From Globisporangium splendens (lineage: Eukaryota > Oomycota > Peronosporomycetes > Pythiales > Pythiaceae), in contig VFIW01000092.1 of NCBI GenBank assembly GCA_006386115.1, forward strand, positions 1 to 64,000: a DNA stretch of 64,000 bases, read 5' to 3'. A program made the translations under genes and the position numbers. Under the pieces are notes generated by a model. It did not search any database. It saw only the letters and a list, made by a program, of their open reading frames with translations, and had not been told where the DNA came from. Below are positions 1-64,000 of the stretch, piece after piece. Within the stretch, counting starts at the first letter, position 1. Every line of letters starts with the position of its first letter.

Positions 1-1
1 T

Positions 2-2218
2 CTTGCCGATGCGCTGTCAAGACGTCCGGATTATGATCCGAAGAACAAGAGTGACGACACGAACGGAGCGTGTCGACTCTGTGAAGACGTCAGCGCGATT
101 GCTACGGGAGTGACAAGCACAGTCCAAGAAGAGATCACTGAGGGATACAAGCAAGACGAAGCATGCCAAGAACTGATCAAGTATTTCAAGAATCCCTCAG
201 ACAAGGCACTCCAGAGCCTCCCACCAAGAGCAAGATCGCGTGTTCACCGTTACAGCATGCACAATGAGCTGCTGTACTATACGGTTGACGAAGGCGATCC
301 AGCGAGGATCGTTGTCCCCAACGACGAAGGTCTGCGTCATCGACTCTTGTACGAGTATCATGGCAGTCCTTCGAGTGGTCATCTCGGACGTGAGAAAACG
401 TTTCTCAACTTGTCTCGAGATTACTACTGGCCTCACATGTACAAGTGGGTTCGCAAGTATGTGCGTACTTGCGAAGTGTGCCAAAGAGTTAAGCCATCCG
501 GCTCTACTCGGGCCCCACTTCGTTCATTGGCTGTCCCTCAGGACAGTTGGAAGTCTGTGAGTATGGATTTCATATTCGGACTTCCAAGAGACAAACACGG
601 ACGCAATGGCATCCTGGTGTTTGTGGACCGATTCAGCAAGATGGTCCATCTTGCGCCGGTCTCGGATAAGATCTCGGCAGAGATGACTGCGAAAGTCTTT
701 GTAGACGTGGTGTTCCGTCTACATGGTCTGCCCTCGGAGATCGTATCAGACCGTGACACTCGGTTTACGTCAAGGTTTTGGCGACCCTCTGTTTTGGCAT
801 TTTGGAATACAAAACTATCCATGTCACAGCACACACCCAGGAGACCGCGGTCAAACGAACGAGTGAATCGTGTCCTGAACTTGTTGCGCAGTTATGCGAC
901 GTCTTTCGGAGAGTGGAGTGAGTTTCTCCCTCTTGCCGAGTTTGCGTTGAACAACTCCACGCATGTCTCGACAGGTCATACCCCGTTCTATGTGAACTAC
1001 GGACTCCACCCGAGAGTGCCAGCGTCACTAGTGGGAGAGGTTTCTACCTTAAGTGGGGGAGAGACTATGGCTAAGGAGCCACAGTCGGATCTGAATGCTG
1101 TCACAGAGTTAAAAGCGAATTTTGACTCGATGAAACCCCTAGACGACATGACAAGTCGTGAGGAACAGCAAGTCGATGACTTTATTGTGAGGAGACAAGC
1201 CGTTGTGAGGTTTGTTCGAGACGCAATTGCAAAGGCTCAGGATCTGCAAAAGGAACAAGCAGATAGGAGCGGAAGGAAGAACAAGCAAGTATATAAGATC
1301 AATGATCTTGTATTACTTAGCACGACTAATCTACCTGAACACGCAGTGTCTAACTTGGGGAGTTCGAAACTTCTGCCAAGATATATTGGACCGTTCAGGG
1401 TAGTTAAATGCAATGGTGATGCCTACACGCTAGACATTCCTAAACGCATGCGACTACACCCTACGTTCTACGTAGGTAGACTAAAGCCTTACCTTCCAAG
1501 TGGGTCAGCGAACCCTACAGAGCCTTTGGCAGACGATCAAGTTGATCCTGAAGTCGCTCCACCAGCTCGCGAAGAGTCTGTAACTCATCGTCATGGAGCT
1601 TCTTCTCGGCATAAAGGCGCTGAAGCACATCAAAGGACTCGTCCTTTATTGTCTCCAATGCGAGAAGGCGACCATGATACTCCTTCCGAAGTATCTCAAG
1701 AGAAGTCCCTGCCTCTTCCACAGAGCGCAGTAGACGTTCGTGATACGCATCACAAGCTTTCTCAGCCTTCTGGAGTCGTTCAAGCTCGGCTTGAATCTTC
1801 TCGAACCTCTGTTCGAAACGTGACTCCATTGCCGAACGCTGGGCAAGACCATCGAAGAGCAAGTCGATCTTCGACTCCTGCTCCTTCAACCGGTCTTCGA
1901 GTACCGCGTTGCGAACTTCAAGAGCCTCGATCTGAGCGCGGTGAGCACTCTTCCACTTCCAGAGTCGCTCAATCGTTTTCGCGTTCAGCCCCACCTCCTC
2001 TGATCGATCATCAGGGAGAGTGTCGTTGGATCGTTGAGTCGATAGTCGATCACGAGGATCGATCGACTCGTCGTCGAGGAGAGAAGTCGTTGAACCGTCA
2101 ACGCTTCTACAGAGTACGGTGGCTTGGCTATCCGCCGGACTCGGACACGTGGGAACCTCGAGAGACTCTTCAGTCTGATGTTCTCGACGTGGTTCACAGT
2201 TACGAGCAGAGCTTGTAG
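2..2218 (+). CDS. Chromovirus Pol, C-terminal part (integrase and chromodomain), copy A
   Basis: The frame is open from base 2 to the stop at 2216-2218. It carries the RNase H tail (LADALSRRPDYDP), the integrase HHCC zinc region near 355-490, the catalytic core (SMDFIFGLP near 560; IVSDRDTRF near 740) and a C-terminal chromodomain (FYRVRWLGYPPDSDTWEP, near 2105-2160). Integrase inserts the element's cDNA, and chromodomains typically direct insertion to modified chromatin. Compared with copy B, bases 774-895 carry a cluster of small insertions and deletions. These scramble the stretch before the last catalytic glutamate but leave the frame open. A 33-bp stretch of the linker is also missing. 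The integrase is probably inactive. Confidence 0.9.
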   Translation, partial: LADALSRRPDYDPKNKSDDTNGACRLCEDVSAIATGVTSTVQEEITEGYKQDEACQELIKYFKNPSDKALQSLPPRARSRVHRYSMHNELLYYTVDEGDPARIVVPNDEGLRHRLLYEYHGSPSSGHLGREKTFLNLSRDYYWPHMYKWVRKYVRTCEVCQRVKPSGSTRAPLRSLAVPQDSWKSVSMDFIFGLPRDKHGRNGILVFVDRFSKMVHLAPVSDKISAEMTAKVFVDVVFRLHGLPSEIVSDRDTRFTSRFWRPSVLAFWNTKLSMSQHTPRRPRSNERVNRVLNLLRSYATSFGEWSEFLPLAEFALNNSTHVSTGHTPFYVNYGLHPRVPASLVGEVSTLSGGETMAKEPQSDLNAVTELKANFDSMKPLDDMTSREEQQVDDFIVRRQAVVRFVRDAIAKAQDLQKEQADRSGRKNKQVYKINDLVLLSTTNLPEHAVSNLGSSKLLPRYIGPFRVVKCNGDAYTLDIPKRMRLHPTFYVGRLKPYLPSGSANPTEPLADDQVDPEVAPPAREESVTHRHGASSRHKGAEAHQRTRPLLSPMREGDHDTPSEVSQEKSLPLPQSAVDVRDTHHKLSQPSGVVQARLESSRTSVRNVTPLPNAGQDHRRASRSSTPAPSTGLRVPRCELQEPRSERGEHSSTSRVAQSFSRSAPPPLIDHQGECRWIVESIVDHEDRSTRRRGEKSLNRQRFYRVRWLGYPPDSDTWEPRETLQSDVLDVVHSYEQSL

Positions 2219-2545
2219 TGCTCTCGCGAGCACTAGAACGACGAGAGCCAAGCTCTTTATGGTCGTTCTCGAGCGTGCCTCCTAGGTTCCCTAGCAAACG
2301 CTCGACAAGATTCTCGTGTTCTCGAGTCGGACAAACGTCTTCCACGACTCGAGCTTCGCTGTGCTGGACTGGCCTGGATCGTCGCTGCCGGACATCTTGC
2401 GCCAAAGGAAGAACAACTCCTTGTAGAACCGACGTCCTCCACGCTTCTTGCGAATAGCGGAGATGTCGTACAAGCCGGGAGTCGTCCGCTGCCGCTTTGG
2501 CTCGGGCCGTTCTTCGCGCTTCACTTGGTCGCTTGATCGCTTCAT
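1515..2545 (-). pseudogene. Antisense ORF of chromovirus, copy A (frameshifted)
   Basis: This is the counterpart of the intact antisense frame at 53618-54667 in copy B. An ATG at 2543-2545 opens the basic N-terminus (MKRSSDQVKREERPEPKRQR). A 2-bp insertion near 2318-2325 (ctcgtgttctcg, against ctcgttctcg in copy B) then breaks the frame. The rest reads open from about 2330 down to the stop at 1515-1517 and keeps the coiled-coil heptads. Copy A lacks a short stretch present in copy B, and that deletion is in frame on this strand. Function is unknown; see the copy B entry. Confidence 0.6.
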
Positions 2546-2621
2546 GGTCAATTGGAAAGTGAGAGCGGGTGCCTCTTCCGAGAGAAGTAAAGTCCGTGAT
2601 GGAACTTTAAGGGAGGGATGA

Positions 2622-3263
2622 TGTAATGGGCTAAGGCTGCCATTACATGCAAGGTGGCTCTTTGTGTGTGTCACACACCACCTTGTGGAAGTGCATTGTG
2701 GGTGCGAAGATATTGGGTGAAACACATAAAAGTGATCCCACATGCACAGGTGACGTCATCGTCTGACGTCAGAGCAATCTGTGTCTGAGTTGAGTGTTGG
2801 TCGCTCGCAATCATTGAGATTCGGCGTGATTACGCACAACAGCACTCTAGACACGTGAGTGATGGTTCCTACTTGGGAAACTGCACTGGTGATGAGACCG
2901 ACGTGTGTCTGCCACCTGAAGTGAGTGGCTGTAGCCAATCACTTTGCAGGGAATTTTCCACGGGACTTCAAGTTCAAGTTTCTCGAAGATCTCGTGGGTT
3001 CAACCTCAGTGTACCCAAGGTTTTATATATCAGATTCATAGGTTTTATTGTGTATGTTTAGGTATTAGTTATAAAACCTGTAGGATCCCTTGGGGTTCAT
3101 TCGTAAGTAGCGACAGGAACCATAAGCATTTCAATTCAGTTGCAATTTTACCCTCAAGTACTCAAGTCGTCTTCTCTCCCTCCAAGTCGGGAGATCGCTT
3201 CCTCAAGTCGCACAAGCGTGTGTACCGTGTTTTGGGGACTGTTGTGAACAGCGCCCCATTACA
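2622..3263 (+). repeat. 3' LTR of chromovirus copy A
   Basis: It starts TGTAATGGG and ends CCATTACA, giving the inverted termini TGTAA/TTACA. It is 642 bp long and closely matches 54744-55381. It contains two CRE palindromes (2751-2771) and a TATATA motif near 3024-3032 as a likely promoter. Confidence 0.88.
2751..2771. promoter_or_regulatory. Tandem CRE (TGACGTCA) pair in LTR
   Basis: Two perfect 8-bp CRE palindromes at 2751-2758 and 2764-2771 are separated by 5 bp. The same pair is present in both LTRs of copy B. TGACGTCA is the classic binding site of ATF/CREB-type bZIP factors. Use as an enhancer is inferred. Confidence 0.6.
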
Positions 3264-3374
3264 TCTTTACCTATGCAAAAACATGCAATCATTCCTAAAG
3301 ATGTCGTAATCATCTACCAACATTCGGATGTACCGAAATATGGGTGCACTGTACCATCGTGGTTTCGTCGACCC

Positions 3375-3759
3375 TTACGCCAGCTCCTTCAATCGCTCCA
3401 CAACTTTGGTGCTCTGTAGCACGTATTGCTTATTCCATGCCTCTTTCGTCGAAAAAAGAGTCGATGCTGAAAAAGAAAGCTCGTAAACTTGCCGAATAGC
3501 CTTTTGTCGCGCCTTCGTCACCAAGTTCACGTAATGTAGTCCCATGGCGCACGTTGGTTTTCAGTAAAGCGTTGAATTTGGCAATATCAGACTTGACATG
3601 CTTCTTCGACGAACGGCCGTGTTCGTTTTCCATTACATTTGCAATATTTTTGACAACGTTGGATTCCAATGTCGTTCTCTTGGTGGGTTTACTGATCGAA
3701 TAAAAGGTGACGTGCTGGAAAGCATTCTGTAACGGGATAGCCCGTTGCACAGCGTACAC
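3375..3759 (-). pseudogene. Unrecognised broken ORF
   Basis: Two overlapping minus-strand frames look coding. The upstream one (3759 to about 3540) includes NVVKNIANVMENEHG. A second frame opens at an ATG at 3543-3545 and runs to a stop at 3375, with the heptad-rich end KEAWNKQYVLQSTKVVERL. The change of frame near 3540 suggests one frameshifted gene, or a transposase remnant. No family is recognised. Confidence 0.3.
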
Positions 3760-4654
3760 GTGCGTTGAAGAAGCGCAGGTGAGAGGAAGGGCACAGCGGT
3801 AATGTTGTGTCCAAAGAGAAGGAAGGGAGCTTTGCGCGATAATGTGTAAAAAAAGAAGTGAATTGAAATCTTAAGGTCCGAAATGCAAATCTAATGGGTT
3901 GTTCCTACGGTGTCTACGATTGGTAGATTGTCGGGTGTCCAATCCGACTATCATCCAATGAGATTTAACCTTAATGGAGTGTTCTTATTGGCTAAAAATG
4001 CAACTGGCTACACAGTGTGTTGATGGGTTAACGGGTGGGTTTGGAGAGAGTGATAGAACCCGTGTGGGTATAACCCACACTCTCTGGACCCAAGAACCCA
4101 TGTAATGGGAAGCCCAATACGCAATCTGTGGGCATATTCTGCTAAGTTCGACCACTCTGTAAAGTACCCCTATATGATTTCGCTAAGTACGAATGCGCTA
4201 TGTTCCATTCTGGTAGTGATCCGAAGACCTCGATATACGCCCACTGTATTTGCTAAGTTCAGTGTTTGTATTCAAGTAGGTGCTTCTATTAAACGTAGAA
4301 GACCATCAGCTCCTTCAGGACTCTGATCGAGACCGGTCTTATATTCGGGCGACAATGTCAATTCAGTTGACATTTTTAGGGAGGTTGTGATGACACATTG
4401 ATGTTTTTCAATGCAACCGCACGCGGATTGGTCCAGAGAAAAAAATCTTTTGATCTTTCCGACTCAAAATGCCCCCTTTCTCTCCCATTTTCTCACTTCC
4501 CCCTCCCCCAGTTGGTTGCATTGCGACATCACTCTCCTTCCTCTCAGTTGGATTCTTTCCCGTTCCCCTCCAAGTTCACACAAGATCCAGCTGCACCAGA
4601 GAGCTTGTAATTCAGCTTTTGTCTTTCTCTCACCACTTCCTCGCTCCCAAAATA
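3760..4654. other. Gene-poor stretch with a hairpin
   Basis: No convincing gene is seen. Bases 4044-4086 form a nested hairpin: gagagagtg pairs with cactctct around the near-perfect palindrome gtgtgggt-ata-acccacac. The motif (T/C)GCTAAGT(T/A)C recurs near 4139, 4179 and 4251. The stretch may be a decayed non-autonomous element, but no target duplication was identified. Confidence 0.35.
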
Positions 4655-5603
4655 ATGGATCAGCTGCAAGCGCCAGTGCAAGGAAACGAGACAGCGTTGT
4701 TCAAAGAATTGCTGGCTAAAGTCGAGGCGCGCCACCAAAGTCAGCTCAATGACCTTGAAACGCGACACCACGTTGAGTTAGAGACACTTCGACACCAGTG
4801 CGAGCAACTGAAGGCAGAGTTCACGCAGTTGATCGAGTCAAGGAAAATAATCAATATCGTGGACGGGGTACTACCACAGGCACGATTGACACCTCCGAAA
4901 GAGCCATTTCCAGCATCAAAATGGGCAAGCCATCGTCGTGAATTAAACGAGGTTTTCTTGAATCTGCCTCGAAAAGCTTCCAAGCGAGGATAGCTCGGTC
5001 GCGTGCACTTCTGTGTCATGGAAGAAACTACGCGCTCTTTATGAGCGCCAAATGCTTGAAGACGACGACGCATTCCCAGATCCAGAGATTGAGCATCTTC
5101 GTCTCCAACGAATGGTAGAAGATCTCCAAGACGCAGTTGATACTGAAGGCTCCGTCAGTGACGTTTCACAGCCAGAGGCACGCAAAAACAGTTCGATCCA
5201 TATTGTGCTTCGCCATGTATGCAAAATGTTCAAGGATAACCAGCCGAATCTGGTCAAAGAAGCCAAGTTGAAGTCGAGAGCTCTGGTTCCCACAGGAGTG
5301 GCGGACTTCATGGTGTCACGCAAGCGACGAAAAATTCTCGTTGTTGAAGCGAAAAAGGAGCAGTTCTCTCAGGGACAGGCTCAAGACTTCGTCATGATGG
5401 ATATAGCGCTAGCGCTGAACGAAGAAGCCGGGGAATCAAGCGACGAAATTTATGGGATTGTATCTAATTATCTGATGTGGATTTTCTACAGGCGCACCAA
5501 GGATCGTATTGTTTGGACAGTCGACCATATTAACGAAAAACGAACAGGACCAGAAGATGCCAAACGAATAGCTCGTCGTATATTCGCTATGCTGAAAGAG
5601 TAA
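4655..5603 (+). pseudogene. Coiled-coil / PD-(D/E)XK nuclease-like protein, frameshifted
   Basis: The ATG at 4655 opens a frame with an N-terminal coiled coil (EARHQSQLNDLETRHHVELE) and the segment LTPPKEPFPASKWASHRREL. It hits TAG at 4991-4993. A second frame, open from 4962, carries on smoothly (WKKLRALYERQMLEDDDAF) to a stop at 5601-5603. Its end holds a restriction-endonuclease-like signature: GVADFMV (the D), ILVVEAKKEQ (E-x-K) and a following Q-rich helix. A single-base indel between 4962 and 4990 would join the two parts. Either the gene is broken or the assembly has an error here. The nuclease family assignment is by motif only. Similar domains occur in oomycete Crinkler-type effectors and in mobile elements, and neither link is shown here. 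Confidence 0.5.
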
Positions 5604-5774
5604 ATACACTCTCGTTTGCGTTTCTCGTAGTAATCTAAAGCAGCCCTACCATTTTCATCAGCTGAGCACGATGATTGCGAACACTGCTGTCGCAAACACC
5701 GCAAAATATCTGCGATTGTTTTTTCTCTTTAAATCCGTCGAGGCGCAGACATCAAGTGTGCATATGATCGTGAC

Positions 5775-6089
5775 GTGAGGTATGGATGCGAATACAATGT
5801 TTGCGTCCTGGCATCGCAGCCGCTCGAGGCAACGTGCTCGTGCTCGTTGGGCTCGTCGTGGGAAGTCCGAGAACTCAAGCAGATCAAAGCACGGCGACGG
5901 CAAGAAGCCGAACGAAACCAGCGAGAAAAACAAGAGAGTGTCGCCATGGTAACCGACGAGAACATCGAGCTCAAAGCTGCTATTCTTGCGCAGAAGCGAG
6001 AATTGAGTAATCTGATAGCCTGCATACACGCAAACCGCCTGCTTACTCAACCAGCTGTGAAAAGCGAGCAGGACCCAAAGACACCATAA
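5775..6089 (+). CDS. Possible coiled-coil (bZIP-like) fragment
   Basis: This open frame has no secure ATG at its start. It contains a basic stretch (KQIKARRRQEAERNQREKQE) followed by leucine- and isoleucine-spaced residues (DENIELKAAILAQKRELSNL), which resembles a small bZIP or plain coiled coil. It ends in TAA at 6087-6089. It may be the last exon of a larger gene. The canonical bZIP asparagine/arginine spacing is not clear, so the assignment is weak. Confidence 0.3.
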   Translation: MRYGCEYNVCVLASQPLEATCSCSLGSSWEVRELKQIKARRRQEAERNQREKQESVAMVTDENIELKAAILAQKRELSNLIACIHANRLLTQPAVKSEQDPKTP

Positions 6090-6240
6090 GTGGTGATAAA
6101 CAAATACAAGTATGAAATGACTCACAGATCGCATTGATCGCTTCAACGTACCTCACTTATCACAGCTTTCGTATTCTTTGCTGCAATAACCGATCCGTAC
6201 TTGGTGCCTACTCCAGGTTGAAGCCCGCACCAGTATAAAT

Positions 6241-7382
6241 TCAAGACTTCAAGGCTACATTGTTGTAACGACACAAAGTCAGTCGATGAGGTTCAGGTAC
6301 TAGCACAAAAGCCAAAGCCATTTGAGTAAAAGCTACGTACGAGTGCGAGTTCGAGTACGCGTCGATCAGATCACCTGCAGCTTCACCAACTTTGGTGCTG
6401 GCAATTAGATGCGTCGTGATAAGTGAGAAAGTGCACCACTCATGATTTTCGGATCAACGTTACTGCGCAGCGTACCTTTCCAGCTCCAAGCGCTTGAGTG
6501 TGCGGTTCTTCTGCAGCATAGTCGCCAACGCACGACCGCCTTGCGCTCCGATCGGATTGCCGCTTAGAGACAGCTACATGCCATGCAAACACACGACCCA
6601 TTCGTGTGAGAAGCAAGGAAAGATTGCTCTTTCTGCCACCCCCTTTAGTTCAAACGTACCTGCATGAGCGATTTGTTGGATCCCAACGCAAGAGCGATGG
6701 CAAGACTGCCACTGCATCCAATCTCGTTATCCATACGCTTGTTCTTGACTACTGCGGAGGTCTGGTTGCTGAGGTCGAGCTCTTGCAATACAGTGGAGAG
6801 CTAGTGCACGAAAACAACCAGACTATTAGGATCGTTTCGCCTGTTCAGTTTGAGGTACTATGAAGAAAAGCACCAACACGAAGTCCGCTTGCGAGGAGGA
6901 TTGCGCCTGCGTCTGTGATCTGGCAGTGGCTCAAGCGCACAACACGTAATGTGCTGGACGTACGAAGTATTTCCTGTACAGCATTGACACCAACAAGCAC
7001 ATATGGGTGAGCACGGGTTGATGACCACCAGACGTAGAAAAAAGAAGTTAAACGGACCGCAACAGCACCACACCCAGTGTTGGCAATCGGCGATCGGTAC
7101 TGATTCAATCGGTCCAAGGTGAAGAGTTTCTGCGCCGCCCAGTCCGTGTGGTCTTGATTTCCTTGATTAGCGTCGCTGTTCTCGGATGTCTCTGGCGATA
7201 CTGAATCTCCATTGCCGACCCACTCCTTCCGTTGTGGGAACGGGTTTGCTTGAGCAGGAACACGTAATTCCACACTCGGTGGCGCCTCCACACCCAAAAG
7301 CTGCATAGTAAAACACACATTTCGACAAAAAAAGTGAGTGTGAGTGGAGTACTTGGCTTTTCTCAACCGGTTCGCTCTCCAT
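6241..7382 (-). CDS. Leucine-rich repeat protein (RI-like), six predicted exons
   Basis: I built this spliced model from donor/acceptor sites and phase. The exons are 7353-7382, 7058-7300, 6878-6973, 6660-6800, 6476-6573 and 6397 down to 6241. Introns are 52-86 nt, with three GTACKY-type donors. All junctions keep frame and restore LRRs that no single frame shows: TLRVVRLSHCQITDAGAILL, VLQELDLSNQ, DNEIGCSGSLAIALALGSN and LSLSGNPIGAQGGRALATML. The 28-residue spacing with a G-x2-x-LA pattern is typical of RNase-inhibitor-type LRRs, which act in protein binding. The predicted product is about 250 aa with an unstructured N-terminus. The 3' end is uncertain: a possible 41-nt intron (donor near 6341) would end the protein earlier. 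It is transcribed divergently from the ORF at 7463. No signal peptide is evident. Confidence 0.72.
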
Positions 7383-7462
7383 GCTGGACCATTTTTAAGT
7401 GCCGGTAATGCGGATCTTTGTCCAGGTTGGTTTGCAGAGCATAGATCGGCACAGTGTCGGCT

Positions 7463-7840
7463 ATGAGCGCGAGCTCGGGCGTCCTCCTGGGAATGATGCC
7501 AGCAGAATCGCTAGTACAAACAAACAGTCAGCACGAATTTGTCAAGTCTCTGCGAGGTCAACAAAAAGACGGCTCCCTCTCCAAAAACTTCACACAGTGT
7601 ACTCTTTCCTCTGCTTGTGATCCACATGACGTCACCATTTCAGAAGCCGCGGAAGCCCTGGTGCTCAAATATATCGAGGCGCGACAGATCGTACGGCAGC
7701 AGCAGCGTCTTTTCGAGATCCGTGAGCACTCGCACCAGCGCCGCATGATGCGACGCGCTGTTGCAACCCCATGCGTCAAATACAGAGAGAGAGAGAGAGA
7801 TTTAAATGACGGTACAGCAACGAATCTAAATGACAACTGA
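7463..7840 (+). CDS. Hypothetical protein
   Basis: The ATG at 7463 opens 126 codons. A helical, charged segment (TISEAAEALVLKYIEARQIV, then QQRLFEIREHSHQRRMMRR) is plausible protein. The C-terminus runs into a (GA)n tract (7783-7800) and reads RERERD. It lies about 80 bp from the divergent LRR gene, so the two could share a promoter. No family is recognised. It may be truncated, or it may be the first exon of a longer gene. Confidence 0.35.
   Translation: MSASSGVLLGMMPAESLVQTNSQHEFVKSLRGQQKDGSLSKNFTQCTLSSACDPHDVTISEAAEALVLKYIEARQIVRQQQRLFEIREHSHQRRMMRRAVATPCVKYRERERDLNDGTATNLNDN
7783..7800. repeat. (GA)n microsatellite
   Basis: Nine GA units sit inside the hypothetical ORF. Confidence 0.9.
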
Positions 7841-8064
7841 GCCAACGCATTGCATTGTACTTGAAAAAGTGCTTCAACCGAATGGCGATGGTGCGCAGAC
7901 ACAATTCCACTAACGGCGGGACGCTTCCTACACACAGGACACGCTAATCATTAGGTGCTATACAAGGCATACATCGTGCCCATATAGCATCATACAAGCA
8001 CCGTCGTGCCCGCATTGTTCGCGTCCTTGGTGCGCACATTCCCATGCGCCGCTGCAGCCATGTT

Positions 8065-8417
8065 AGTGAGTGGTGCACACTCAGATCGGACTATCTACCG
8101 TCTGGACGCGTTTCGAAACTCCGCGATCCACGTTTAGCTCAACTCTGCTGGCCTAGGTAACCCGAATATCATGCGCCTACAAAGCTGATAGATGTTAATT
8201 GCAGCATTGACGTCTCGATCCCACATCGTTCTGCGCTGTGGATTGGGACAACGAAGGACAGCACACGACGGCTTGTATGCCACGGTGCCGTCTTCTTTCG
8301 TCGTCTGACATTTTCTCTTCTCGAGAATCTGCAAGCAACTCGAGCATCACTTACTTGCACAGAGGATCTTTTGGTTGAATTGTTGTTGGAAAAAGAACAC
8401 CATTTTCGAAAATTCAA
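8065..8417 (-). pseudogene. Fanzor (eukaryotic TnpB-like) C-terminal fragment, copy 1
   Basis: The last 298 bp (8065-8362) match 13649-13946 with at most one difference. The minus strand encodes the Fanzor/TnpB zinc ribbon and RuvC-III end: CSSC, then CAVLRCPN, then MWDRDVNAAINI, whose Asp is the third catalytic residue. An in-frame TGA sits just before CSSC (ASK-stop-CSSC). Upstream, the sequence jumps straight to FNQKIL, a motif that in copy 2 lies more than 50 residues earlier, so an internal piece has been deleted. Fanzor proteins are RNA-guided nucleases carried by transposons. This copy is a dead fragment. Confidence 0.75.
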
Positions 8418-8633
8418 CTAAAAAAATGTTGCCACAACACCTTTGAGCTGCGCGATGCGCTCGTTGAGAGAGCTGCCCTTGAAGGTCGGTAGTTCCTCCA
8501 AGACAGTCGAGTAAGTCGGCTCTCTCTGTTTCAAAATCTCATGCCAGAATGTCGCCTTCTTCATTCCGGCAAGATGACGATGCTGCCTGCTCGGATTCCA
8601 CTCAAGCAAGAGCGAAATGCAATTGGAGATCAT
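8418..8633 (-). pseudogene. Possible Myb/SANT-like domain fragment
   Basis: A 71-codon frame starts at an ATG (8631-8633). It has the pattern LLLEWNP...MKKATFWHEILKQ followed by a helix, reminiscent of the SANT-like DNA-binding domain found in many transposon-derived oomycete proteins. It ends immediately before the Fanzor fragment. Evidence is weak, and there is no partner domain. Confidence 0.28.
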
Positions 8634-9068
8634 TCATGAGCCTCTTCTGCGTTGGCGTTCCTCACGAACCAAGGGGTGTATTTTCTCATGCTTGATATCA
8701 ATTTGTTGATGTGCAAGGTTTTGCTATTCTTATAAGCTGCTTTTGGCACCCAAAATGCTGGAGAAAGTGTCGCCAAACTGCCAACAATCGAGATTCACAG
8801 TTCTTTTCTTTATTATTTTGTTGGGAGGTTCTGAGAAGACGAGAGAAAAAGCCAGTGAAAAAAGTCTCTCGACCAATCCGCGTGCGTTGCAGTTAAAGAC
8901 CTCAGACTTTTATCACCTGTCTATTAATTAAAAGACCTGTTGATTATGCATGTAAGCATTTATAACGTTCATAAAGTGTTTTCTTGCTATGCTTACTGTG
9001 GTGTGCATTCACTCTAGTGGATAGGAGAGGTTGATCTCCCCTGTCTCTCCCGTTTTCTGGCTTCTCCC

Positions 9069-9099
<31 letters not shown>

Positions 9100-9440
9100 G
9101 TGTTGGTCGCATTGGCGAGCTCTCGTTTTTCGCTCAGTTGTTTTTTTTCCTGTTCGTCGGCAGAGGTCCAAGGCTCGAGACTCATCGTCGTGCGCATTCG
9201 CTGACCAGGCAGTATGGCGTCGACTCTCTTGACCAAGTCCTGAGCGACCCTTGCTCCCCTCTTCATTACGACTTTTGCTAGTAGCGCATCCGATCTTTTC
9301 GACTGTGCACCTCAAGTCGCTTCTTCGCAAGCCCTTTCCGCCCTTCGTCGCAAGCCCTTCCTGCTTCCCATGTTTATTTGCGGACGACCGACCGGTTGTG
9401 CATGGAGGTTGAAAACAATTTGGAGCGAAATGGCCTGATG
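8634..9440. other. Gene-poor stretch with CT microsatellite
   Basis: No supported gene is seen. A pyrimidine tract of CT repeats occupies about 9065-9099. Two short copies of cgcaagccctt- occur at 9329-9340 and 9348-9360. Confidence 0.5.
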
Positions 9441-11540
9441 CCGTGGTATGTTGAGCTGGTATGATTCGCCTGCTTGGGGACATGACATCGTGTGTCGGTG
9501 TTTGTTGTTTTTTCGAAGACGCGTGGACGAGTGGAGTGTTATTCTCGCTTTCGAGCAGCGTGGTGGGAACGCTTGTATTGAGCTGGATTTCAAGTCTCGG
9601 CGCAGATGCTTTAGTTTCGCTTCGTCGGCAAGCCTTTTCGTTTTTCGACTCTTTGGCGCTTTTTTTATTTTTTTTCCTTCCCTTCTTTTTTGGTGGACGG
9701 TGGCAAATTTGCAGCAGATTGGCGGTGTTGTGTTCGTGTGTTTCCTGTTTGATTTTGGCGAAGGTTTCGCGATTGGTTGTGAAGACCGGTGCTTTGTTCG
9801 TCTGTGCTTGATTCTGGGCCGACTCGTGCCATCACTCGCGGCTTTTTTTTCCAAGTTTGTTACTGTTTTGGTGACTTGGTCCTGTGGCCAGCGATATGGT
9901 ACTTGTTTTTTCGGCGTTGCTTGCTGTTTGGTACTCGGAAACGGTGTCGTGGCATGCAGGTCCATCTCGAAGGCTGAGCAGCTGCACACAGGCACTCGTG
10001 ACCAGAAAAGTAATGCATAAGATTGTAAAGTCGGAAGCAGTGGAGTTTTTCCAGATTTACTAGAAGGCAGAGTTCGAGACTTGCTAGAAGACAGTGTAGC
10101 TCGGATGAAGATGTATGGTGTTGCACTCAAGTGGTTATGCAGATGTGAAGTTGAAGGCTTCAAGATGCACCCCCCAAGTCTCCAAGTGCTGGTGTGAATC
10201 AAGGACGTCAAGGTCGCTGCGACTGGTTATTCGGCGTTGAGAGTTTCGTTGCTGTGGAGTGTGTGCGCGTGTGTTCCAGTTGGGACTGTGTGAAGATCGA
10301 GATCAGTGTGAGTACCGTTTGTGCGATTTGGATCGGTGAACTCGTCAACGCTTGGTGTCTTCCGTCTAGTGTGAATTTAGAGCTTGGAGTGCTTCGGTTT
10401 GATTTTCAAGTGTCGAGAGGTCGTGTCGTCGTCAACTCTGTGTGTTAGGTTTGGTCAAGTGTTTTTTGCTTCGCGACTTCAACTGCCAAGATGTGTGTGA
10501 TTTGTGTTGGTTTTCGTGAGACTCGGTGGTGTTTGTCCAGATCGAAAGAATAATTGAAAGAAAATCAAGTTGCAAATGGGTCCAAGAGCGCAAAGCGTGC
10601 TGTGGTCGTCGTTGTTTGGTTGGTGTCTTTTCGTTGGTTTCGTGATCTCGTGGATCGGAATTGGTGTGGTTTCGTGTGTGTTTCGTCGTGCGAGTGAAGG
10701 CTCAGTTGTTGTCAGCATGTATCTGTGGGCGTGTTCCAACCGAGAATGAGTTTGTGAAGTTCGTGATTCTGGGCTTCGATAATTTCGGTATTTTGAGCTT
10801 TTCTTTGGATGATGCAAAGAGTTGGTCGCCTTGTGGTATGCAGAGAATGAAGATTTTCAAGGGTGCGTCCGAGGCTTCATCCTGACGGTAACGTGGTCCT
10901 CTCCTGCCTGGGGTGATTTAAAGGCTTGAGCAACATTGTGGCGTGCAGAGAGTCAAGAGAGTCAAGAAGTGTCAATGCATTTCGTCGCTGCGGTGATTTT
11001 GTGTGCTTACCCTGGGAGATGAAAACGTGTCGACAAGTTGTGGTGTGCAGAAGCTCAAGAATTCCAAGGCAATGTACTCGTGGTAATTTGTTGCGTCTCT
11101 TGCCTGGATGATGAACGCGTTTGGACAGCATTGTGGCGTGCAGGCGTGCAGGAGTGAAGGATATCCAAGTGCACCTTCGACACGGTATTTGCAGTTTTGC
11201 CTTGGTGAAAAATTGAAATTGGTTGGACATGTCGTGGAGTGCAGATGTGTGAGGTATGAAGCTGAAGTGAGAAGTTGCAAGCAATCAAGTGACCACGCAA
11301 AGGTACATGCGCATATCTTTGCTCGCGTTGGACGCTTGCTGGAATATTGTGGCGTGCAGGAATGAAGACTTTTCCAAGTTGTCTTTCTTCGGACCAAGTT
11401 CCAAGGGTGTCGGCAATTCGTTTGTGTGATTGGAAGTGGGACCGTATGAAGGACGCGGCGTGCAGAGATGAACCAGATCGAACGAAGACTCGTCAACCGG
11501 TGTTGTTCGTATTTTGAAGCTGCTTGCTGTTGTTGGTGTT
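9441..11540. repeat. G/T-biased tract with ~100-bp degenerate tandem repeat
   Basis: The plus strand is strongly G/T-rich, and neither strand shows a convincing gene; the long minus-strand frames here are low-complexity. From about 10810 to 11480 a unit of about 100 bp recurs seven times, each with the core GTGGYRTGCAG. The cores start at 10833, 10938, 11040, 11133, 11234, 11349 and 11455. The core is preceded by a GATGAA...GGACA-like segment and followed by GAAG...CCAAG. Most units end near CCTGG. Isolated related cores lie at 9949 and near 10131. Origin and function are unknown. A decayed satellite or part of a long non-coding transcript are both possible. Confidence 0.7.
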
Positions 11541-11549
11541 TGATCGGTC

Positions 11550-11814
11550 GTGGCGCGTGACAAGTGCAGCTTGGTGCTCGACTTCGACTTCGACCTGTGT
11601 GCGCGAGAATCTCGAGCTTCGTCATCCGACTTGGACATGGCGTTCGACCTCGACTTGGGTGGCGACTTGGGTGGCGACTTCGACTTCGACTTGGTTTGTG
11701 AGTGGCTTGTTCGGCTCGGGCGTGGACGACTCGACGCATGGATGGAGAGCGGTTATGACAAGTGTGAGATTGCAGCATTGGAGACGGTTTATCAAGCAGC
11801 TGGTGCAATTCCAG
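11550..11814 (+). CDS. Possible exon with Asp-Phe/Gly repeats
   Basis: An open frame reads VLDFDFDL, LGGDLGGDFDFDLVCEWLVR and then GRGRLDAWMESGYDKCEIAA. It runs into a good donor (CCAG|GTAAGT) after 11814. The tail faintly resembles a SAM-type helical domain. There is no ATG at the beginning and no clear next exon, so this may be chance within a repetitive GACTTC tract. Confidence 0.22.
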
Positions 11815-12034
11815 GTAAGTGGGTTTGTGTGTGCATGCTTGCTTGTTTATACTGGTGTTTTTCAACACCACTCATTTTCAAAGAAATAGATCTGCTGTTA
11901 GTTGGAGTGAAATCTCGGACTCCGCATATTGAGAAATGTATGCTCGATCCCGCACGCATGAGGCACTGTTGTATCAAATGCATTCTCGTAAACAATTCAA
12001 AGAAAGCACAACGCACATCTTTCGTACACGATCA

Positions 12035-13495
12035 TCATCCAAGCAACAAGAGGTACTCTTTGATCTCCCCCGGAGTCTTCCCAGCTTGCGCCAACTTGGA
12101 CATCAGGTCGGCTCGAATGGCGTGCTTCTTGGTCTCTTCCTGCACCGCCAGTTCTTTTTCCTTGAGCTCCAGCTCGCGCTTTTGCATGCGCACATGCTCT
12201 TGCTGCAGCGCAAGCTTCTCGCGCTCCATGGCGAGGAATTGCGCCGCCATCTCGTCCGACATGGGCGGCAGCACTCGTGGATCCACCGGTACACCTTGAC
12301 CGTTGGCTGCCGCGACGGCGCTCACAGCAGCAGCAAGAAAATCGTTGCCACTGAGGCGACGCGTGCTGCTCCTGGTCTGCAAGACAAGGTCGCTCGATTG
12401 CTTCACGTCTCTGTACTTGTGCTTCTTTGCACGACGCGATGAGGTGTTCACGTCACTCGTGCGTGGCACGGCCAGTGCCACTTGGCTTTCTAGAGGCGCA
12501 GCGAGTTCGGCACTGTCGTCGTCGTCGTCGTCTCGAGACTCACTGGAAGAAGATTCCTCCTCAGCTCCCGACATCGAGCCTTCCTCCTCTCTCGGTAGTT
12601 GCTGAGTTGGCTTCTTTTCCGCACTCACTTGGCCGCGTGTTCTTTTTCGATCGTTAGCAGCTTCCGAGTCGGCACCAACGTGTTGATGCTGTGGTGTTTC
12701 ACCTCCTCCGTCTTTGGTTGCGTCCACCTTGGGCTTTTTGTCGTCGTTCTTCTCGAGCTGCTCTTCATCGTTGCCGTCACCAGTAGCAGGCGCAGTGGTA
12801 CCATTCTCTTGCGTTCCTTTATCGTTTTCTCCTTCTCTTTCTCCACTCATCTCGGCAGCTGGAGTCCCCGTAGTAGCAGGAACAGCGGCGAGCGGCTTGC
12901 CCGTCGCGAACAGTGCTTCGATGCGGTCGTAGAACAAGCACATGGCGTTCAGCTTCTGCACCACCTCGGTGATCCCACGCACGCGATCGTTCGCAGTGAC
13001 TGTGAACGCAGATTGCGCAGCCATTTTCTGCGCTTTCTTGAACGACGCGATGAAGCTCTCGTACCGACTGCGCGTGACGTCGAGCGTCCACTGCGCGTGC
13101 GCGTGCTGATTCACATGACGCATGAGGCTGCGGTACCCGTCAGCCTTCTTGAGCTTCTTTCCCGCGGCGTTCGTGAGCACGACGGCCGACGCGCGCTCCG
13201 TCATGAGCTGGAAGTTCTGCGGCCGCTCGAGCCACTCCAGCATGCACAGGCGCTGCGCCTCGGTCGTGTGCGTAAACTTGCGGCGCTTGCGAAGCAGATC
13301 GGCGTCCTCGATGCTCAGCGTGCTCACCGAGGCGGTGCCGCCACTACCGACAGGTGGACCATCACGTTGTTCCCCGGTAGTAGTTTCTATCGGTTGTGCT
13401 GCTGGCTGAGCGGCGGTGGCAGCAACAGACGCGCCGTCGTCTTCGTCGCGTGGCTCATTCAAAGTGCCATTGAGGCCACTCTCACGTCGCACCAT
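12035..13495 (-). CDS. Myb/SANT-like domain protein, oomycete-expanded type
   Basis: The ATG at 13493-13495 gives 486 aa in one exon. Residues about 75-190 form a helical DNA-binding-like domain (QRLCMLEWLERPQNFQLMTE; KKADGYRSLMRHVNQHA; WTLDVTRSRYESFIASFKKA). The middle is low-complexity, with Glu/Asp runs (DDDDDD near residue 320). A basic stretch (SRRAKKHKYRD) is a likely nuclear signal. The C-terminus is a long charged coiled coil (AMEREKLALQQEHVRMQKRE) ending in a short helix (GEIKEYLLLLG). Proteins of this build form large families in Phytophthora-like genomes and may be domesticated from, or part of, DNA transposons. The specific role is unknown. The A/T-rich upstream flank (13505-13590) contains short repeats of gctttttgtaaaa and could be the promoter. 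Confidence 0.75.
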   Translation of the reverse strand: MVRRESGLNGTLNEPRDEDDGASVAATAAQPAAQPIETTTGEQRDGPPVGSGGTASVSTLSIEDADLLRKRRKFTHTTEAQRLCMLEWLERPQNFQLMTERASAVVLTNAAGKKLKKADGYRSLMRHVNQHAHAQWTLDVTRSRYESFIASFKKAQKMAAQSAFTVTANDRVRGITEVVQKLNAMCLFYDRIEALFATGKPLAAVPATTGTPAAEMSGEREGENDKGTQENGTTAPATGDGNDEEQLEKNDDKKPKVDATKDGGGETPQHQHVGADSEAANDRKRTRGQVSAEKKPTQQLPREEEGSMSGAEEESSSSESRDDDDDDSAELAAPLESQVALAVPRTSDVNTSSRRAKKHKYRDVKQSSDLVLQTRSSTRRLSGNDFLAAAVSAVAAANGQGVPVDPRVLPPMSDEMAAQFLAMEREKLALQQEHVRMQKRELELKEKELAVQEETKKHAIRADLMSKLAQAGKTPGEIKEYLLLLG

Positions 13496-13648
13496 GTTCC
13501 CTCTTCGAGCGAATAACAAAGTGCTTTTTATTTTGTAAAAAGCAGAAACCAGAGCGAGTAATGTACTTGCTTTTTGTAAAAGCAGTTTTTCATTGCATGT
13601 AATGTATTAGTACACCATGCCCATCATTCTGGGCACATGGTTTGACGA

Positions 13649-14008
13649 AGTGAGTGGTGCACACTCAGATCGGACTATCTACCGTCTGGACGCGTTTCGA
13701 AACTCCGCGATCCACGTTTAGCTCAACTCTGCTGGCCTAGGTAACCCGAATATCATGCGCCTACAAAGCTGATAGATGTTAATTGCAGCATTGACGTCTC
13801 GATCCCACATCGTTCTGCGCTGTGGATTGGGACAACGAAGGACAGCACACGACGGCTTGTATGCCACGGTGCCGTCTTCTTTCGTCGTCTGACATTTTCT
13901 CTTCTCGAGAATCTGCAAGCAACTCGAGCATCACTTACTTGTACAGTACTCATCGACGAGCACGACTGTCGCCCGCTTAGCCAGAGCCTTCGCTGGACCA
14001 TGCGCATG
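13649..14008 (-). pseudogene. Fanzor C-terminal part, copy 2 (3' side of Copia insertion)
   Basis: Reading the minus strand from the Copia border, the frame gives ALAKRATVVLVDEYCTSK, then TGA, then CSSCLQILEKRKC, then CAVLRCPN and MWDRDVNAAINIYQL, with a stop at 13718-13720. VDEYxTSKxC is the hallmark run of Fanzor/TnpB between RuvC motif II and the zinc ribbon, and DRDVNAA carries the RuvC-III Asp. The TGA takes the variable position between TSK and CSSC. A CGA-to-TGA change would explain it, but other origins are possible. The frame joins exactly to 18820-18969 when Copia and one target duplication are ignored. Confidence 0.8.
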
Positions 14009-14013
14009 TCCCT
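14009..14013. repeat. Target site duplication TCCCT (left)
   Basis: TCCCT sits at 14009-14013 and again at 18820-18824, directly outside the two Copia LTRs. This 5-bp duplication marks a genuine insertion. Confidence 0.88.
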
Positions 14014-14368
14014 ACTTGAAAGGCGTTGCTGAAAGTGTTGTTGTTGTGCGAAGGCAGATTTGAAAGTGAGATTGATAAGCAGTTACGTTTCCATCGCTAC
14101 ACCTAATTCACCCCAAGGGCTCCTAGAGGTTATATTCGTAAAACCTACACATGCAAAAAAACGTAGTGAACTGATATATAAAACCTTGTGTACGTTTGAG
14201 GTTCAACCCATTGAACTTGAACTTGAACTTGAAGTCCTATAAAATTCTCAGTCAAGTGATTGGCTGACGCAACTCACTTGACTGGCAGAGACACGCCTCC
14301 CGTGTCACCAGTCAAGTTCCCTCTTCAACTTGGGAAACTATTCGGATTGTGCAAGGGCATTCCCAACA
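14014..14368 (-). repeat. 3' LTR of Copia element
   Basis: On the element strand it begins TGTTGGGAATGCC and ends CCTTTCAAGT. The ending AGT departs from the usual CA, but the target duplication fixes it. It contains the (GAACTT)n tract with one unit fewer than the other LTR. Confidence 0.85.
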
Positions 14369-17300
14369 CCCCCGCTCGCTTCACAATCCTCCCCTTGAAC
14401 ATGCTTGACGTTGCACTTCTCCATGGGGTAGTTGAGAGTCTCAGACGACAGACCCTTTGTCAGGTAGTCTGTGATTTGGTTCTTGGACTCGACGTACTCC
14501 AGGACGATTTCGTTTTCCTTGAGTTTCTCGCGGATGAAATGGTAGCGGATGTCATTGTGCTTGGTTCGCGCTTGATACCCAATGTTCTTGGCGAGTGCGA
14601 TGGCGCCTTGGTTGTCTTCGAAGATCGGAGTCGCTTCATATTGCTCCAATCCTATGTTCTTGAGAAGCGTGCGCATCCAGACGCACTCCTTGACGCAGTC
14701 ACAGAGAGCCATGTACTCGGCTTCAGTCGTGCTCAAAGCTACAGTCTTCTGGAACGTGGCGCGCCAGGCAATGGGGCCACCGCAGAGCATCAGCAGGATG
14801 CCACTCATGGAGCGTCGATCATTGCGGTCACACGCCCAGTCGGCGTCGCAGAAGGCACTCAGCTTCGACTCGAGGCTCCCATCGTAGACGATTCCAACGT
14901 CCTTGGTCTTCTTCAAATACTTGACGACCTTGATGCCTGCGTCCCAGTGCTTCGGTCCAGGGTTCTCAAGGAACCGACTCAGCCTCGCGACCGCGACAGC
15001 GATGTCGGGTCGGGTACCGCACGCGAGATACATCAGACTACCGATGAGCGACCGGTAGGGCTTCGTCTTCATTTCGGCCATATCCGCTTCGGATTGTGCC
15101 TCATCACCTTTGCTGAGATGGGCGCTGGGATCGATCGGAGTCAGGCTTGGCGCGGCATTAGTCTGGCCGAATCGCTCGATCACTGAGTCGATGTAACTCT
15201 TCTGGCTGATGCTCAGCGTCTTGGCAGAAATGTCGTGATGCACCTCGATGCCCAAGATGAAGCGAGCTTGCCCGAGGTCCTTGATCTTGAAGCGCTTGCT
15301 GATGGCTTGCTTCACTCCAGCGATCATCGCCTGGTCGTTCGACGCGATGAGCATGTCATCGACGTACAGACACAAAAGGCATTTGGAGTTACCCTGGCGC
15401 TTGGTGTAGACGCACGGGTCAGCGTCTGTTGGTTCGAATCCAATCTCGCACAGGCAGCTGTCGATGGTCTCGTTCCATACGCGGGACGCTTGTTTCAGAC
15501 CGTAGAGACTCTTGCGCAGTCTGCATACGAGTTGGTTGTCATCGATGTCAGCCGTGTTTCCGATGTCCTTGGTGCCGAACTTGAGCAAGAATTCGAGCGA
15601 TCCTTCTGGGACCTCCATGAAGATTGTTTCTTCAAGGTCGCCATACAGGAAGGCTGTGTCGACGTCCCACTGCTGAACTTCCATCTGCTCAGAGCAGCTC
15701 GTTGCGAGGAACGCTCGAACCGAGGTCAATGCAGCAACCGGTGCATACGTTTCTTCATAGTCGATGCCATGGCACTGGGAGTATCCCTTGGCAACGACGC
15801 GAGCTTTGTACCGGACGACTTCACCTCGCTCGTTTTTCTTCAGGGCGAATACCCATCGGGATCCGATCGGCTTCTGGCTCTTTGGTCGGGGAACCAAATC
15901 CCACGTACCATTTGCCACTAATGATTTCAATTCGGATTCCATCGCTTCCTTCCACTTCGCGTGGTCTTCACGGCTCGTGGCCTCCCTGAAATGTTTTGGG
16001 GCCTCGCTTGCCAAGAGCGCATGCTCATCGGGATTGACGAGCGCATATCGATCATGCTCGTCGTCTCCACCACTGGCATGAACTTGGTCGGTCTTCTGTC
16101 GCTTCGGACCAGAGTAGACCGGAGTTCGAATAAGCTTCTTTCTTGGTGGCTGACGGTCTTCAGGCTCAGGCTCGTTCATTAACGCTCGAGCTCGAGACCG
16201 AGTAAGCATCCGGGCTGGAGCCTCGACGATCATGTTAGACGGCTCCTCAAAGACGTAGTCCTGAGTCACGATCTCAGACTTTACTTCGGGTAGGACGAGG
16301 CTGCGGTCATGTACCTCTTGATCCTCAGTCTCAGACTCATCGTCAGAGTCGGACTCGATGCTCAGCTGTTGGAGATCCGGACGCGAAGTCTCCATAAACT
16401 TCACAGTGCGGACAATGTGCACCAGCCCGGTGGCCACATGAAAAACACGGTAACCCTTCGACGTCTCTGAATATCCGAGGAAACGGCATTTGAATGCCTT
16501 GGCGTCGAGCTTCTTGCGTTTTTCCTTCGGGATATGGGCGTACCCTAACGCGCCAAACACCTTTAGGTTTTTCATGTTGGGGCGTCGTCCGTAGATCAGC
16601 TCATGCGGGGTCTTGGTGTTGACTGAGTTGGGGATCCGGTTGACGATCCAGGCCGCAGTGTTCACTGCTTCGGCCCACCACTTCTTGTCGACAGACTCGT
16701 GGTATAGCATGCAACGCGCCATCTCAACGAGAGTTCGGTTCATGCGCTCGGCCATCCCGTTCTGCTGGGGAGTATACGGCGCAGTCTTCTCGTGCTTGAT
16801 GCCGAAGCCAACCAAGTAGTCGACGAAACGCTTGCTAGTGTACTCGCCACCGTTGTCGGACCTGAGACGCTTGATTTTGCAGTCGGTCAAGTTCTCGAGT
16901 TCAGACTTGAAAATCTTGAATTTGTCGAGGGCTTCAGATTTCTTCTTCATGAAGTAGACCGACACGTGTCGAGAGTAGTCATCTACGAACACAATCGCAT
17001 AAAGACATCCTCCTGGGGTCTTGGTTTGCATCGGTCCCATCACGTCAGTGTGGACCAACTCAAGCACCCGCTGAGTCTTCACCTTGTTCGCAGGATGGCG
17101 TGGGAAGTTGTCGGCAGCCATCTTTCCCATGCAGCATCCTTCACAAATTTCTTCAACTGCGTCATCGTTCGTGATCGCAGGGAGTCCATCAGCCATCGTT
17201 CTGAGATGCTGGTATCTCTTGTACGGAATGTGCCCGAGCTTGGCATGCATAACCATCCACGGTGAGTTGGCACTGCCATTCGCTGCACGGCACTCTTCCT

Positions 17301-18429
17301 TGAGCACGGTGTGAACCTTGTAGACACTACCGTCGCGTTTCCCGGTCATAACCGTCTCTTGGCCGAACTTGAAGACGCACTTGTCTCGAACGAACTCGGC
17401 TCTCACTCCCTTCTCGGCGAGCTTCGACACCGAGAGTAGGTTCCCATCGAGGGCTGGGATGTAGAGCACATTCGAGAGTGTGATCTCGATGTCATCTTCC
17501 ATCTTAAGGCAAGCCTCTCCGATGCCCACCGCATCGATCTTCGTGCCGTCGGCGATAACGATCTGGATCGGAGTCTTCAGAGTCGTCAGCTTCACAAACT
17601 TCTCGCGTCGACTTGTCATGTGCGAGCTGGCTCCCGAGTCCACCAGCCACACAGACTTGTCGAGGCCCATCGCAGCTGCAAAGGCGTACCGGTGCTCGGT
17701 CCTTTCAGCAGCTCGGCGGCCCTGCTGGTCTTCAAACTTCTTCTTGCGGCAGTCGGCTTCCTTGTGCCCGACCTTCTTGCAGAAGTTGCACTTGCCGTTG
17801 AATCGCTTTGGACCGTTCGAGTTGTCGTGGCGGTCGCGGCAGTCGTGCCGGCGCTTATTGATAACAAAAGCATTCTCAGTTGGAGCACGATCGTAGCCAC
17901 TGGGGTCGGCCCCGTAGAGTGACTCGATCACTTGCATCAACCCGAGGTTCGGCGTGTTCTCCAGAACACTGGAGATCATTCGGTACTCGTCCGGGAGGCT
18001 ACCGAGGAGGAGCACGATCTGGCGGCTCTCATCAAGAACCTCTCCAATCGTCTCGAGCTTCGTCACCAGTTCCTTGAAACGGTCGACGTGCTCAGCGAAG
18101 CGCGTGCCGGACTCCATCTTGAAGCTGTGCATCCTCTTGGTGATGAGAATGCGGTTCTTCAAGGTATTGCGGTTGAACTGCTCCTCGAGGAGTTTCCACG
18201 CTTGGTCCGCTGTCAGCGCCGCTCGGATGTACACTTGGTACGTGATGCTGACTTCACCAGCGATCACACCAAGGGCCTTCAAATCGTCTTCCTTCCACTT
18301 GTTTGTCGTGCGGTCGCTCACACTGTCCATGTCGGCACGGATGATGTGCGGCAACAGTCCCTTGCGAGCGAGCTTCATCCGCATGTTGAACTCCCAGTGG
18401 AAGTAGTTGTCTTCGTTAAGCTTGTCCAT
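14338..18429 (-). CDS. Copia Gag-Pol polyprotein
   Basis: The ATG at 18427-18429 (MDKLNEDNYFHWEFNMRMKL) gives about 1363 aa with no stop or frameshift. Domains in order: a UBN2-type Gag; a CCHC knuckle (CNFCKKVGHKEADC); a protease (WLVDSGASSHMT); an integrase with its H..H..C..C finger, the core (VHTDVMGP, LRSDNGGEYTS) and NGMAERMNRTL holding the glutamate; a reverse transcriptase (KARVVAKGYSQ, LCLYVDDMLIAS); and an RNase H (SALSTTEAEYMAL-like, ending KHNDIRYHFIREKL). This order (integrase before RT) defines Ty1/Copia. The last 31 bases of the frame lie inside the 3' LTR. All catalytic motifs look intact, so it may be or recently have been competent. Confidence 0.93.
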   Translation of the reverse strand: MDKLNEDNYFHWEFNMRMKLARKGLLPHIIRADMDSVSDRTTNKWKEDDLKALGVIAGEVSITYQVYIRAALTADQAWKLLEEQFNRNTLKNRILITKRMHSFKMESGTRFAEHVDRFKELVTKLETIGEVLDESRQIVLLLGSLPDEYRMISSVLENTPNLGLMQVIESLYGADPSGYDRAPTENAFVINKRRHDCRDRHDNSNGPKRFNGKCNFCKKVGHKEADCRKKKFEDQQGRRAAERTEHRYAFAAAMGLDKSVWLVDSGASSHMTSRREKFVKLTTLKTPIQIVIADGTKIDAVGIGEACLKMEDDIEITLSNVLYIPALDGNLLSVSKLAEKGVRAEFVRDKCVFKFGQETVMTGKRDGSVYKVHTVLKEECRAANGSANSPWMVMHAKLGHIPYKRYQHLRTMADGLPAITNDDAVEEICEGCCMGKMAADNFPRHPANKVKTQRVLELVHTDVMGPMQTKTPGGCLYAIVFVDDYSRHVSVYFMKKKSEALDKFKIFKSELENLTDCKIKRLRSDNGGEYTSKRFVDYLVGFGIKHEKTAPYTPQQNGMAERMNRTLVEMARCMLYHESVDKKWWAEAVNTAAWIVNRIPNSVNTKTPHELIYGRRPNMKNLKVFGALGYAHIPKEKRKKLDAKAFKCRFLGYSETSKGYRVFHVATGLVHIVRTVKFMETSRPDLQQLSIESDSDDESETEDQEVHDRSLVLPEVKSEIVTQDYVFEEPSNMIVEAPARMLTRSRARALMNEPEPEDRQPPRKKLIRTPVYSGPKRQKTDQVHASGGDDEHDRYALVNPDEHALLASEAPKHFREATSREDHAKWKEAMESELKSLVANGTWDLVPRPKSQKPIGSRWVFALKKNERGEVVRYKARVVAKGYSQCHGIDYEETYAPVAALTSVRAFLATSCSEQMEVQQWDVDTAFLYGDLEETIFMEVPEGSLEFLLKFGTKDIGNTADIDDNQLVCRLRKSLYGLKQASRVWNETIDSCLCEIGFEPTDADPCVYTKRQGNSKCLLCLYVDDMLIASNDQAMIAGVKQAISKRFKIKDLGQARFILGIEVHHDISAKTLSISQKSYIDSVIERFGQTNAAPSLTPIDPSAHLSKGDEAQSEADMAEMKTKPYRSLIGSLMYLACGTRPDIAVAVARLSRFLENPGPKHWDAGIKVVKYLKKTKDVGIVYDGSLESKLSAFCDADWACDRNDRRSMSGILLMLCGGPIAWRATFQKTVALSTTEAEYMALCDCVKECVWMRTLLKNIGLEQYEATPIFEDNQGAIALAKNIGYQARTKHNDIRYHFIREKLKENEIVLEYVESKNQITDYLTKGLSSETLNYPMEKCNVKHVQGEDCEASGGVGNALAQSE

Positions 18430-18457
18430 GGCGGAGGAGGAGCTTGGGCTTATAACC

Positions 18458-18819
18458 ACTTGAAAGGCGTTGCTGAAAGTGTTGTTGTTGTGCGAAGGCA
18501 GATTTGAAAGTGAGATTGATAAGCAGTTACGTTTCCGTCGCTACACCTAATTCACCCCAAGGGCTCCTAGAGGTTATATTCGTAAAACCTACACATGCAG
18601 AAAAAACGTAGTGAAATGATATATAAAACCTCGGGTACGTTTGAGGTTCAACCCATTGAACTTGAACTTGAACTTGAACTTGAAGTCCTGTAAAATTCTC
18701 AGTAAAGTGATTGGCTGACGCAACTCACTTAACTGGCAGAGACACGCCGCCCGCGTCACCAGTCAAGTTCCCTCTTCAACTTGGGAAACTATTCGGATTG
18801 TGCAAGGGCATTCCCAACA
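18458..18819 (-). repeat. 5' LTR of Copia element
   Basis: It matches 14014-14368 at about 97%. It carries one extra GAACTT hexamer and is flanked on the outside by TCCCT. Confidence 0.87.
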
Positions 18820-18969
18820 TCCCTGAATGTGTTTTGGGTCGCTCCTGTCTCCCAAAGCGACGCAGACCTGCGGGTTCGGCGTCGAGATGAATTGCGCTGC
18901 GATGCTGCGTAGGATCTTTTGGTTGAATCGCTTTCCAATATCGTACATTCCAAGAGTGAGCTGAAAAGC
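18820..18969 (-). pseudogene. Fanzor RuvC region, copy 2 (5' side of Copia insertion)
   Basis: The minus-strand frame reads LGMYDIGKRFNQKILRSIAA, then VCVALGDRSDPKHIQG, and stops at the Copia border in the same phase as 14008. A TGA at 18970-18972 closes the frame upstream. A different frame continues to an ATG at 19113-19115, so another lesion or an intron lies there. FNQKIL is shared with copy 1 at about 8363-8380. Confidence 0.65.
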
Positions 18970-20102
18970 TCATTCGTCACCACAATCCAGCGATTGCTCA
19001 AGCACGAATGTCCATCCTTGTGTTGTAGTTCAGTAGTGTCCTTTATCTGCATTTTGTGTGTGGTTCTGTGGTCTGGAGGTCCCTGCAGTATACGCGATCT
19101 CCATTCATCCGCCATGGCCTCACATTCCCATCCGCATAAACATTCTTGAAGTGTGGCGCGTTAGTTTCCCTCCTCTGAGTGTGTCTGGTTCATGATTTGT
19201 TCTGCTTGTCAAACGAAGAAGATGAAGAGAAACCACACTCGCGGATGTGAGACTAAAAACTACCAGTACATTGTTACGTACGATGTGACTGGCCCTTCTG
19301 CTCCCTGATAATCCAGTTCCCAAGGAGCTGAGGTTCGCGTTGGCAGACTTGGTTTCACTATGACGACGCAACACTCAAGGTCTCCAGTGCGAACTTAAAG
19401 CTGCGCTTCACTCTGCTTGCACTTTGACGCAAATCCAACAACAGTTAGCCATCGGAGCTCACTCGGCCTCTTAATAGTCGTCCTACGCCTTTAATAATTC
19501 ACCTACTTGTTGCTTCTCCGGGAGCCAGAACGCGCACAAAAAAATCGATCCTTTTCCCCTCAGTTGCAGCGCTCAACGGCCGCTTCGAGAACACGCTGGT
19601 TGAACCGACCACTTCTGTCAATACCCGCGAGAAAGAGGTTATCGAGTCAATAAATCTTATCCAAAATCATCAAGGTTTATCCCTTAGGCAGTGCCAAACC
19701 CTATATAGAGAGTGTTTTGAACCCATTGGTCTGTGTCGTTGGACAGACAAAGTGCGCGTACTTAACGTCCATCCACCACCTCATTTTTTGTTTTTTTCAA
19801 ATCAGAGCCCCCAATCAAGCCATGCAAGCCGATGAGAAAATGCACCATCACCGCACGCACAACCAAGCACACACTCGCAAGAAAGCGCAGATCGCTCTTC
19901 GACAGCCGCGCGCTCTGCTTGGCGCATTTCCGATTCAACCCACTGACAGGAAGCGAGCGCGAATTAGACAGGCAGACGCGCCATCTCGGAGCCATTCATC
20001 CACCTGACGCGTCGCGCGTGACTAACGGTCTCCTCGAAGCAACAAAGCCTCAGCAGCTGATTAGGAAGAAGAATAGAGAGAGGACAGTCCAAACTCACCA
20101 AG
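18970..20102. other. Fanzor 5' remnant and upstream region of the START-FYVE gene
   Basis: A minus-strand frame (18970-19115) may hold more of the decayed Fanzor gene. From 19116 to 20102 no gene is seen. CTATATAG near 19701 and cacctcattttttgtttt near 19776 (similar to the oomycete initiator and flanking T-rich element) suggest the promoter of the gene at 20103. Confidence 0.4.
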
Positions 20103-22311
20103 ATGCACGTGCTCGAGCGAGACGAGCGGCTCAAGCTGGACGCGACGTGCGACCTGATCCTGAGCGACGCGCTCGAGGCCCTCGCGGGGTTCAACGGCAC
20201 GCTGGACGCCGAGCAGTGGCGTGCGCTCGGCCAGCGCGACCAGCTCACGACGTATCGCAGCGTGCTCGCTACTACCGGATCGAGAACCCCCAAGTTGCCG
20301 ACCATGGGGAGCAACGGGGGCGGCACGCTGCGCATCCTGGCGACCGGACACATCAACAGCTCGCTCGCGCACGTCACGAGCGGATTGTACAGCGACACGA
20401 GCCTCGATTACCATGTCCAGCAGTGCATTTTCTACGCGGCGCCATCGTCCGCGACGACAGCAGAGAAGAAACACGGTCGCAACAACCACGAGAACAACCT
20501 TTGCCCCGTGATCGATGCCACGGTGCTGTATGCCGCCGAGTGCGCGAGTCGACGCACGCCGTTCCGGTTCGCTGGTGTCAAGTGGTGCGCGTGGCGAACA
20601 AAAGACGGCGAGCGCGACCTGCTGGCGTACGAGCGCAGCGGCGTGACACTGGACAATGAAGGTCAGGAGATCACGTACCACATCATCCAGTCCTTCGATC
20701 GGCCGTATGCTCCCGAGTTCAAGTTTCCCCCTGGTCTGCGCCGTATGAAGCTGTCGGTGTGTTTCTTGTACCGCGAGGTTTGCGAAGACCTGGTCGAGTG
20801 CTTTGCGCTCGGCGAATATTCGGCGAAAGGGTCGGGCATCTCGCAGCGTGCTGAAGACGCGGCCGTGTCGGATCGGATCTTGACGGTCGCCAAGGCGCTC
20901 TCGGTGTACAATGCGAAGCGATTGTCCAGACTAATCGAGAAAAACAGACACCTACCGGTTCTCATGAGGTACGTGGGGTGATACGCTTCCATTGTCTTGC
21001 GTGGGAGGATTTCAGGAGCTCACATGGTTTTCTATCTTATCTCTGTTATTCCTGTGCCACAGCAAATCGTGCCTTCGATGCGGGACGCGCCGTACCGTGT
21101 TCGACCAGCTCCGGAATTGCGGGATCTGCAAGAAATCAATTTGCCGGTTGTGCCGCAAGGAGAAATCCATCTTCCAGCTCAATATCGACACAAAGCAACC
21201 AGAGCGCGAGGTGTTTTGTGCCAAGTGCCTGCTGTGCGCGAATCTGCCCAACACGAAACCCGTGTCCCTCGAGACGGTCAAGAAGAATCAGGAACGCGCA
21301 AATCGAGAGCGGTCGTCGTCGCGGTCGACAGGGAAGCGAGAGATGGGAAGTCAGGGCAGCGGGAGCCAAGGTAGCCACGGGAGTCAGGCCAGCACAGCAT
21401 CGGGGTCTTCACCGGTGTCTCCGGCTAAGCTAAAGGCGCTGAACACGATCCCTGTGAAATTCAATTACGACGCGCTGTTCCGCAACAGCGCAGTAAAAAG
21501 AGTTCGACGACCGAGAGAGCGTGCGTCCACGATGCCCACTAAGATCGAGAGTGGTAGCAGCAGCAATGTTGACCAGCGGCAGCGCTCTGTGATTTCAGAA
21601 CGAGCACCAGCGTCATCTCTTCTTGTCATGTCGGAGCCTGAAGCCTTGACAGGGATCGAAGTGGATTTGACGGACGATGTCGCAGTGGTCGCGGAGAATT
21701 TGCGGAGTACGCAAATCGGATTACCCGTGATCCTGGTGGACGTCAAGCCGTTGCGCGAGACCCAACTCGGCGAACCCGTCGACATTGAAACCGGGCGACT
21801 GTGTGAACCAGACGCAGCGACTTCTCCGGTGATCACGGCGAGATCGTCGTGCCCCGAGCTCTACTCACAGAATGCCGTTGAGAGGCTGTCGTCGCCGCCA
21901 TCGTCGCCGTCAACACGAAGTAGCAACCTCCTGTACGTGGACGCTCACCACGCTAAAGTCGAGCGACTATACCATACGTACTTGGGGCGTCGAGAGAAAA
22001 TGGACACGGACGAAAATGGCGAGCGGCAACGACAGAACCTGCGCGCGACCATCATCCACACTCAGCATCACCATCAGCAACAACAGCAGCGTGAAAATGC
22101 CGCGTACACAGCCAATCGATCCACTCAAGTGCGTTCCAACAGTAACGAGCCTCGGTACGGCAACCAGCAAGTGTTGAACCAAAGCCCTTCGCCGTTTAAG
22201 GACCCCACCGTCGAGTATTCACATGACAGGAGCTCGAGACTGAGTCCACTCGCCGAAGCCGCGCCAAAGAAGCAGCACACGTTCCACTTGGACCTGTATG
22301 CGCAATTTTAA
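20103..22311 (+). CDS. START-like / FYVE-type zinc finger protein, two exons
   Basis: Exon 1 is 20103-20968 and exon 2 is 21063-22311, with a 94-nt intron (GTACGT...CACAG). The junction keeps frame and yields 704 aa. Residues 1-288 resemble the START-like lipid-binding region common in oomycetes (LDYHVQQCIFYAAP; FAGVKWCAWRTKDGERDL; SFDRPYAPEFKFPPGLRRMK). Residues about 290-345 hold four CxxC pairs (CLRC, CGIC, CRLC, CAKCLLC), a FYVE/PHD-related finger that could bind phosphoinositides, although the classic HHCR motif is not present. The remainder is Ser-rich and disordered, with His/Gln runs. Large START-FYVE families are typical of oomycetes. It is convergent with the BED gene. Confidence 0.85.
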
Positions 22312-22598
22312 GCAAACGTGGGCATCTCCAGCTCTCGTTACCTCTTCGAATGGCACACACAGACACTCACCTCAGCTGTACTCTTGAGTCGCTGTCATCA
22401 TTTATTTGTAAGTTATTAGGACAATATTCGTTTCGCAAAGAGCATTAAGGCAACAAGAAGAGAACAACGTATCGTGCAAACACATATCAATGCTGAAACC
22501 ATTCTAGTTGCGTACATTGACGTTGGGGATAGACTTGACCCCACATTCTTTTCACACCTGGTGCTTCTCGTTCTTTGACAATCTTGTGTCTTTCCTAC

Positions 22599-23705
22599 CT
22601 AAATGGTAGTAGCGGTGTCGTCGCTGAACTCCTTGATGTACTCGATCCGTGTGGCGTCGTCCAACACATTGTACATCTCGGCTTCGCTCGGGTTGTGCGT
22701 TACGTGCTTGACGAAGCGGAGGCGATTCGCCACTGAGAGTAGTTCCTTGTGATGCTGCAGGAAGTGCGTAATCGCGAGCTGACTGGCGGTGAGTGGAGGA
22801 GGCGCCGACGACAATGATGAAGACGATGCCGACACTGATACTGCTGGTTTCGTATCGCCGCTTGGTTTCCCTGCGTCTGAGACATCGCGCTTGCGCTTCG
22901 CACCGCCGTATCGACCTTTGCCGCCTCCACGCGCTTGCTTTTGTCCAAGTACGGAGGTGCCATCAGTGTCTTCCTTTATGGCACTTTCTTCGCCGCCACC
23001 GTCACCATCTTCGCCGATCTCTCCATTCTCCGGAACTGAGGCCGTCGCCGTTGCGTATTGATCATTGGCGGCGTCGTACTCGTTGCTTCCATCATGCACT
23101 ACTTGCTGACTCGCAGGTACCTCCGCACTCTCGACTGCATCGTGCTGCGCATCTGCTGCCATCTGTGCGTCTTCCTCCCCATACGCTTGCGGCACTTGCT
23201 GCTGCAGATGCGGCTCCGTCATCCCAGCAGCAGCGTGCACAATACGCTCGGGGTGCGCTGTCTTCAGATGGCGCAACGCCGCGCTCGTGGTGCCGCCTTT
23301 GAACGAGAACACGGCGTTGCAGTAGTGGCACATGCGTCGCTCGTACTCCTTCCCAAAGTTGTCGACCAGGAGTCGATAGAAATCCGTGTGGCGGTACGCG
23401 ACGCTCTTCTTCACGCGCTCCTCGCGCTGGTCGAGCTGCAGATTTCCTGCGGCTGCTGCGGTACCAGGCGATGCGCCAACGGGAGCTTGTGCTGTTCCCA
23501 CCAGCATGCCGCCGTGCGCTGCCGCTGACTCGGCATCGAGGCCGCCCGCGATGGTGTCGCTGTAGGCGTCGGCAGGTGCGCTCTGCTGTGGGATCGCGTG
23601 GTGCAGAGCCGCGTGGCTCTGGTTGTGCTCATGCTCGTGCGGCGCATTAGTTGCTGCATTCGCGACCGAGCCGGCATCATGGTTGTCGAGCGCAGGCTTG
23701 CGCAT
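22599..23705 (-). CDS. BED-type zinc finger protein
   Basis: The ATG at 23703-23705 (MRKPALDNHDAGS) gives about 368 aa. An earlier in-frame ATG at 23945 is unlikely because it would lie only 7 bp from the divergent gene. Residues about 115-170 form a BED finger: YRLLVDNFGKEYERRMCHYC, FKGGTTSAALRHLKTAHPE (C..C....H....H). BED fingers bind DNA and are common in hAT transposases and in regulators derived from them. No transposase catalytic domain follows; the rest is Ala/Gln/Glu-rich with a basic patch (GAKRKRDVS) and a C-terminal helix (RLRFVKHVTHN). It is likely nuclear. Confidence 0.82.
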   Translation of the reverse strand: MRKPALDNHDAGSVANAATNAPHEHEHNQSHAALHHAIPQQSAPADAYSDTIAGGLDAESAAAHGGMLVGTAQAPVGASPGTAAAAGNLQLDQREERVKKSVAYRHTDFYRLLVDNFGKEYERRMCHYCNAVFSFKGGTTSAALRHLKTAHPERIVHAAAGMTEPHLQQQVPQAYGEEDAQMAADAQHDAVESAEVPASQQVVHDGSNEYDAANDQYATATASVPENGEIGEDGDGGGEESAIKEDTDGTSVLGQKQARGGGKGRYGGAKRKRDVSDAGKPSGDTKPAVSVSASSSSLSSAPPPLTASQLAITHFLQHHKELLSVANRLRFVKHVTHNPSEAEMYNVLDDATRIEYIKEFSDDTATTI

Positions 23706-23952
23706 TGTGGTTGACGCTCGCGGCTTGGGAAATGAGCCGAAACGAGCCAGAATCATGTAAAGAGGAGGCAAGCTTTTGGGTCGGTATTGCACCGGTAGAG
23801 ATTGGTAGAATGAGCCGACCGAGCCGGATCGGATGATGTTCTTGTAGACCGGTAAACATACCGGTTTCTTTAGCTGTTTGGTACCGGTATTATCTGGTAA
23901 AAATTGTAGCCCCTCCTTCTGCTGATGTTGTGATGAGACTGTCATCGCGCAA
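23706..23952. promoter_or_regulatory. Divergent intergenic region with four ACCGGT palindromes
   Basis: ACCGGT occurs at 23791, 23848, 23860 and 23883, with further GGTA-rich sequence around. The 247-bp region separates the BED gene (minus) from the M96-like gene (plus) and is the probable shared promoter. Confidence 0.45.
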
Positions 23953-25767
23953 ATGGGTATGAATCGGAACGCTGTGCGCTGCTTCGAAGCAGACGATGGC
24001 GGAGACAGCGGGGGCTTGTGGAGCGCAGCCTGCGATGATTACATCGACGTGCTGTCGCTTGATACGCTTGGTGCTGCTGATGGCGAGTTCACCGATCCGC
24101 TAGAGCTGCTGGAGCAGAGCGCGATGGATGCCTCGGTCGACGAATTGCTGCGCGAGTTGCTGCCAACCGAGAGTACAAGTGAAGAGGATACTGCGCCTGT
24201 ACCATCAATAGTACCAAGTGATTCGCACCAAGTTTGTGACCAGAGCGTGGAAACTACGTCCAGTACCGACTGTAGTGCTTTGGCGAATGGTGGCACTCAT
24301 GGGAGTGCCTGCGCAGTTGAGCAACAGCGTGGGACCAAGCCACCATCCAGGGATCGGAACCCGACGCGCCAACGCGCAAAGACCGAGATCGAGTACCTTC
24401 GCCAGCGCGCATGTGAATTGCAGAGAGAGCTCATCCATCTACAGAACAGCAGTAAGTCCCCATGCATGTCGTGCTTGTATTGTGTACAATGACGAAGCCA
24501 TATCTCCTCGCTCTAATCCTGCATTTTGTGCCATTCTGCACTTCTGTGTGTGCTGAAACAGAGTCCACAACACTCGCCGCTACGGACGGCAATGCCGTTG
24601 AGACCTCACCCGCACTAGCAAGTGCGGCCAGCAATCCCGCTGCAACGTGGAAGCGACTCGCCGAGCGGCAACAGCGATTGAGGCACAAGACCGAGTTGGA
24701 GAATGTAAAACTGAAGGAATCGCTCATGGCGCAACTCCGATTGGCACAAAGCCTTGAGAAACTGTTGCACAAGCGACCAAGGCTATGGGTACGTGTTCAA
24801 GGCGCTTTTTGGTTGCATTCTCTGCAAAAATCATTCTCATGCTTCACCAATTACATACCTATTGTTGTACTTCATAGACACACGACACCCTCCTCTCTGA
24901 GCGATCCTGCAACGCGCTGCGGACGACTGGGATCGTTGGCGATCAGGAAAACGCCGCGATCTTTGAGTCGCTTGTCGCAAAAATCGACCAAAGTTATGCC
25001 TGCTATCGCGATGTGCTGCACGGAAATGGACTCATGGATGTCCCATGTGGCCATCGTGATACCCGACTCAAGCGCTCGGTGCTCAAACTCGGCAGCCTCA
25101 ACGACAACGATAGCGAGGATGCTCTTGAAGAAAGAGTGTACGTTGAGCTCACGGATGTGAACGAGATGCCGTTTGGTGTGATGGCTACTTGCGATGCCGC
25201 CTGGCGCTGCATCACATCTGGTTACATGCAGCTTCAGCATGAGGTGTATCGAGTACGTATGGCCAAGTTTGTCGAAACACTGCGCTTGGTATTGTGGACT
25301 GGCCGTTGTCAAAGTTAGTCCAAACTTACTTTGGTCGTTGTGGTGTGCAGGGATTTGAAGGCGCGAACGACATTCTCGCCGTGAATTACGCTGTGACCAT
25401 GTCGCGAAAGAGGATGCACGTGGACATGACTGCCCGCGCAGTCATGAAACGATTTGTCGAAGGCGATCGCGTCGTATTTGTGTGGGAGTCGATCTCGGAT
25501 ACGGACGGTTCTCATTGTGCGTTCTCCGAGACGCCAGGTCTCCAAGTGGAGGAACGGGGGTGGACAGTCTTCACATCAAGCGACTCGGACGCTTTGACAC
25601 AAATTCGAACGTGCATGCAGATGAGTCCACTGGTAGTGTCCAATTCCTCCGATGAGGGACGCCAGGTCGGCTTTCTCACGAACCTCGCTCTCGAGTACTT
25701 CGGCGAGCAACTGGAGCAAGCGCATGAAGCCATTGAGAGCCTGCTGCTTGATGAACGCACACGCTGA
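23953..25767 (+). CDS. M96 mating-specific-like / START-like protein, four exons
   Basis: Predicted exons are 23953-24451, 24562-24788, 24878-25252 and 25351-25767. Donors are GTAAGT, GTACGT and GTACGT. All phases match, giving 505 aa. The N-terminus is acidic (LELLEQSAMDASVDELLREL). A basic-plus-coiled-coil segment (RQRAKTEIEYLRQRACELQR) spans exons 1-2. The C-terminal half is START-like (YVELTDVNEMPFGVMATCDA; SRKRMHVDMTARAVMKRFVE; GDRVVFVWESISD). This build matches the oomycete family annotated as M96 mating-specific proteins, whose biochemical role is not settled; lipid binding or transcriptional roles are guesses. It is transcribed divergently from the BED gene. Confidence 0.82.
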
Positions 25768-26542
25768 ACCGTGTCCTCGTTAGAGTTTGTCCTGTTTCGC
25801 ACCAGTGGGTGGATGAAATAAACATCGAACTCAAAGTCTGAAATACGTGGCGTGAATGTTCGAGGCTCGTGTTTTTAGTCACCTTGAGCGTCACAGGGTC
25901 TCTCCAACCTCCAGGGATCGATTTTAGTGTCAAGTTTTCATGGTCGAAAGACAAATGAGCCAGGATCTGGTTCAATTATGGCGTTGCAAGCACGGGGTCA
26001 AATGGAAGCTGTCCTCAAATCTTGAAATCGTACGCTGTCGCTCCCTCTGGCTTTTGGTTTTCCCAAGTTGCGCCATTGAAAGATTGAGTGCATGGATTGC
26101 CATAAAGTAAATTCATTCAACGCTTCTCAACTTGAGGGCAATATCCCAGTCTCAGACTGCTGCACAGGTCGCATCGCGTGGCGCCAAACAGCGAATTTGT
26201 TGTCATCGAGCAAAGTTCGTGACTGAGGACTCGCGTGCATGCTCACACTCATTCGACCACTCTCACCAATGCACTTCTGTTTCTTGCAATCACCGAAGCG
26301 GAGCCACTTTGCTGCTGAGAAACCAAGAGAGAAAATACCTTGGTGACTCTGTTGCTCGTTGTGCAGTGGAGCTGTAACTGACGCTGCAACTGAGATGTAG
26401 CCACTTGCGTCAAAAGAATGAGCGGAATGCATGCTGCTACCTACACTTTGCCTCCCCTTCTCTTTTCCCCATCACCAGTTTCACCGGAATCTGATAACAC
26501 CTGAGAAAACGAAGAGATCAGGACCATCACTCTGAATTCTCA
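25768..26542. other. Intergenic region
   Basis: No gene, repeat or element is recognised between the M96-like gene and the ankyrin gene. Confidence 0.5.
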
Positions 26543-28009
26543 ATGACCCCCTCCTCCTCCCTCTCTAACGACAAAAGAACCAAAGACGCGCACGCACTTC
26601 AACTGGAAGCTCGCGATAACGAGATGATGGAGACGCTGCAAGAGCCGCAGCGCGGCCACGATGGACACGTGGGTCCTCAAGAGCTACAGCTGTGTGATGA
26701 AGGACTCGCACGTCATCGTCGCGCTGCAAGCGTGGACAAACAAGAAGCAGCAGTGGCTGCGCTGCACGTGCTCACGAACGCGGTTCTCTTGGATAGCATC
26801 ACCGAGTTCATGCTTGGAGTCCCGAAGTTCGTGCTCGACTTTGTGCGCCGCATGGAGCCGAGATACAAACCGACGTACTCTCGATGGTTCCGCCAATGGC
26901 GTGGTGTGCTGCCGTTCATGGCGATCCAAGAAAACGACATGCGGGTCCTCAAAGCGCTCTATGCCTTACAAAAAGAGTCGCTGTATCAGTCGAATCCAAA
27001 GCTGCAGTTCCATCGCGCCGTCGCGACGGCAGTGAGATATGGACGACTGGAGATCCTGCAGTGGTTGCACGAGCAAAGTGTCCATGACAAGCAGCTCGTA
27101 TGGGATGCCTGGTTGATGCGCGATGCGATTTTGAACCGCCATGTGGACGTCATGGAGTGGTTGAGGAGGAGTCGCGGTCCAGACGTGATGGTGAATTGCG
27201 GCGTCCAGAATATCGACTGGCGAGAGAGAAGTAGTGCTCTCGGCGTTGTCAAGTGGCTTCACGACCATAGTTATCCTTTCACGCCTCGTGAAATGGATCA
27301 AGCAGCAAAGTACGGCCATTTGGATGTGGTCCAATTCCTCCACGACCATCGAAGGGAAGGATGCACGGCGAACGCCATGGATGGCGCTGCTGTCCATGGC
27401 CATCTAGGAATCGTGCAGTTCCTCCACGACAACCGCACGGAAGGGTGCACTGCACGTGCAATGGATGATGCGGCCCAGAATGGACACCTGGATGTCGTCA
27501 TATTCTTGCACACACACCGCACAGAGGGCTGCACCGAGCGCGCGATGGATAGCGCCGCGATGAACCATCACGACGCCGTGATCAAATTTCTTGGTCAGAA
27601 TCGTGACGAGGGATGTTCGCCCGTGATGCTGCTCAAAGTGGCAAAGGATGGCAATGTGGAGACAGTGCGAGCGCTCTGTGAGCATTCAACACGGGGCTGT
27701 CTCGTGGAAGCGAAGCGGGTTGCCAAGGCGTGGAGACACACAGCAGTGGTCGCTCTTCTCGATGGTTGCATATCCGAGCGAGTACGAGGGTCGTGTTCTC
27801 TGGAAATGCATTCGCGAAATGGACGAAGACGATGCCAAAAGGCTGTATCTGGTACTGAACGCCACTGCTCCAATGATTCGAGCCCACCCAAGTGCGAGTG
27901 GAGCGCGACGGGCATCTTTCGGATGGTCCTTTTCAACTACACGGGAACCCAAGAGCGAGTGGTCTTGCCACCGTCGTTGCATCGCTCGAACTCGTTCTGT
28001 CCTGTATGA
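26543..28009 (+). CDS. Ankyrin repeat protein (oomycete type)
   Basis: The ATG at 26543 gives 488 aa in one exon. Residues about 120-420 contain ankyrin-type repeats of the oomycete variety, with the unit A-M-D-x-AA-x-x-GHL-x-VV-x-FLH-x-x-R-x-EGC repeated at least four times (27290-27600). Such proteins act as binding scaffolds, and partners are unknown. After about residue 410 (27760) the frame turns into unlike sequence, while another frame looks more protein-like (see findings). The true C-terminus is therefore in doubt. Confidence 0.82.
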   Translation: MTPSSSLSNDKRTKDAHALQLEARDNEMMETLQEPQRGHDGHVGPQELQLCDEGLARHRRAASVDKQEAAVAALHVLTNAVLLDSITEFMLGVPKFVLDFVRRMEPRYKPTYSRWFRQWRGVLPFMAIQENDMRVLKALYALQKESLYQSNPKLQFHRAVATAVRYGRLEILQWLHEQSVHDKQLVWDAWLMRDAILNRHVDVMEWLRRSRGPDVMVNCGVQNIDWRERSSALGVVKWLHDHSYPFTPREMDQAAKYGHLDVVQFLHDHRREGCTANAMDGAAVHGHLGIVQFLHDNRTEGCTARAMDDAAQNGHLDVVIFLHTHRTEGCTERAMDSAAMNHHDAVIKFLGQNRDEGCSPVMLLKVAKDGNVETVRALCEHSTRGCLVEAKRVAKAWRHTAVVALLDGCISERVRGSCSLEMHSRNGRRRCQKAVSGTERHCSNDSSPPKCEWSATGIFRMVLFNYTGTQERVVLPPSLHRSNSFCPV

Positions 28010-28231
28010 CGAAAAATCTACCGCTGATTTGCAAAGCGTGCTCCAACATGCGTGTGCATTGGTTCTTGGTGTTTGCGACAGTGATGCTACCGAAAAGAAG
28101 AGAGCGTGTAAAGTAAACAAGTTTGAGGTCTCCGGTCATCCTCATCAAGCGTGAGCCATCTCTATATTTATGTGCGTGCATTCCATGCCACTCGTCTGTG
28201 TGTCGTGTCTACCATGCCACCAAAGCCCTGC

Positions 28232-29640
28232 TTAGTAGTAAATACTGAGCGTTCGGTGGTGCGGTTGAAGCGAATCCTTGTTGTCTTCGCCGATTTGCCA
28301 CAAGAACCAGTCGAGCTCGATGACTTTGAGCTTGTGGCCACGCGCTTCCATCTGCTGATGGATCAGCTCGACCGCTTGGATCGTCGCCGCGCGGATTTCC
28401 AGCTCCATCTAGTCGCATTTATGGCAAGGAAGGGGCGTAGAAGTCAGTGGCACTTACGAAGCAGCGAGTAGTCGCACAAAGTCTGACATACCTCACTGCC
28501 GGATGCGATTTCCGTCTTGCTGTCGACAAGCTTTGCCAGCTCCTCGCTGTACACCATCACGCCTTCCGGTCGAAGCACTTGCGGCACACGGTAGTCGGCT
28601 AAAGAAAAGCATGGCAATTAGCTGCTTGACTACAGTGATACAGCTTGTAATCCGTGTGCAGCAAACGACGTACCGAACATTGTGAGCTTGGCGATATCGT
28701 GGAACGAAGTGAGACCGCTCGTTCGGCGACCATACGCAGCCCAGACATCCCCGACCAGGATCTGCGCGCGCTTGTAGAAATGCACCTGCTCTCCACGATA
28801 CACTGCGTGATCGCGAAACCCTGGGAAGTACGCCAAGATCAAGCGAATGGCTTCGACGGCGGAGCCATTCGCTTGCTTGATCAAATTCAGCGCCAGTCCG
28901 TCAAAGAAATGCAGCAGCACCTCGCCCAGTTCTCTCACTTTTCGCTTACGCTCTTCAAGTTGAGGCGGCGTGAATGGATGAAACCACGACGTTAGCGTCT
29001 CGCTGTCTACGCGCGCGAGGTTCGCAGCGTCGAGCGCATGCGCATCCTTGAGCAGTGCGTTCTTCAGACCACGTGCCAGATGCTCATACTCCATCCTGAC
29101 ACAACGCGGCAAGCATGAATCAATCCGTCGCAACGTCACGCCAACATGCATTTTACACTACAGCTACAAGAGACAGTGGCCGTACTTTTCCGTTGGCCAG
29201 AAGCAAAAGTTGAGCGCGTCCATGACAAACACGTATTGACAGGTCAACGGGCCGTCGGCGGCGACATCGCCAAAGTAGTGGAAATCGCCACTGTCCCACG
29301 TCACGAAGCCCTGCTCGTCGTTCTCCAATCGGTCGCCCTAAGGTTGACATTGTGCGCATTAAAGTGAATACAGCGCACACACATAAAGAAATGCAGCGTT
29401 ACTAGTAGAAGTCCACATTCCGATCATTGCCAGCAAATTGCGCTTGAGTGGCGACTCGGCAACAGCGCGAGCCATTCCAAGCCACACATTCAAAGCATAG
29501 CGCGTGCATGCGTGCGTGCGTGCGTGCGTTCGTACCAGCTTGGCAGCGAGCCTCGCGACTGCCTCTGTGTCGATGCGCACGTGCTTGGCGTGCTGCACCA
29601 CGCGCGCCGTGGACTCGCGCACCAACGCCGTCGGATCCAT
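28232..29640 (-). CDS. QNG1: Queuosine 5'-phosphate N-glycosylase/hydrolase (DUF2419), five exons
   Basis: Spliced exons are 29536-29640, 29186-29337, 28674-29095, 28492-28598 and 28232-28408, in consistent phase, giving 320 aa (the family is about 330-350). Diagnostic motifs are VFVMDALNFCFW, FPGFRDHAVYRGEQVHFYKR, AQILVGDVWAAYG, LTMF-ADYRVPQ (rebuilt across an intron), IASGSE-MELEIRAATIQAVE (rebuilt across an intron) and the end IELDWFLWQIGED...PHHRT. The enzyme releases the queuine base from queuosine 5'-phosphate so it can be reused to modify tRNA anticodons, which matters for eukaryotes that cannot make queuine. Intron 1 carries a GCGT microsatellite. The gene is divergent from the p24 gene. 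An in-frame ATG 16 codons upstream is possible but less likely. Confidence 0.92.
29511..29530. repeat. (GCGT)n microsatellite in QNG1 intron 1
   Basis: Five TGCG/GCGT tetramers lie directly after the intron 1 donor on the minus strand. Confidence 0.85.
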
Positions 29641-29903
29641 TCTCAAAACGGTTTTGACCCATTCGTCACCATCACATCTCCTCAACAATATGCTTCGAAC
29701 ACTTAACCGACATAGACTTCGTCTGAACCACGTAATTAGTGCTCGCAGCTACCATAAATAACGAACACAGCCTCAATCTAACAGAACAGCAAACCAATAT
29801 CGCACAGAGACATGGATAGATATTGTAAATTACACAAATAGACAACAAACACCATCATTTTGCCACTTCAGCAAAGCCAAAAAGCTCGTATCTGTGAGAC
29901 GAG
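29641..29903. promoter_or_regulatory. Divergent promoter region QNG1 / p24
   Basis: A 263-bp A/T-richer gap separates two divergent start codons. No specific element is identified. Confidence 0.45.
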
Positions 29904-31021
29904 ATGATGAGAATGACGAGCTCCAGCTCCAGACGACGACGCTCCTGCGTGTCGCTGCTGCTGCTGGTGGCGATCACGACGATGCTCCTCGCCACTGCGC
30001 TCTCTGTGGCGCAGTCCACTGACGACGGCGTGATGCTGCAGCCGACCTACGAGGACGACAATGGCAACGCCGACGACACCCCACAGGAGATGGTCGCCGA
30101 GGATCCCAACTTTGACCCGTACCAGGAGAACGAGAACGTCGCCCCGCTGATCCCCGCTGCGGCCATTGCGAACGAGGCGCCGCAGCACTCGGAGCACACG
30201 ACGTACGAGCCCAAGAACCGGAAGGTCGAAGTGTTTGACTTTGATCCGTCCGAGGGGCTCACGTTCTACGTCGGTGCGGGCGAGCGCGAGTGCTTCTTCC
30301 AGGACGCAAAGTTCACGGGCGACGAGATCAGTGGTGCGTACGTCGTGTCGTCGGCAGATTCGCATATTGATCTGGAGGTGAAGAACCCAGAGGGGGCGAC
30401 GATTTACCGCCGCTTGGGTGACGCTGAAGGCCAATATGAAGTCCATCCATCGTATGTGCTGCACTAGTCTAGTGATTATGATGACTCTGATGGCACTAAC
30501 CGTTGTGTATTGTTTATAGGATTGTCGGCGTGCATGAGCTTTGCTTCATCAATGCCGACTCGGACGGAAAGCTCGTGACGCACGTGACGAACACGCTCAA
30601 ATCGCAGCATCCTGTTGAGAGAGGTAGGCTTCTAGCCCAGGATTAACCCTCAGGAGTGTGACTCGCATCTCTTGCTTACCGTTGTGATTCCCAAAACAGA
30701 ACACGTTAGTGTGCTGGCCAAGTACGCGTCGCACCTGGACATTCGTCTCGGGGAGCTCGAGTCGGAGCAACGCTTGCACCAAATCCGAACCGAACGCCAC
30801 ATCAAAGGTGAGCCATAGTCAAATCCCTATTCGCATCGATATTGGACTGCTTTTGTGCTGACTTGTGTGCTGGATGCATTGTAGTCGAAGAAAGCACGAG
30901 CAAGCGTGTGTCGTTCTATGGCACGCTGGAGTGCGTCGTGTACTTGCTGATTTGCTTTTTCCAGGTGTACTACATCAAGAGTCTGCTCGACAACCCCAGC
31001 AAAGTGCGCTCGTGGGTTTAA
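29904..31021 (+). CDS. p24/TMED (emp24/GOLD) cargo receptor, four exons
   Basis: Predicted exons are 29904-30451, 30520-30623, 30700-30807 and 30885-31021, all in phase, giving 298 aa. A signal peptide covers residues about 14-36 (VSLLLLVAITTMLLATAL). The GOLD domain starts near residue 125 (GLTFYVGAGERECFFQD; GAYVVSSADSHIDLEVKNPE; VGVHELCFIN). A coiled coil (HLDIRLGELESEQRLHQIRT) and one C-terminal membrane segment (LECVVYLLICFFQVYYIKSL) follow, with a short cytosolic tail. p24 proteins shape COPI/COPII vesicles and sort cargo between ER and Golgi. An acidic, Asn/Asp-rich insert of about 70 residues between signal peptide and GOLD makes it longer than typical members. Confidence 0.9.
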
Positions 31022-31137
31022 CAAATGGATGAATGAATGAGAAGCCAACGTCGTGGATGCAAATCTACTGAGCAGCGATACAAAATACATCGAGGAACAG
31101 TGAAACAGAGAGGCTTTGCTATCATGATTGGTGTTGA

Positions 31138-32404
31138 CTACTGCGGACCCTGCTGCAGGTCTGCGTCCAATTTCTTAATGTACTCCAGGTCGGGCAGGTT
31201 CTGCTCTGGACGATAGTGCGTCCAGAGATCTCGAAACTGAGGGCTGAGTCCATGTCTCTGGCGCCCGTTTGCGTCTTCGTACATCCACAGCAGCCCACGA
31301 GCTACGCCTACAGCAACATCAAAAAATACTCAGAAAAGAAAGAAAGAAAGAAAGCACAAAACAGCTCGGCAGCTCCACACACTTACATTCTAGCTGCTGC
31401 GACGAGAGACCAAGCACATTCCACCACGGATCATTCGCGTCCGTGGCGACGTTCGGACTCACGTTGCATCGGTAGAGACACGAGATGTACACGGCGCCGG
31501 CTGCCAATTCCACAGGATTGAACGCGAGGCAGAGTCCGCTCTTGATGGCGTCGGACAGCAACAGAAACGCGAGTTCGCGGATATCGTCGTATGGAATTGA
31601 AGGATGGATCGCTTCGAGCGCAAACACCTTCTCCATAGCACGCGCGACGTACGCGAACGGCTGCGGGATGCCGATGTCGAACGAGATCGTCTGCAGCAGA
31701 ATGCGCTCAAGCAGCAGCACCTTCGATGCCGTAGTCTCGACTTCGCCGACGTCGATCACCTCGAGCAACGCATGCAAACAGTCCAAGTGGCGGGCGTTCG
31801 CGGCCTCGGGGTCGTTCCCGAGCGACGCACTCATCTCGACAACCTTCCCTGCCGAGTTCTTTCGTCGACTTGCTGACGTCGTCGATGGTGGCTGGCTCCG
31901 GGGACCGCCATTAGCACTGCCACCAATGTTCCGAGCATCGAGAGCCGGTCGGCTCTTACTGCTGCTTTTCTTCCGGAGCTCGTCCCGGTCCGGGTGCTTG
32001 CACAGCAGCAGGTACAGCGAACACTCGGTCAGCAGCCGCACTTTGATGGGGAACTCCTCGGTCTTGGCCGCGAGAAAGACCGCCGCCGTCGCAAGCAGGA
32101 ACCGATCGTGGTGCTGGAACGAGTGCAACATGTAGAACCGCTGCACGTACAATTGTGCCGCGACCGTGGGCGCGTCCGGGATCTCGACGATCGCCGCGAG
32201 GTCTTCGACGAACTCGCACGTCGTGCGGCGCAGCTGTTGCTCGACGTCCCAGGGGATCTGCGACGCCGTGGGTGCCGCGGCAGCGCTTGACACATTGCCG
32301 TCGCTCTGTGTTGGCGTCTGCGAAGCTGCGGAGCCGCTCGGACGCGCGAGGACGAACGCGCGGAACGCCGGGAAGACCCACTTGTCCAGCGACTCGATCG
32401 CCAT
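31138..32404 (-). CDS. Cyclin (K/T/L-like transcriptional type), two exons
   Basis: Exon 1 is 31387-32404 and exon 2 is 31138-31301, with an 85-nt intron (GTAAGT...GTAG), giving 393 aa. Cyclin box 1: VAAQLYVQRFYMLHSFQHHD, then FLLATAAVFLAAKTEEFPIK. Box 2: VLLLERILLQTISFDIGIPQ, then GLCLAFNPVELAAGAVYISC. A Ser/Arg-rich insert of about 70 residues splits the first box. The conserved AAKTEE run fits cyclins that pair with CDK9/CDK12-type kinases acting on RNA polymerase II. The exact class needs a tree. It is convergent with the p24 gene. Confidence 0.87.
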
Positions 32405-33067
32405 GTTTTGGATGCAAACAGGCGACTGTTGTGTGTGTGTGGCCTTCAGGATAAATGGATCACAGTAGTATAATTGTAGCCAATGAAAGGGCGGATGAAG
32501 ACTTCCTGAAGTGTGATTGGTGAATTTGTATACATGTTCTGAGCTGGTGTAAATGACATGACAAAAGAGGAGCGATGACAATGCATTTCGATGTGAATGG
32601 AACTGGAACGGAACACTCACTTTATTGCTTTTACTAGAACAAATGCACTGGCGCAACACTACGGACAACCATCAGATTTCTACTGGTGCTTGCTCTTGAA
32701 GAGATCGAGCGATACACCGAAGCAAGCGCGATCTCTTGTTTAGTCACCACGGCTCACTTTCTTGGAGTGTCCGTCACTTGTGCTTGGACAGTCTGTCATC
32801 ATTTTCAGAACCTTCCATTCTTGGTGTTGACAACCAACTACCGAAATACATACATTCCATTAAGTACGTATCCGAACTTAAAAACATCATCAGTCTCTTG
32901 AATAGAGGACTCACTGTGGAAGAATGTTCCACAGACACACGCCATACTCAGTCCCAGTCACCGACTGGCGCCTTCGCGCAACCTTGCATGTCCATCGTGA
33001 GTGGCTGGTGTGATATCGAAAAGCGCAGGAATCAACAGATCCGCAAGAGACCGATTGATCGACCGCC
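32405..33067. other. Intergenic region between cyclin and TIM50
   Basis: No gene is seen. This must hold the promoters of two divergent genes. Nothing specific is recognised. Confidence 0.5.
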
Positions 33068-34565
33068 ATGCTGCCTCGCGCGTTGCTGCGGAATGCCGCG
33101 GCGCTGCGCAGCACGAGCCGCCTCGCTATCGCGCGCTTCTCTTCTGCGTCGTCCGAGAGCGCCGTTGCGACCACAGGCTCCTCGTCCTCCGTGTTCAGTG
33201 CTGTGGGTCGCGATGTCCCATTGAATGTGGTGTCTCGTCAAGCGCGACGCCAAGCGCGCAAGCTGGAGAAGTCTGCCGGCGGTCTCGGCAGCGCACCTGC
33301 CACGAAGGGTGTGCGCACGTCGTCGCTTCCCAGCAAGATCTCGTTTGCACTGCTCGCTGGCAGTGTCTCGGGCTCGGTGGTGTGGCACTTTATCCTGGAT
33401 GAAGCCACGAAGAAGAGCATCACGGACACCCTCGGCGCGACGTTTTTGGGCGACATCTACGCGCTTGCGGCCACGAAAGTGGAGGAGCTGTTCCGTCCAT
33501 TCACGGACCCATCGCGTGAAAAGCTGCTGCCTGTAAGTGCTGCTGATATGTGGACTTCGAGTCGCAGTTGTCGCGTTTTAATGATGCCGTGTGTGTGTGA
33601 ATGTATCGTTTTTCATAATAGGACTGGCCGATTCCACAAGTTCCAGCTGATACGCCACCTGTTCCAGTGCTCGTGTTGGATCTGGAAGACACATTGGTGC
33701 ACTCGGAATGGAGCGTAAGTGGTTATTGAGTCTGCAGCTGTTGCGTCTGCTGCTGTTGCGTCTGCTGTTTGCCCACATACTGACGGTTGCCATGTGTCAT
33801 TTCCATTAGCGAAAGCACGGTTGGCGTCACGCGAAGCGTCCGGGCGTGGACGAGTTCTTGGAAACGCTCTGCCAGGTACGCAAAGGAACTATTCACTAAC
33901 GCATAATCGCATTGAAGCTGACTTTGTGTCATGTTTCCCGCTTGCATGTGTTTCTGGATGGACGTCTCTTGTGGCAATAGTACTACGAAATTGTGATCTT
34001 TTCGCAAAACCCGATGGCTGAGGAAGTCGTGATGAAACTCGACCCAAAGGTATGCGTCTGTGTGGCTCCGTCTTTTGCCACCGCACGCCTCTAACTGCTG
34101 TACATTTTGTGTTCTTTGTAGCAATGCGCGCTCCACATTCTCTCGCGTGATGCGACGCGTTACCTCAAGGGCGCTCACGTCAAGGACCTTTCGAACTTGA
34201 ACCGCGATCTGCGTCAAGTGGTGATCGTCGACGATGACCCCGCGGCGTACCAGTTGCAGCCTGAGAACGCGATCCCGATCAAGCCGTTCACGAACGGCAG
34301 TGCGCGCGACGACCGCGAGTTGACCGAGTTGATCCCATTCCTGAAGGCGTTGGCGTCGGAACGAGTGCCGGATTTTCGAACCGTACTGGACGAGTTCCGC
34401 GACGACGACAGCGTGATCCGAGACCTGCCGGCGCGATACAGCGCCCGCGTGCGAGCGCTCGAGATGCAGAAGGAGCAGGAGAAGCAGAAGGGGCTCGGTG
34501 GCTTCATCCGCGGTCGCCTCTCGCATCGCCCACCGACCGCAGGCAGTGTCGGCGCAGGCATGTAG
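33068..34565 (+). CDS. TIM50: Mitochondrial import translocase subunit TIM50, five exons
   Basis: Predicted exons are 33068-33532, 33622-33714, 33810-33875, 33981-34049 and 34122-34565, all phase 0, giving 378 aa. The N-terminus is an Arg-rich mitochondrial presequence (MLPRALLRNAAALRSTSRLA). A membrane segment lies near residues 97-115 (SFALLAGSVSGSVVWHFIL). The NIF/HAD-like domain follows: VLVLDLEDTLVHSEWS, GWRHAKRPGVDEFL, YYEIVIFSQN, LSRDATRYLKGAHVKDLSNL and QVVIVDDDPAAY. TIM50 is the intermembrane-space receptor that passes preproteins to TIM23. The gene ends in a Gln/Lys-rich tail and is convergent with the dynein pseudogene, about 40 bp away. Confidence 0.93.
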
Positions 34566-37235
34566 AGAAAATGCGAGAGACAAAGCTCTCTCAACATGAG
34601 CTTCAACAGTTCGTACATGTCTGTAAACCCAACGAGAGGAAGCTAGGAGATAAAAAGAAAGAAAATATGCACATACTTACACGCACGTTAGGAGAAAAGG
34701 ACAGCGTGTCCCAGGCACATGAGCCAACTTCTAAGTACGTCTTCTGCTCGGTGTTGCAGAGCAGACTCACGCCACGCAGCCCCCAGTGGCGCGGCGGTCG
34801 TCCCGGCGGACATTTCATCGTAACCATAAATATAAAATACCGATCTGTGCGCGTCGCGTACTTGTAGCACGGACACTCGAAGGGTCCTGCCGAGCCGTAG
34901 AGCTCCTTGCGGGACTTGAGCTCCAGCTCCTTCGACATGCTGTTGATGTGCAGCACGGGCAGCGACGTGAACAGCTTCTTCGGTTCGGACTCGGCGATCG
35001 TGCCGTCCTGTTTGCTCCACGTCGCGCCTTCCATGAACAGCCCATAGATGTACACGCCTTCGGCCGGCGGTGTGCGCACTTGCTCGGGACGCTCGAACTG
35101 CGTCACTTCGGTGTGGTACACGACATCGTCGAGTGCCCACTTGTCCGTCTTTGAGTGCTTTCGCGTCACTTCCTGCTTCATCGCGGTGAGCATACCTTGA
35201 GGATTAAAGAAACCCGTGAGCCAAAAGCAGTTCGGTCGACGCGTGTTTAGCCACGTTCGGCTCTGTTCATCACGCGAGATCAGCGACGAAAACCACAGTC
35301 CGAGCGTCGGCAGGATCCACGAAAACTCGTCACCAACGGACGTCCGCAGCCACGAAGGCGGCACTTTGGCGTCAAAGATTGCATCGAGCGTCCAACTGGG
35401 CTCCTCGGTCATCACGACTTCACCGCGGATCGCCATCTGCAACTGCTCGAGCATGCTGCGCACTTTCGAGATCACGCGCTGCAGCCGCTGGATCTCCTGG
35501 AACAGGAAAATGTTGAGCGGGATCGTGAGACCGCCGAGTTTGTTGATCTTGGCTTTGTAGTCGTCTTCAATGTAGTCTTCAGGGAGACGGTCGAGCAGCT
35601 CTTTTGCTTTTTCGCACACCACATCTTCGCGAGAGATACCCGAAGATCCACCACCTCCCTTGGGTTGCGTGTCTCCGAGCGTGCCTAGCAGCGAGTTCGC
35701 TTCTTTCACTCGGTACGTGAGATCGGCATTCGGATGCAGCCCAAAGATCTCGGGCGAGTCCACTTCGGGGAAGTTGTGCAAAAAGTTGCGGTAGTCGTCG
35801 ATGTTGTCGGCGACGGGGATACGATACGCGAAACCGTTTGGAATGCGGAAGATCGGCTCGGCTGGATTGTAGCTAAAGTTTGGCGAGCACGCTTCGGGAG
35901 TGAGACACCACTCGGTGTAGAAGTTGAACAGCCGTCGATCCATGTTGTCTGTGATCTTACCGCCATACTGCACTTCGGCGACCATGTACTGCAGCGTCGG
36001 CCACGAAATCGGACCGTTGTACAAATGCTTCTCTAAGAAAATGGTGCACGCCGACAGGTCGCCATTGCTGTATTCGTACGGAATGCCCCAGCCAAGCGGG
36101 CCAAACTTCTTGCGCTCAATGACGAGCGAGTGCAGGAAAGAGAGATCGAACAGCAGCTGGCGCCACTGACTAGTCTCCACACGCTCCAATTTGTCCTGGT
36201 CGACCATGACGGTGTACGAACGTAATAGACCGGCGCGCAGACCCTGTGGAGGTTCATTCGTGACTTTCGCTGACATCTGAAGCAGACCGAGAGGGAAACC
36301 GTCATTTGGCAGCGCTGTCAGGAACAGTCGAAAGCCTGGATCCATCGTTTCACTGAGCTTGATCATGATCTCCTCCATTTGCTCCATCAGCTCCAATCCC
36401 AACTCGCAATTTTGCAATAGTACCCACGTGCCGTTGACAACAGCAGCGTTGATTGCCTTCAATGCCACCGGTTCCTGGCCTTCACCCACCGAAACGACGG
36501 CAGGCGACGGGTGCTTCCTCTTTCTAGCTAACTGCTCAATGCTCTCGGTTGGATCGGCACCGATCGAGAGCAAGAAAATGACTGGCGTCTCGGCTCGCAT
36601 CTCAGCAAAAATGCTGTCAATCGTATCCGTCACTGGCTCGACGTAGCGTGGCCCCATCTGCTGCGTGTTACGGATAAACTCCTTCGTACTCAAAATCGTT
36701 CGATCCATACGCAACGAACGCACGAGGAGAAGCTTCAGGCACGGCCCAATCGTCTCATTTTCAGCTATGCGAGTCTCGTAGTCCGGTATCATGACCGTTT
36801 CCGGCTCGTTGTCTTCGTACCAGCGTCGCCACATCGCTTCGTTGGACGACATCTCATGTGGTAGATTCGAAAAGGACTTGCAGCTTTGCGCTAGTTCGAT
36901 CACATTCAGCCACGATTCGTTGGATATCCACGAAAATGGCTTCCGTCGAACCGAGTTGATGTCCAATGCAGCACCACCACGTGTCAGCAGGATGACCTCT
37001 TCGCGCGCGAGCAAGCTGTCGGTGACAAGGATCTTCATCGTCAAGAGCAGCACAAACGTCAGCTTGTCGCGTTCGTAGAGCCCACGGTTGATGTATCGAT
37101 ACGAGATGTACGTCATCGTCTCGATGATGTTTGCGACACGTTTCGATCCTAGGGCGGCCTTCTCTGCGATATCCATAGACCGCATGAACAGTGCCAAGAA
37201 TTGGTTCAACGACGTCTGGTACATGCAGTTGATCA

Positions 37236-37262
37236 ACGAGGTCTCGACGATCGAAAAGTACC
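37236..37262 (-). other. Deletion junction in dynein (stalk/MTBD and AAA5 missing)
   Basis: Upstream sequence up to MTHMGMV (frame of 37507) is followed without a gap by FSIVETSLINCMYQTSLNQF in a different frame. In intact heavy chains roughly 600-700 residues lie between these motifs. Confidence 0.78.
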
Positions 37263-37513
37263 ATGCCCATATGAGTCATCAATGCCGGCTTTGTTGTCGC
37301 ATCGCACTCCATCGGGTAGTCTTGAATAAAACCTTTCGACACAGCGATAAGTGCATCCTCTGGCCACGGCAAAAACCAATCGATGGTCGGTCCACTGATC
37401 AAACCTGGGAACTTTCGAGCGCGTTCGGCAAATTTCGCATTCAGTGGGGACATGCAGAGCACTACGTGAAGGTTGTTGCGCACGCAATCAATAAAGTACT
37501 GCTTCAAGTTGGT

Positions 37514-37516
37514 CTA
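37514..37516 (-). other. In-frame TAG in dynein pseudogene
   Basis: The stop lies between GQAET and TNLKQYFIDCV, where the family is continuous. Confidence 0.85.
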
Positions 37517-39274
37517 GGTTTCAGCCTGACCGGGTCGCTCTTTCACAAACGAGTTTCTCAGATCCGCAGTCATCGCCATCATTTCATCCTTCGCGAACAA
37601 ACCTGCAACTTCACCCGTCATCAAGATCGAGTTAAGCAGCTCCAAGAAGATCTCGTTCTTGATTTCAGCATCCGTGAACAGGAACGTTGTGGACTTTCGC
37701 TGATGACCAGCAGATTTGTACAAGGTACGAATATCTTCCATGAACGAGTTGGTGTTGTACGTTTTCGTCAAGACGACTTGGAAGATCACGGAGCCAGACA
37801 TGTACGAGGCGAGACGAGTCAGAGACTGCTTCCCTGAACCGCCGACACCCACAAGCAACGCAGAGCCACGAGGCATGTCAAGCAAACGCGAAATGCGGAG
37901 CAGATGACCTAAGGCATCGTCGAAGAGCACCAGGCGCATGCTTCGCTGCGGAAATTCGGTGTTGTACTTCTCCAGGAATTCCAAGACGCGCGATCGAACA
38001 TCCTCAAGTTGACCACCAGGCTCATAAATCTTCAACGCAGCGTCAGCGATTGCGCCATCTTCGTCTTCTTCAGGATCGCACAAGAAACTGACCATATTGT
38101 ACTGCTGGCGACAGAACACTTCGAACTCGTCGCCATGGTGGTTTTTCGCCAGCTCCTTCATATAATTGCCGTAGATCTCTTTATCCTTGTGATTGGTGAG
38201 TTTATCACAGAACACTCGATCACACTCGTGCTTCCAAGTGAGCAGCACGACCTGTCCGGGTTCCATCTTGGCGAGCTTCCCCTGGACCACACGGATGCCA
38301 CCTCCACTGGTGAACGTTTCTGGCGGAGTCAGCAGAATGCCCTGGAACACACGACTGAGCTCACGCATGTTGAAAATGTAATGGAATTTCGCTGGCGTCG
38401 GAAGCAACTTGGCCTTCATGAAGTTCCACAAATCAATCGTTGCGCGGGTGAGCTTGCCGACGATTGTGAGTGTTTCTTTACTGTACGTGTCTTTGTCAAA
38501 GCGTCCCGCCAGCATTTGTCCGTAGATGTCATCGATCGATGTCAACGACGGAAGAATCAAGTTGAAGATGAAGAACTGTCGCTTGAGACGATTCGGGATG
38601 TCATTCCGTCCACCTCCTGGATGTCCCATAGCGCCAACGTACTGCAAGTCTTCACATACTTTGAAATCACCACGACGGTCTTTGGTAAGGAAGCAGAACC
38701 CACTCAGCTCAATGATCATTCGCACGATCTCTAGTGTGGGTTGATCACCCCATGCATTAACGAGCGGCATACTGAGATCGTCCAAAAAGACCGTCATCTT
38801 CTTGCCTCCAGGAGGACCGAAACTTTTGCCTCCGCGTTTATCGAGTTCTGATTCCACAGCATTCTGAAACATGAACGCTGTGGTTGCACTTGAAAAGTTC
38901 ACACGCTTAATCATCATGTGGTCTGGATTCAGATCGTTGAAAAACATGAGTGCCGATGAAGTCTTTGCTGTACCAGGACCACCAACCATCAGCACTGGTT
39001 TGCGTTGCTTGTGCAGATTCTCAATCAGATACAAAGTACGAACCGAGTCCATCGTTGGCACGAGCAGGTTGGAGAAATCGAGCGTCTTGGAGTCCTTCGG
39101 GTAGTCCCACTTTGGTGGACGCCACACTTTCCATTCGTAGGTTTGAGGATGCACAAAGTACTCGTACACAGTCTGACCAGGCTCGCATTTCGGGAGCAGC
39201 ATGTTGTCGTCGTACTGACGAAGCCACTCGTCAAACTTGTTTCGATCGTCCTGTTCGAGGATCGCGCCAAACGA

Positions 39275-39277
39275 TCA
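39275..39277 (-). other. In-frame TGA in dynein pseudogene
   Basis: The stop lies in LYLYCIC-stop-SFGAIL. Dyneins usually have Trp here (WSFGA), so TGG to TGA is the simplest cause. Confidence 0.85.
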
Positions 39278-41314
39278 GCAGATGCAGTACAGGTAGAGCT
39301 TCTCAAACTGGATCGCCAGCTTCGCTGGATCTTCCGATAAGTTCAGACCGTGCTCCCCGAGAAGTAGACCTGTCAGCAGGTTGAAAAGTCTCGACGCTTG
39401 CCCAACACGCGACACAGACATGACGCCATTTCTGTTGCGATTCAAGTAATCGAAACAATGGCCGGGATTGATCGGCGAATTTTCGCCCATGTACTTCATA
39501 AAGAGATCCCGCAAGATCTGCTGATGCGCCACTGGCCGTTTACGAATCCACGCTTCGACGACAGGTGCCCAGTCCAAGTCGGTGTCACTGATAAACACGA
39601 TACCAGCACGCGACACCGTCGCGGGACTCGCATTTACAAGCGTTTCGACCTCAAACATCAGCTTCACGTTTTCAGTCATCGGCATGCGATCGCCATTTGC
39701 AAGTGTGAGAATCTTGTTATCGTCCAGCACGGTGTTCAGATCTTCGATCCAAATGGCATCGACAGGGCCATCGCAGACCATCCACGTGATGAATTTATTG
39801 GCCTTGCTATTGAACTTAGACCACATCGCTGCAAACACGCCGGTTGTCCATTCGCCCGACATTGGATCCACTTCACCATACATTTCTGCAGCTCGAATAG
39901 CCTTGGGGTTGAGCTTGGATTGCTTGTGATTGATCGAGGTCGTGACCATCAATGCTTGCATCAACATGTCAAACGTTTTGGTCTTCCCGCCACCCGTGGG
40001 TCCCACCAGCATGATACCGTGCCGCACAAGTTGAGTTTCGTAGAGCTGGATAACTTTGTTGAACCACCCAGGGTGGTCCACGAGGCCGGCTTTTTCGATC
40101 TCAGCTTGCAGCGCGAGCTGAAGTTCTGGGTACGACCCTTTCGGAGGGAATTGAACTGTCGGGAACAGATCCGCAAGCAAGGACAGGAACAACGGGACAT
40201 CCTGGGCAACCAACTTGGACAAGTTCATATCTCGAAGCGTCTGGTACAGCAACTTTGCTTCCGAGTCATTGCGGTTGTCTCGCTTGATCTTACCGGCACT
40301 TCGAAGCACGGCAAGAATGTTTCGCAGTCCCCAATCGTAGTGCTTCTGCGCAGACAGCTGCTCTTTACACGTGTTGTACAGAATGAAGAACTTCTTCGCG
40401 AGATCTTGGTAGTCTGAGTATCCAACGGAACAGAGCTTCACCTTCATGATGATCTCAAAATCGGGAACCATCATCGCCACACCACGGAACAACGCTTTCA
40501 GGTTTTCTGGTAACTCTTGGCGACCGGCATAACCAGGGTTCATCGTAATGAAGAAGCCGCAGACTGGAGAGAGCAGGATGTTCTGTGGATCACCAGGGAA
40601 CTGGAAGAACTTAGTGCCGGTTTTCTTGGCATTTTGGATCGCGAGCACTTGCTGAGCGACGACAGAGAGCACAGGAAGCTGAATTCGGTTGAACTCATCA
40701 AAGCAGCCCCAAAGACCGCCCTGGCAGAGACCCTTGAAGATTTTCGCACAATCCGTGTACTTTTGTTGATCGGTACAGTTGGTCACGACGACGTAAATAC
40801 CGAGCGTTCGGCCGAGATCTTTGACTGTCTCCGTCTTCCCCGTACCAGCAGGACCAGCTGGAGCACCACCAAAATACATGCCAAGAGCCTGTGCTAGTGT
40901 GATGTAGCAACGATCCGTCAATGGAGCAACCACGAGACGCTCTTTTGAGCCCAGGCACTCGCACTGGTAGTTGAAGTCGACATCCGTAATCGAAATCACA
41001 CATGCACCATCCGCATTAAATTCGTCCGAGTTTCCAGGTCGCCAGTAGAATCGCGCTTGTTTGAGCCATTCGAAATCGTTTGGATCCGAGATCTTTTTCT
41101 GTTTGTACAGAGTCACCAAGTCGGTCATCACATCTCGTTGATGGACGTGAATGGTCACAAGAGTTTCGATTTTGATACGATTTTGCTTGGAGCCTAAATC
41201 CGTCAAACACCAATTCGACAACTCCGCCAGTACCAACGCTTGCTTTGTACTAGTATCCTTCATGATATTCTTCTTTGCTCGACACTGCTCAAGAGCGGTC
41301 TGGATGTCGGTCGT

Positions 41315-41317
41315 TCA
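41315..41317 (-). other. In-frame TGA in dynein pseudogene
   Basis: The stop lies in LLGIQLM-stop-TTDIQTALE. Family members usually have Trp here, so TGG to TGA is likely. Confidence 0.85.
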
Positions 41318-41644
41318 CATAAGTTGAATTCCAAGCAATGAGGATTGCGTAATATATCGATCAACAAACTCACGCAGTCGCTTCAAGTCATTGCCGACAA
41401 CGCCAATATCAATTGCACTCTGGCGGCAAATATCCTTCATCGTGATCTGCATATTGCGCAACAAAGTCGCAAGCCAGTCTTCGATGTTTCCCTGAGCCTT
41501 CACGATTTGTGAAAACCGCACTTCTTCGACACCAGACATCATCGTATGGATCAACGTCTTGTCTTTCTTGTCGTGGTATACTCTTTCGATCGAGTCGAAC
41601 ACTTTTTCGTAATGCTCGTTCACACTCAGCGGATCGCTGCCGTG

Positions 41645-41647
41645 CTA
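41645..41647 (-). other. In-frame TAG in dynein pseudogene
   Basis: The stop lies in FYFVSNPGMLMIL-stop-HGSDP. Relatives have a residue such as Gln here, so CAG to TAG fits. Confidence 0.85.
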
Positions 41648-44600
41648 TAAAATCATCAGCATACCTGGGTTCGACACGAAATAGAAACGAGGAAATTTGT
41701 TACGTTTCTGCTCCAAGTACCCTTCCAGGCTCTTCTGACACTTCTCGAGTTCCGAGTATATTGGCGGGAGGCAAGACTTGAGCAGTTCGCTCGCACACCA
41801 CCGAACCACGTTCTTGATCTCGACATATTTTGTCATGATCTCCGCCCAGTCCTTGTCGATTTTCTGGAATTTCTTCGCTTCGACAGGCATTTGCTTTGCA
41901 ATGTCGCCGCCAGTAAACACCGACTCGAGCGAACACCACAGCATTTGCACTTTAATCCACCTTTCAAGTGTTTCGGACGTATCTGAAAGCTGCTCCAGCT
42001 TTTGCTGAGCCACGTCTCGGAAAGGAGCAACATGACGCATGGATAGCATCGTCTGCAGGTTCATCTGCGTTTCTTCAAGCTCTTCCACAATCGGAACAAC
42101 AGCTTTGAGGATCGGCACATTTCTGCTTTTCCAGTCCTGAAACTGGAATTCTTCGGTCTCCCATCGTTGACTGATTTCACCGAGCTGAACCTCAATTTTC
42201 AGCTGTTTGTCTGCACCATCGGTGATTTCTTCGATCTCAGCTTTGAATCCCACGATATTTGCGTCCATCAGAGCTTGCAGCTTGAAATCGGCTGCAGTGA
42301 CGTCAAGCTGGGTACCTGTTTTCTCCATAACCGCGTCCCAGTGACGTGGCTTAATGGACTCCTTACTGAGTCCTTGCAGCAATGGCAAGATGTCCGTGAA
42401 ATCGTCAATCATCTGCTTAAGGTCGGTGTAGGCTTCCCATTCTCTCAGCTTCGCTGGCATTTTCTTACACCGCGACGAAAACGCGTCCACTTTTTCCGTC
42501 ATGGCCTGTACTCTTTCAGCTACAGACAACCACGGGATTTGCTTCCACTCCTCGATCGTGCTCAGGACATCCGTGTGCAATCCAAATAGTTTGTCTTGCA
42601 ACTGTAGCTCCTTTTTCGTGGTCTCTAACTCTGGGTACGTCGTTTTCGGGAGCGCAAAGAGCTCTTCTCCTGACGCATACAGCTCAAATTTACGTTCGCG
42701 GATCTCGTATTCTTCCTTGTAGCGATTCAATCGTTCCACAGCTTCAACAGGAGGAATTCCGATCACCATCGGTCCATTTGCCATGTAATCTTCGCGGAAA
42801 TGCTTCACGTCAACAATGAATTCCTTGATGTCTCGCAGCAGTCCACGCTTGAAGCCCGCTTGGGTCTTGCTTAGTTCATCGGTTCGAGCTTCGGCGTGAT
42901 GGATCAACTTGCGCCAATTGCTTTGCAGCACGGATTTTTGGTCCATTTCCTCTTTCTCCATGAAGCCATCAGGCAAATAGTATTCCAGCATTTCGTACAT
43001 GTCGAGCACGGGGTTGATCTCCATGCTGATGCCACTCCCACGCGCACGCACTTCTTTTAGCAAGTTCATCACAAAGCGAAGTGAATCCAGGTCGATGACT
43101 TTGCGGTTCAGTTTTCCCATCGTCGAGCGGAAATACTCGGTCAGCGATTCCATCTTTCGGTGCGCTTGGTTGTGCAAGTTGTCGCTAAATTTCAGTTTCC
43201 ATTGCGAGTTCTCGTGTTTCAGCTGCAGTTTGATATTTCTTGTGTTGAGTGAGAGCACGCCGATATTGTACACTGGAGGCAGTCCCGTTATCTCTTCATC
43301 GATTTCTACAAAGGATTTCAGCTTCTTCTCAAAATCCTGCAGTTCTGGGTTCTTTTTCTGGAAACTATCGTACGCGGCATCTTTGTTTTCCATCCAAAGC
43401 CATTCATATTTCTGGAACGAGCCCAAATACTCGGTCGCATTGTTTCGCAGTCCTTGCACACTACCCGCAAGAAGGAGAACAACACGAACGATCTCGATAT
43501 CTTTTGCGATACGACCAAAGAACGTGATCTTCGCTCCTGATATTCCGGTCGAGCCGCCGAGTGTCGTTCCACTACCTGATCCCGAATCATTTTGACCCCA
43601 ATCAAGCAATTCTTTCGAGCAGCTAAGCACAGTCTTTGCAGCTTTGTTAATCGCTAGCTGGATATCATCGAGTGAAGGGTGAAGCACGACTCGCGGAACA
43701 CTCAATTGCACATCGACCTCGAAAAACGGGCGCTCAATCGTGAAAATGTTCGACGACACTCGCGACGCGACACGCTTCTTGATCGTACTGAGCGAGTTCT
43801 TTGTGCAATGCAACAGCGCTTGGTACATGAAGTGATTGTAGCGCTTCTTCAGTTTCATAGCTACTTCGTTTGACACGCCTTCGATGTGCGAATCCAGTGG
43901 GTATTGCATGATAATCTTCAAAAGATCCTCGACGGCATTCTCGATCTCGATATTCTTGCCCTGTAACAGAGTCCCCGCGCGTTTGATGTTGGACCCTTGC
44001 ATGGCAACAAATTCTTCCAGGGAAAGTGACTGGTCCACTGGCAGATCCACGAGCATCGTCTTGGAGACAATGCGCATGTTCTTCTCAATCCGATTTTCGA
44101 TGATATCGTTGATGTTGGTGACCAATTCTTCTAAATGCTGCAACCCCGTGTGGATGTGGCTTCGATACGCTTCAATATTCATGCTCGTCCACGTCAACGT
44201 GATCATACCTGGACGCAACTTGAACTCCATGTCATTAAAGTGTGGACGCAGCAGCATCGCCGTGACGGGGATCACCTCCGTCACGATGCGATCGTACTCA
44301 GACAGAGCGTACTGGAGCTCGTTGTAGTAGTTTTCGAATTTCTCTTCCTGAAGCAGCACGATCTTAGCAGCTTCGGGGATCTCGATACCCATTCGATCGA
44401 GGCACTTGGCTTCACGGAGCAATTGCAAGATCTCAGGGTCAAAGTTCACGTGCAGTTTGTTGTCCTCGGGATGGCGGATGATGAGCGTCGCCTGCAGCCC
44501 AGCTTTGGCAGTGTCGATATACTGCACACATGCCTGATACCAAATGCACTCAAACGCGACGAGAGTACGCGCAACCTTGTTGTACATTCGGATGATCCGT

Positions 44601-45912
44601 TTCGCATCCTTACTCGCCAGCACGTTCTGATTCGACTCGAATTTCTTCATCGGCTCTTCGATCCGCTTCAGCAAGTGGCGTGACCACGCGATATTGCCTG
44701 CAACGGGAGGCAAATTTCGCGGATATGGTGGGTTCTGTTTATACTTTTCGTACTGCTGCAAGACATGCTCCGGTTCGAGTCCGTAATTTTGGAAAATCAC
44801 ATTGAACTTGGAGTCCAGATCCGACTTCAGGTTCTCTCGTTGTAAAATGGTCTGGAACTTCCGCAACAGGTTGAGTGAATGCTCGATGGACGTGATATTC
44901 TCGAAGGAGTCGTTGATAAACTTCTGCAAGAGTCCCTCGAGATCCGAAATGCGGACGTTGAACTCAACGTAGTCGCGGTCAAAGCGATTGTTCTTGTAGT
45001 CGAGCAAGTCGTGGTTGCGGTGTTGAAACTCGCGAATGATCGAGTTGAACTTTGCGATCAGATCTTCCATGCCTTCCAGCTTATGCTGTCCCAGAGACGA
45101 GAACTGGTGGATGGTCGTAAACATGTCGACCAGCTTTGTCACACGTCGACAGAATAGATCAAACTTGCCAAAGATCTTCATCTCATTGAACTCAAACTGC
45201 TTGCCCTTTGGAGTCGCAAACAACTTGTCCTTTGTGACACGGTACTGCTGCTGGTACGCTTCGTTGAGCTTCAGGCACGAGTCGAGGTGCCTCACCAGCT
45301 CCTCGGGGTCTTTATCCCACATCACCTCGTACGTTTCTCCTCCCGTGACACAGTGTTTGCAATTTGTGATCATTTGGTTCGTGATCTTCGTGAACAGATT
45401 CGCCATGCGCTCAGTCGTGTTGTAGTACCGAGCGATCGAGTGGATCATCTTGATCGAGTTCATCAGCTCTGGCAGCGTATCGATAATGGAGCTCGGAGTG
45501 CCATTGTACAATGGAATGATAAACTTCTCCAGCGTGAACAGATACTTGACGTTGTCTTTGGCTTCGTTCGCAGCCTCCGTGATGCCAATGTCGATCTGCT
45601 TCCACCGACGCAACAATGTCTGAATGCGCTGCTTCGTGTCGTCACTCACGCTTTCCGTGGTGCGGCTCAGCACGGTGAACACGTCTTTGTATTCGTTCAT
45701 CTTGAGTTGTTCCGTGATGCTCGTCAGGCGTTGCATGCGTCGTCGCCAGTACTCGAGCTCGCCCATGGGACCATCGTCGTCGATCTGCTCAACATTGTTC
45801 TTGCCGTTGTTCGTCGTGTTTGTAGCGAATCGTGCTTCTTGCTGAGGATGCAAATTGAATTGTGATTGAAATGAAAGTTGCTGCCTACCTTTTGCTTCGA
45901 CAGCAACGAATG

Positions 45913-46012
45913 CAGATGACTAATTACTTCGAAATGACTAGTTACCACCAAATGAGTCACTACACTAAATAACTCACCAGAGAGATGAGTCACTATACAT
46001 AATGACTCACCA
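45913..46012. repeat. Degenerate tandem repeat with TGAGTCA/TGACTCA motifs
   Basis: Two copies of about 32 bp (45951-45981 and 45983-46013; AATGAGTCACTA...AACTCACCAG and GATGAGTCACTA...GACTCACCAG) follow two shorter relatives (ATGACTAATTACTTC, ATGACTAGTTACCAC). AP-1/GCN4-type sites lie at 45953, 45986 and 46003. The repeat sits at the border of the dynein pseudogene and the gypsy relic and may be part of a decayed LTR. Confidence 0.6.
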
Positions 46013-46064
46013 GCGACGACGTGCGCAAAGCTGAAAGCAACCCTACAGTGCCTCCATGCTTAGC

Positions 46065-47894
46065 TCACGTTCGCTGGAGCCAATCGACGGCTTGCTTGAG
46101 TGCTTGGGAGTCACTTGAAGCAGTGTATAGCTGGACCTTGCTTGGGATGCCCTTGTGGAAGTCGTTCAGTGCCTCCCAGGAGTCTTCGACATGTTCGAGG
46201 CCCTGCCAGGCCACCATGAGCTCCCAACGCTTTAGCTGCTCGGTGTACCGGTGTTGTTTGAACGCTTGAACTCCCAATACGATGCCCTGAGTTGACACAT
46301 GCTGGATCATCTCTTCGTTTACGTTGAGGCTTGAGTCTGCATACATCTTCAAGCGCGAGCCATGCACGTCATTGGTTGCCTTCGTGATCAAGTTCTCGAT
46401 CAGAAACGAATGCGACCGAGCTCTCACGACTCGAAACGGGCCTAACCATCGGACCGTGAGCTTGTTCCCTTCCAATCGTGCGTCTGCGCGAGACCACAAC
46501 ACGAAGTCGCCTTCGACGAAATTGCACACAACGCCATTCTTGTTTGCGATCTGCTGCAGACGTGTGCGCTCCTTGATGTCAACTACATGCTTGCGCAGTT
46601 CGAACATGCTCCTGCGCAACGCATTCAGTACTTTTGAGATTGCCGACTTGGTCATGTTCCCGAACAACTCTTGTCTTTTGTCACTCGGCTTCCATACGAC
46701 GTCAAATGCGCTTGAGCACGGCAAACCGGTGAAGAGCTCGACTGGAGCTTTGTCTCCCAATGACTGCACTTGTGTGTGATTCAGGTTAAACTGGGCTACA
46801 GGCAGGAGAAACGGCCACTCCTTCGTGTCCAGCTTGAACTCAAGAAGGAGAACACGCACCACTTGGAGGATATCTCGGTTGAGGCGTTCAACTGTACCAT
46901 TGATCCAAGGCGAGTACGCGGGTACGAAAACTTGTTTAGCCTTCAGCTTGCTACTCAGTTCGCGAAGCACATCGTTCTTAAAATGTGACCCGTTGTCTGA
47001 AACCCATACCGCTGGAGCACCATAGCGTTTGTGCCAATCCATCATCGCTTCCGCTGCAACAGCAGCAGTAGGTGCCGAGCATGCAACCAGCTCGCAATGA
47101 TGGGTCAGTCCATCTTTCAGCACCAACACGTACTTCTGCGGCCCATAGCTCTCACTTAGATATAGGAAATCCCAGTGGAGAACTTCGTTCCGGATATTCC
47201 CCTGCGCGCCGCAGTGAGCGACAATCAACAGACGGTTGAGCAAGTCCTTATCCACGGGTGGTATCCAAGGCTTGTCGTTGGTGGTTATTGTGCCATCTAC
47301 AGCCTCATGCTGGAGTTTCAAGTGTCTCTGGTGCTGCTTCTGCGCGGCATTTATGTCCTTCGCGCTCGGTCAAATAAAGTTCTCGTCCTCCAATGGTCGT
47401 AGTGGCGAAGTATCTGGCGTGCTTCGTGTTCGGACGTACAGTAACTTCTTTGGTGCGCTTTGGCTGTCGGAGGATCTTCCCCACCTGCTCACAATGTCCG
47501 CCCAGAGATTGTGCTCGCCCGGGATGTGCTCAATGGTGTAGATGTAGCCAGTCAAACGCATGGCCCATCTCTGTAGCTTTGCTCTGATGTGCTTTTTCAG
47601 TTCGCTTTGAGGTGCGAAGATTGGGATCAAGTTTGCGTGGTCGCAGTAGAGGCGGAAACCGCGAGCTCTCTGCAGCATGTACTCGAGGTTCGTGCACGCT
47701 GTCATGATCGGATATGCCTCCTTCTCGACAGTGCTCCAGTTAAGCTGAGCGGCTTTGAAAATGTAACCGGACACTCCCGAGTTACGCAGCACGGTACGTG
47801 TGTGAGGAAGCGTGTGCACGATTTCTCTCAAGGACTCTGTTCCAAGAGCTGTTGCCTGCTTCCTGCAGTGCAACGATCGGTTACCTATAGATCT
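46065..47894 (-). pseudogene. Gypsy-type Pol relic (RNase H, integrase, chromodomain-like end)
   Basis: The minus strand holds RNase H (LNWSTVEKEAYPIMTACTNL; FRLYCDHANLIPIFAP; HIPGEHNLWADIVSRW), an integrase core (VLKDGLTHHCELVACSAP; VWVSDNGSHFKNDVL; YSPWINGTVERLNRDI) and a chromodomain-like end (LMVAWQGLEHVEDSWEALND). One TGA at 47370-47372 interrupts the frame (ENFI-stop-PSAKDI, most likely from Trp). The 5' side is cut off at about 47895, next to the LTR of copy B, and no continuation was recognised beyond 55381. It is a different lineage from the chromovirus copies. Confidence 0.82.
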
Positions 47895-47905
47895 CTATAG
47901 AGTGA

Positions 47906-48509
47906 TGTAATGGGCTCAGGCTGCCATTACATGCAAGGTGGCTCTTTGTGTGTGTCACACACCACCTTGTGGAAGTGCATTGTGGGTGCGAAGATATTGG
48001 GTGAAACACATAATAGTGACCCCACATGCACAGGTGACGTCATCGTCTGACGTCAGAGCAATCTGTGTCTGAGTTGAGTGTTGGTCGCTCGCAATCATTG
48101 AGATTCGGCGTGATTACGCACAACAGTACTCTAGACACGTGAATGATGGTTCCTACTTGGGGAAACTGCACTGGTGATGAGACCGACGTGTCTCTGCCAC
48201 CTGAAGTGAGTGGCAAGCCAATCACTTCGCAGAGAATCCCCGCGGTACTTCAAGTTCAAGTTTCTCGAAGATCCCCTGGGTTCAACCTCAGTGTACCCAA
48301 GGTTTTTATATCAGATTCATAGGTTTTATTGTGCATGTTTAGGTTTTAGTTATAAAACCTCTAGGAGCCCTAGTGGTGTTTTACATGTAGTGTCAGGAAC
48401 CATAAGCTCATTTCAATTCAGTTGCATTTTTGCCAAGTTCCTCTCAAGTCTTCCTCTCAAGCGCAAGCGTGCGTGCTGTGTTTGAGGCTGTCTCGGATAG
48501 CCTCTTACA
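47906..48509 (+). repeat. 5' LTR of chromovirus copy B
   Basis: It starts TGTAATGGG and ends CTCTTACA. U3 is close to the other LTRs, but the last 170 bp or so are much more divergent. The CRE pair lies at 48035-48042 and 48048-48055. Confidence 0.87.
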
Positions 48510-48616
48510 CCTGGTAGCACTTCGTAGTCCTTCCAACGACCAAGTCAAGAGTCTGCATAGGCCGCTTGTGTAGCGTGCGCGGACATTCCAAGACCCCTGT
48601 CCGATTGTGAGAAACA

Positions 48617-49660
48617 ATGGAAGGGATTGAGACGCCGATGGGCTCGATGCCTGGAGAGACCGTGGAGCTGACGAATGAGCATTTTCCTCATTTGTCGAGC
48701 CACGAGTGGGCAGCCCTCGAGCGTATGCGAGCGGTCATCGGTGAGGCGGCTGTGATCAGTTTGCTGAGATCAGCGTCACCGGATGAGCAGAGGAACGCGG
48801 CTACGAGCTTCATGCATCACGAGATCATGAACTCTCATCGACAGCCCGCAACTCCTGTCACGACGATGAGAGTGGCACCTCTGAAGCTCGATGTATCTCC
48901 GTACCGTGGAGGAGAGAACGAACCTCTAGCGAGATGGTTCGTTGAGTTGGATGCAGCGATCACTGCAAGACAACTACGGGACCCAATGCAGCAAGTGTTG
49001 TTTGCGATGTCAAACCTTGCGGGTCGAGCGAAGAGTTGGGCGTATGGGAAGCGATTGGCAGAGCCACATTGCTTCTACGACCTGGACGACTTCAAGCGAG
49101 AGCTGAAGAAGGCTTTTGAGCCTCCGCAGAGCGAATTTCGGGCTCGCGCTGAGTTCTTAAAGCTTCGTCAGGGTAAATACGACCTACACTCGTACGCTCA
49201 ACGAGCACGATACCTCGTGTCAAGTATCGTGAATGAGCCGATTGATGCCTCAACGCAAGTTGTGACATTCATGGCAGGGCTCAATGATGGTCCAATTCGG
49301 AACCAGCTGTTCCGCGAGTACCCCAAGACGCTGGATGAAGCCATCGAGCGAGCGATGCAAGAAGAATTCAGCATCAAGCAAGCCAAGTTCAACGGTTTCG
49401 GCCCTCGCCCTGTTCGACAACACGCAGTCACACACGACGGTCCAGAACCGATGGACATCTCGTATGCCGATGCGACTACAAGCAGATACCCACGCAATGA
49501 CGGGAAGTGTTTCCGTTGTGGCAAGCCCGGTCACATCGCAAGAAATTGCAAGGTGTCCTTACCAAGCCAGCGAGCGACACACGGTTCGCAATCGAATCGA
49601 CCAGGCAGAGGCCGGCGATTCGAGCGTTCCCAACAGCCAAAAAACGGGAACGACCAGTAG
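48617..49660 (+). CDS. Chromovirus Gag
   Basis: The ATG at 48617 gives 347 aa. The retrotransposon Gag domain spans residues about 85-250 (LARWFVELDAAITARQLRDP; FKRELKKAFEPPQSEFRARA; YDLHSYAQRARYLVSSIVNE). A CCHC knuckle (CFRCGKPGHIARNC) lies near residue 297 and is followed by an Arg/Gln-rich tail. Gag builds the particle and packages element RNA. The pol frame begins in another frame before the gag stop, so Pol expression would need a shift or a separate start. Confidence 0.9.
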   Translation: MEGIETPMGSMPGETVELTNEHFPHLSSHEWAALERMRAVIGEAAVISLLRSASPDEQRNAATSFMHHEIMNSHRQPATPVTTMRVAPLKLDVSPYRGGENEPLARWFVELDAAITARQLRDPMQQVLFAMSNLAGRAKSWAYGKRLAEPHCFYDLDDFKRELKKAFEPPQSEFRARAEFLKLRQGKYDLHSYAQRARYLVSSIVNEPIDASTQVVTFMAGLNDGPIRNQLFREYPKTLDEAIERAMQEEFSIKQAKFNGFGPRPVRQHAVTHDGPEPMDISYADATTSRYPRNDGKCFRCGKPGHIARNCKVSLPSQRATHGSQSNRPGRGRRFERSQQPKNGNDQ

Positions 49661-49663
49661 GAG

Positions 49664-50429
49664 CGGGGCTCCCTACTGGGCGAACAAAGAGTTCTGTGAA
49701 TGTCGTGGAAGCGCAGAACTCTTGCCCCGGTGTGCGCAACGCACATGAAGTTTCCGCGAACAGATGTGAGCGTGTCGAGCAAGAGCCAGCCTTGATAGTC
49801 CACAAGGTTAAGGTAGATGGTTACTCAGAACCTCTACGGGCTCTTGTAGACACGGTGCGTCGAACAATTTTGTCCGCACACAAGTGGTGAGAAGGCAAGG
49901 TTTGGACCTGCCTATCTCGAACAAGGAAATGATCGTTCGCTTGGCGAATGGATCGAAAGTGACGATGCCTAAGCGCGTGTTGCGTATGGTAGTCGAATGT
50001 GATGATTTCCGAGGCGAAGATGAGTTTATTCTACTCGACCTCGATGACAAGTTTGATCTGATTCTGGGAATGCCCTGGTTGAGAAGGTACCAACCGAGCA
50101 TTGACTGGAAGAAGAAGAAGATCAGCGTCGACAAGCAAGTCGACGAAGACCTCAGCTGCCAGGCAGCAAGAGAGGTGATTTGGGCATATACATCTGTTGA
50201 AGATGTGTCTAACGAGAGTCAGGCGTGCGATGGCCCCTCACACTCAAATGACAAGCCCGTGAAGACCACTGGAGGTGGAGTAGTCAGGCGCCAGAAAAAG
50301 ACTACTCCTGTAGCCAAGAGCGATGAAGAGTTCCGCTCTGGCAGGGTTAAAGAAGACAAGAAGACCGACGAAGAAGAACGAAGATCTGCAAGCGTCCCTG
50401 ATCAAGACACAAGAGAAGGCAGAAGATGA
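49664..50429 (+). pseudogene. Chromovirus protease region, frameshifted
   Basis: Before 49855 the pol frame reads VDGYSEPLRALVDT. After it, a different frame continues sensibly (VRRQGLDLPISNKEMIVRLA; FILLDLDDKFDLILGMPWLR). The catalytic motif DTGAS is interrupted at 49850-49860 (GACACGGTGCGTCG): restoring one G would give Asp-Thr-Gly-Ala-Ser. Downstream, coding returns to the original pol frame between 50323 and 50429. The aspartic protease is thus broken in this copy. Confidence 0.78.
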
Positions 50430-53400
50430 AGTGAAGCGACAAGAACAAGCCACTTCAAGCGAATATGTGAACGTCGCAGTCTACAATGAAGAAGGTGACA
50501 GCCAGATAGTGCGTCACGTACAAGTTGAAAATCCTCCAAGTCTGGCTCAAGAATTGATTTCCTTGCCGTTGATGAGCAAGAAGACGCTTAAGCGTAGCCT
50601 GGCGAAAGGCGAAATTTCGCAAATTTGTGCGATCGTCGATGAAGTTGCCGACGATGTCATCAACACTGCGGAAGTGTTAGATGAGAGGACACGGAAGGAG
50701 AGGTTTGATGAGCAGTCGTGGGACGCTCTAAAGGCAAACCCCGTGTATGGACTTGTCAAGGAATATGCGGACATATTTCCAGACAAAGTGCCGGACGAAT
50801 TGCCGCAGGACAGAGGCATTCGTCACGAGATAGATGTACTTCCGGGAACGAAGTACTGTATCACGAGGCAATGGCCGCTACCGAAGGAACAAGTCGATGC
50901 GATCGACGAGTTCTTCGCGCAGCGACAGAAGGCTGGCCATGTGCGCGAGAGCAAGTCTCCGCACTGCAGTCCCACCTTCTGTGTGAAGAAGGCCACAGGC
51001 GGTTGGCGCATTGTTCACGCATTCAACAAATTGAATGATGCGACCATACCTGCTCAGACCCCAGTTCCACGAAAGGATATGATCCTTGATGGAATGGTTG
51101 GCAGCACTGTCTTTAGCGCGATCGATCTGAAAGACGGGTTCTATCAGATTCGAATGCGCGAGAGCGATGTACCATTTACAGCAGTTAGCACCCCTAGTGG
51201 TATGCTGTGGGAGTGGATGGTGATGCCACAAGGTCTGAAGAACGCACCAGCAACTTTCAACAGAATGGTCACGAATGTACTTCATCCATTGAGAGAGTTT
51301 GCACCGAGCTACTTTGACGACATATTCGTTCATAGTAAGGCCTCGGAAGGGAAGAAAGATGTCGATGTTCATCTTGAACATCTTCGTCAAGTCTTTCAAG
51401 TTATGCGTGAGAACAAACTGTACGCTAACTTGAAGAAATGCATCTTCTTCGCCCCTGAGATCCCTGTACTCGGTTGCTTTGTTGGCAAGAATGGCGTTCG
51501 GGTCGATCCTGAGAAGGTCAAGTCTATCGACGATTGGCCTATTCCTCAGAACATCAAACAGCTACGTCAGTGGCTGGGTTTGGCCAACTATTTGCACAAA
51601 TACACGCGCAACTATGCAGCGTTAGTGCAACCCCTCACGAGTCTTTTGAAGAAAGATAATGAGTGGGAATGGCCAGAGGAACATCAGGCAGCGTTTGCCG
51701 AAGTAAAGAAGAGCTTAAGAGAAGCTCCTGTCCTAGCTCTCGCAGACCATGAGAAGCCGTTCCATGCAGTCTGCGATGCGAGCGACTATGCCATCGGGTG
51801 TGCACTGATGCAACACGATGATGAGGGCAAAGAAAGAGTTGTGTCGTATCAGTCACGACAACTCAGGCCCGCAGAACGGAACTATCCGGTCCATGACAAG
51901 GAACTATTGGCCATGAAGTATGCATTGGCAAAGTTCCGAGTCTATTTGCTTGGTGAAAAGCAGTTCGCTATTTACACTGATCACGCATCACTGCGGACAG
52001 CTGTAAAGACGCCTCACCTATCGCAAAGAATGGCAAGATGGTTTTCCTTCTTCGCTGAGTACAACTTTGTTGTACATTACAAGCCCGGCAAGTCAAACAT
52101 TCTTGCCGATGCGCTGTCAAGACGTCCGGATTATGATCCGAAGAACAAGAGTGACGACACGAACGGAGCGTGCCGACTCTGTGAAGACGTCAACGCGATT
52201 GCTACGGGAGTGACAAGCAGAGTCCAAGAAGAGATCACTGAGGGATACAAGCAAGACGAAGCATGCCAAGAACTGATCAAGTATTTCAAGAATCCCTCAG
52301 ACAAGGCACTCCAAAACCTCCCACCAAGAGCAAGATCGCGTGTTCACCGTTACAGCATGCACAATGAGCTGCTGTACTATACGGTTGACGAAGGGGATCC
52401 AGCGAGGATCGTTGTCCCCAACGACGAAGGTCTGCGTCATCGACTCTTGTACGAGTATCATGACGGTCCTTCGAGTGGCCATCTCGGACGTGAGAAAACG
52501 TTTCTCAACTTGTCTCGAGATTATTACTGGCCTCACATGTACAAGTGGGTTCGCAAGTATGTGCGTACTTGCGAAGTGTGCCAAAGAGTTAAGCCATCCG
52601 GCTCTACTCGGGCCCCACTTCGTTCATTGGCTGTCCCTCAGGACAGTTGGAAGTCTGTGAGTATGGACTTCATATTCGGACTTCCAAGAGACAAACACGG
52701 ACGCAATGGCATCCTTGTGTTTGTGGACCGATTCAGCAAGATGGTCCATCTTGCGCCGGTCTCGGATAAGATCTCGGCAGAGATGACTGCGAAAGTCTTT
52801 GTAGACGTGGTGTTCCGTCTACATGGTCTGCCCTCGGAGATCGTATCAGACCGTGACACTCGGTTTACGTCTAGGTTTTGGCGAACTCTGTTTGGCATTT
52901 TGGATACAAAACTATCCATGTCAACAGCAGCACACCCAGAGACAGACGGTCAAACTGAACGAGTGAATCGTGTCCTTGAAGACGTGTTGCGCAGTTATGC
53001 GACGTCTTTCGGAGAGTGGAGTGAGTTTCTCCCTCTCGCAGAGTTTGCGTTGAACAACTCCACGCATGTCTCGACAGGTCATACCCCGTTCTATGTGAAC
53101 TACGGACTCCACCCGAGAGTGCCAGCGTCACTAGTGGGAGAGGTTTCTACCTTAAGTGGGGGAGAGACTATGGCAAAGGAGCCACAGTCGGATCTGAATG
53201 CTGTCACAGAGTTAAAAGCGAATTTTGACTCGATGAAACCTCTAGACGACATGACAAGTCGTGAGGAACAGCAAGTCGACGCCTTTATTGTGAGGAGACA
53301 AGCCGTTGTGAGGTTTGTTCGAGACGCAATTGCAAAGGCTCAGGATCTGCAAAAGGAACAAGCAGATAGGAGCGGAAGGAAGAACAAGCAAGTATATAAG

Positions 53401-54342
53401 ATCAATGATCTTGTATTACTTAGCACGGCTAATCTACCTGAACACGCAGTGTCTAACTTGGGGAGTTCGAAACTTCTGCCAAGATATATTGGACCGCTCA
53501 GGGTAGTTAAATGCAATGGTGATGCCTACACACTAGACATTCCTAAACGCATGCGACTACACCCTACGTTCTACGTAGGTAGACTAAAGCCTTACCTTCC
53601 AAGTGGGTCAGCGAACCCTACAGAGCCTTTGGCAGACGATCAAGTCGATCCTGAAATCGCTCCACCAGCTCGCGAAGAGTCTGTAACTCATCGTCATGGA
53701 GCTTCTTCTCGGCATAAAGGCGCTGAAGCACATCAAAGGACTCGTCCTTTATTGTCTCCAACGCGAGAAGGCGACCATGATACTCCTTCCGAAGTATCTC
53801 AAGAGAAGCCCCTGCCTCTTCCACAGAGCGCAGTAGACGTTCGTGATACGCATCACGAGCTTTCTCAGCCTTCTGGAGTCGTTCAAGCTCGGCTTGAATC
53901 TTCTCGAACCTCTGTTCGAACCGAGACTCCATTGCCGAACGCTGGGCAAGACCATCGAAGAGCAAGTCGATCTTCGACTCCTGCTCCTTCACTTGGTCCT
54001 CGAGGCTCTCGCACCGATCCGAAAGGATCGCATCGCGAACTTCCAGTGTCTCAATCTGAGCGCGGTGAGCACTCTTCCACTTCCAGAGTCGCTCAATCGT
54101 TTTCGCGTTCAGCCCCACCCCCTCTGATCGATCATCAGGGAGAGCGTCGTTGGATCGTTGAGTCGATAGTCGATCACGAGGATCGATCGACTCGTCGTCG
54201 AGGAGAGAAGTCGTTGAACCGTCAACGCTTCTACAGAGTACGGTGGCTTGGCTATCCGCCGGACTCGGACACGTGGGAACCTCGAGAGACTCTTCAGTCT
54301 GATGTTCCCGACGTGGTTCACAGTTACGAACAGAGCTTGTAG
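50323..54342 (+). CDS. Chromovirus Pol (RT, RNase H, integrase, chromodomain), copy B
   Basis: Open for about 1,339 codons. RT: WRIVHAFNKLNDATIPAQTP, FSAIDLKDGFYQIRM, then YFDDIFVHS (near 51310). RNase H: VCDASDYAIGCALMQ and YTDHASLRTAVKTP. Integrase: HHCC finger near 52455-52590, core SMDFIFGLPRD, IVSDRDTRFTSRFW, and HPETDGQTERVNRVL with the catalytic Glu. A Ser/Pro/Arg/His-rich linker follows (53640-54120), then the chromodomain (FYRVRWLGYPPDSDTWEP). Unlike copy A, the integrase core is intact. The linker and chromodomain DNA is also open on the opposite strand (next entry). Confidence 0.93.
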   Translation: MKSSALAGLKKTRRPTKKNEDLQASLIKTQEKAEDEVKRQEQATSSEYVNVAVYNEEGDSQIVRHVQVENPPSLAQELISLPLMSKKTLKRSLAKGEISQICAIVDEVADDVINTAEVLDERTRKERFDEQSWDALKANPVYGLVKEYADIFPDKVPDELPQDRGIRHEIDVLPGTKYCITRQWPLPKEQVDAIDEFFAQRQKAGHVRESKSPHCSPTFCVKKATGGWRIVHAFNKLNDATIPAQTPVPRKDMILDGMVGSTVFSAIDLKDGFYQIRMRESDVPFTAVSTPSGMLWEWMVMPQGLKNAPATFNRMVTNVLHPLREFAPSYFDDIFVHSKASEGKKDVDVHLEHLRQVFQVMRENKLYANLKKCIFFAPEIPVLGCFVGKNGVRVDPEKVKSIDDWPIPQNIKQLRQWLGLANYLHKYTRNYAALVQPLTSLLKKDNEWEWPEEHQAAFAEVKKSLREAPVLALADHEKPFHAVCDASDYAIGCALMQHDDEGKERVVSYQSRQLRPAERNYPVHDKELLAMKYALAKFRVYLLGEKQFAIYTDHASLRTAVKTPHLSQRMARWFSFFAEYNFVVHYKPGKSNILADALSRRPDYDPKNKSDDTNGACRLCEDVNAIATGVTSRVQEEITEGYKQDEACQELIKYFKNPSDKALQNLPPRARSRVHRYSMHNELLYYTVDEGDPARIVVPNDEGLRHRLLYEYHDGPSSGHLGREKTFLNLSRDYYWPHMYKWVRKYVRTCEVCQRVKPSGSTRAPLRSLAVPQDSWKSVSMDFIFGLPRDKHGRNGILVFVDRFSKMVHLAPVSDKISAEMTAKVFVDVVFRLHGLPSEIVSDRDTRFTSRFWRTLFGILDTKLSMSTAAHPETDGQTERVNRVLEDVLRSYATSFGEWSEFLPLAEFALNNSTHVSTGHTPFYVNYGLHPRVPASLVGEVSTLSGGETMAKEPQSDLNAVTELKANFDSMKPLDDMTSREEQQVDAFIVRRQAVVRFVRDAIAKAQDLQKEQADRSGRKNKQVYKINDLVLLSTANLPEHAVSNLGSSKLLPRYIGPLRVVKCNGDAYTLDIPKRMRLHPTFYVGRLKPYLPSGSANPTEPLADDQVDPEIAPPAREESVTHRHGASSRHKGAEAHQRTRPLLSPTREGDHDTPSEVSQEKPLPLPQSAVDVRDTHHELSQPSGVVQARLESSRTSVRTETPLPNAGQDHRRASRSSTPAPSLGPRGSRTDPKGSHRELPVSQSERGEHSSTSRVAQSFSRSAPPPLIDHQGERRWIVESIVDHEDRSTRRRGEKSLNRQRFYRVRWLGYPPDSDTWEPRETLQSDVPDVVHSYEQSL

Positions 54343-54667
54343 TGCTCTCGCGAGCACTAGAACGACTAGAGCCAAGCTCTTTATGGTCGTTCTCGAGCGT
54401 GCCTCCTAGGTTCCCTAGCAAACGCTCGACAAGATTCTCGTTCTCGAGTCGGACAAACGTCTTCCACGACTCGAGCTTCGCTGTGCTGGACTGGCCAGGA
54501 TCGTCGCTGCCGGACATCTTGCGCCAAAGGAAGAACAACTCCTTGTAGAACCGACGTCCTCCACGCTTCTTGCGAATAGCGGAGATGTCGTACAAGCCGG
54601 GAGTCGTCCGCTGCCGCTTTGGCTCGGGCCGTTCTTCGCGCTTCACTTGGTCGCTTGATCGCTTCAT
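53618..54667 (-). CDS. Antisense ORF of the chromovirus: basic, coiled-coil protein
   Basis: The ATG at 54665-54667 opens 349 codons on the strand opposite to Pol; the frame is even open further upstream into the LTR (to 54937). The N-terminus is basic with a likely nuclear signal (MKRSSDQVKREERPEPKRQR), followed by IRKKRGGRRFYKELFFLWRK. The middle, opposite the chromodomain, is low-complexity. The C-terminal 150 residues form a strong coiled coil (ESRFEQRFEKIQAELERLQK; LHDDELQTLRELVERFQDRL). Over that coiled coil the sense strand reads as disordered Ser/His/Pro/Arg linker, the usual look of a non-coding complement. The start lies 77 bp from the 3' LTR, so LTR U3 could act as an antisense promoter. 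No known family was recognised. The protein could be expressed, or the frame could be a by-product; copy A holds a frameshifted version. Confidence 0.62.
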   Translation of the reverse strand: MKRSSDQVKREERPEPKRQRTTPGLYDISAIRKKRGGRRFYKELFFLWRKMSGSDDPGQSSTAKLESWKTFVRLENENLVERLLGNLGGTLENDHKELGSSRSSARESTTSSVRNCEPRREHQTEESLEVPTCPSPADSQATVLCRSVDGSTTSLLDDESIDPRDRLSTQRSNDALPDDRSEGVGLNAKTIERLWKWKSAHRAQIETLEVRDAILSDRCESLEDQVKEQESKIDLLFDGLAQRSAMESRFEQRFEKIQAELERLQKAEKARDAYHERLLRSVEEAGASLEILRKEYHGRLLALETIKDESFDVLQRLYAEKKLHDDELQTLRELVERFQDRLDRLPKAL

Positions 54668-54743
54668 GGTCAATTGGAAAGTGAGAGCGGGTGCCTCTTC
54701 CGAAAGAAGTAAAGTCCGTGATGGAACTTTAAGGGAGGGATGA

Positions 54744-55381
54744 TGTAATGGGCTCAGGCTGCCATTACATGCAAGGTGGCTCTTTGTGTGTGTCACACAC
54801 CACCTTGTGGAAGTGCATTGTGGGTGCGAAGATATTGGGTGAAACACATAAGAGTGATCCCCACATGCACTTGTGACGTCATCGTCTGACGTCAGAGCAA
54901 TCTGTGTCTGAGTTGAGTGTTGGTCGCTCGCAATCATTGAGATTCGGCGTGATTACGCACAACAGTACTCTAGACACGTGAGTGATGGTTCCTACTTGGG
55001 AAACTGCACAGGTGATGAGACCGACGTGTCTCTGCCACCTAAAGTGAGTGGCTGTAGCCAATCACTTTGCAGGGAATTTTCCACGGGACTTCAAGTTCAA
55101 GTTTCTCGAAGATACCCTGGGTTCAACCTCAGTGTACCCAAGGTTTTATATATCAGGTTCATAGGTTTTATTGTGCATGTTTAGGTTTTAGTTGTAAAAT
55201 GTGTAAGATCCCTTGGGGTTCATTTGTAAGTAGCGACAGGAACCATAAGCATTTCAATTCAGTTGCAATTTTACCATCAAGCCCTCAAGTCTTCCTTCCT
55301 CCCTCCAAGTCGGGATTGCTTCCTCTGGCACAAGCGTGTGTGCCGTGCTTGAGGGACTGTTTGAAACAGCGCCATTTTACA
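54744..55381 (+). repeat. 3' LTR of chromovirus copy B
   Basis: It runs from TGTAATGGG to CATTTTACA. It is closest to the LTR at 2622-3263. The CRE pair lies at 54874-54881 and 54887-54894, and a TATATA motif lies near 55147. Confidence 0.88.
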
Positions 55382-56579
55382 TGAAACCTGTTCCACTGGC
55401 TTGCTTTTGCGTCGTGCCGCTCAACTTGCACTCAAACTGGTCCGCTCCGTTGTCAACGAAGAAGAACTGTCAAATGTCTCTGTTGGAGGGCACGGTTGCA
55501 GATAAGACGGCTTGGCAGCTTGGCGCGAGTTGTAAAATGCTATATTGGAATTGAAAAGCCAAGTGCATCGCAGAGCAAAAGAACGGACTTCTGCGGTCCG
55601 TTCAAAAATGAGAAGATGAAAGAAAAATACCATTGTTATGGACACAATGAGATATTGTATTGAACACTGTAAAAACAATAATGAAATAATAACATACAGG
55701 ATACATTGTATTCATATCATTCTTACCAAGGAGTGGTGCATACCCACTTACTTGTGGAAATCCCTCACTCTAATTCGCTTCTCGTTTTGCACACTGCCGT
55801 GCACAGCTCTAACCTCCCTCTTGGTCACAGCGTTATCGCTGTGTCCTTCCTTCCGCGCGCTTCCTCAAAAGCATGTGCACGCAGTGCAGCGGGTTGATCC
55901 CGTTGCACATCCTCACAAACACTCCGAGTCACAAGAGTGGGTGAGTGGCAAAACTTGCACCTCAACATGCAAATTGCCTGCTTTCTGAAATTCTGATGTG
56001 GTTGTTCCCCCTCAAGCTCACCCAGCCAATCACGCACGTCAAAACATGCACACATGCCAGAGAACTTTCGCAGGCTTTATTTGATTACCTTTTTATCTCC
56101 AATACAAGCTGCATGAATTATTTGCATCATCGAATATGAGCATTTGACGGGTCTCAATTTCCTTGTTACCTGTGTACGCGATAGCAGAGTTTGATAGGAG
56201 CAATGTTTGCGTGACACATCCCTCAGAAAAACCTACCCCCACCCGAATCGGCGTCTTTTACCAACTGGAAAAACATGTTCTTTCTGCTGTTTGTTCTTCG
56301 CGCTTGATTCCTTCTCTTCTCGAAAGCGACCCGAAGGGGGGGACACCCTCAGAACTTGTCCATTTGTCCGCATAATTTCAATATAAACTCGCATCCACAA
56401 CCAATCGGTATCATCCCCGACCTCCGTCCCATTATTTCCTCTTTCCTCGCCAGTTGGCAAAGATAACTTGTCGAGGACTTGCTCGCATTGGCAATCGTAG
56501 CTTTGCACGATTCCTTCAGTCGGCAATTTGGTGCCAAGCGCACACACGCGTTTCCTGAGCCAGCAACGATCTGATACCA
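55382..56579. other. Intergenic region
   Basis: No supported gene is found. The T-rich part at 56420-56450 (ccattatttcctctttcc) may be the initiator of the gene at 56580. The gypsy relic at 46-47.9 kb does not visibly resume here. Confidence 0.45.
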
Positions 56580-59420
56580 ATGGCAATGGTGAACCAGCAA
56601 AAGTCCAAGTGTCAACTGCGTCTCGAGGAGCGGTCGCGCGCATACCAATGGCAATTGCAGCAGCACCATGCCGATGCTGCGAGCATCAATTCAAGTGTCA
56701 CCACCAATGCTGACGCCAATCACAAGAAGAACGCGGCCCAATTGGCGGCGCAGATGTACTCGCGCATCGCGCGCGCCACGGAAGCGCGCATCTCGCGGCA
56801 GAAGCAGCGCAAGGCACTGGCGCGCGAGCGCGTGCTGCACGCGCAGCAGGTCGCGAAAGAGCAGCACGCCAAGCGCCACGCCGCGCTGAGCAGCGGCCGA
56901 GTGGCCACGCGCGAGAAGCTCGAGGTCGCCAAGCAGCGGCGGCTCTCGACGCTGGAGCAGACGCAGATGAGCTGCAAGCGCCGGGTGGAGCGCGTGCGAG
57001 AGAAGGTTCAGTCGGTGAAAGCCGTGCAGAAAGGTCGCAGTGAGCGCGCGAGACGAGCGCTGGAGCGGCAGTTGGGCGACGCCGCGCTGCGCCGCGAAGA
57101 GCAGACGCAGCGGATGGTGCAGCGCCTCTCGGAGCGCTGGCAGAGCGTCGAGAGCGTCAAGGACCGCGTGGCGCGCGCCAAGTTCATCCAGCGGTGGTAC
57201 CGTCGCCACGTGGACGCGCGCAAGAACGCCAGCTCGCTGCAGCTCAGCACGGCGCACGTCGCGCGCGTGGTCAAGTGCTGGCAGCAGATCGCCACCAAGG
57301 GCTTTGAGGAAAGCATGATGCTGCTCCAGGACCGAGAGCTCTCGCGCGCCGCGCAGTATGTGCTGCGTGTGCTGCTCCCCAGCGCCGCGGCAGGCGACCA
57401 ATCGCCGAGTAAGGAGGCGCCGAGTCCGCGCAGAGGCAGCGCGTCGTTCCGCGTGCTGCTCATGGTCGGGATGATCGCGTTCCACCCGAGCGAGATCATG
57501 GAGGCGGGCAAGTGCGAGCGCCTGGCATATGCAGCCAAGAAGACCCACGACGACATGCTGCGCATCTACGGGCTGCTGCAGCACGGCACGGCGCGCGAAC
57601 TCAAGACGTGCGTCGCGCGCCTGGAAGCGCACTTCGCGTTCTACTTTGAATCGTTTACACGCTGGAAGCAGAACGACGCCGAGCGCCTCGCCACCGAGAT
57701 GCTGCGCTCATACCATGACATTTACAAGATGAAGCTGCAGTACGTGGCCAAGACCCAGACGGTTCACGAGGGCGACGGCGTGCATCAGCTCGTGCATCAG
57801 ACGGAGAAGCAACTGCTGCAGTTGAGGAGCGCGTTGGCACACGTGATCGGCAAGGACGACACGTTGGCGCGCGTTGCGGCCGTCGAGCGCAGCGTGGAGC
57901 AACAGGGAACCAGCAGCAGGTCCGAGTCTGAGGTATCGGAGGACGAAGGGGAACGGATTAATGCGGATTCGGCACGAGACAATGCGTCACCAGTGGCTCC
58001 AGCACAACAATCAGCAGCGCCACAAGCCCACCAGTATCACGATGATGCTGCGCACCCGCCAGTGCAGATTGAGTCGCTGCTTTCCGACGATAAACTGGTG
58101 CATGAACTGATTCTCAACCCATCGTTCCGGATCCCACAGGTCGAAGATGGAGCTCAGAGTGGATCGTTGGCGGCGCGCGTGCGCGACCAGATGCTGCAGG
58201 CGTTCTGGGACCAGGTGGTCGCATCGAACGACATCCCGACGCTCCTGGCGCGCACTGAGGAACTGAGAGTGGAGTTTGCGAACGTTATGAAGATCCGCCC
58301 GGACCTGGTGGAGGATGTTAATCTGGCACTGCAGACTGGCGCTCTTGAAGCCATGATGCAGCACCCAGAAGCCAATTTCCTTGAGATTAAAGCGCGTTGT
58401 GTCCGCATTGTGCAGGCGATTCTGCAAGCTGAGGCGCCAGCACGCAACGACGCCACTAATGCGTTTCTAAAGCAGTTTGAAGAAGGATTTGCGGCGTTGC
58501 AGGCTGCTGGCGACAATGGTAATGCCAACGTGCCAGCCGTGCTCTTGCTTGTCGATTTTTTAGCGTTTGCGCTGCGCAAAGTGGAGGAGCTGCGCGTGGA
58601 TTTGATGAATGCGCACTTTGGGATGCTTGCGACGTACCTGCAGCGCCATGGCGCCGAGTACGAGCAAAAGAATCTGCACGAGAAGCTCGCAGCGGGCACG
58701 CGTTTCGAAATGACAGAGAAATGGTTGGCGTTGGAAATGACAAAGTACTGGGGAATGCTGTCAGACGACGAGAAAGACCGCATGGCGCGCTACGATTCTG
58801 ACGCGTTTTCCAAGTTTCTGCGTCAAAGTATGATGGCGTTGATTGGGACACACATTGAAGGCACCTCGGGTGTGTGGCCCGAATCGTTTGCGCTCGACGT
58901 GGACCGCATCCGCGGCTTCCGCGACGCCATGGACCGCATCACGATCGTCGCGAGTCTGCTGGTCGTCGTCCAGGAGCACGTCGCGCGCCGTCGGCTCGCG
59001 GTGCCGCGTGACTTTTTCCGCCGCATTGGCTCTCAATTGATGACACTGTTGCTGTCTCCAGGCATCTCTGGCGCGCATTTAGTCACTCAAGCTGCCCAGG
59101 AGATTCGAACTCTGGAGGCAAAGCGCACGCAGCAAAGCGAGGAATACGAAGTTGAGCTCGACGCGCTTGAGCAGCGGCTCCACGGCGCGTTTGGCACGGC
59201 GAACCCAGTGTTCAAATTGTTTTCCGATCGCGTGTTCTCGACCATTTTGAATGCGCAGCTCGACGAAGACAGCGAGATGGAGGTGCATGCGTCGCTGGCG
59301 CCGTTTGACGCGGACTTGCGGGAGCTGGCAATGGCGATGCGCGAGTTGGCGAAGCACAACGAGACCGTGTACGCGTCGCTGTACAATGCGATCGTCAAGC
59401 AACTCGTCGCTGCCATGTGA
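56580..59420 (+). CDS. T-complex protein 11 (TCP11)-like protein
   Basis: The ATG at 56580 (a second lies at 56586) gives 946 aa in one exon. Residues 1-200 are an Arg/Ala/Gln-rich coiled coil (RISRQKQRKALARERVLHAQ). An IQ-like motif follows (AKFIQRWYRRHVDARK), then an all-helical TCP11 domain (FRVLLMVGMIAFHPSEIMEA; FWDQVVASNDIPTLLARTEE; WLALEMTKYWGML; LDVDRIRGFRDAMDRITIVA). TCP11 proteins are linked to cAMP signalling in sperm and, in other eukaryotes, have less clear roles. IQ motifs usually bind calmodulin. GC content is high compared with the flanks. Confidence 0.85.
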   Translation: MAMVNQQKSKCQLRLEERSRAYQWQLQQHHADAASINSSVTTNADANHKKNAAQLAAQMYSRIARATEARISRQKQRKALARERVLHAQQVAKEQHAKRHAALSSGRVATREKLEVAKQRRLSTLEQTQMSCKRRVERVREKVQSVKAVQKGRSERARRALERQLGDAALRREEQTQRMVQRLSERWQSVESVKDRVARAKFIQRWYRRHVDARKNASSLQLSTAHVARVVKCWQQIATKGFEESMMLLQDRELSRAAQYVLRVLLPSAAAGDQSPSKEAPSPRRGSASFRVLLMVGMIAFHPSEIMEAGKCERLAYAAKKTHDDMLRIYGLLQHGTARELKTCVARLEAHFAFYFESFTRWKQNDAERLATEMLRSYHDIYKMKLQYVAKTQTVHEGDGVHQLVHQTEKQLLQLRSALAHVIGKDDTLARVAAVERSVEQQGTSSRSESEVSEDEGERINADSARDNASPVAPAQQSAAPQAHQYHDDAAHPPVQIESLLSDDKLVHELILNPSFRIPQVEDGAQSGSLAARVRDQMLQAFWDQVVASNDIPTLLARTEELRVEFANVMKIRPDLVEDVNLALQTGALEAMMQHPEANFLEIKARCVRIVQAILQAEAPARNDATNAFLKQFEEGFAALQAAGDNGNANVPAVLLLVDFLAFALRKVEELRVDLMNAHFGMLATYLQRHGAEYEQKNLHEKLAAGTRFEMTEKWLALEMTKYWGMLSDDEKDRMARYDSDAFSKFLRQSMMALIGTHIEGTSGVWPESFALDVDRIRGFRDAMDRITIVASLLVVVQEHVARRRLAVPRDFFRRIGSQLMTLLLSPGISGAHLVTQAAQEIRTLEAKRTQQSEEYEVELDALEQRLHGAFGTANPVFKLFSDRVFSTILNAQLDEDSEMEVHASLAPFDADLRELAMAMRELAKHNETVYASLYNAIVKQLVAAM

Positions 59421-59606
59421 GTCCAATCGATATTTGCATGAGGTTAGGAAAAATGACGCTGCTTGCATGCATGATCCGTTAATCTTCACTGTTTGTTTGC
59501 ACACCGTTTGCTTTTATTTGTTACCCCATGCGCTTCGTAGCCTTGCTGCTGCTTTCATACAATCAAAAGTCCTCTACCATGTTTGCCACTTGCACTTACA
59601 GTTAGC

Positions 59607-60810
59607 TCATGCGTTCGCGAGTCGCGAGCCCACGGCACCGCCAGCTCCGAGTCCAGCAGCGCCAGCCACTCCTCCTTCGGTCGTGGTGCCAATATTGTAC
59701 AACAGTTGCGCGAGCCATCGGCTGGTCGTGACGTCGTCCTTCAGGGCTTCGTCGAACGTGTGGTTGCGCAGCGCGTCCGGCAAGCACTGGCGCAGCGCCT
59801 CCTTCGCTCGCACGTTGTCCGAGAGACGCAAGTAGCAGCGGATGATGTGCTTCAGCAGACGCGGCGCCGGCGCCTCGACGAGCACGCCGACCATCTTGCT
59901 CAGCACGGTGCCCACGGCGTAGAAGCGCTCAGGCGTGTGGCAAATGTACGTGAGCCCCATCTCGTCCAACAGGATCTTCTGCACAATGAACGTCGCGACC
60001 TGTATGGTTGTGCGCACGGAAGGGGGCAAACCGCAGTATAAGTGAGAGACTTGATGAACACATATAGAACGAGAGCAATAGGGCGTCACACCGTCTTGGA
60101 CAATTCGCTTCCGGCCTCCATGATGCGGAGACACAGCGGGATGATCTCCGTTTGCAGCAAGAAATTGATCACGTCCGAGTCGTCAATCTACAGCCAATTA
60201 ATAAAATGTACCCGTCAGTAAGCTTGCGTCAGAGTGAACTTGGTAATGATTATAACGGATACAATGCAATGAACCTTGACAAGCGCGCCGATGACGCCGA
60301 GACTCGTCAGGCGCAGGTACTCGAACGGACGGTTCTTGCTCACGGTGTTCAAAAACGGATACAGGTACAGCGGAATGTGCGCTACAGCAGACAGCATATC
60401 AAGTACGTTCTTGTTAACATAGAAGCACATGGAAAGGCACTGCATTTCCCCCTTTTCTATAGAGAAACAAGAGGGGAGGGGTCGTTCTTTCTCGACGTAC
60501 CATTCAGGAAATGCGTGCGGGTCTCGGAGTGCGACGCGACGCACTGCAGCAGCGCGAGCGCGTTGCAGACGCGATTCGACGCGTGTGCCGTGAGCTGTGG
60601 CGGCGACAACAGCGGGTAGATCGACACGATCTCCTGCAGCAGCGCGGCGACGGTGCCGAACGAGTGCCAGAGGATCGGCGCGAGCTCGGGAAACTCCTCG
60701 CGCTTCTTGCTGAGCTCGAGAAGCGCGCTCTCGCGCTGGTCCGGCACCGAGAGCTCGAGCACGAGCGGGTAGAGCTGCTCGGGGCCCTCCATCGTTGCAG
60801 CCATGTCCAT
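59607..60810 (-). CDS. CNOT9: CCR4-NOT subunit CNOT9/Caf40 (Rcd1), four exons
   Basis: Exons are 60501-60810, 60275-60381, 60092-60187 and 59607-59999, all in phase, giving 301 aa. The armadillo-like Rcd1 fold is highly conserved: [137 protein letters not shown]9 is a core part of the CCR4-NOT complex in mRNA deadenylation and translational repression. The C-terminus adds a Gly/Ala-rich tail ([20 protein letters not shown]). Confidence 0.94.
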
Positions 60811-61218
60811 TCGCGCGTCGGGGCTCAGTGCGCGCACACAGATGAAGAAGAAGGAAGACGTTGACGCGCTTCTGTAGCTGCTCGCTGTTGGGATTGTTTG
60901 GCGTCGAACAGGATGCGCCGAAATGGAGGTTTCAGGAATTTACACATATAACCTAGTTTCTTAATTATTTACGAAAAAGATCGTATTGTAGTGATATATT
61001 TCAGAGAGAGACAATGGTGCGTGCCCTTTCTATACAGATACAAGTTCAACTCTCGTATCGATACTCTCCATTTATTTATACAGGTTGTGGAGAAACGACC
61101 ATGACGCAAAAGTAGGAAGCAGTTTACCATCGAAATAAAAGTATGAAGTATACAAGATGCTTTGTGCAAAAGGGTAAACCTGACCATTCTCCAAGCTGCC
61201 CTTTCCAAAAGAACTGCG
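60811..61218. other. Intergenic region
   Basis: No gene or element is recognised. The upstream part may hold a non-coding 5' exon of CNOT9. Confidence 0.45.
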
Positions 61219-63777
61219 TCACGACGGCGTCTCCAATGCGGTCGTCCATGGCACGACGCGATGCGGATTCTTCGTCTGTGAGGCGCTGGTTCTATTGCTG
61301 CCTCCGACTGCGCATCCGCTCGGGTGCGTGTGCTTGTGGAGCTGCTCGTACAGCAGCGTGAGCAGCTTGTCGTGGAAGAGCGTTTTGCGCATTAGCAGCA
61401 CCGTCGGCATGCCGAACGGCTTCCCGCGCAACCTGCGCTCTGCGAGCCATTTTTCCAGATCATCACGCCTCATGACGCGGTAGCAGGTCGACGTTGCTTC
61501 GAGCGGATCCAGATCCACTTTGAACGGCTTGAGACGCGCCATGTCCCCGTTGCGCGCGAACACGTCGTCCCAGAAGAGGAACCAGAACCCAGCGGCGCGA
61601 TGCGATTGCACGAACGCCATGCGCTTGTAGAGAAACGACAGCGCTGCGGATTGCGTGCGCGGTAACTCACGTAGCAACGGATTCTGCTCTTCGGTCTTCA
61701 GGTAACGCTCCAGTGCGGCTCGACTCAAAGTTGGATTGTTATACACGAAGTACCAAAACCCGTCGCCGAGCACGTTGTTCGTCTCGTTATGCTTCTCGAT
61801 GAGCTGCTGCCGGTACACGCGGTGAGTATTTTGCAATTCGGCCAATGCTGGTGCCCAATGTACCTGAGTTTGAGCGAAAATGTGCTGCAGCTGCGGACTT
61901 TCCTGCATCACTGCGGTCAATCCGATATGCTCCGGTCCCATGATCGCAACACGGTTGGTCTGGTGATGGACCACCCCTGTGTGCGGGGCCATCGCGTCGC
62001 CGTACCCATCGCGATACGTCGTGAGCACAAGGAAGCCGTCGGCCATCGCGCGGTCCTTCGAGTTCGCATCGACGGTGATGACGCCCATCGTGTAGTGACA
62101 AGTGAACTCGACGCTCGTGTGTCGTGTCTCCGTGTGGATGTGCGAGTTGCCTTGCGCATCCGTCGCCGTGCGTGTAGTCGTGCCGTCCTCGACCGTCACC
62201 TGCTCCTGCCGCGTGAACGAGAAGTAAATCTGCACGCCAGTGGCACTGAGAGCGCGAAGCTTTTGGCACAGCAAGCGCTTCTCCATAATCGCAGGAGAAA
62301 AATTGAGAAACAGGAACTCGCTGAACTTATCGTCGCGAATAATCGCTTCATCTTTGGCGTCGTCATAGACCATGACACAGTGAAACGGATATGGCGTGAT
62401 GTACATTTTGCCAAAGCACGTCTGCGAATCGAGATGTCTGTCACGCACCCCCGTTGAACCGTTCCAGTACACGTCCACGCCTTCAAGCATCGTTCGAGCC
62501 GCCATGCGCATCTGCGCAACGTATTCGTTACGCTGTCCTCCCCAGTGGCGTTTGGTGTTCTGCATCCCCGACGCGACCACAGCTTGCTCCAATGCATGCA
62601 GACGCTGCACGAGCTCGTCATTTTTGAAGGAGAGCAAGATCGTTTTCCAGAAGGCATGCCACACGCGGTGTTTTATTTCTCTGTCGAGATCCCACTGAGG
62701 GATGATCTGCGCGGGAGGTCCATCAAGAATATCGCGGACAGTGTCACTGAAAGTCAACGTACCGAGCCAGTTCTTGGTAAACTGACGCGTTTTCTTCAAG
62801 CTAAACAACATCACGCCTAGCATCACCACCAGGTTGACAAGGCTCACAGTTTGACAAAAGTCACGAAGGATCTCAAAGCGCAGCAACGGCGGCAGCATGG
62901 CCAGGAAAGACGTACATGCGCCAACACTCGCACCATTCACGATAGCAGTCACAGCAGCATCGAGACTCTCGCGAGACTCTGTGAACGCCTTGTCAAGATT
63001 CACGAACCCTTCTTGCACGATAAGTCGAGTGAGTGGGGAGTTGTACACATCGATAACTCCCTGCTGTACCACGTCCAGTAGAGGTAAATCTGCAATGTGA
63101 TTGATGGATTCCTTGATTTGAGACGCAAACTGTTCGAGTTCCCCCCACTCTGAGGAGATGGCGTGTGAGCAAAGCGTTCGGAGCTCCAGCAGTTTATCTT
63201 TCGGTAGCGCTTGTGAGACCAGGTGCGCATGAGATTTCAATTCGCCGACCATGGACGCAGCGAGTGGTGTACCCTGTTCGACCATTTCCTTCACGGCATC
63301 CTGCAGTTCGACGCTGACAGTCGAAGAAAGTGCCATGGACGAATGGAATGCCGCAAGCAAGAGTCGACCGATACTCGCTGCGCTCTCTTTCGCGTCAGCG
63401 ATTCCATCTGCTATGGCTTTGGCTGTTGCTTCTTGCAAAGGCTGGAGATCCAACGTATCGGGGAGTAGCTCTTTCGTCGCAGCGTGAACAAAAGACCAGA
63501 GTCCCATGATCTCCATGTTTGCAATTGAAGAGGATGCAGCATTTCCGACTGCGCTGCGCAATTCAGCGAGCCTCGCCAACGGCATCTTGGTGAGGCATTG
63601 CGCGAGTTCCTTGGAGCGATGAAGCTCCTCGACAAAGCCTTGCTTCAGAGGGATTCCAGCGTCAGCCATCTGCTGGAGAGCATTCTGACAATCCGCGCTG
63701 ATATCTCGCGCGAGCGCCGAGACCAAGACGCGACCGACAACTTGGATCTCTTCAATGGGTGTGCGTCTCGCGCTCAT
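61219..63777 (-). CDS. Large hypothetical protein with one membrane segment
   Basis: The ATG at 63775-63777 gives 852 aa in one exon. The N-terminal 300 residues are Ala/Leu-rich helices with loosely repeated units (IPLKQGFVEELHRSKELAQC; TPLAASMVGELKSHAHLVSQ; AQCLTKMPLARLAELRSAVG; SQALPKDKLLELRTLCSHAI). A hydrophobic helix follows (VSLVNLVVMLGVMLF, near residue 320). The rest looks globular (YITPYPFHCVMVYDD; EFTCHYTMGVITVDANSKDR; DGFLVLTTYRDGYGDAMAPH; GFWFLFWDDVFARNGDMARL). No family is recognised; it may be oomycete-specific. Absence of stops and even codon use support a real gene. Confidence 0.72.
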   Translation of the reverse strand: MSARRTPIEEIQVVGRVLVSALARDISADCQNALQQMADAGIPLKQGFVEELHRSKELAQCLTKMPLARLAELRSAVGNAASSSIANMEIMGLWSFVHAATKELLPDTLDLQPLQEATAKAIADGIADAKESAASIGRLLLAAFHSSMALSSTVSVELQDAVKEMVEQGTPLAASMVGELKSHAHLVSQALPKDKLLELRTLCSHAISSEWGELEQFASQIKESINHIADLPLLDVVQQGVIDVYNSPLTRLIVQEGFVNLDKAFTESRESLDAAVTAIVNGASVGACTSFLAMLPPLLRFEILRDFCQTVSLVNLVVMLGVMLFSLKKTRQFTKNWLGTLTFSDTVRDILDGPPAQIIPQWDLDREIKHRVWHAFWKTILLSFKNDELVQRLHALEQAVVASGMQNTKRHWGGQRNEYVAQMRMAARTMLEGVDVYWNGSTGVRDRHLDSQTCFGKMYITPYPFHCVMVYDDAKDEAIIRDDKFSEFLFLNFSPAIMEKRLLCQKLRALSATGVQIYFSFTRQEQVTVEDGTTTRTATDAQGNSHIHTETRHTSVEFTCHYTMGVITVDANSKDRAMADGFLVLTTYRDGYGDAMAPHTGVVHHQTNRVAIMGPEHIGLTAVMQESPQLQHIFAQTQVHWAPALAELQNTHRVYRQQLIEKHNETNNVLGDGFWYFVYNNPTLSRAALERYLKTEEQNPLLRELPRTQSAALSFLYKRMAFVQSHRAAGFWFLFWDDVFARNGDMARLKPFKVDLDPLEATSTCYRVMRRDDLEKWLAERRLRGKPFGMPTVLLMRKTLFHDKLLTLLYEQLHKHTHPSGCAVGGSNRTSASQTKNPHRVVPWTTALETPS

Positions 63778-63860
63778 AGTTTGAACACTCCCTACCGTTC
63801 ACACGAGCTTGATCTCGAAATGCACGGACACATCAGCGTGTGCTCATAATGTGAGCATTC

Positions 63861-63953
63861 AGTTCCCATTTTGTCCATCTAGCATTATTAGATGAACAAA
63901 ATGAGAACTCAATGGGAGATGCCTATTTTGAGTCTTCGTGAGTCAAAACAGGC
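63861..63953. repeat. Two adjacent hairpins (inverted repeats)
   Basis: Hairpin 1: 63861-63881 pairs with 63889-63909 (19 of 21) around a 7-nt loop. Hairpin 2: 63921-63934 pairs with 63940-63953 (12 of 14) around TTCGT. They lie upstream of the hypothetical gene and may be the end of a small inverted-repeat element. Confidence 0.65.
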
Positions 63954-64000
63954 AACAAAAACCCGAAGATCTTCCCCAGCTTTGCTACATTGTTGGTCAG

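Follow-up and report, generated by a model that had tools for sequence, protein, structure and literature searches.

The 64-kb window that we analyzed, from contig VFIW01000092.1 of Globisporangium splendens, contains a chromodomain Ty3/gypsy element that carries an antisense ORF (ASORF) facing the end of pol, and ASORF almost certainly encodes a real protein that is under selection. In the window's family, sequence statistics and structure prediction indicate that constraint is very probably divided between the two strands along the overlap. We think it likely that ASORF is a genuine antisense protein-coding accessory gene, working by the mechanism proposed below, with its N-terminal third in the spacer that separates pol from the 3' LTR and its remainder overprinted on the 3' end of pol. 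The main features are as follows.

48617 to 49660, forward strand: gag ORF of the same element as pol (Retrotrans_gag, CCHC)
50323 to 54342, forward strand: pol ORF (RT, RNase H, integrase, SH3-like, linker, chromodomain)
53620 to 54150, forward strand: Pol linker, rich in Pro, Gly, and Ser by composition; sense strand nearly neutral
54151 to 54333, forward strand: Pol chromodomain (PF00385, E 6.6e-12; Pol residues 1277-1337)
54742 to 55219, forward strand: 3' LTR, end approximate (direct repeats D1/D10; the partner LTR starts at 47903)
53618 to 54667, reverse strand: ASORF, 349 codons plus stop (uninterrupted frame, with homologues and copies)
54343 to 54667, reverse strand: antisense-only part of ASORF (codons 1-108), lying past the stop codon of Pol

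By its domain content, the element is chromovirus-like, with RT, RNase H, and integrase in that order and a C-terminal chromodomain; RVT_1, RT_RNaseH, H2C2, rve, SH3_Tf2-1, and Chromo were all above the Pfam cut-off. A preliminary description of this DNA reported a 349-codon frame opposite the Pol linker and chromodomain that starts 77 bp from the 3' LTR. Our coordinates agree: the overlap with pol is about 724 nt, and the LTR boundary defined by the direct repeats is at 54742, about 75 bp from the ATG (54667). In the antisense-only part, all three sense frames contain stops. The open frame around ASORF has 444 codons, and an in-frame ATG upstream at 54937, inside the LTR, would give a 439-aa version. 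We do not regard this as the principal form: of the seven most distant near-full-length homologues (P0069, P0070, and P0072-P0076; 41-47% identity), five begin at the Met at 54667, and the upstream extension differs between clades. Gene models from clade C start 16 codons upstream of this Met.

A search of the same genome yielded 116 scored matches from 475 candidates, and 100 of the 116 had no internal stop; with a third clade, 110 of 492 candidates were scored, and 88 of these had no stop. The two lists have at least one place in common. ASORF was intact in 65 of 80 copies that we fetched, which were found through ASORF itself (copies lacking it would escape), and in all of five further fetched copies. 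Many copies are young and alike, so their open frames are not independent. ASORF was broken in 15 of the 80, and in 11 of these 15 the fetched part of Pol is open, which implies that ASORF need not work in cis. Among clade A copies, a TGA stop at the nearly invariant R73 recurs (8 of 60); no other site separates the copies with this stop from the rest, and five sites differ in frequency.

Indels that are shared by at least two copies were multiples of 3 in 4/4 cases in the antisense-only part, in 5/5 cases in the overlap, and in 1/21 cases in the LTR. If single-copy indels are also counted, lengths not divisible by 3 occur four times in the antisense-only part and six times in the overlap. As a control, we counted shared indels in the Pol-only part: 7 were multiples of 3 and 13 were not, mainly owing to a few aberrant copies. 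The preliminary description also cited copy A, where ASORF has left a remnant:

1515 to 2405, reverse strand: what is left of ASORF in copy A (match to codons 73-349)

Most of the frame is indeed matched, and the length change (21 missing nt) is in frame, but it is in frame on both strands and so does not favor the antisense frame. Also, an insertion of 2 nt at 2316, close to ASORF codon 76, puts the N-terminal domain out of frame. Copy A is thus weaker evidence than had been stated.

The selection analysis compared clades A, B, C, and X, plus the locus L062. For the antisense-only codons (1-108), antisense dN/dS was 0.28-0.39 when clade A was compared to B, C, or X, and 0.19 in a separate contrast of B and C; shifted antisense frames in the A versus B/C/X pairs gave 0.79-0.92. 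One control frame on this part, the sense frame in which third codon positions pair with those of the antisense frame, was also low (0.46-0.61), as expected of a mirror; that frame also holds stops. Within the overlap, we used NN/NS for the antisense strand and NN/SN for the sense strand. Over the Pol linker (53620-54150), the antisense ratio was 0.32-0.49 (Fisher p 2.6e-6 to 7.7e-10) and the sense ratio was 0.81-1.29. Over the chromodomain, three pairs of A versus B or C had sense ratios of 0.36-0.50 and antisense ratios of 1.08-1.17 (54151-54339). Antisense freedom opposite the chromodomain is not general across clade pairs: the antisense ratio was 0.26 for B versus C and 0.63 for X versus B, and A versus L062 had three changes in all. 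We also considered a sense-only null that keeps the Pol proteins and codon pairs and shuffles codon pairs among amino-acid pairs that are alike. It predicts about 12 antisense stops in 2 x 240 codons, and none were observed (P <=0.0005 in each of six pairs). Two of the sequence tests that the preliminary description had proposed, frame retention and overlap-aware dN/dS, thus support ASORF: the frame beats the sense-only null, and the antisense strand is constrained over the linker while the sense strand is constrained over the chromodomain. Its claim that each strand carries a real protein segment fits this division of constraint and the purifying selection on the antisense-only part.

Chance can produce long open frames antisense to coding DNA, and many of the copies are young and alike, but we give almost no credence to a chance ORF that encodes no protein and is open only through Pol codon bias and the recent common origin of the copies, given 0 stops instead of about 12, antisense dN/dS well below 1 both opposite the unconstrained stretch of Pol and past its stop codon, where the sense strand codes for no protein (shifted controls are near 0.8-0.9), and near-full-length homologues at 41-47% identity. 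It also seems very unlikely that the antisense RNA is what matters (via dsRNA, small RNAs, or transcriptional interference) and that the protein is incidental. Antisense transcription here would overlap the 3' end of pol, and a passage in PMC7264820 treats antisense transcripts of elements as possible triggers of silencing. However, low antisense dN/dS, shared indels in threes, and amino-acid conservation at 41% identity are not expected of a non-coding RNA, and an RNA role can coexist with a protein.

The protein can be divided into four parts.

54608 to 54667, reverse strand: basic N-terminus (MKR...KRQR), resembling a bipartite NLS as judged by eye
54410 to 54604, reverse strand: conserved N-terminal domain, residues 22-86, with three helices predicted by AlphaFold2
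54137 to 54409, reverse strand: low-confidence middle, residues 87-177, about two-thirds of it opposite the Pol chromodomain
53624 to 54136, reverse strand: coiled coil at the C-terminus (residues 178-348); the sense strand here encodes the Pro/Ser-rich Pol linker

The N-terminus is basic, in keeping with its earlier description as rich in Lys and Arg, and the basic clusters are retained in most of the aligned homologues, down to about 41% identity. AlphaFold2 predicts helices at residues 38-52, 61-76, and 79/80-85 of the N-terminal domain (block pLDDT of 77-89 for residues 21-80 and 59 for residues 81-90), and the alignment of homologues has the conserved motif LFDI...FYKERFF.WRR...DSW.TFVRLENE there. 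The middle, opposite the chromodomain, is probably disordered, as block pLDDT is 30-47 over residues 91-180. Residues 178-348 are predicted to form a single 171-residue helix, with pLDDT of mostly 95-98 for 10-residue blocks and lower values at both ends. The hydrophobic periodicity of this region has its maximum at 3.5 (19.9, versus at most 8.0 at six other periods), which agrees with the strong coiled coil that had been noticed. The sense strand over the coil had been read as a disordered linker, and its content of Pro, Gly, and Ser is 33%, versus 9% for the antisense coil. A profile search against Pfam, which had also been suggested, found five weak matches for the window's ASORF, every one below the cut-off, and only weak matches for its homologues, mostly to coiled-coil families. 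Comparing the sequence of the N-terminal 95 residues to PDB chains gave no matches at E 10; tblastn of ASORF against phage records found no match; and a pattern scan of viral contigs gave four matches, none of which was confirmed.

Two further families in the same genome have antisense genes of 511-536 aa at the same place. Outside of the overlap, antisense dN/dS is 0.40 for family 2 (p 1.5e-10) and 0.34 for family 3 (p 2.7e-11), while shifted frames give 1.09-1.56. In the overlapped part, the antisense values are 0.64 (p 0.19) and 1.22 (p 0.7), or no significant constraint, so the evidence for a divided overlap comes only from the window's family. Comparing the antisense proteins with hhalign gave mixed values: family 1 against family 3 has Prob 90 and E 1.6e-6. 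Against families 3 and 4 combined, the full-length alignment has Prob 4 and E 0.01, and the domain alone has Prob 44, with a score above all 100 column shuffles; against family 4 alone, the domain of family 1 has Prob 7. The antisense protein of family 2 had no relation to families 1 or 3 by hhalign, and a crude 56-residue scan did not confirm a coiled coil in family 3. By our own reading, the antisense proteins of families 3 and 4 share a Cys motif (H.EC...PCGV...C..C). As a control, we hand-picked four loci among the 150 listed matches to SH3_Tf2-1: L095 and L097 have a comparable antisense ORF against pol, and L094 and L096, which by eye are one family, do not. In L094, a 194-codon antisense ORF lies over 1 kb beyond the pol stop and runs off the locus. 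A broader interpretation is that this is an ancient, lineage-wide antisense gene of oomycete chromodomain retrotransposons, shared in the same overlap phase by four or more families in this genome, and that the Pol linker of the window's family is in effect a by-product because its DNA would be shaped by the antisense coiled coil. We consider the case for this to be evenly poised; if it is true, then one strand of pol hosts a functional domain of another gene.

How might ASORF be expressed? The preliminary description invoked antisense promoter activity of the LTR. Instead, the best candidate start lies in the internal region, between the ORF and the LTR boundary:

54669 to 54684, reverse strand: candidate INR-like core promoter (TCACTTT), then a weak FPR-like block that stops one base short of the ATG

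With motifs as defined in PMC3599244, 77 of 85 loci (clades A, B, and C and intermediates) have the INR-like motif ahead of the ATG; five loci have a variant, and the start was not found in three. The INR is usually 50-100 nt from the ATG (PMC3599244), while the motif in the window's family sits closer and the FPR half is weak; visual inspection of families 2 and 3 showed no evident INR-like motif. On balance, we lean towards ASORF having its own promoter just upstream of the ATG.

In the mechanism that we propose, antisense mRNA would start at an oomycete-type initiator just internal to the 3' LTR of integrated copies; the basic protein would enter the nucleus, oligomerize through its coiled coil, and act in trans on the element's transcription or chromatin. 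This mode is likened to that proposed for antisense accessory proteins of plant retrotransposons and known for retroviral ones. There is about an even chance that the product is a nuclear and trans-acting regulator, which would most likely be oligomeric; the nuclear role is suggested by the basic N-terminus and by analogy. It is quite possible, if somewhat short of probable, that ASORF encodes a real protein of another kind: a cytoplasmic structural protein, an RNA-binding protein, an anti-silencing factor, or a partner of Pol or integrase. The window protein has no Pfam domain above the cut-off, long coiled coils suit scaffolds and tethers, and the gene shares its DNA with the linker and chromodomain; on the other hand, most aligned homologues keep the basic N-terminus, families 3 and 4 have the Cys motif, and the analogous protein of Grande is reported to be nuclear (in a section of PMC7264820).

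Several known systems resemble ASORF. First, plant elements have antisense additional ORFs (aORF-3R) in the region from pol to the 3' LTR; the examples given in PMC11963269 and PMC7264820 are Retand ORF4/TRP28, Grande gene23, and RIRE2. For Grande gene23, PMC7264820 describes transcription from a promoter of its own, upstream of the gene. Like ASORF, these genes are antisense beside the 3' LTR, are present in most copies, have no known homologues outside of the elements, and are suspected of a nuclear or regulatory role; ASORF too is at the pol-3' LTR end and is intact in 65/80 copies (found by the ORF itself). Unlike them, ASORF is about two-thirds overprinted on pol, in a chromodomain element of an oomycete. 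Retand belongs to a non-chromovirus lineage, the Tat group, which also includes Grande and RIRE2, whereas the window's element has a chromodomain. We found no TRP28 domain (transposase 28, PF04195) at E 1 in the proteins of the window and copy A or at E 0.5 in five homologues and two fused gene models.

Second, HTLV-1 HBZ is an antisense accessory gene beside the 3' LTR and encodes a nuclear protein with a C-terminal coiled coil. ASORF, compared by description, shares this position and a C-terminal coiled coil, but it has no bZIP at the cut-off (no match in the window protein; the only one, in P0029, was E 0.15 and below the cut-off), and its candidate start is in the internal region instead of the LTR. 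HBZ is named as an antisense gene in PMC11963269.

Third, Boty, a Ty3/gypsy element, is another non-plant LTR element with an antisense ORF by the 3' LTR, as compared by description only. In Botrytis/Sclerotinia, this ORF lies between pol and the 3' LTR (part of PMC7264820). Fourth, the oomycete element Chronos is also a Ty3/gypsy with a C-terminal chromodomain, but it has a dual RNase H, the second of archaeal type (portions of PMC5348765), whereas Pfam finds one RNase H region in the window's element. The word "antisense" does not occur in the main text of the Chronos paper (PMC5348765).

More broadly, sections of PMC11963269 and PMC7264820 describe antisense accessory genes of LTR elements from plants, one fungal element, and retroviruses, with mostly unknown functions. 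The oomycete case has over 200 listed places (two lists with at least one place in common), is overprinted on an essential enzyme gene, and has a measurable division of constraint between the strands, which makes it a natural system for two proteins that share one stretch of DNA. ASORF may also regulate a repeat family that is abundant in this plant pathogen's genome. Annotators should note that many G. splendens entries labeled "hypothetical proteins" are ASORF.

We also considered whether the direct repeat D3 (8065/13649) might be an LTR pair around another antisense ORF, and set this aside; no LTR features were seen by eye. The 494-aa ORF at this repeat was found at two places in the genome, among six scored candidates.

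The window element, which carries a chromodomain at the end of pol, is laid out as follows:

48617-49660, plus strand: gag
50323-54342, plus strand: pol (RT, RNase H, integrase, SH3-like domain, and chromodomain)
About 47903 and about 54742: the two LTR copies
53618-54667, minus strand: ASORF, the antisense ORF opposite the end of pol

ASORF overlaps pol by about 724 nt, up to the Pol stop at 54342, and its codons 1-108 have no coding partner on the sense strand. Within the overlap, codon position 1 lies opposite position 1, sense position 3 opposite antisense position 2, and sense position 2 opposite antisense position 3.

The preliminary description had proposed an antisense gene overprinted on pol, with a real protein segment on each strand, and the sequence tests support this. 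We permuted codon pairs among places with the same amino-acid pair, which preserves the sense proteins as well as the codon pairs: 11.9-12.7 antisense stops were expected and none were observed (P = 0.0005 for one pair of copies and 0 of 2,000 permutations for the other five). Antisense identity also exceeded this null (P ≤ 0.0145). We also sorted sites by their effect on both strands in six picked pairs. Across the linker (53620-54150), antisense NN/NS was 0.36, 0.43, 0.49, 0.38, 0.32, and 0.33 (Fisher p from 2.6e-6 to 7.7e-10), versus sense NN/SN of 0.87, 1.17, 1.29, 1.12, 0.90, and 0.81. Across the chromodomain (54151-54339), pairs of clade A with B or C (clades being groups of copies within the window family) gave 0.47, 0.50, and 0.36 for sense and 1.08, 1.17, and 1.10 for antisense. 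The other pairs were less clear: B versus C gave 0.20 for sense and 0.26 for antisense, X versus B gave 0.47 and 0.63, and clade A versus L062 had three changes altogether. Contrasts with a clade A branch in common are not independent of one another. Two separate contrasts, L009-L062 and L080-L089, both reach significance over the linker. These tests take no account of CpG or transition bias. These statistics show that ASORF encodes a selected antisense protein and that, in the window family, constraint is divided across the overlap.

Beyond the Pol stop (54344-54667), where all three sense frames contain stops, we computed dN/dS for eight pairs picked as clade representatives out of all possible pairs. 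Antisense ratios were 0.34, 0.39, 0.28, and 0.35 for clade A versus B, C, C, and X, 0.19 for B versus C, and 0.28 for X versus B; the two pairs within clade A had only four or five changes each and carry little information. With the antisense frame shifted by one or two, ratios were 0.79-0.92 for the four A contrasts and 0.76-2.73 for the remaining pair of contrasts. In the A contrasts, two of the sense frames gave 0.80-1.44 and the third, with its position 3 opposite antisense position 3, gave 0.46-0.61, in keeping with a mirror of the antisense frame. Clade-majority differences affect antisense codon positions 1, 2, and 3 at rates of 0.31, 0.28, and 0.48. Counting copies irrespective of relatedness, the fraction of indels divisible by three, among those present in at least two copies, was 4/4 here, 5/5 for the overlap, and 1/21 for the LTR; including indels found in one copy gives 5/9, 6/12, and 8/70. 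Near the pol end there are signs of recombination: L009 is 98-99% identical to L062 and L069 in this part, 13-14% different in the pol-only part, and 93% identical in the LTR, and L072 combines an A-like pol end with a B-type antisense N-terminus.

The structure predicted by AlphaFold2 from 30 sequences (mean pLDDT 72.7, pTM 0.32) matches the division of selection: the part facing the chromodomain has low confidence and the part facing the linker is a long helix. Specifically, residues 1-20 are low; residues 22-86 form a three-helix domain (block pLDDT 77-89, edge 59), with identical helices when modelled alone (mean pLDDT 69.4); residues 87-177 have low confidence; and residues 178-348 form a single helix, with most blocks at 95-98, those at the start at 67-85, and 72 at the end. 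Most aligned homologues retain the basic N-terminus (MKR...KRQR).

Searching this 53.3-Mb genome (195 contigs) with ASORF gave 475 candidates and 116 scored matches, of which 100 lack internal stops. A clade C query (P0029) gave 492 candidates and 110 scored matches, 88 without stops; at least one place is common to both lists. We analyzed 80 copies (L009-L088, including the window's own) and 5 more from the clade C query (L089-L093), all retrieved via the ORF itself, so the counts describe element copies that carry it. ASORF is intact (start Met through stop, at least 330 aa) in 65 of the 80 and in all 5. Pol is open for at least 560 codons in 64 of the 80: both are intact in 53, and 11 have open Pol with broken ASORF. 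Conversely, 10 of the 75 loci of at least 2,700 nt have intact ASORF and broken Pol. Protein searches returned 81, 84, and 66 homologues, some of them G. splendens copies and the rest on metagenome or other contigs. Seven (P0069, P0070, and P0072-P0076) have 41-47% identity across at least 95% of the query. In three G. splendens gene models (P0045, P0064, and P0077), which are probably annotation artefacts, the antisense protein is fused to sequence resembling gag or pol of other elements.

The antisense protein may enter the nucleus, oligomerize, and act in trans on the element's transcription or chromatin. Copies with broken ASORF but an open Pol part are consistent with a trans-acting product. 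One break recurs: the nearly invariant R73 (window 54451) is changed from CGA to a TGA stop in 8 of 60 clade A copies (L017, L028, L032, L036, L038, L039, L053, and L064). For each of the eight, the nearest relative is not among the other seven; five other sites differ, in frequency only. This stop may reflect either a CpG change that recurred or an allele that was shuffled.

ASORF may have its own antisense promoter. Directly 5' of the ATG, clade A has TCACTTTCCAATTGACC and most B and C copies have TCACTTT(C/G)CAATYGGC(C/A). Between pol and the LTR, about one third of sites differ between clades A and B, yet the INR-like TCACTTT(C/G)C lies at most 30 nt from the start in 77 of 85 loci (5 have a variant and 3 lack a start by pattern). 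The oomycete core promoter, as described in PMC3599244, comprises a 7-nt INR (commonest form TCATTCT) and, two bases downstream, a 7-nt FPR (MWTTTNC), mostly 50-100 nt from start codons, in Pythium ultimum too. Compared with that description, the INR half of the ASORF site agrees, but the FPR half mismatches at one or two bases and the ATG is unusually close. A pattern composed after the motif had been seen matched the window 3 times versus 0.25 expected, and two of these are the ASORF sites in copies A and B of the element.

Other families in this genome have similar arrangements. As a control, we picked four loci from the 150 SH3_Tf2-1 matches listed: L094 and L096, which are similar by eye, lack a comparable antisense ORF against pol, and L095 and L097 carry one. 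Family 2 (L095, L098, and L099; 106 listed matches of its own) encodes 511-514 aa. Family 3 (L097, L100, and L101; 83 matches per half, many partial) encodes 536 aa in L100; the frame of L101 terminates early. Outside the overlap, the single pair L098-L099 of family 2 had dN/dS of 0.40 (313 codons, p = 1.5e-10; shifted frames 1.11 and 1.56), and the single pair L100-L101 of family 3 had 0.34 (363 codons, p = 2.7e-11; shifted 1.25 and 1.09). In the overlapped part alone, antisense constraint was not significant in either family (0.64, p = 0.19; 1.22, p = 0.7). Family 4 (L102 and L103), a relative of family 3 at 34-35% identity, has an open frame of 614 codons in L103; the broken frames of L102, as they stand, do not overlap. 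The seven loci checked span the four families and all share one overlap phase.

The antisense proteins of family 1 (the window family) and family 3 are likely, though not settled, to be homologous by profile comparison (Prob 90, E = 1.6e-6). With family 4 added, the full-length comparison gave Prob 4 and the domain alone gave Prob 44, scoring above all 100 shuffles. The same type of comparison found no relation of the family 2 protein to families 1 and 3. A crude scan scored coil-like C-termini in families 1, 2, and 4 (L103) and not in family 3. Aligned proteins of families 3 and 4 share a conserved Cys/His motif, H.(E)C(x6)PCGV...C(x2)C, which was not seen in family 1 and is possibly zinc-binding.

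Antisense ORFs adjoining the 3' LTR are described, in PMC7264820 and PMC11963269, for plant Retand, Grande, and RIRE2 and fungal Boty, and the latter source also names HBZ of HTLV-1. As these sources present them, the Retand, Grande, and RIRE2 ORFs lie between pol and the LTR, whereas ASORF is overprinted on pol; it also differs in its divided constraint, chromodomain element, oomycete host, and lack of a recognised domain. No earlier report of such a gene appeared in titles and the beginnings of abstracts, in a search mostly outside the subscription literature, and "antisense" has no matches in the main text of the oomycete Chronos paper (PMC5348765).

Elsewhere in the window, an ORF of 494 aa (12035-13519, minus strand) occurs at two places in the genome and had no Pfam match at E of 0.01. 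The region around it is flanked by an identical direct repeat of 298 nt (8065-8362 and 13649-13946). A Ty1/copia polyprotein is open for 1,373 codons at 14338-18459 on the minus strand.
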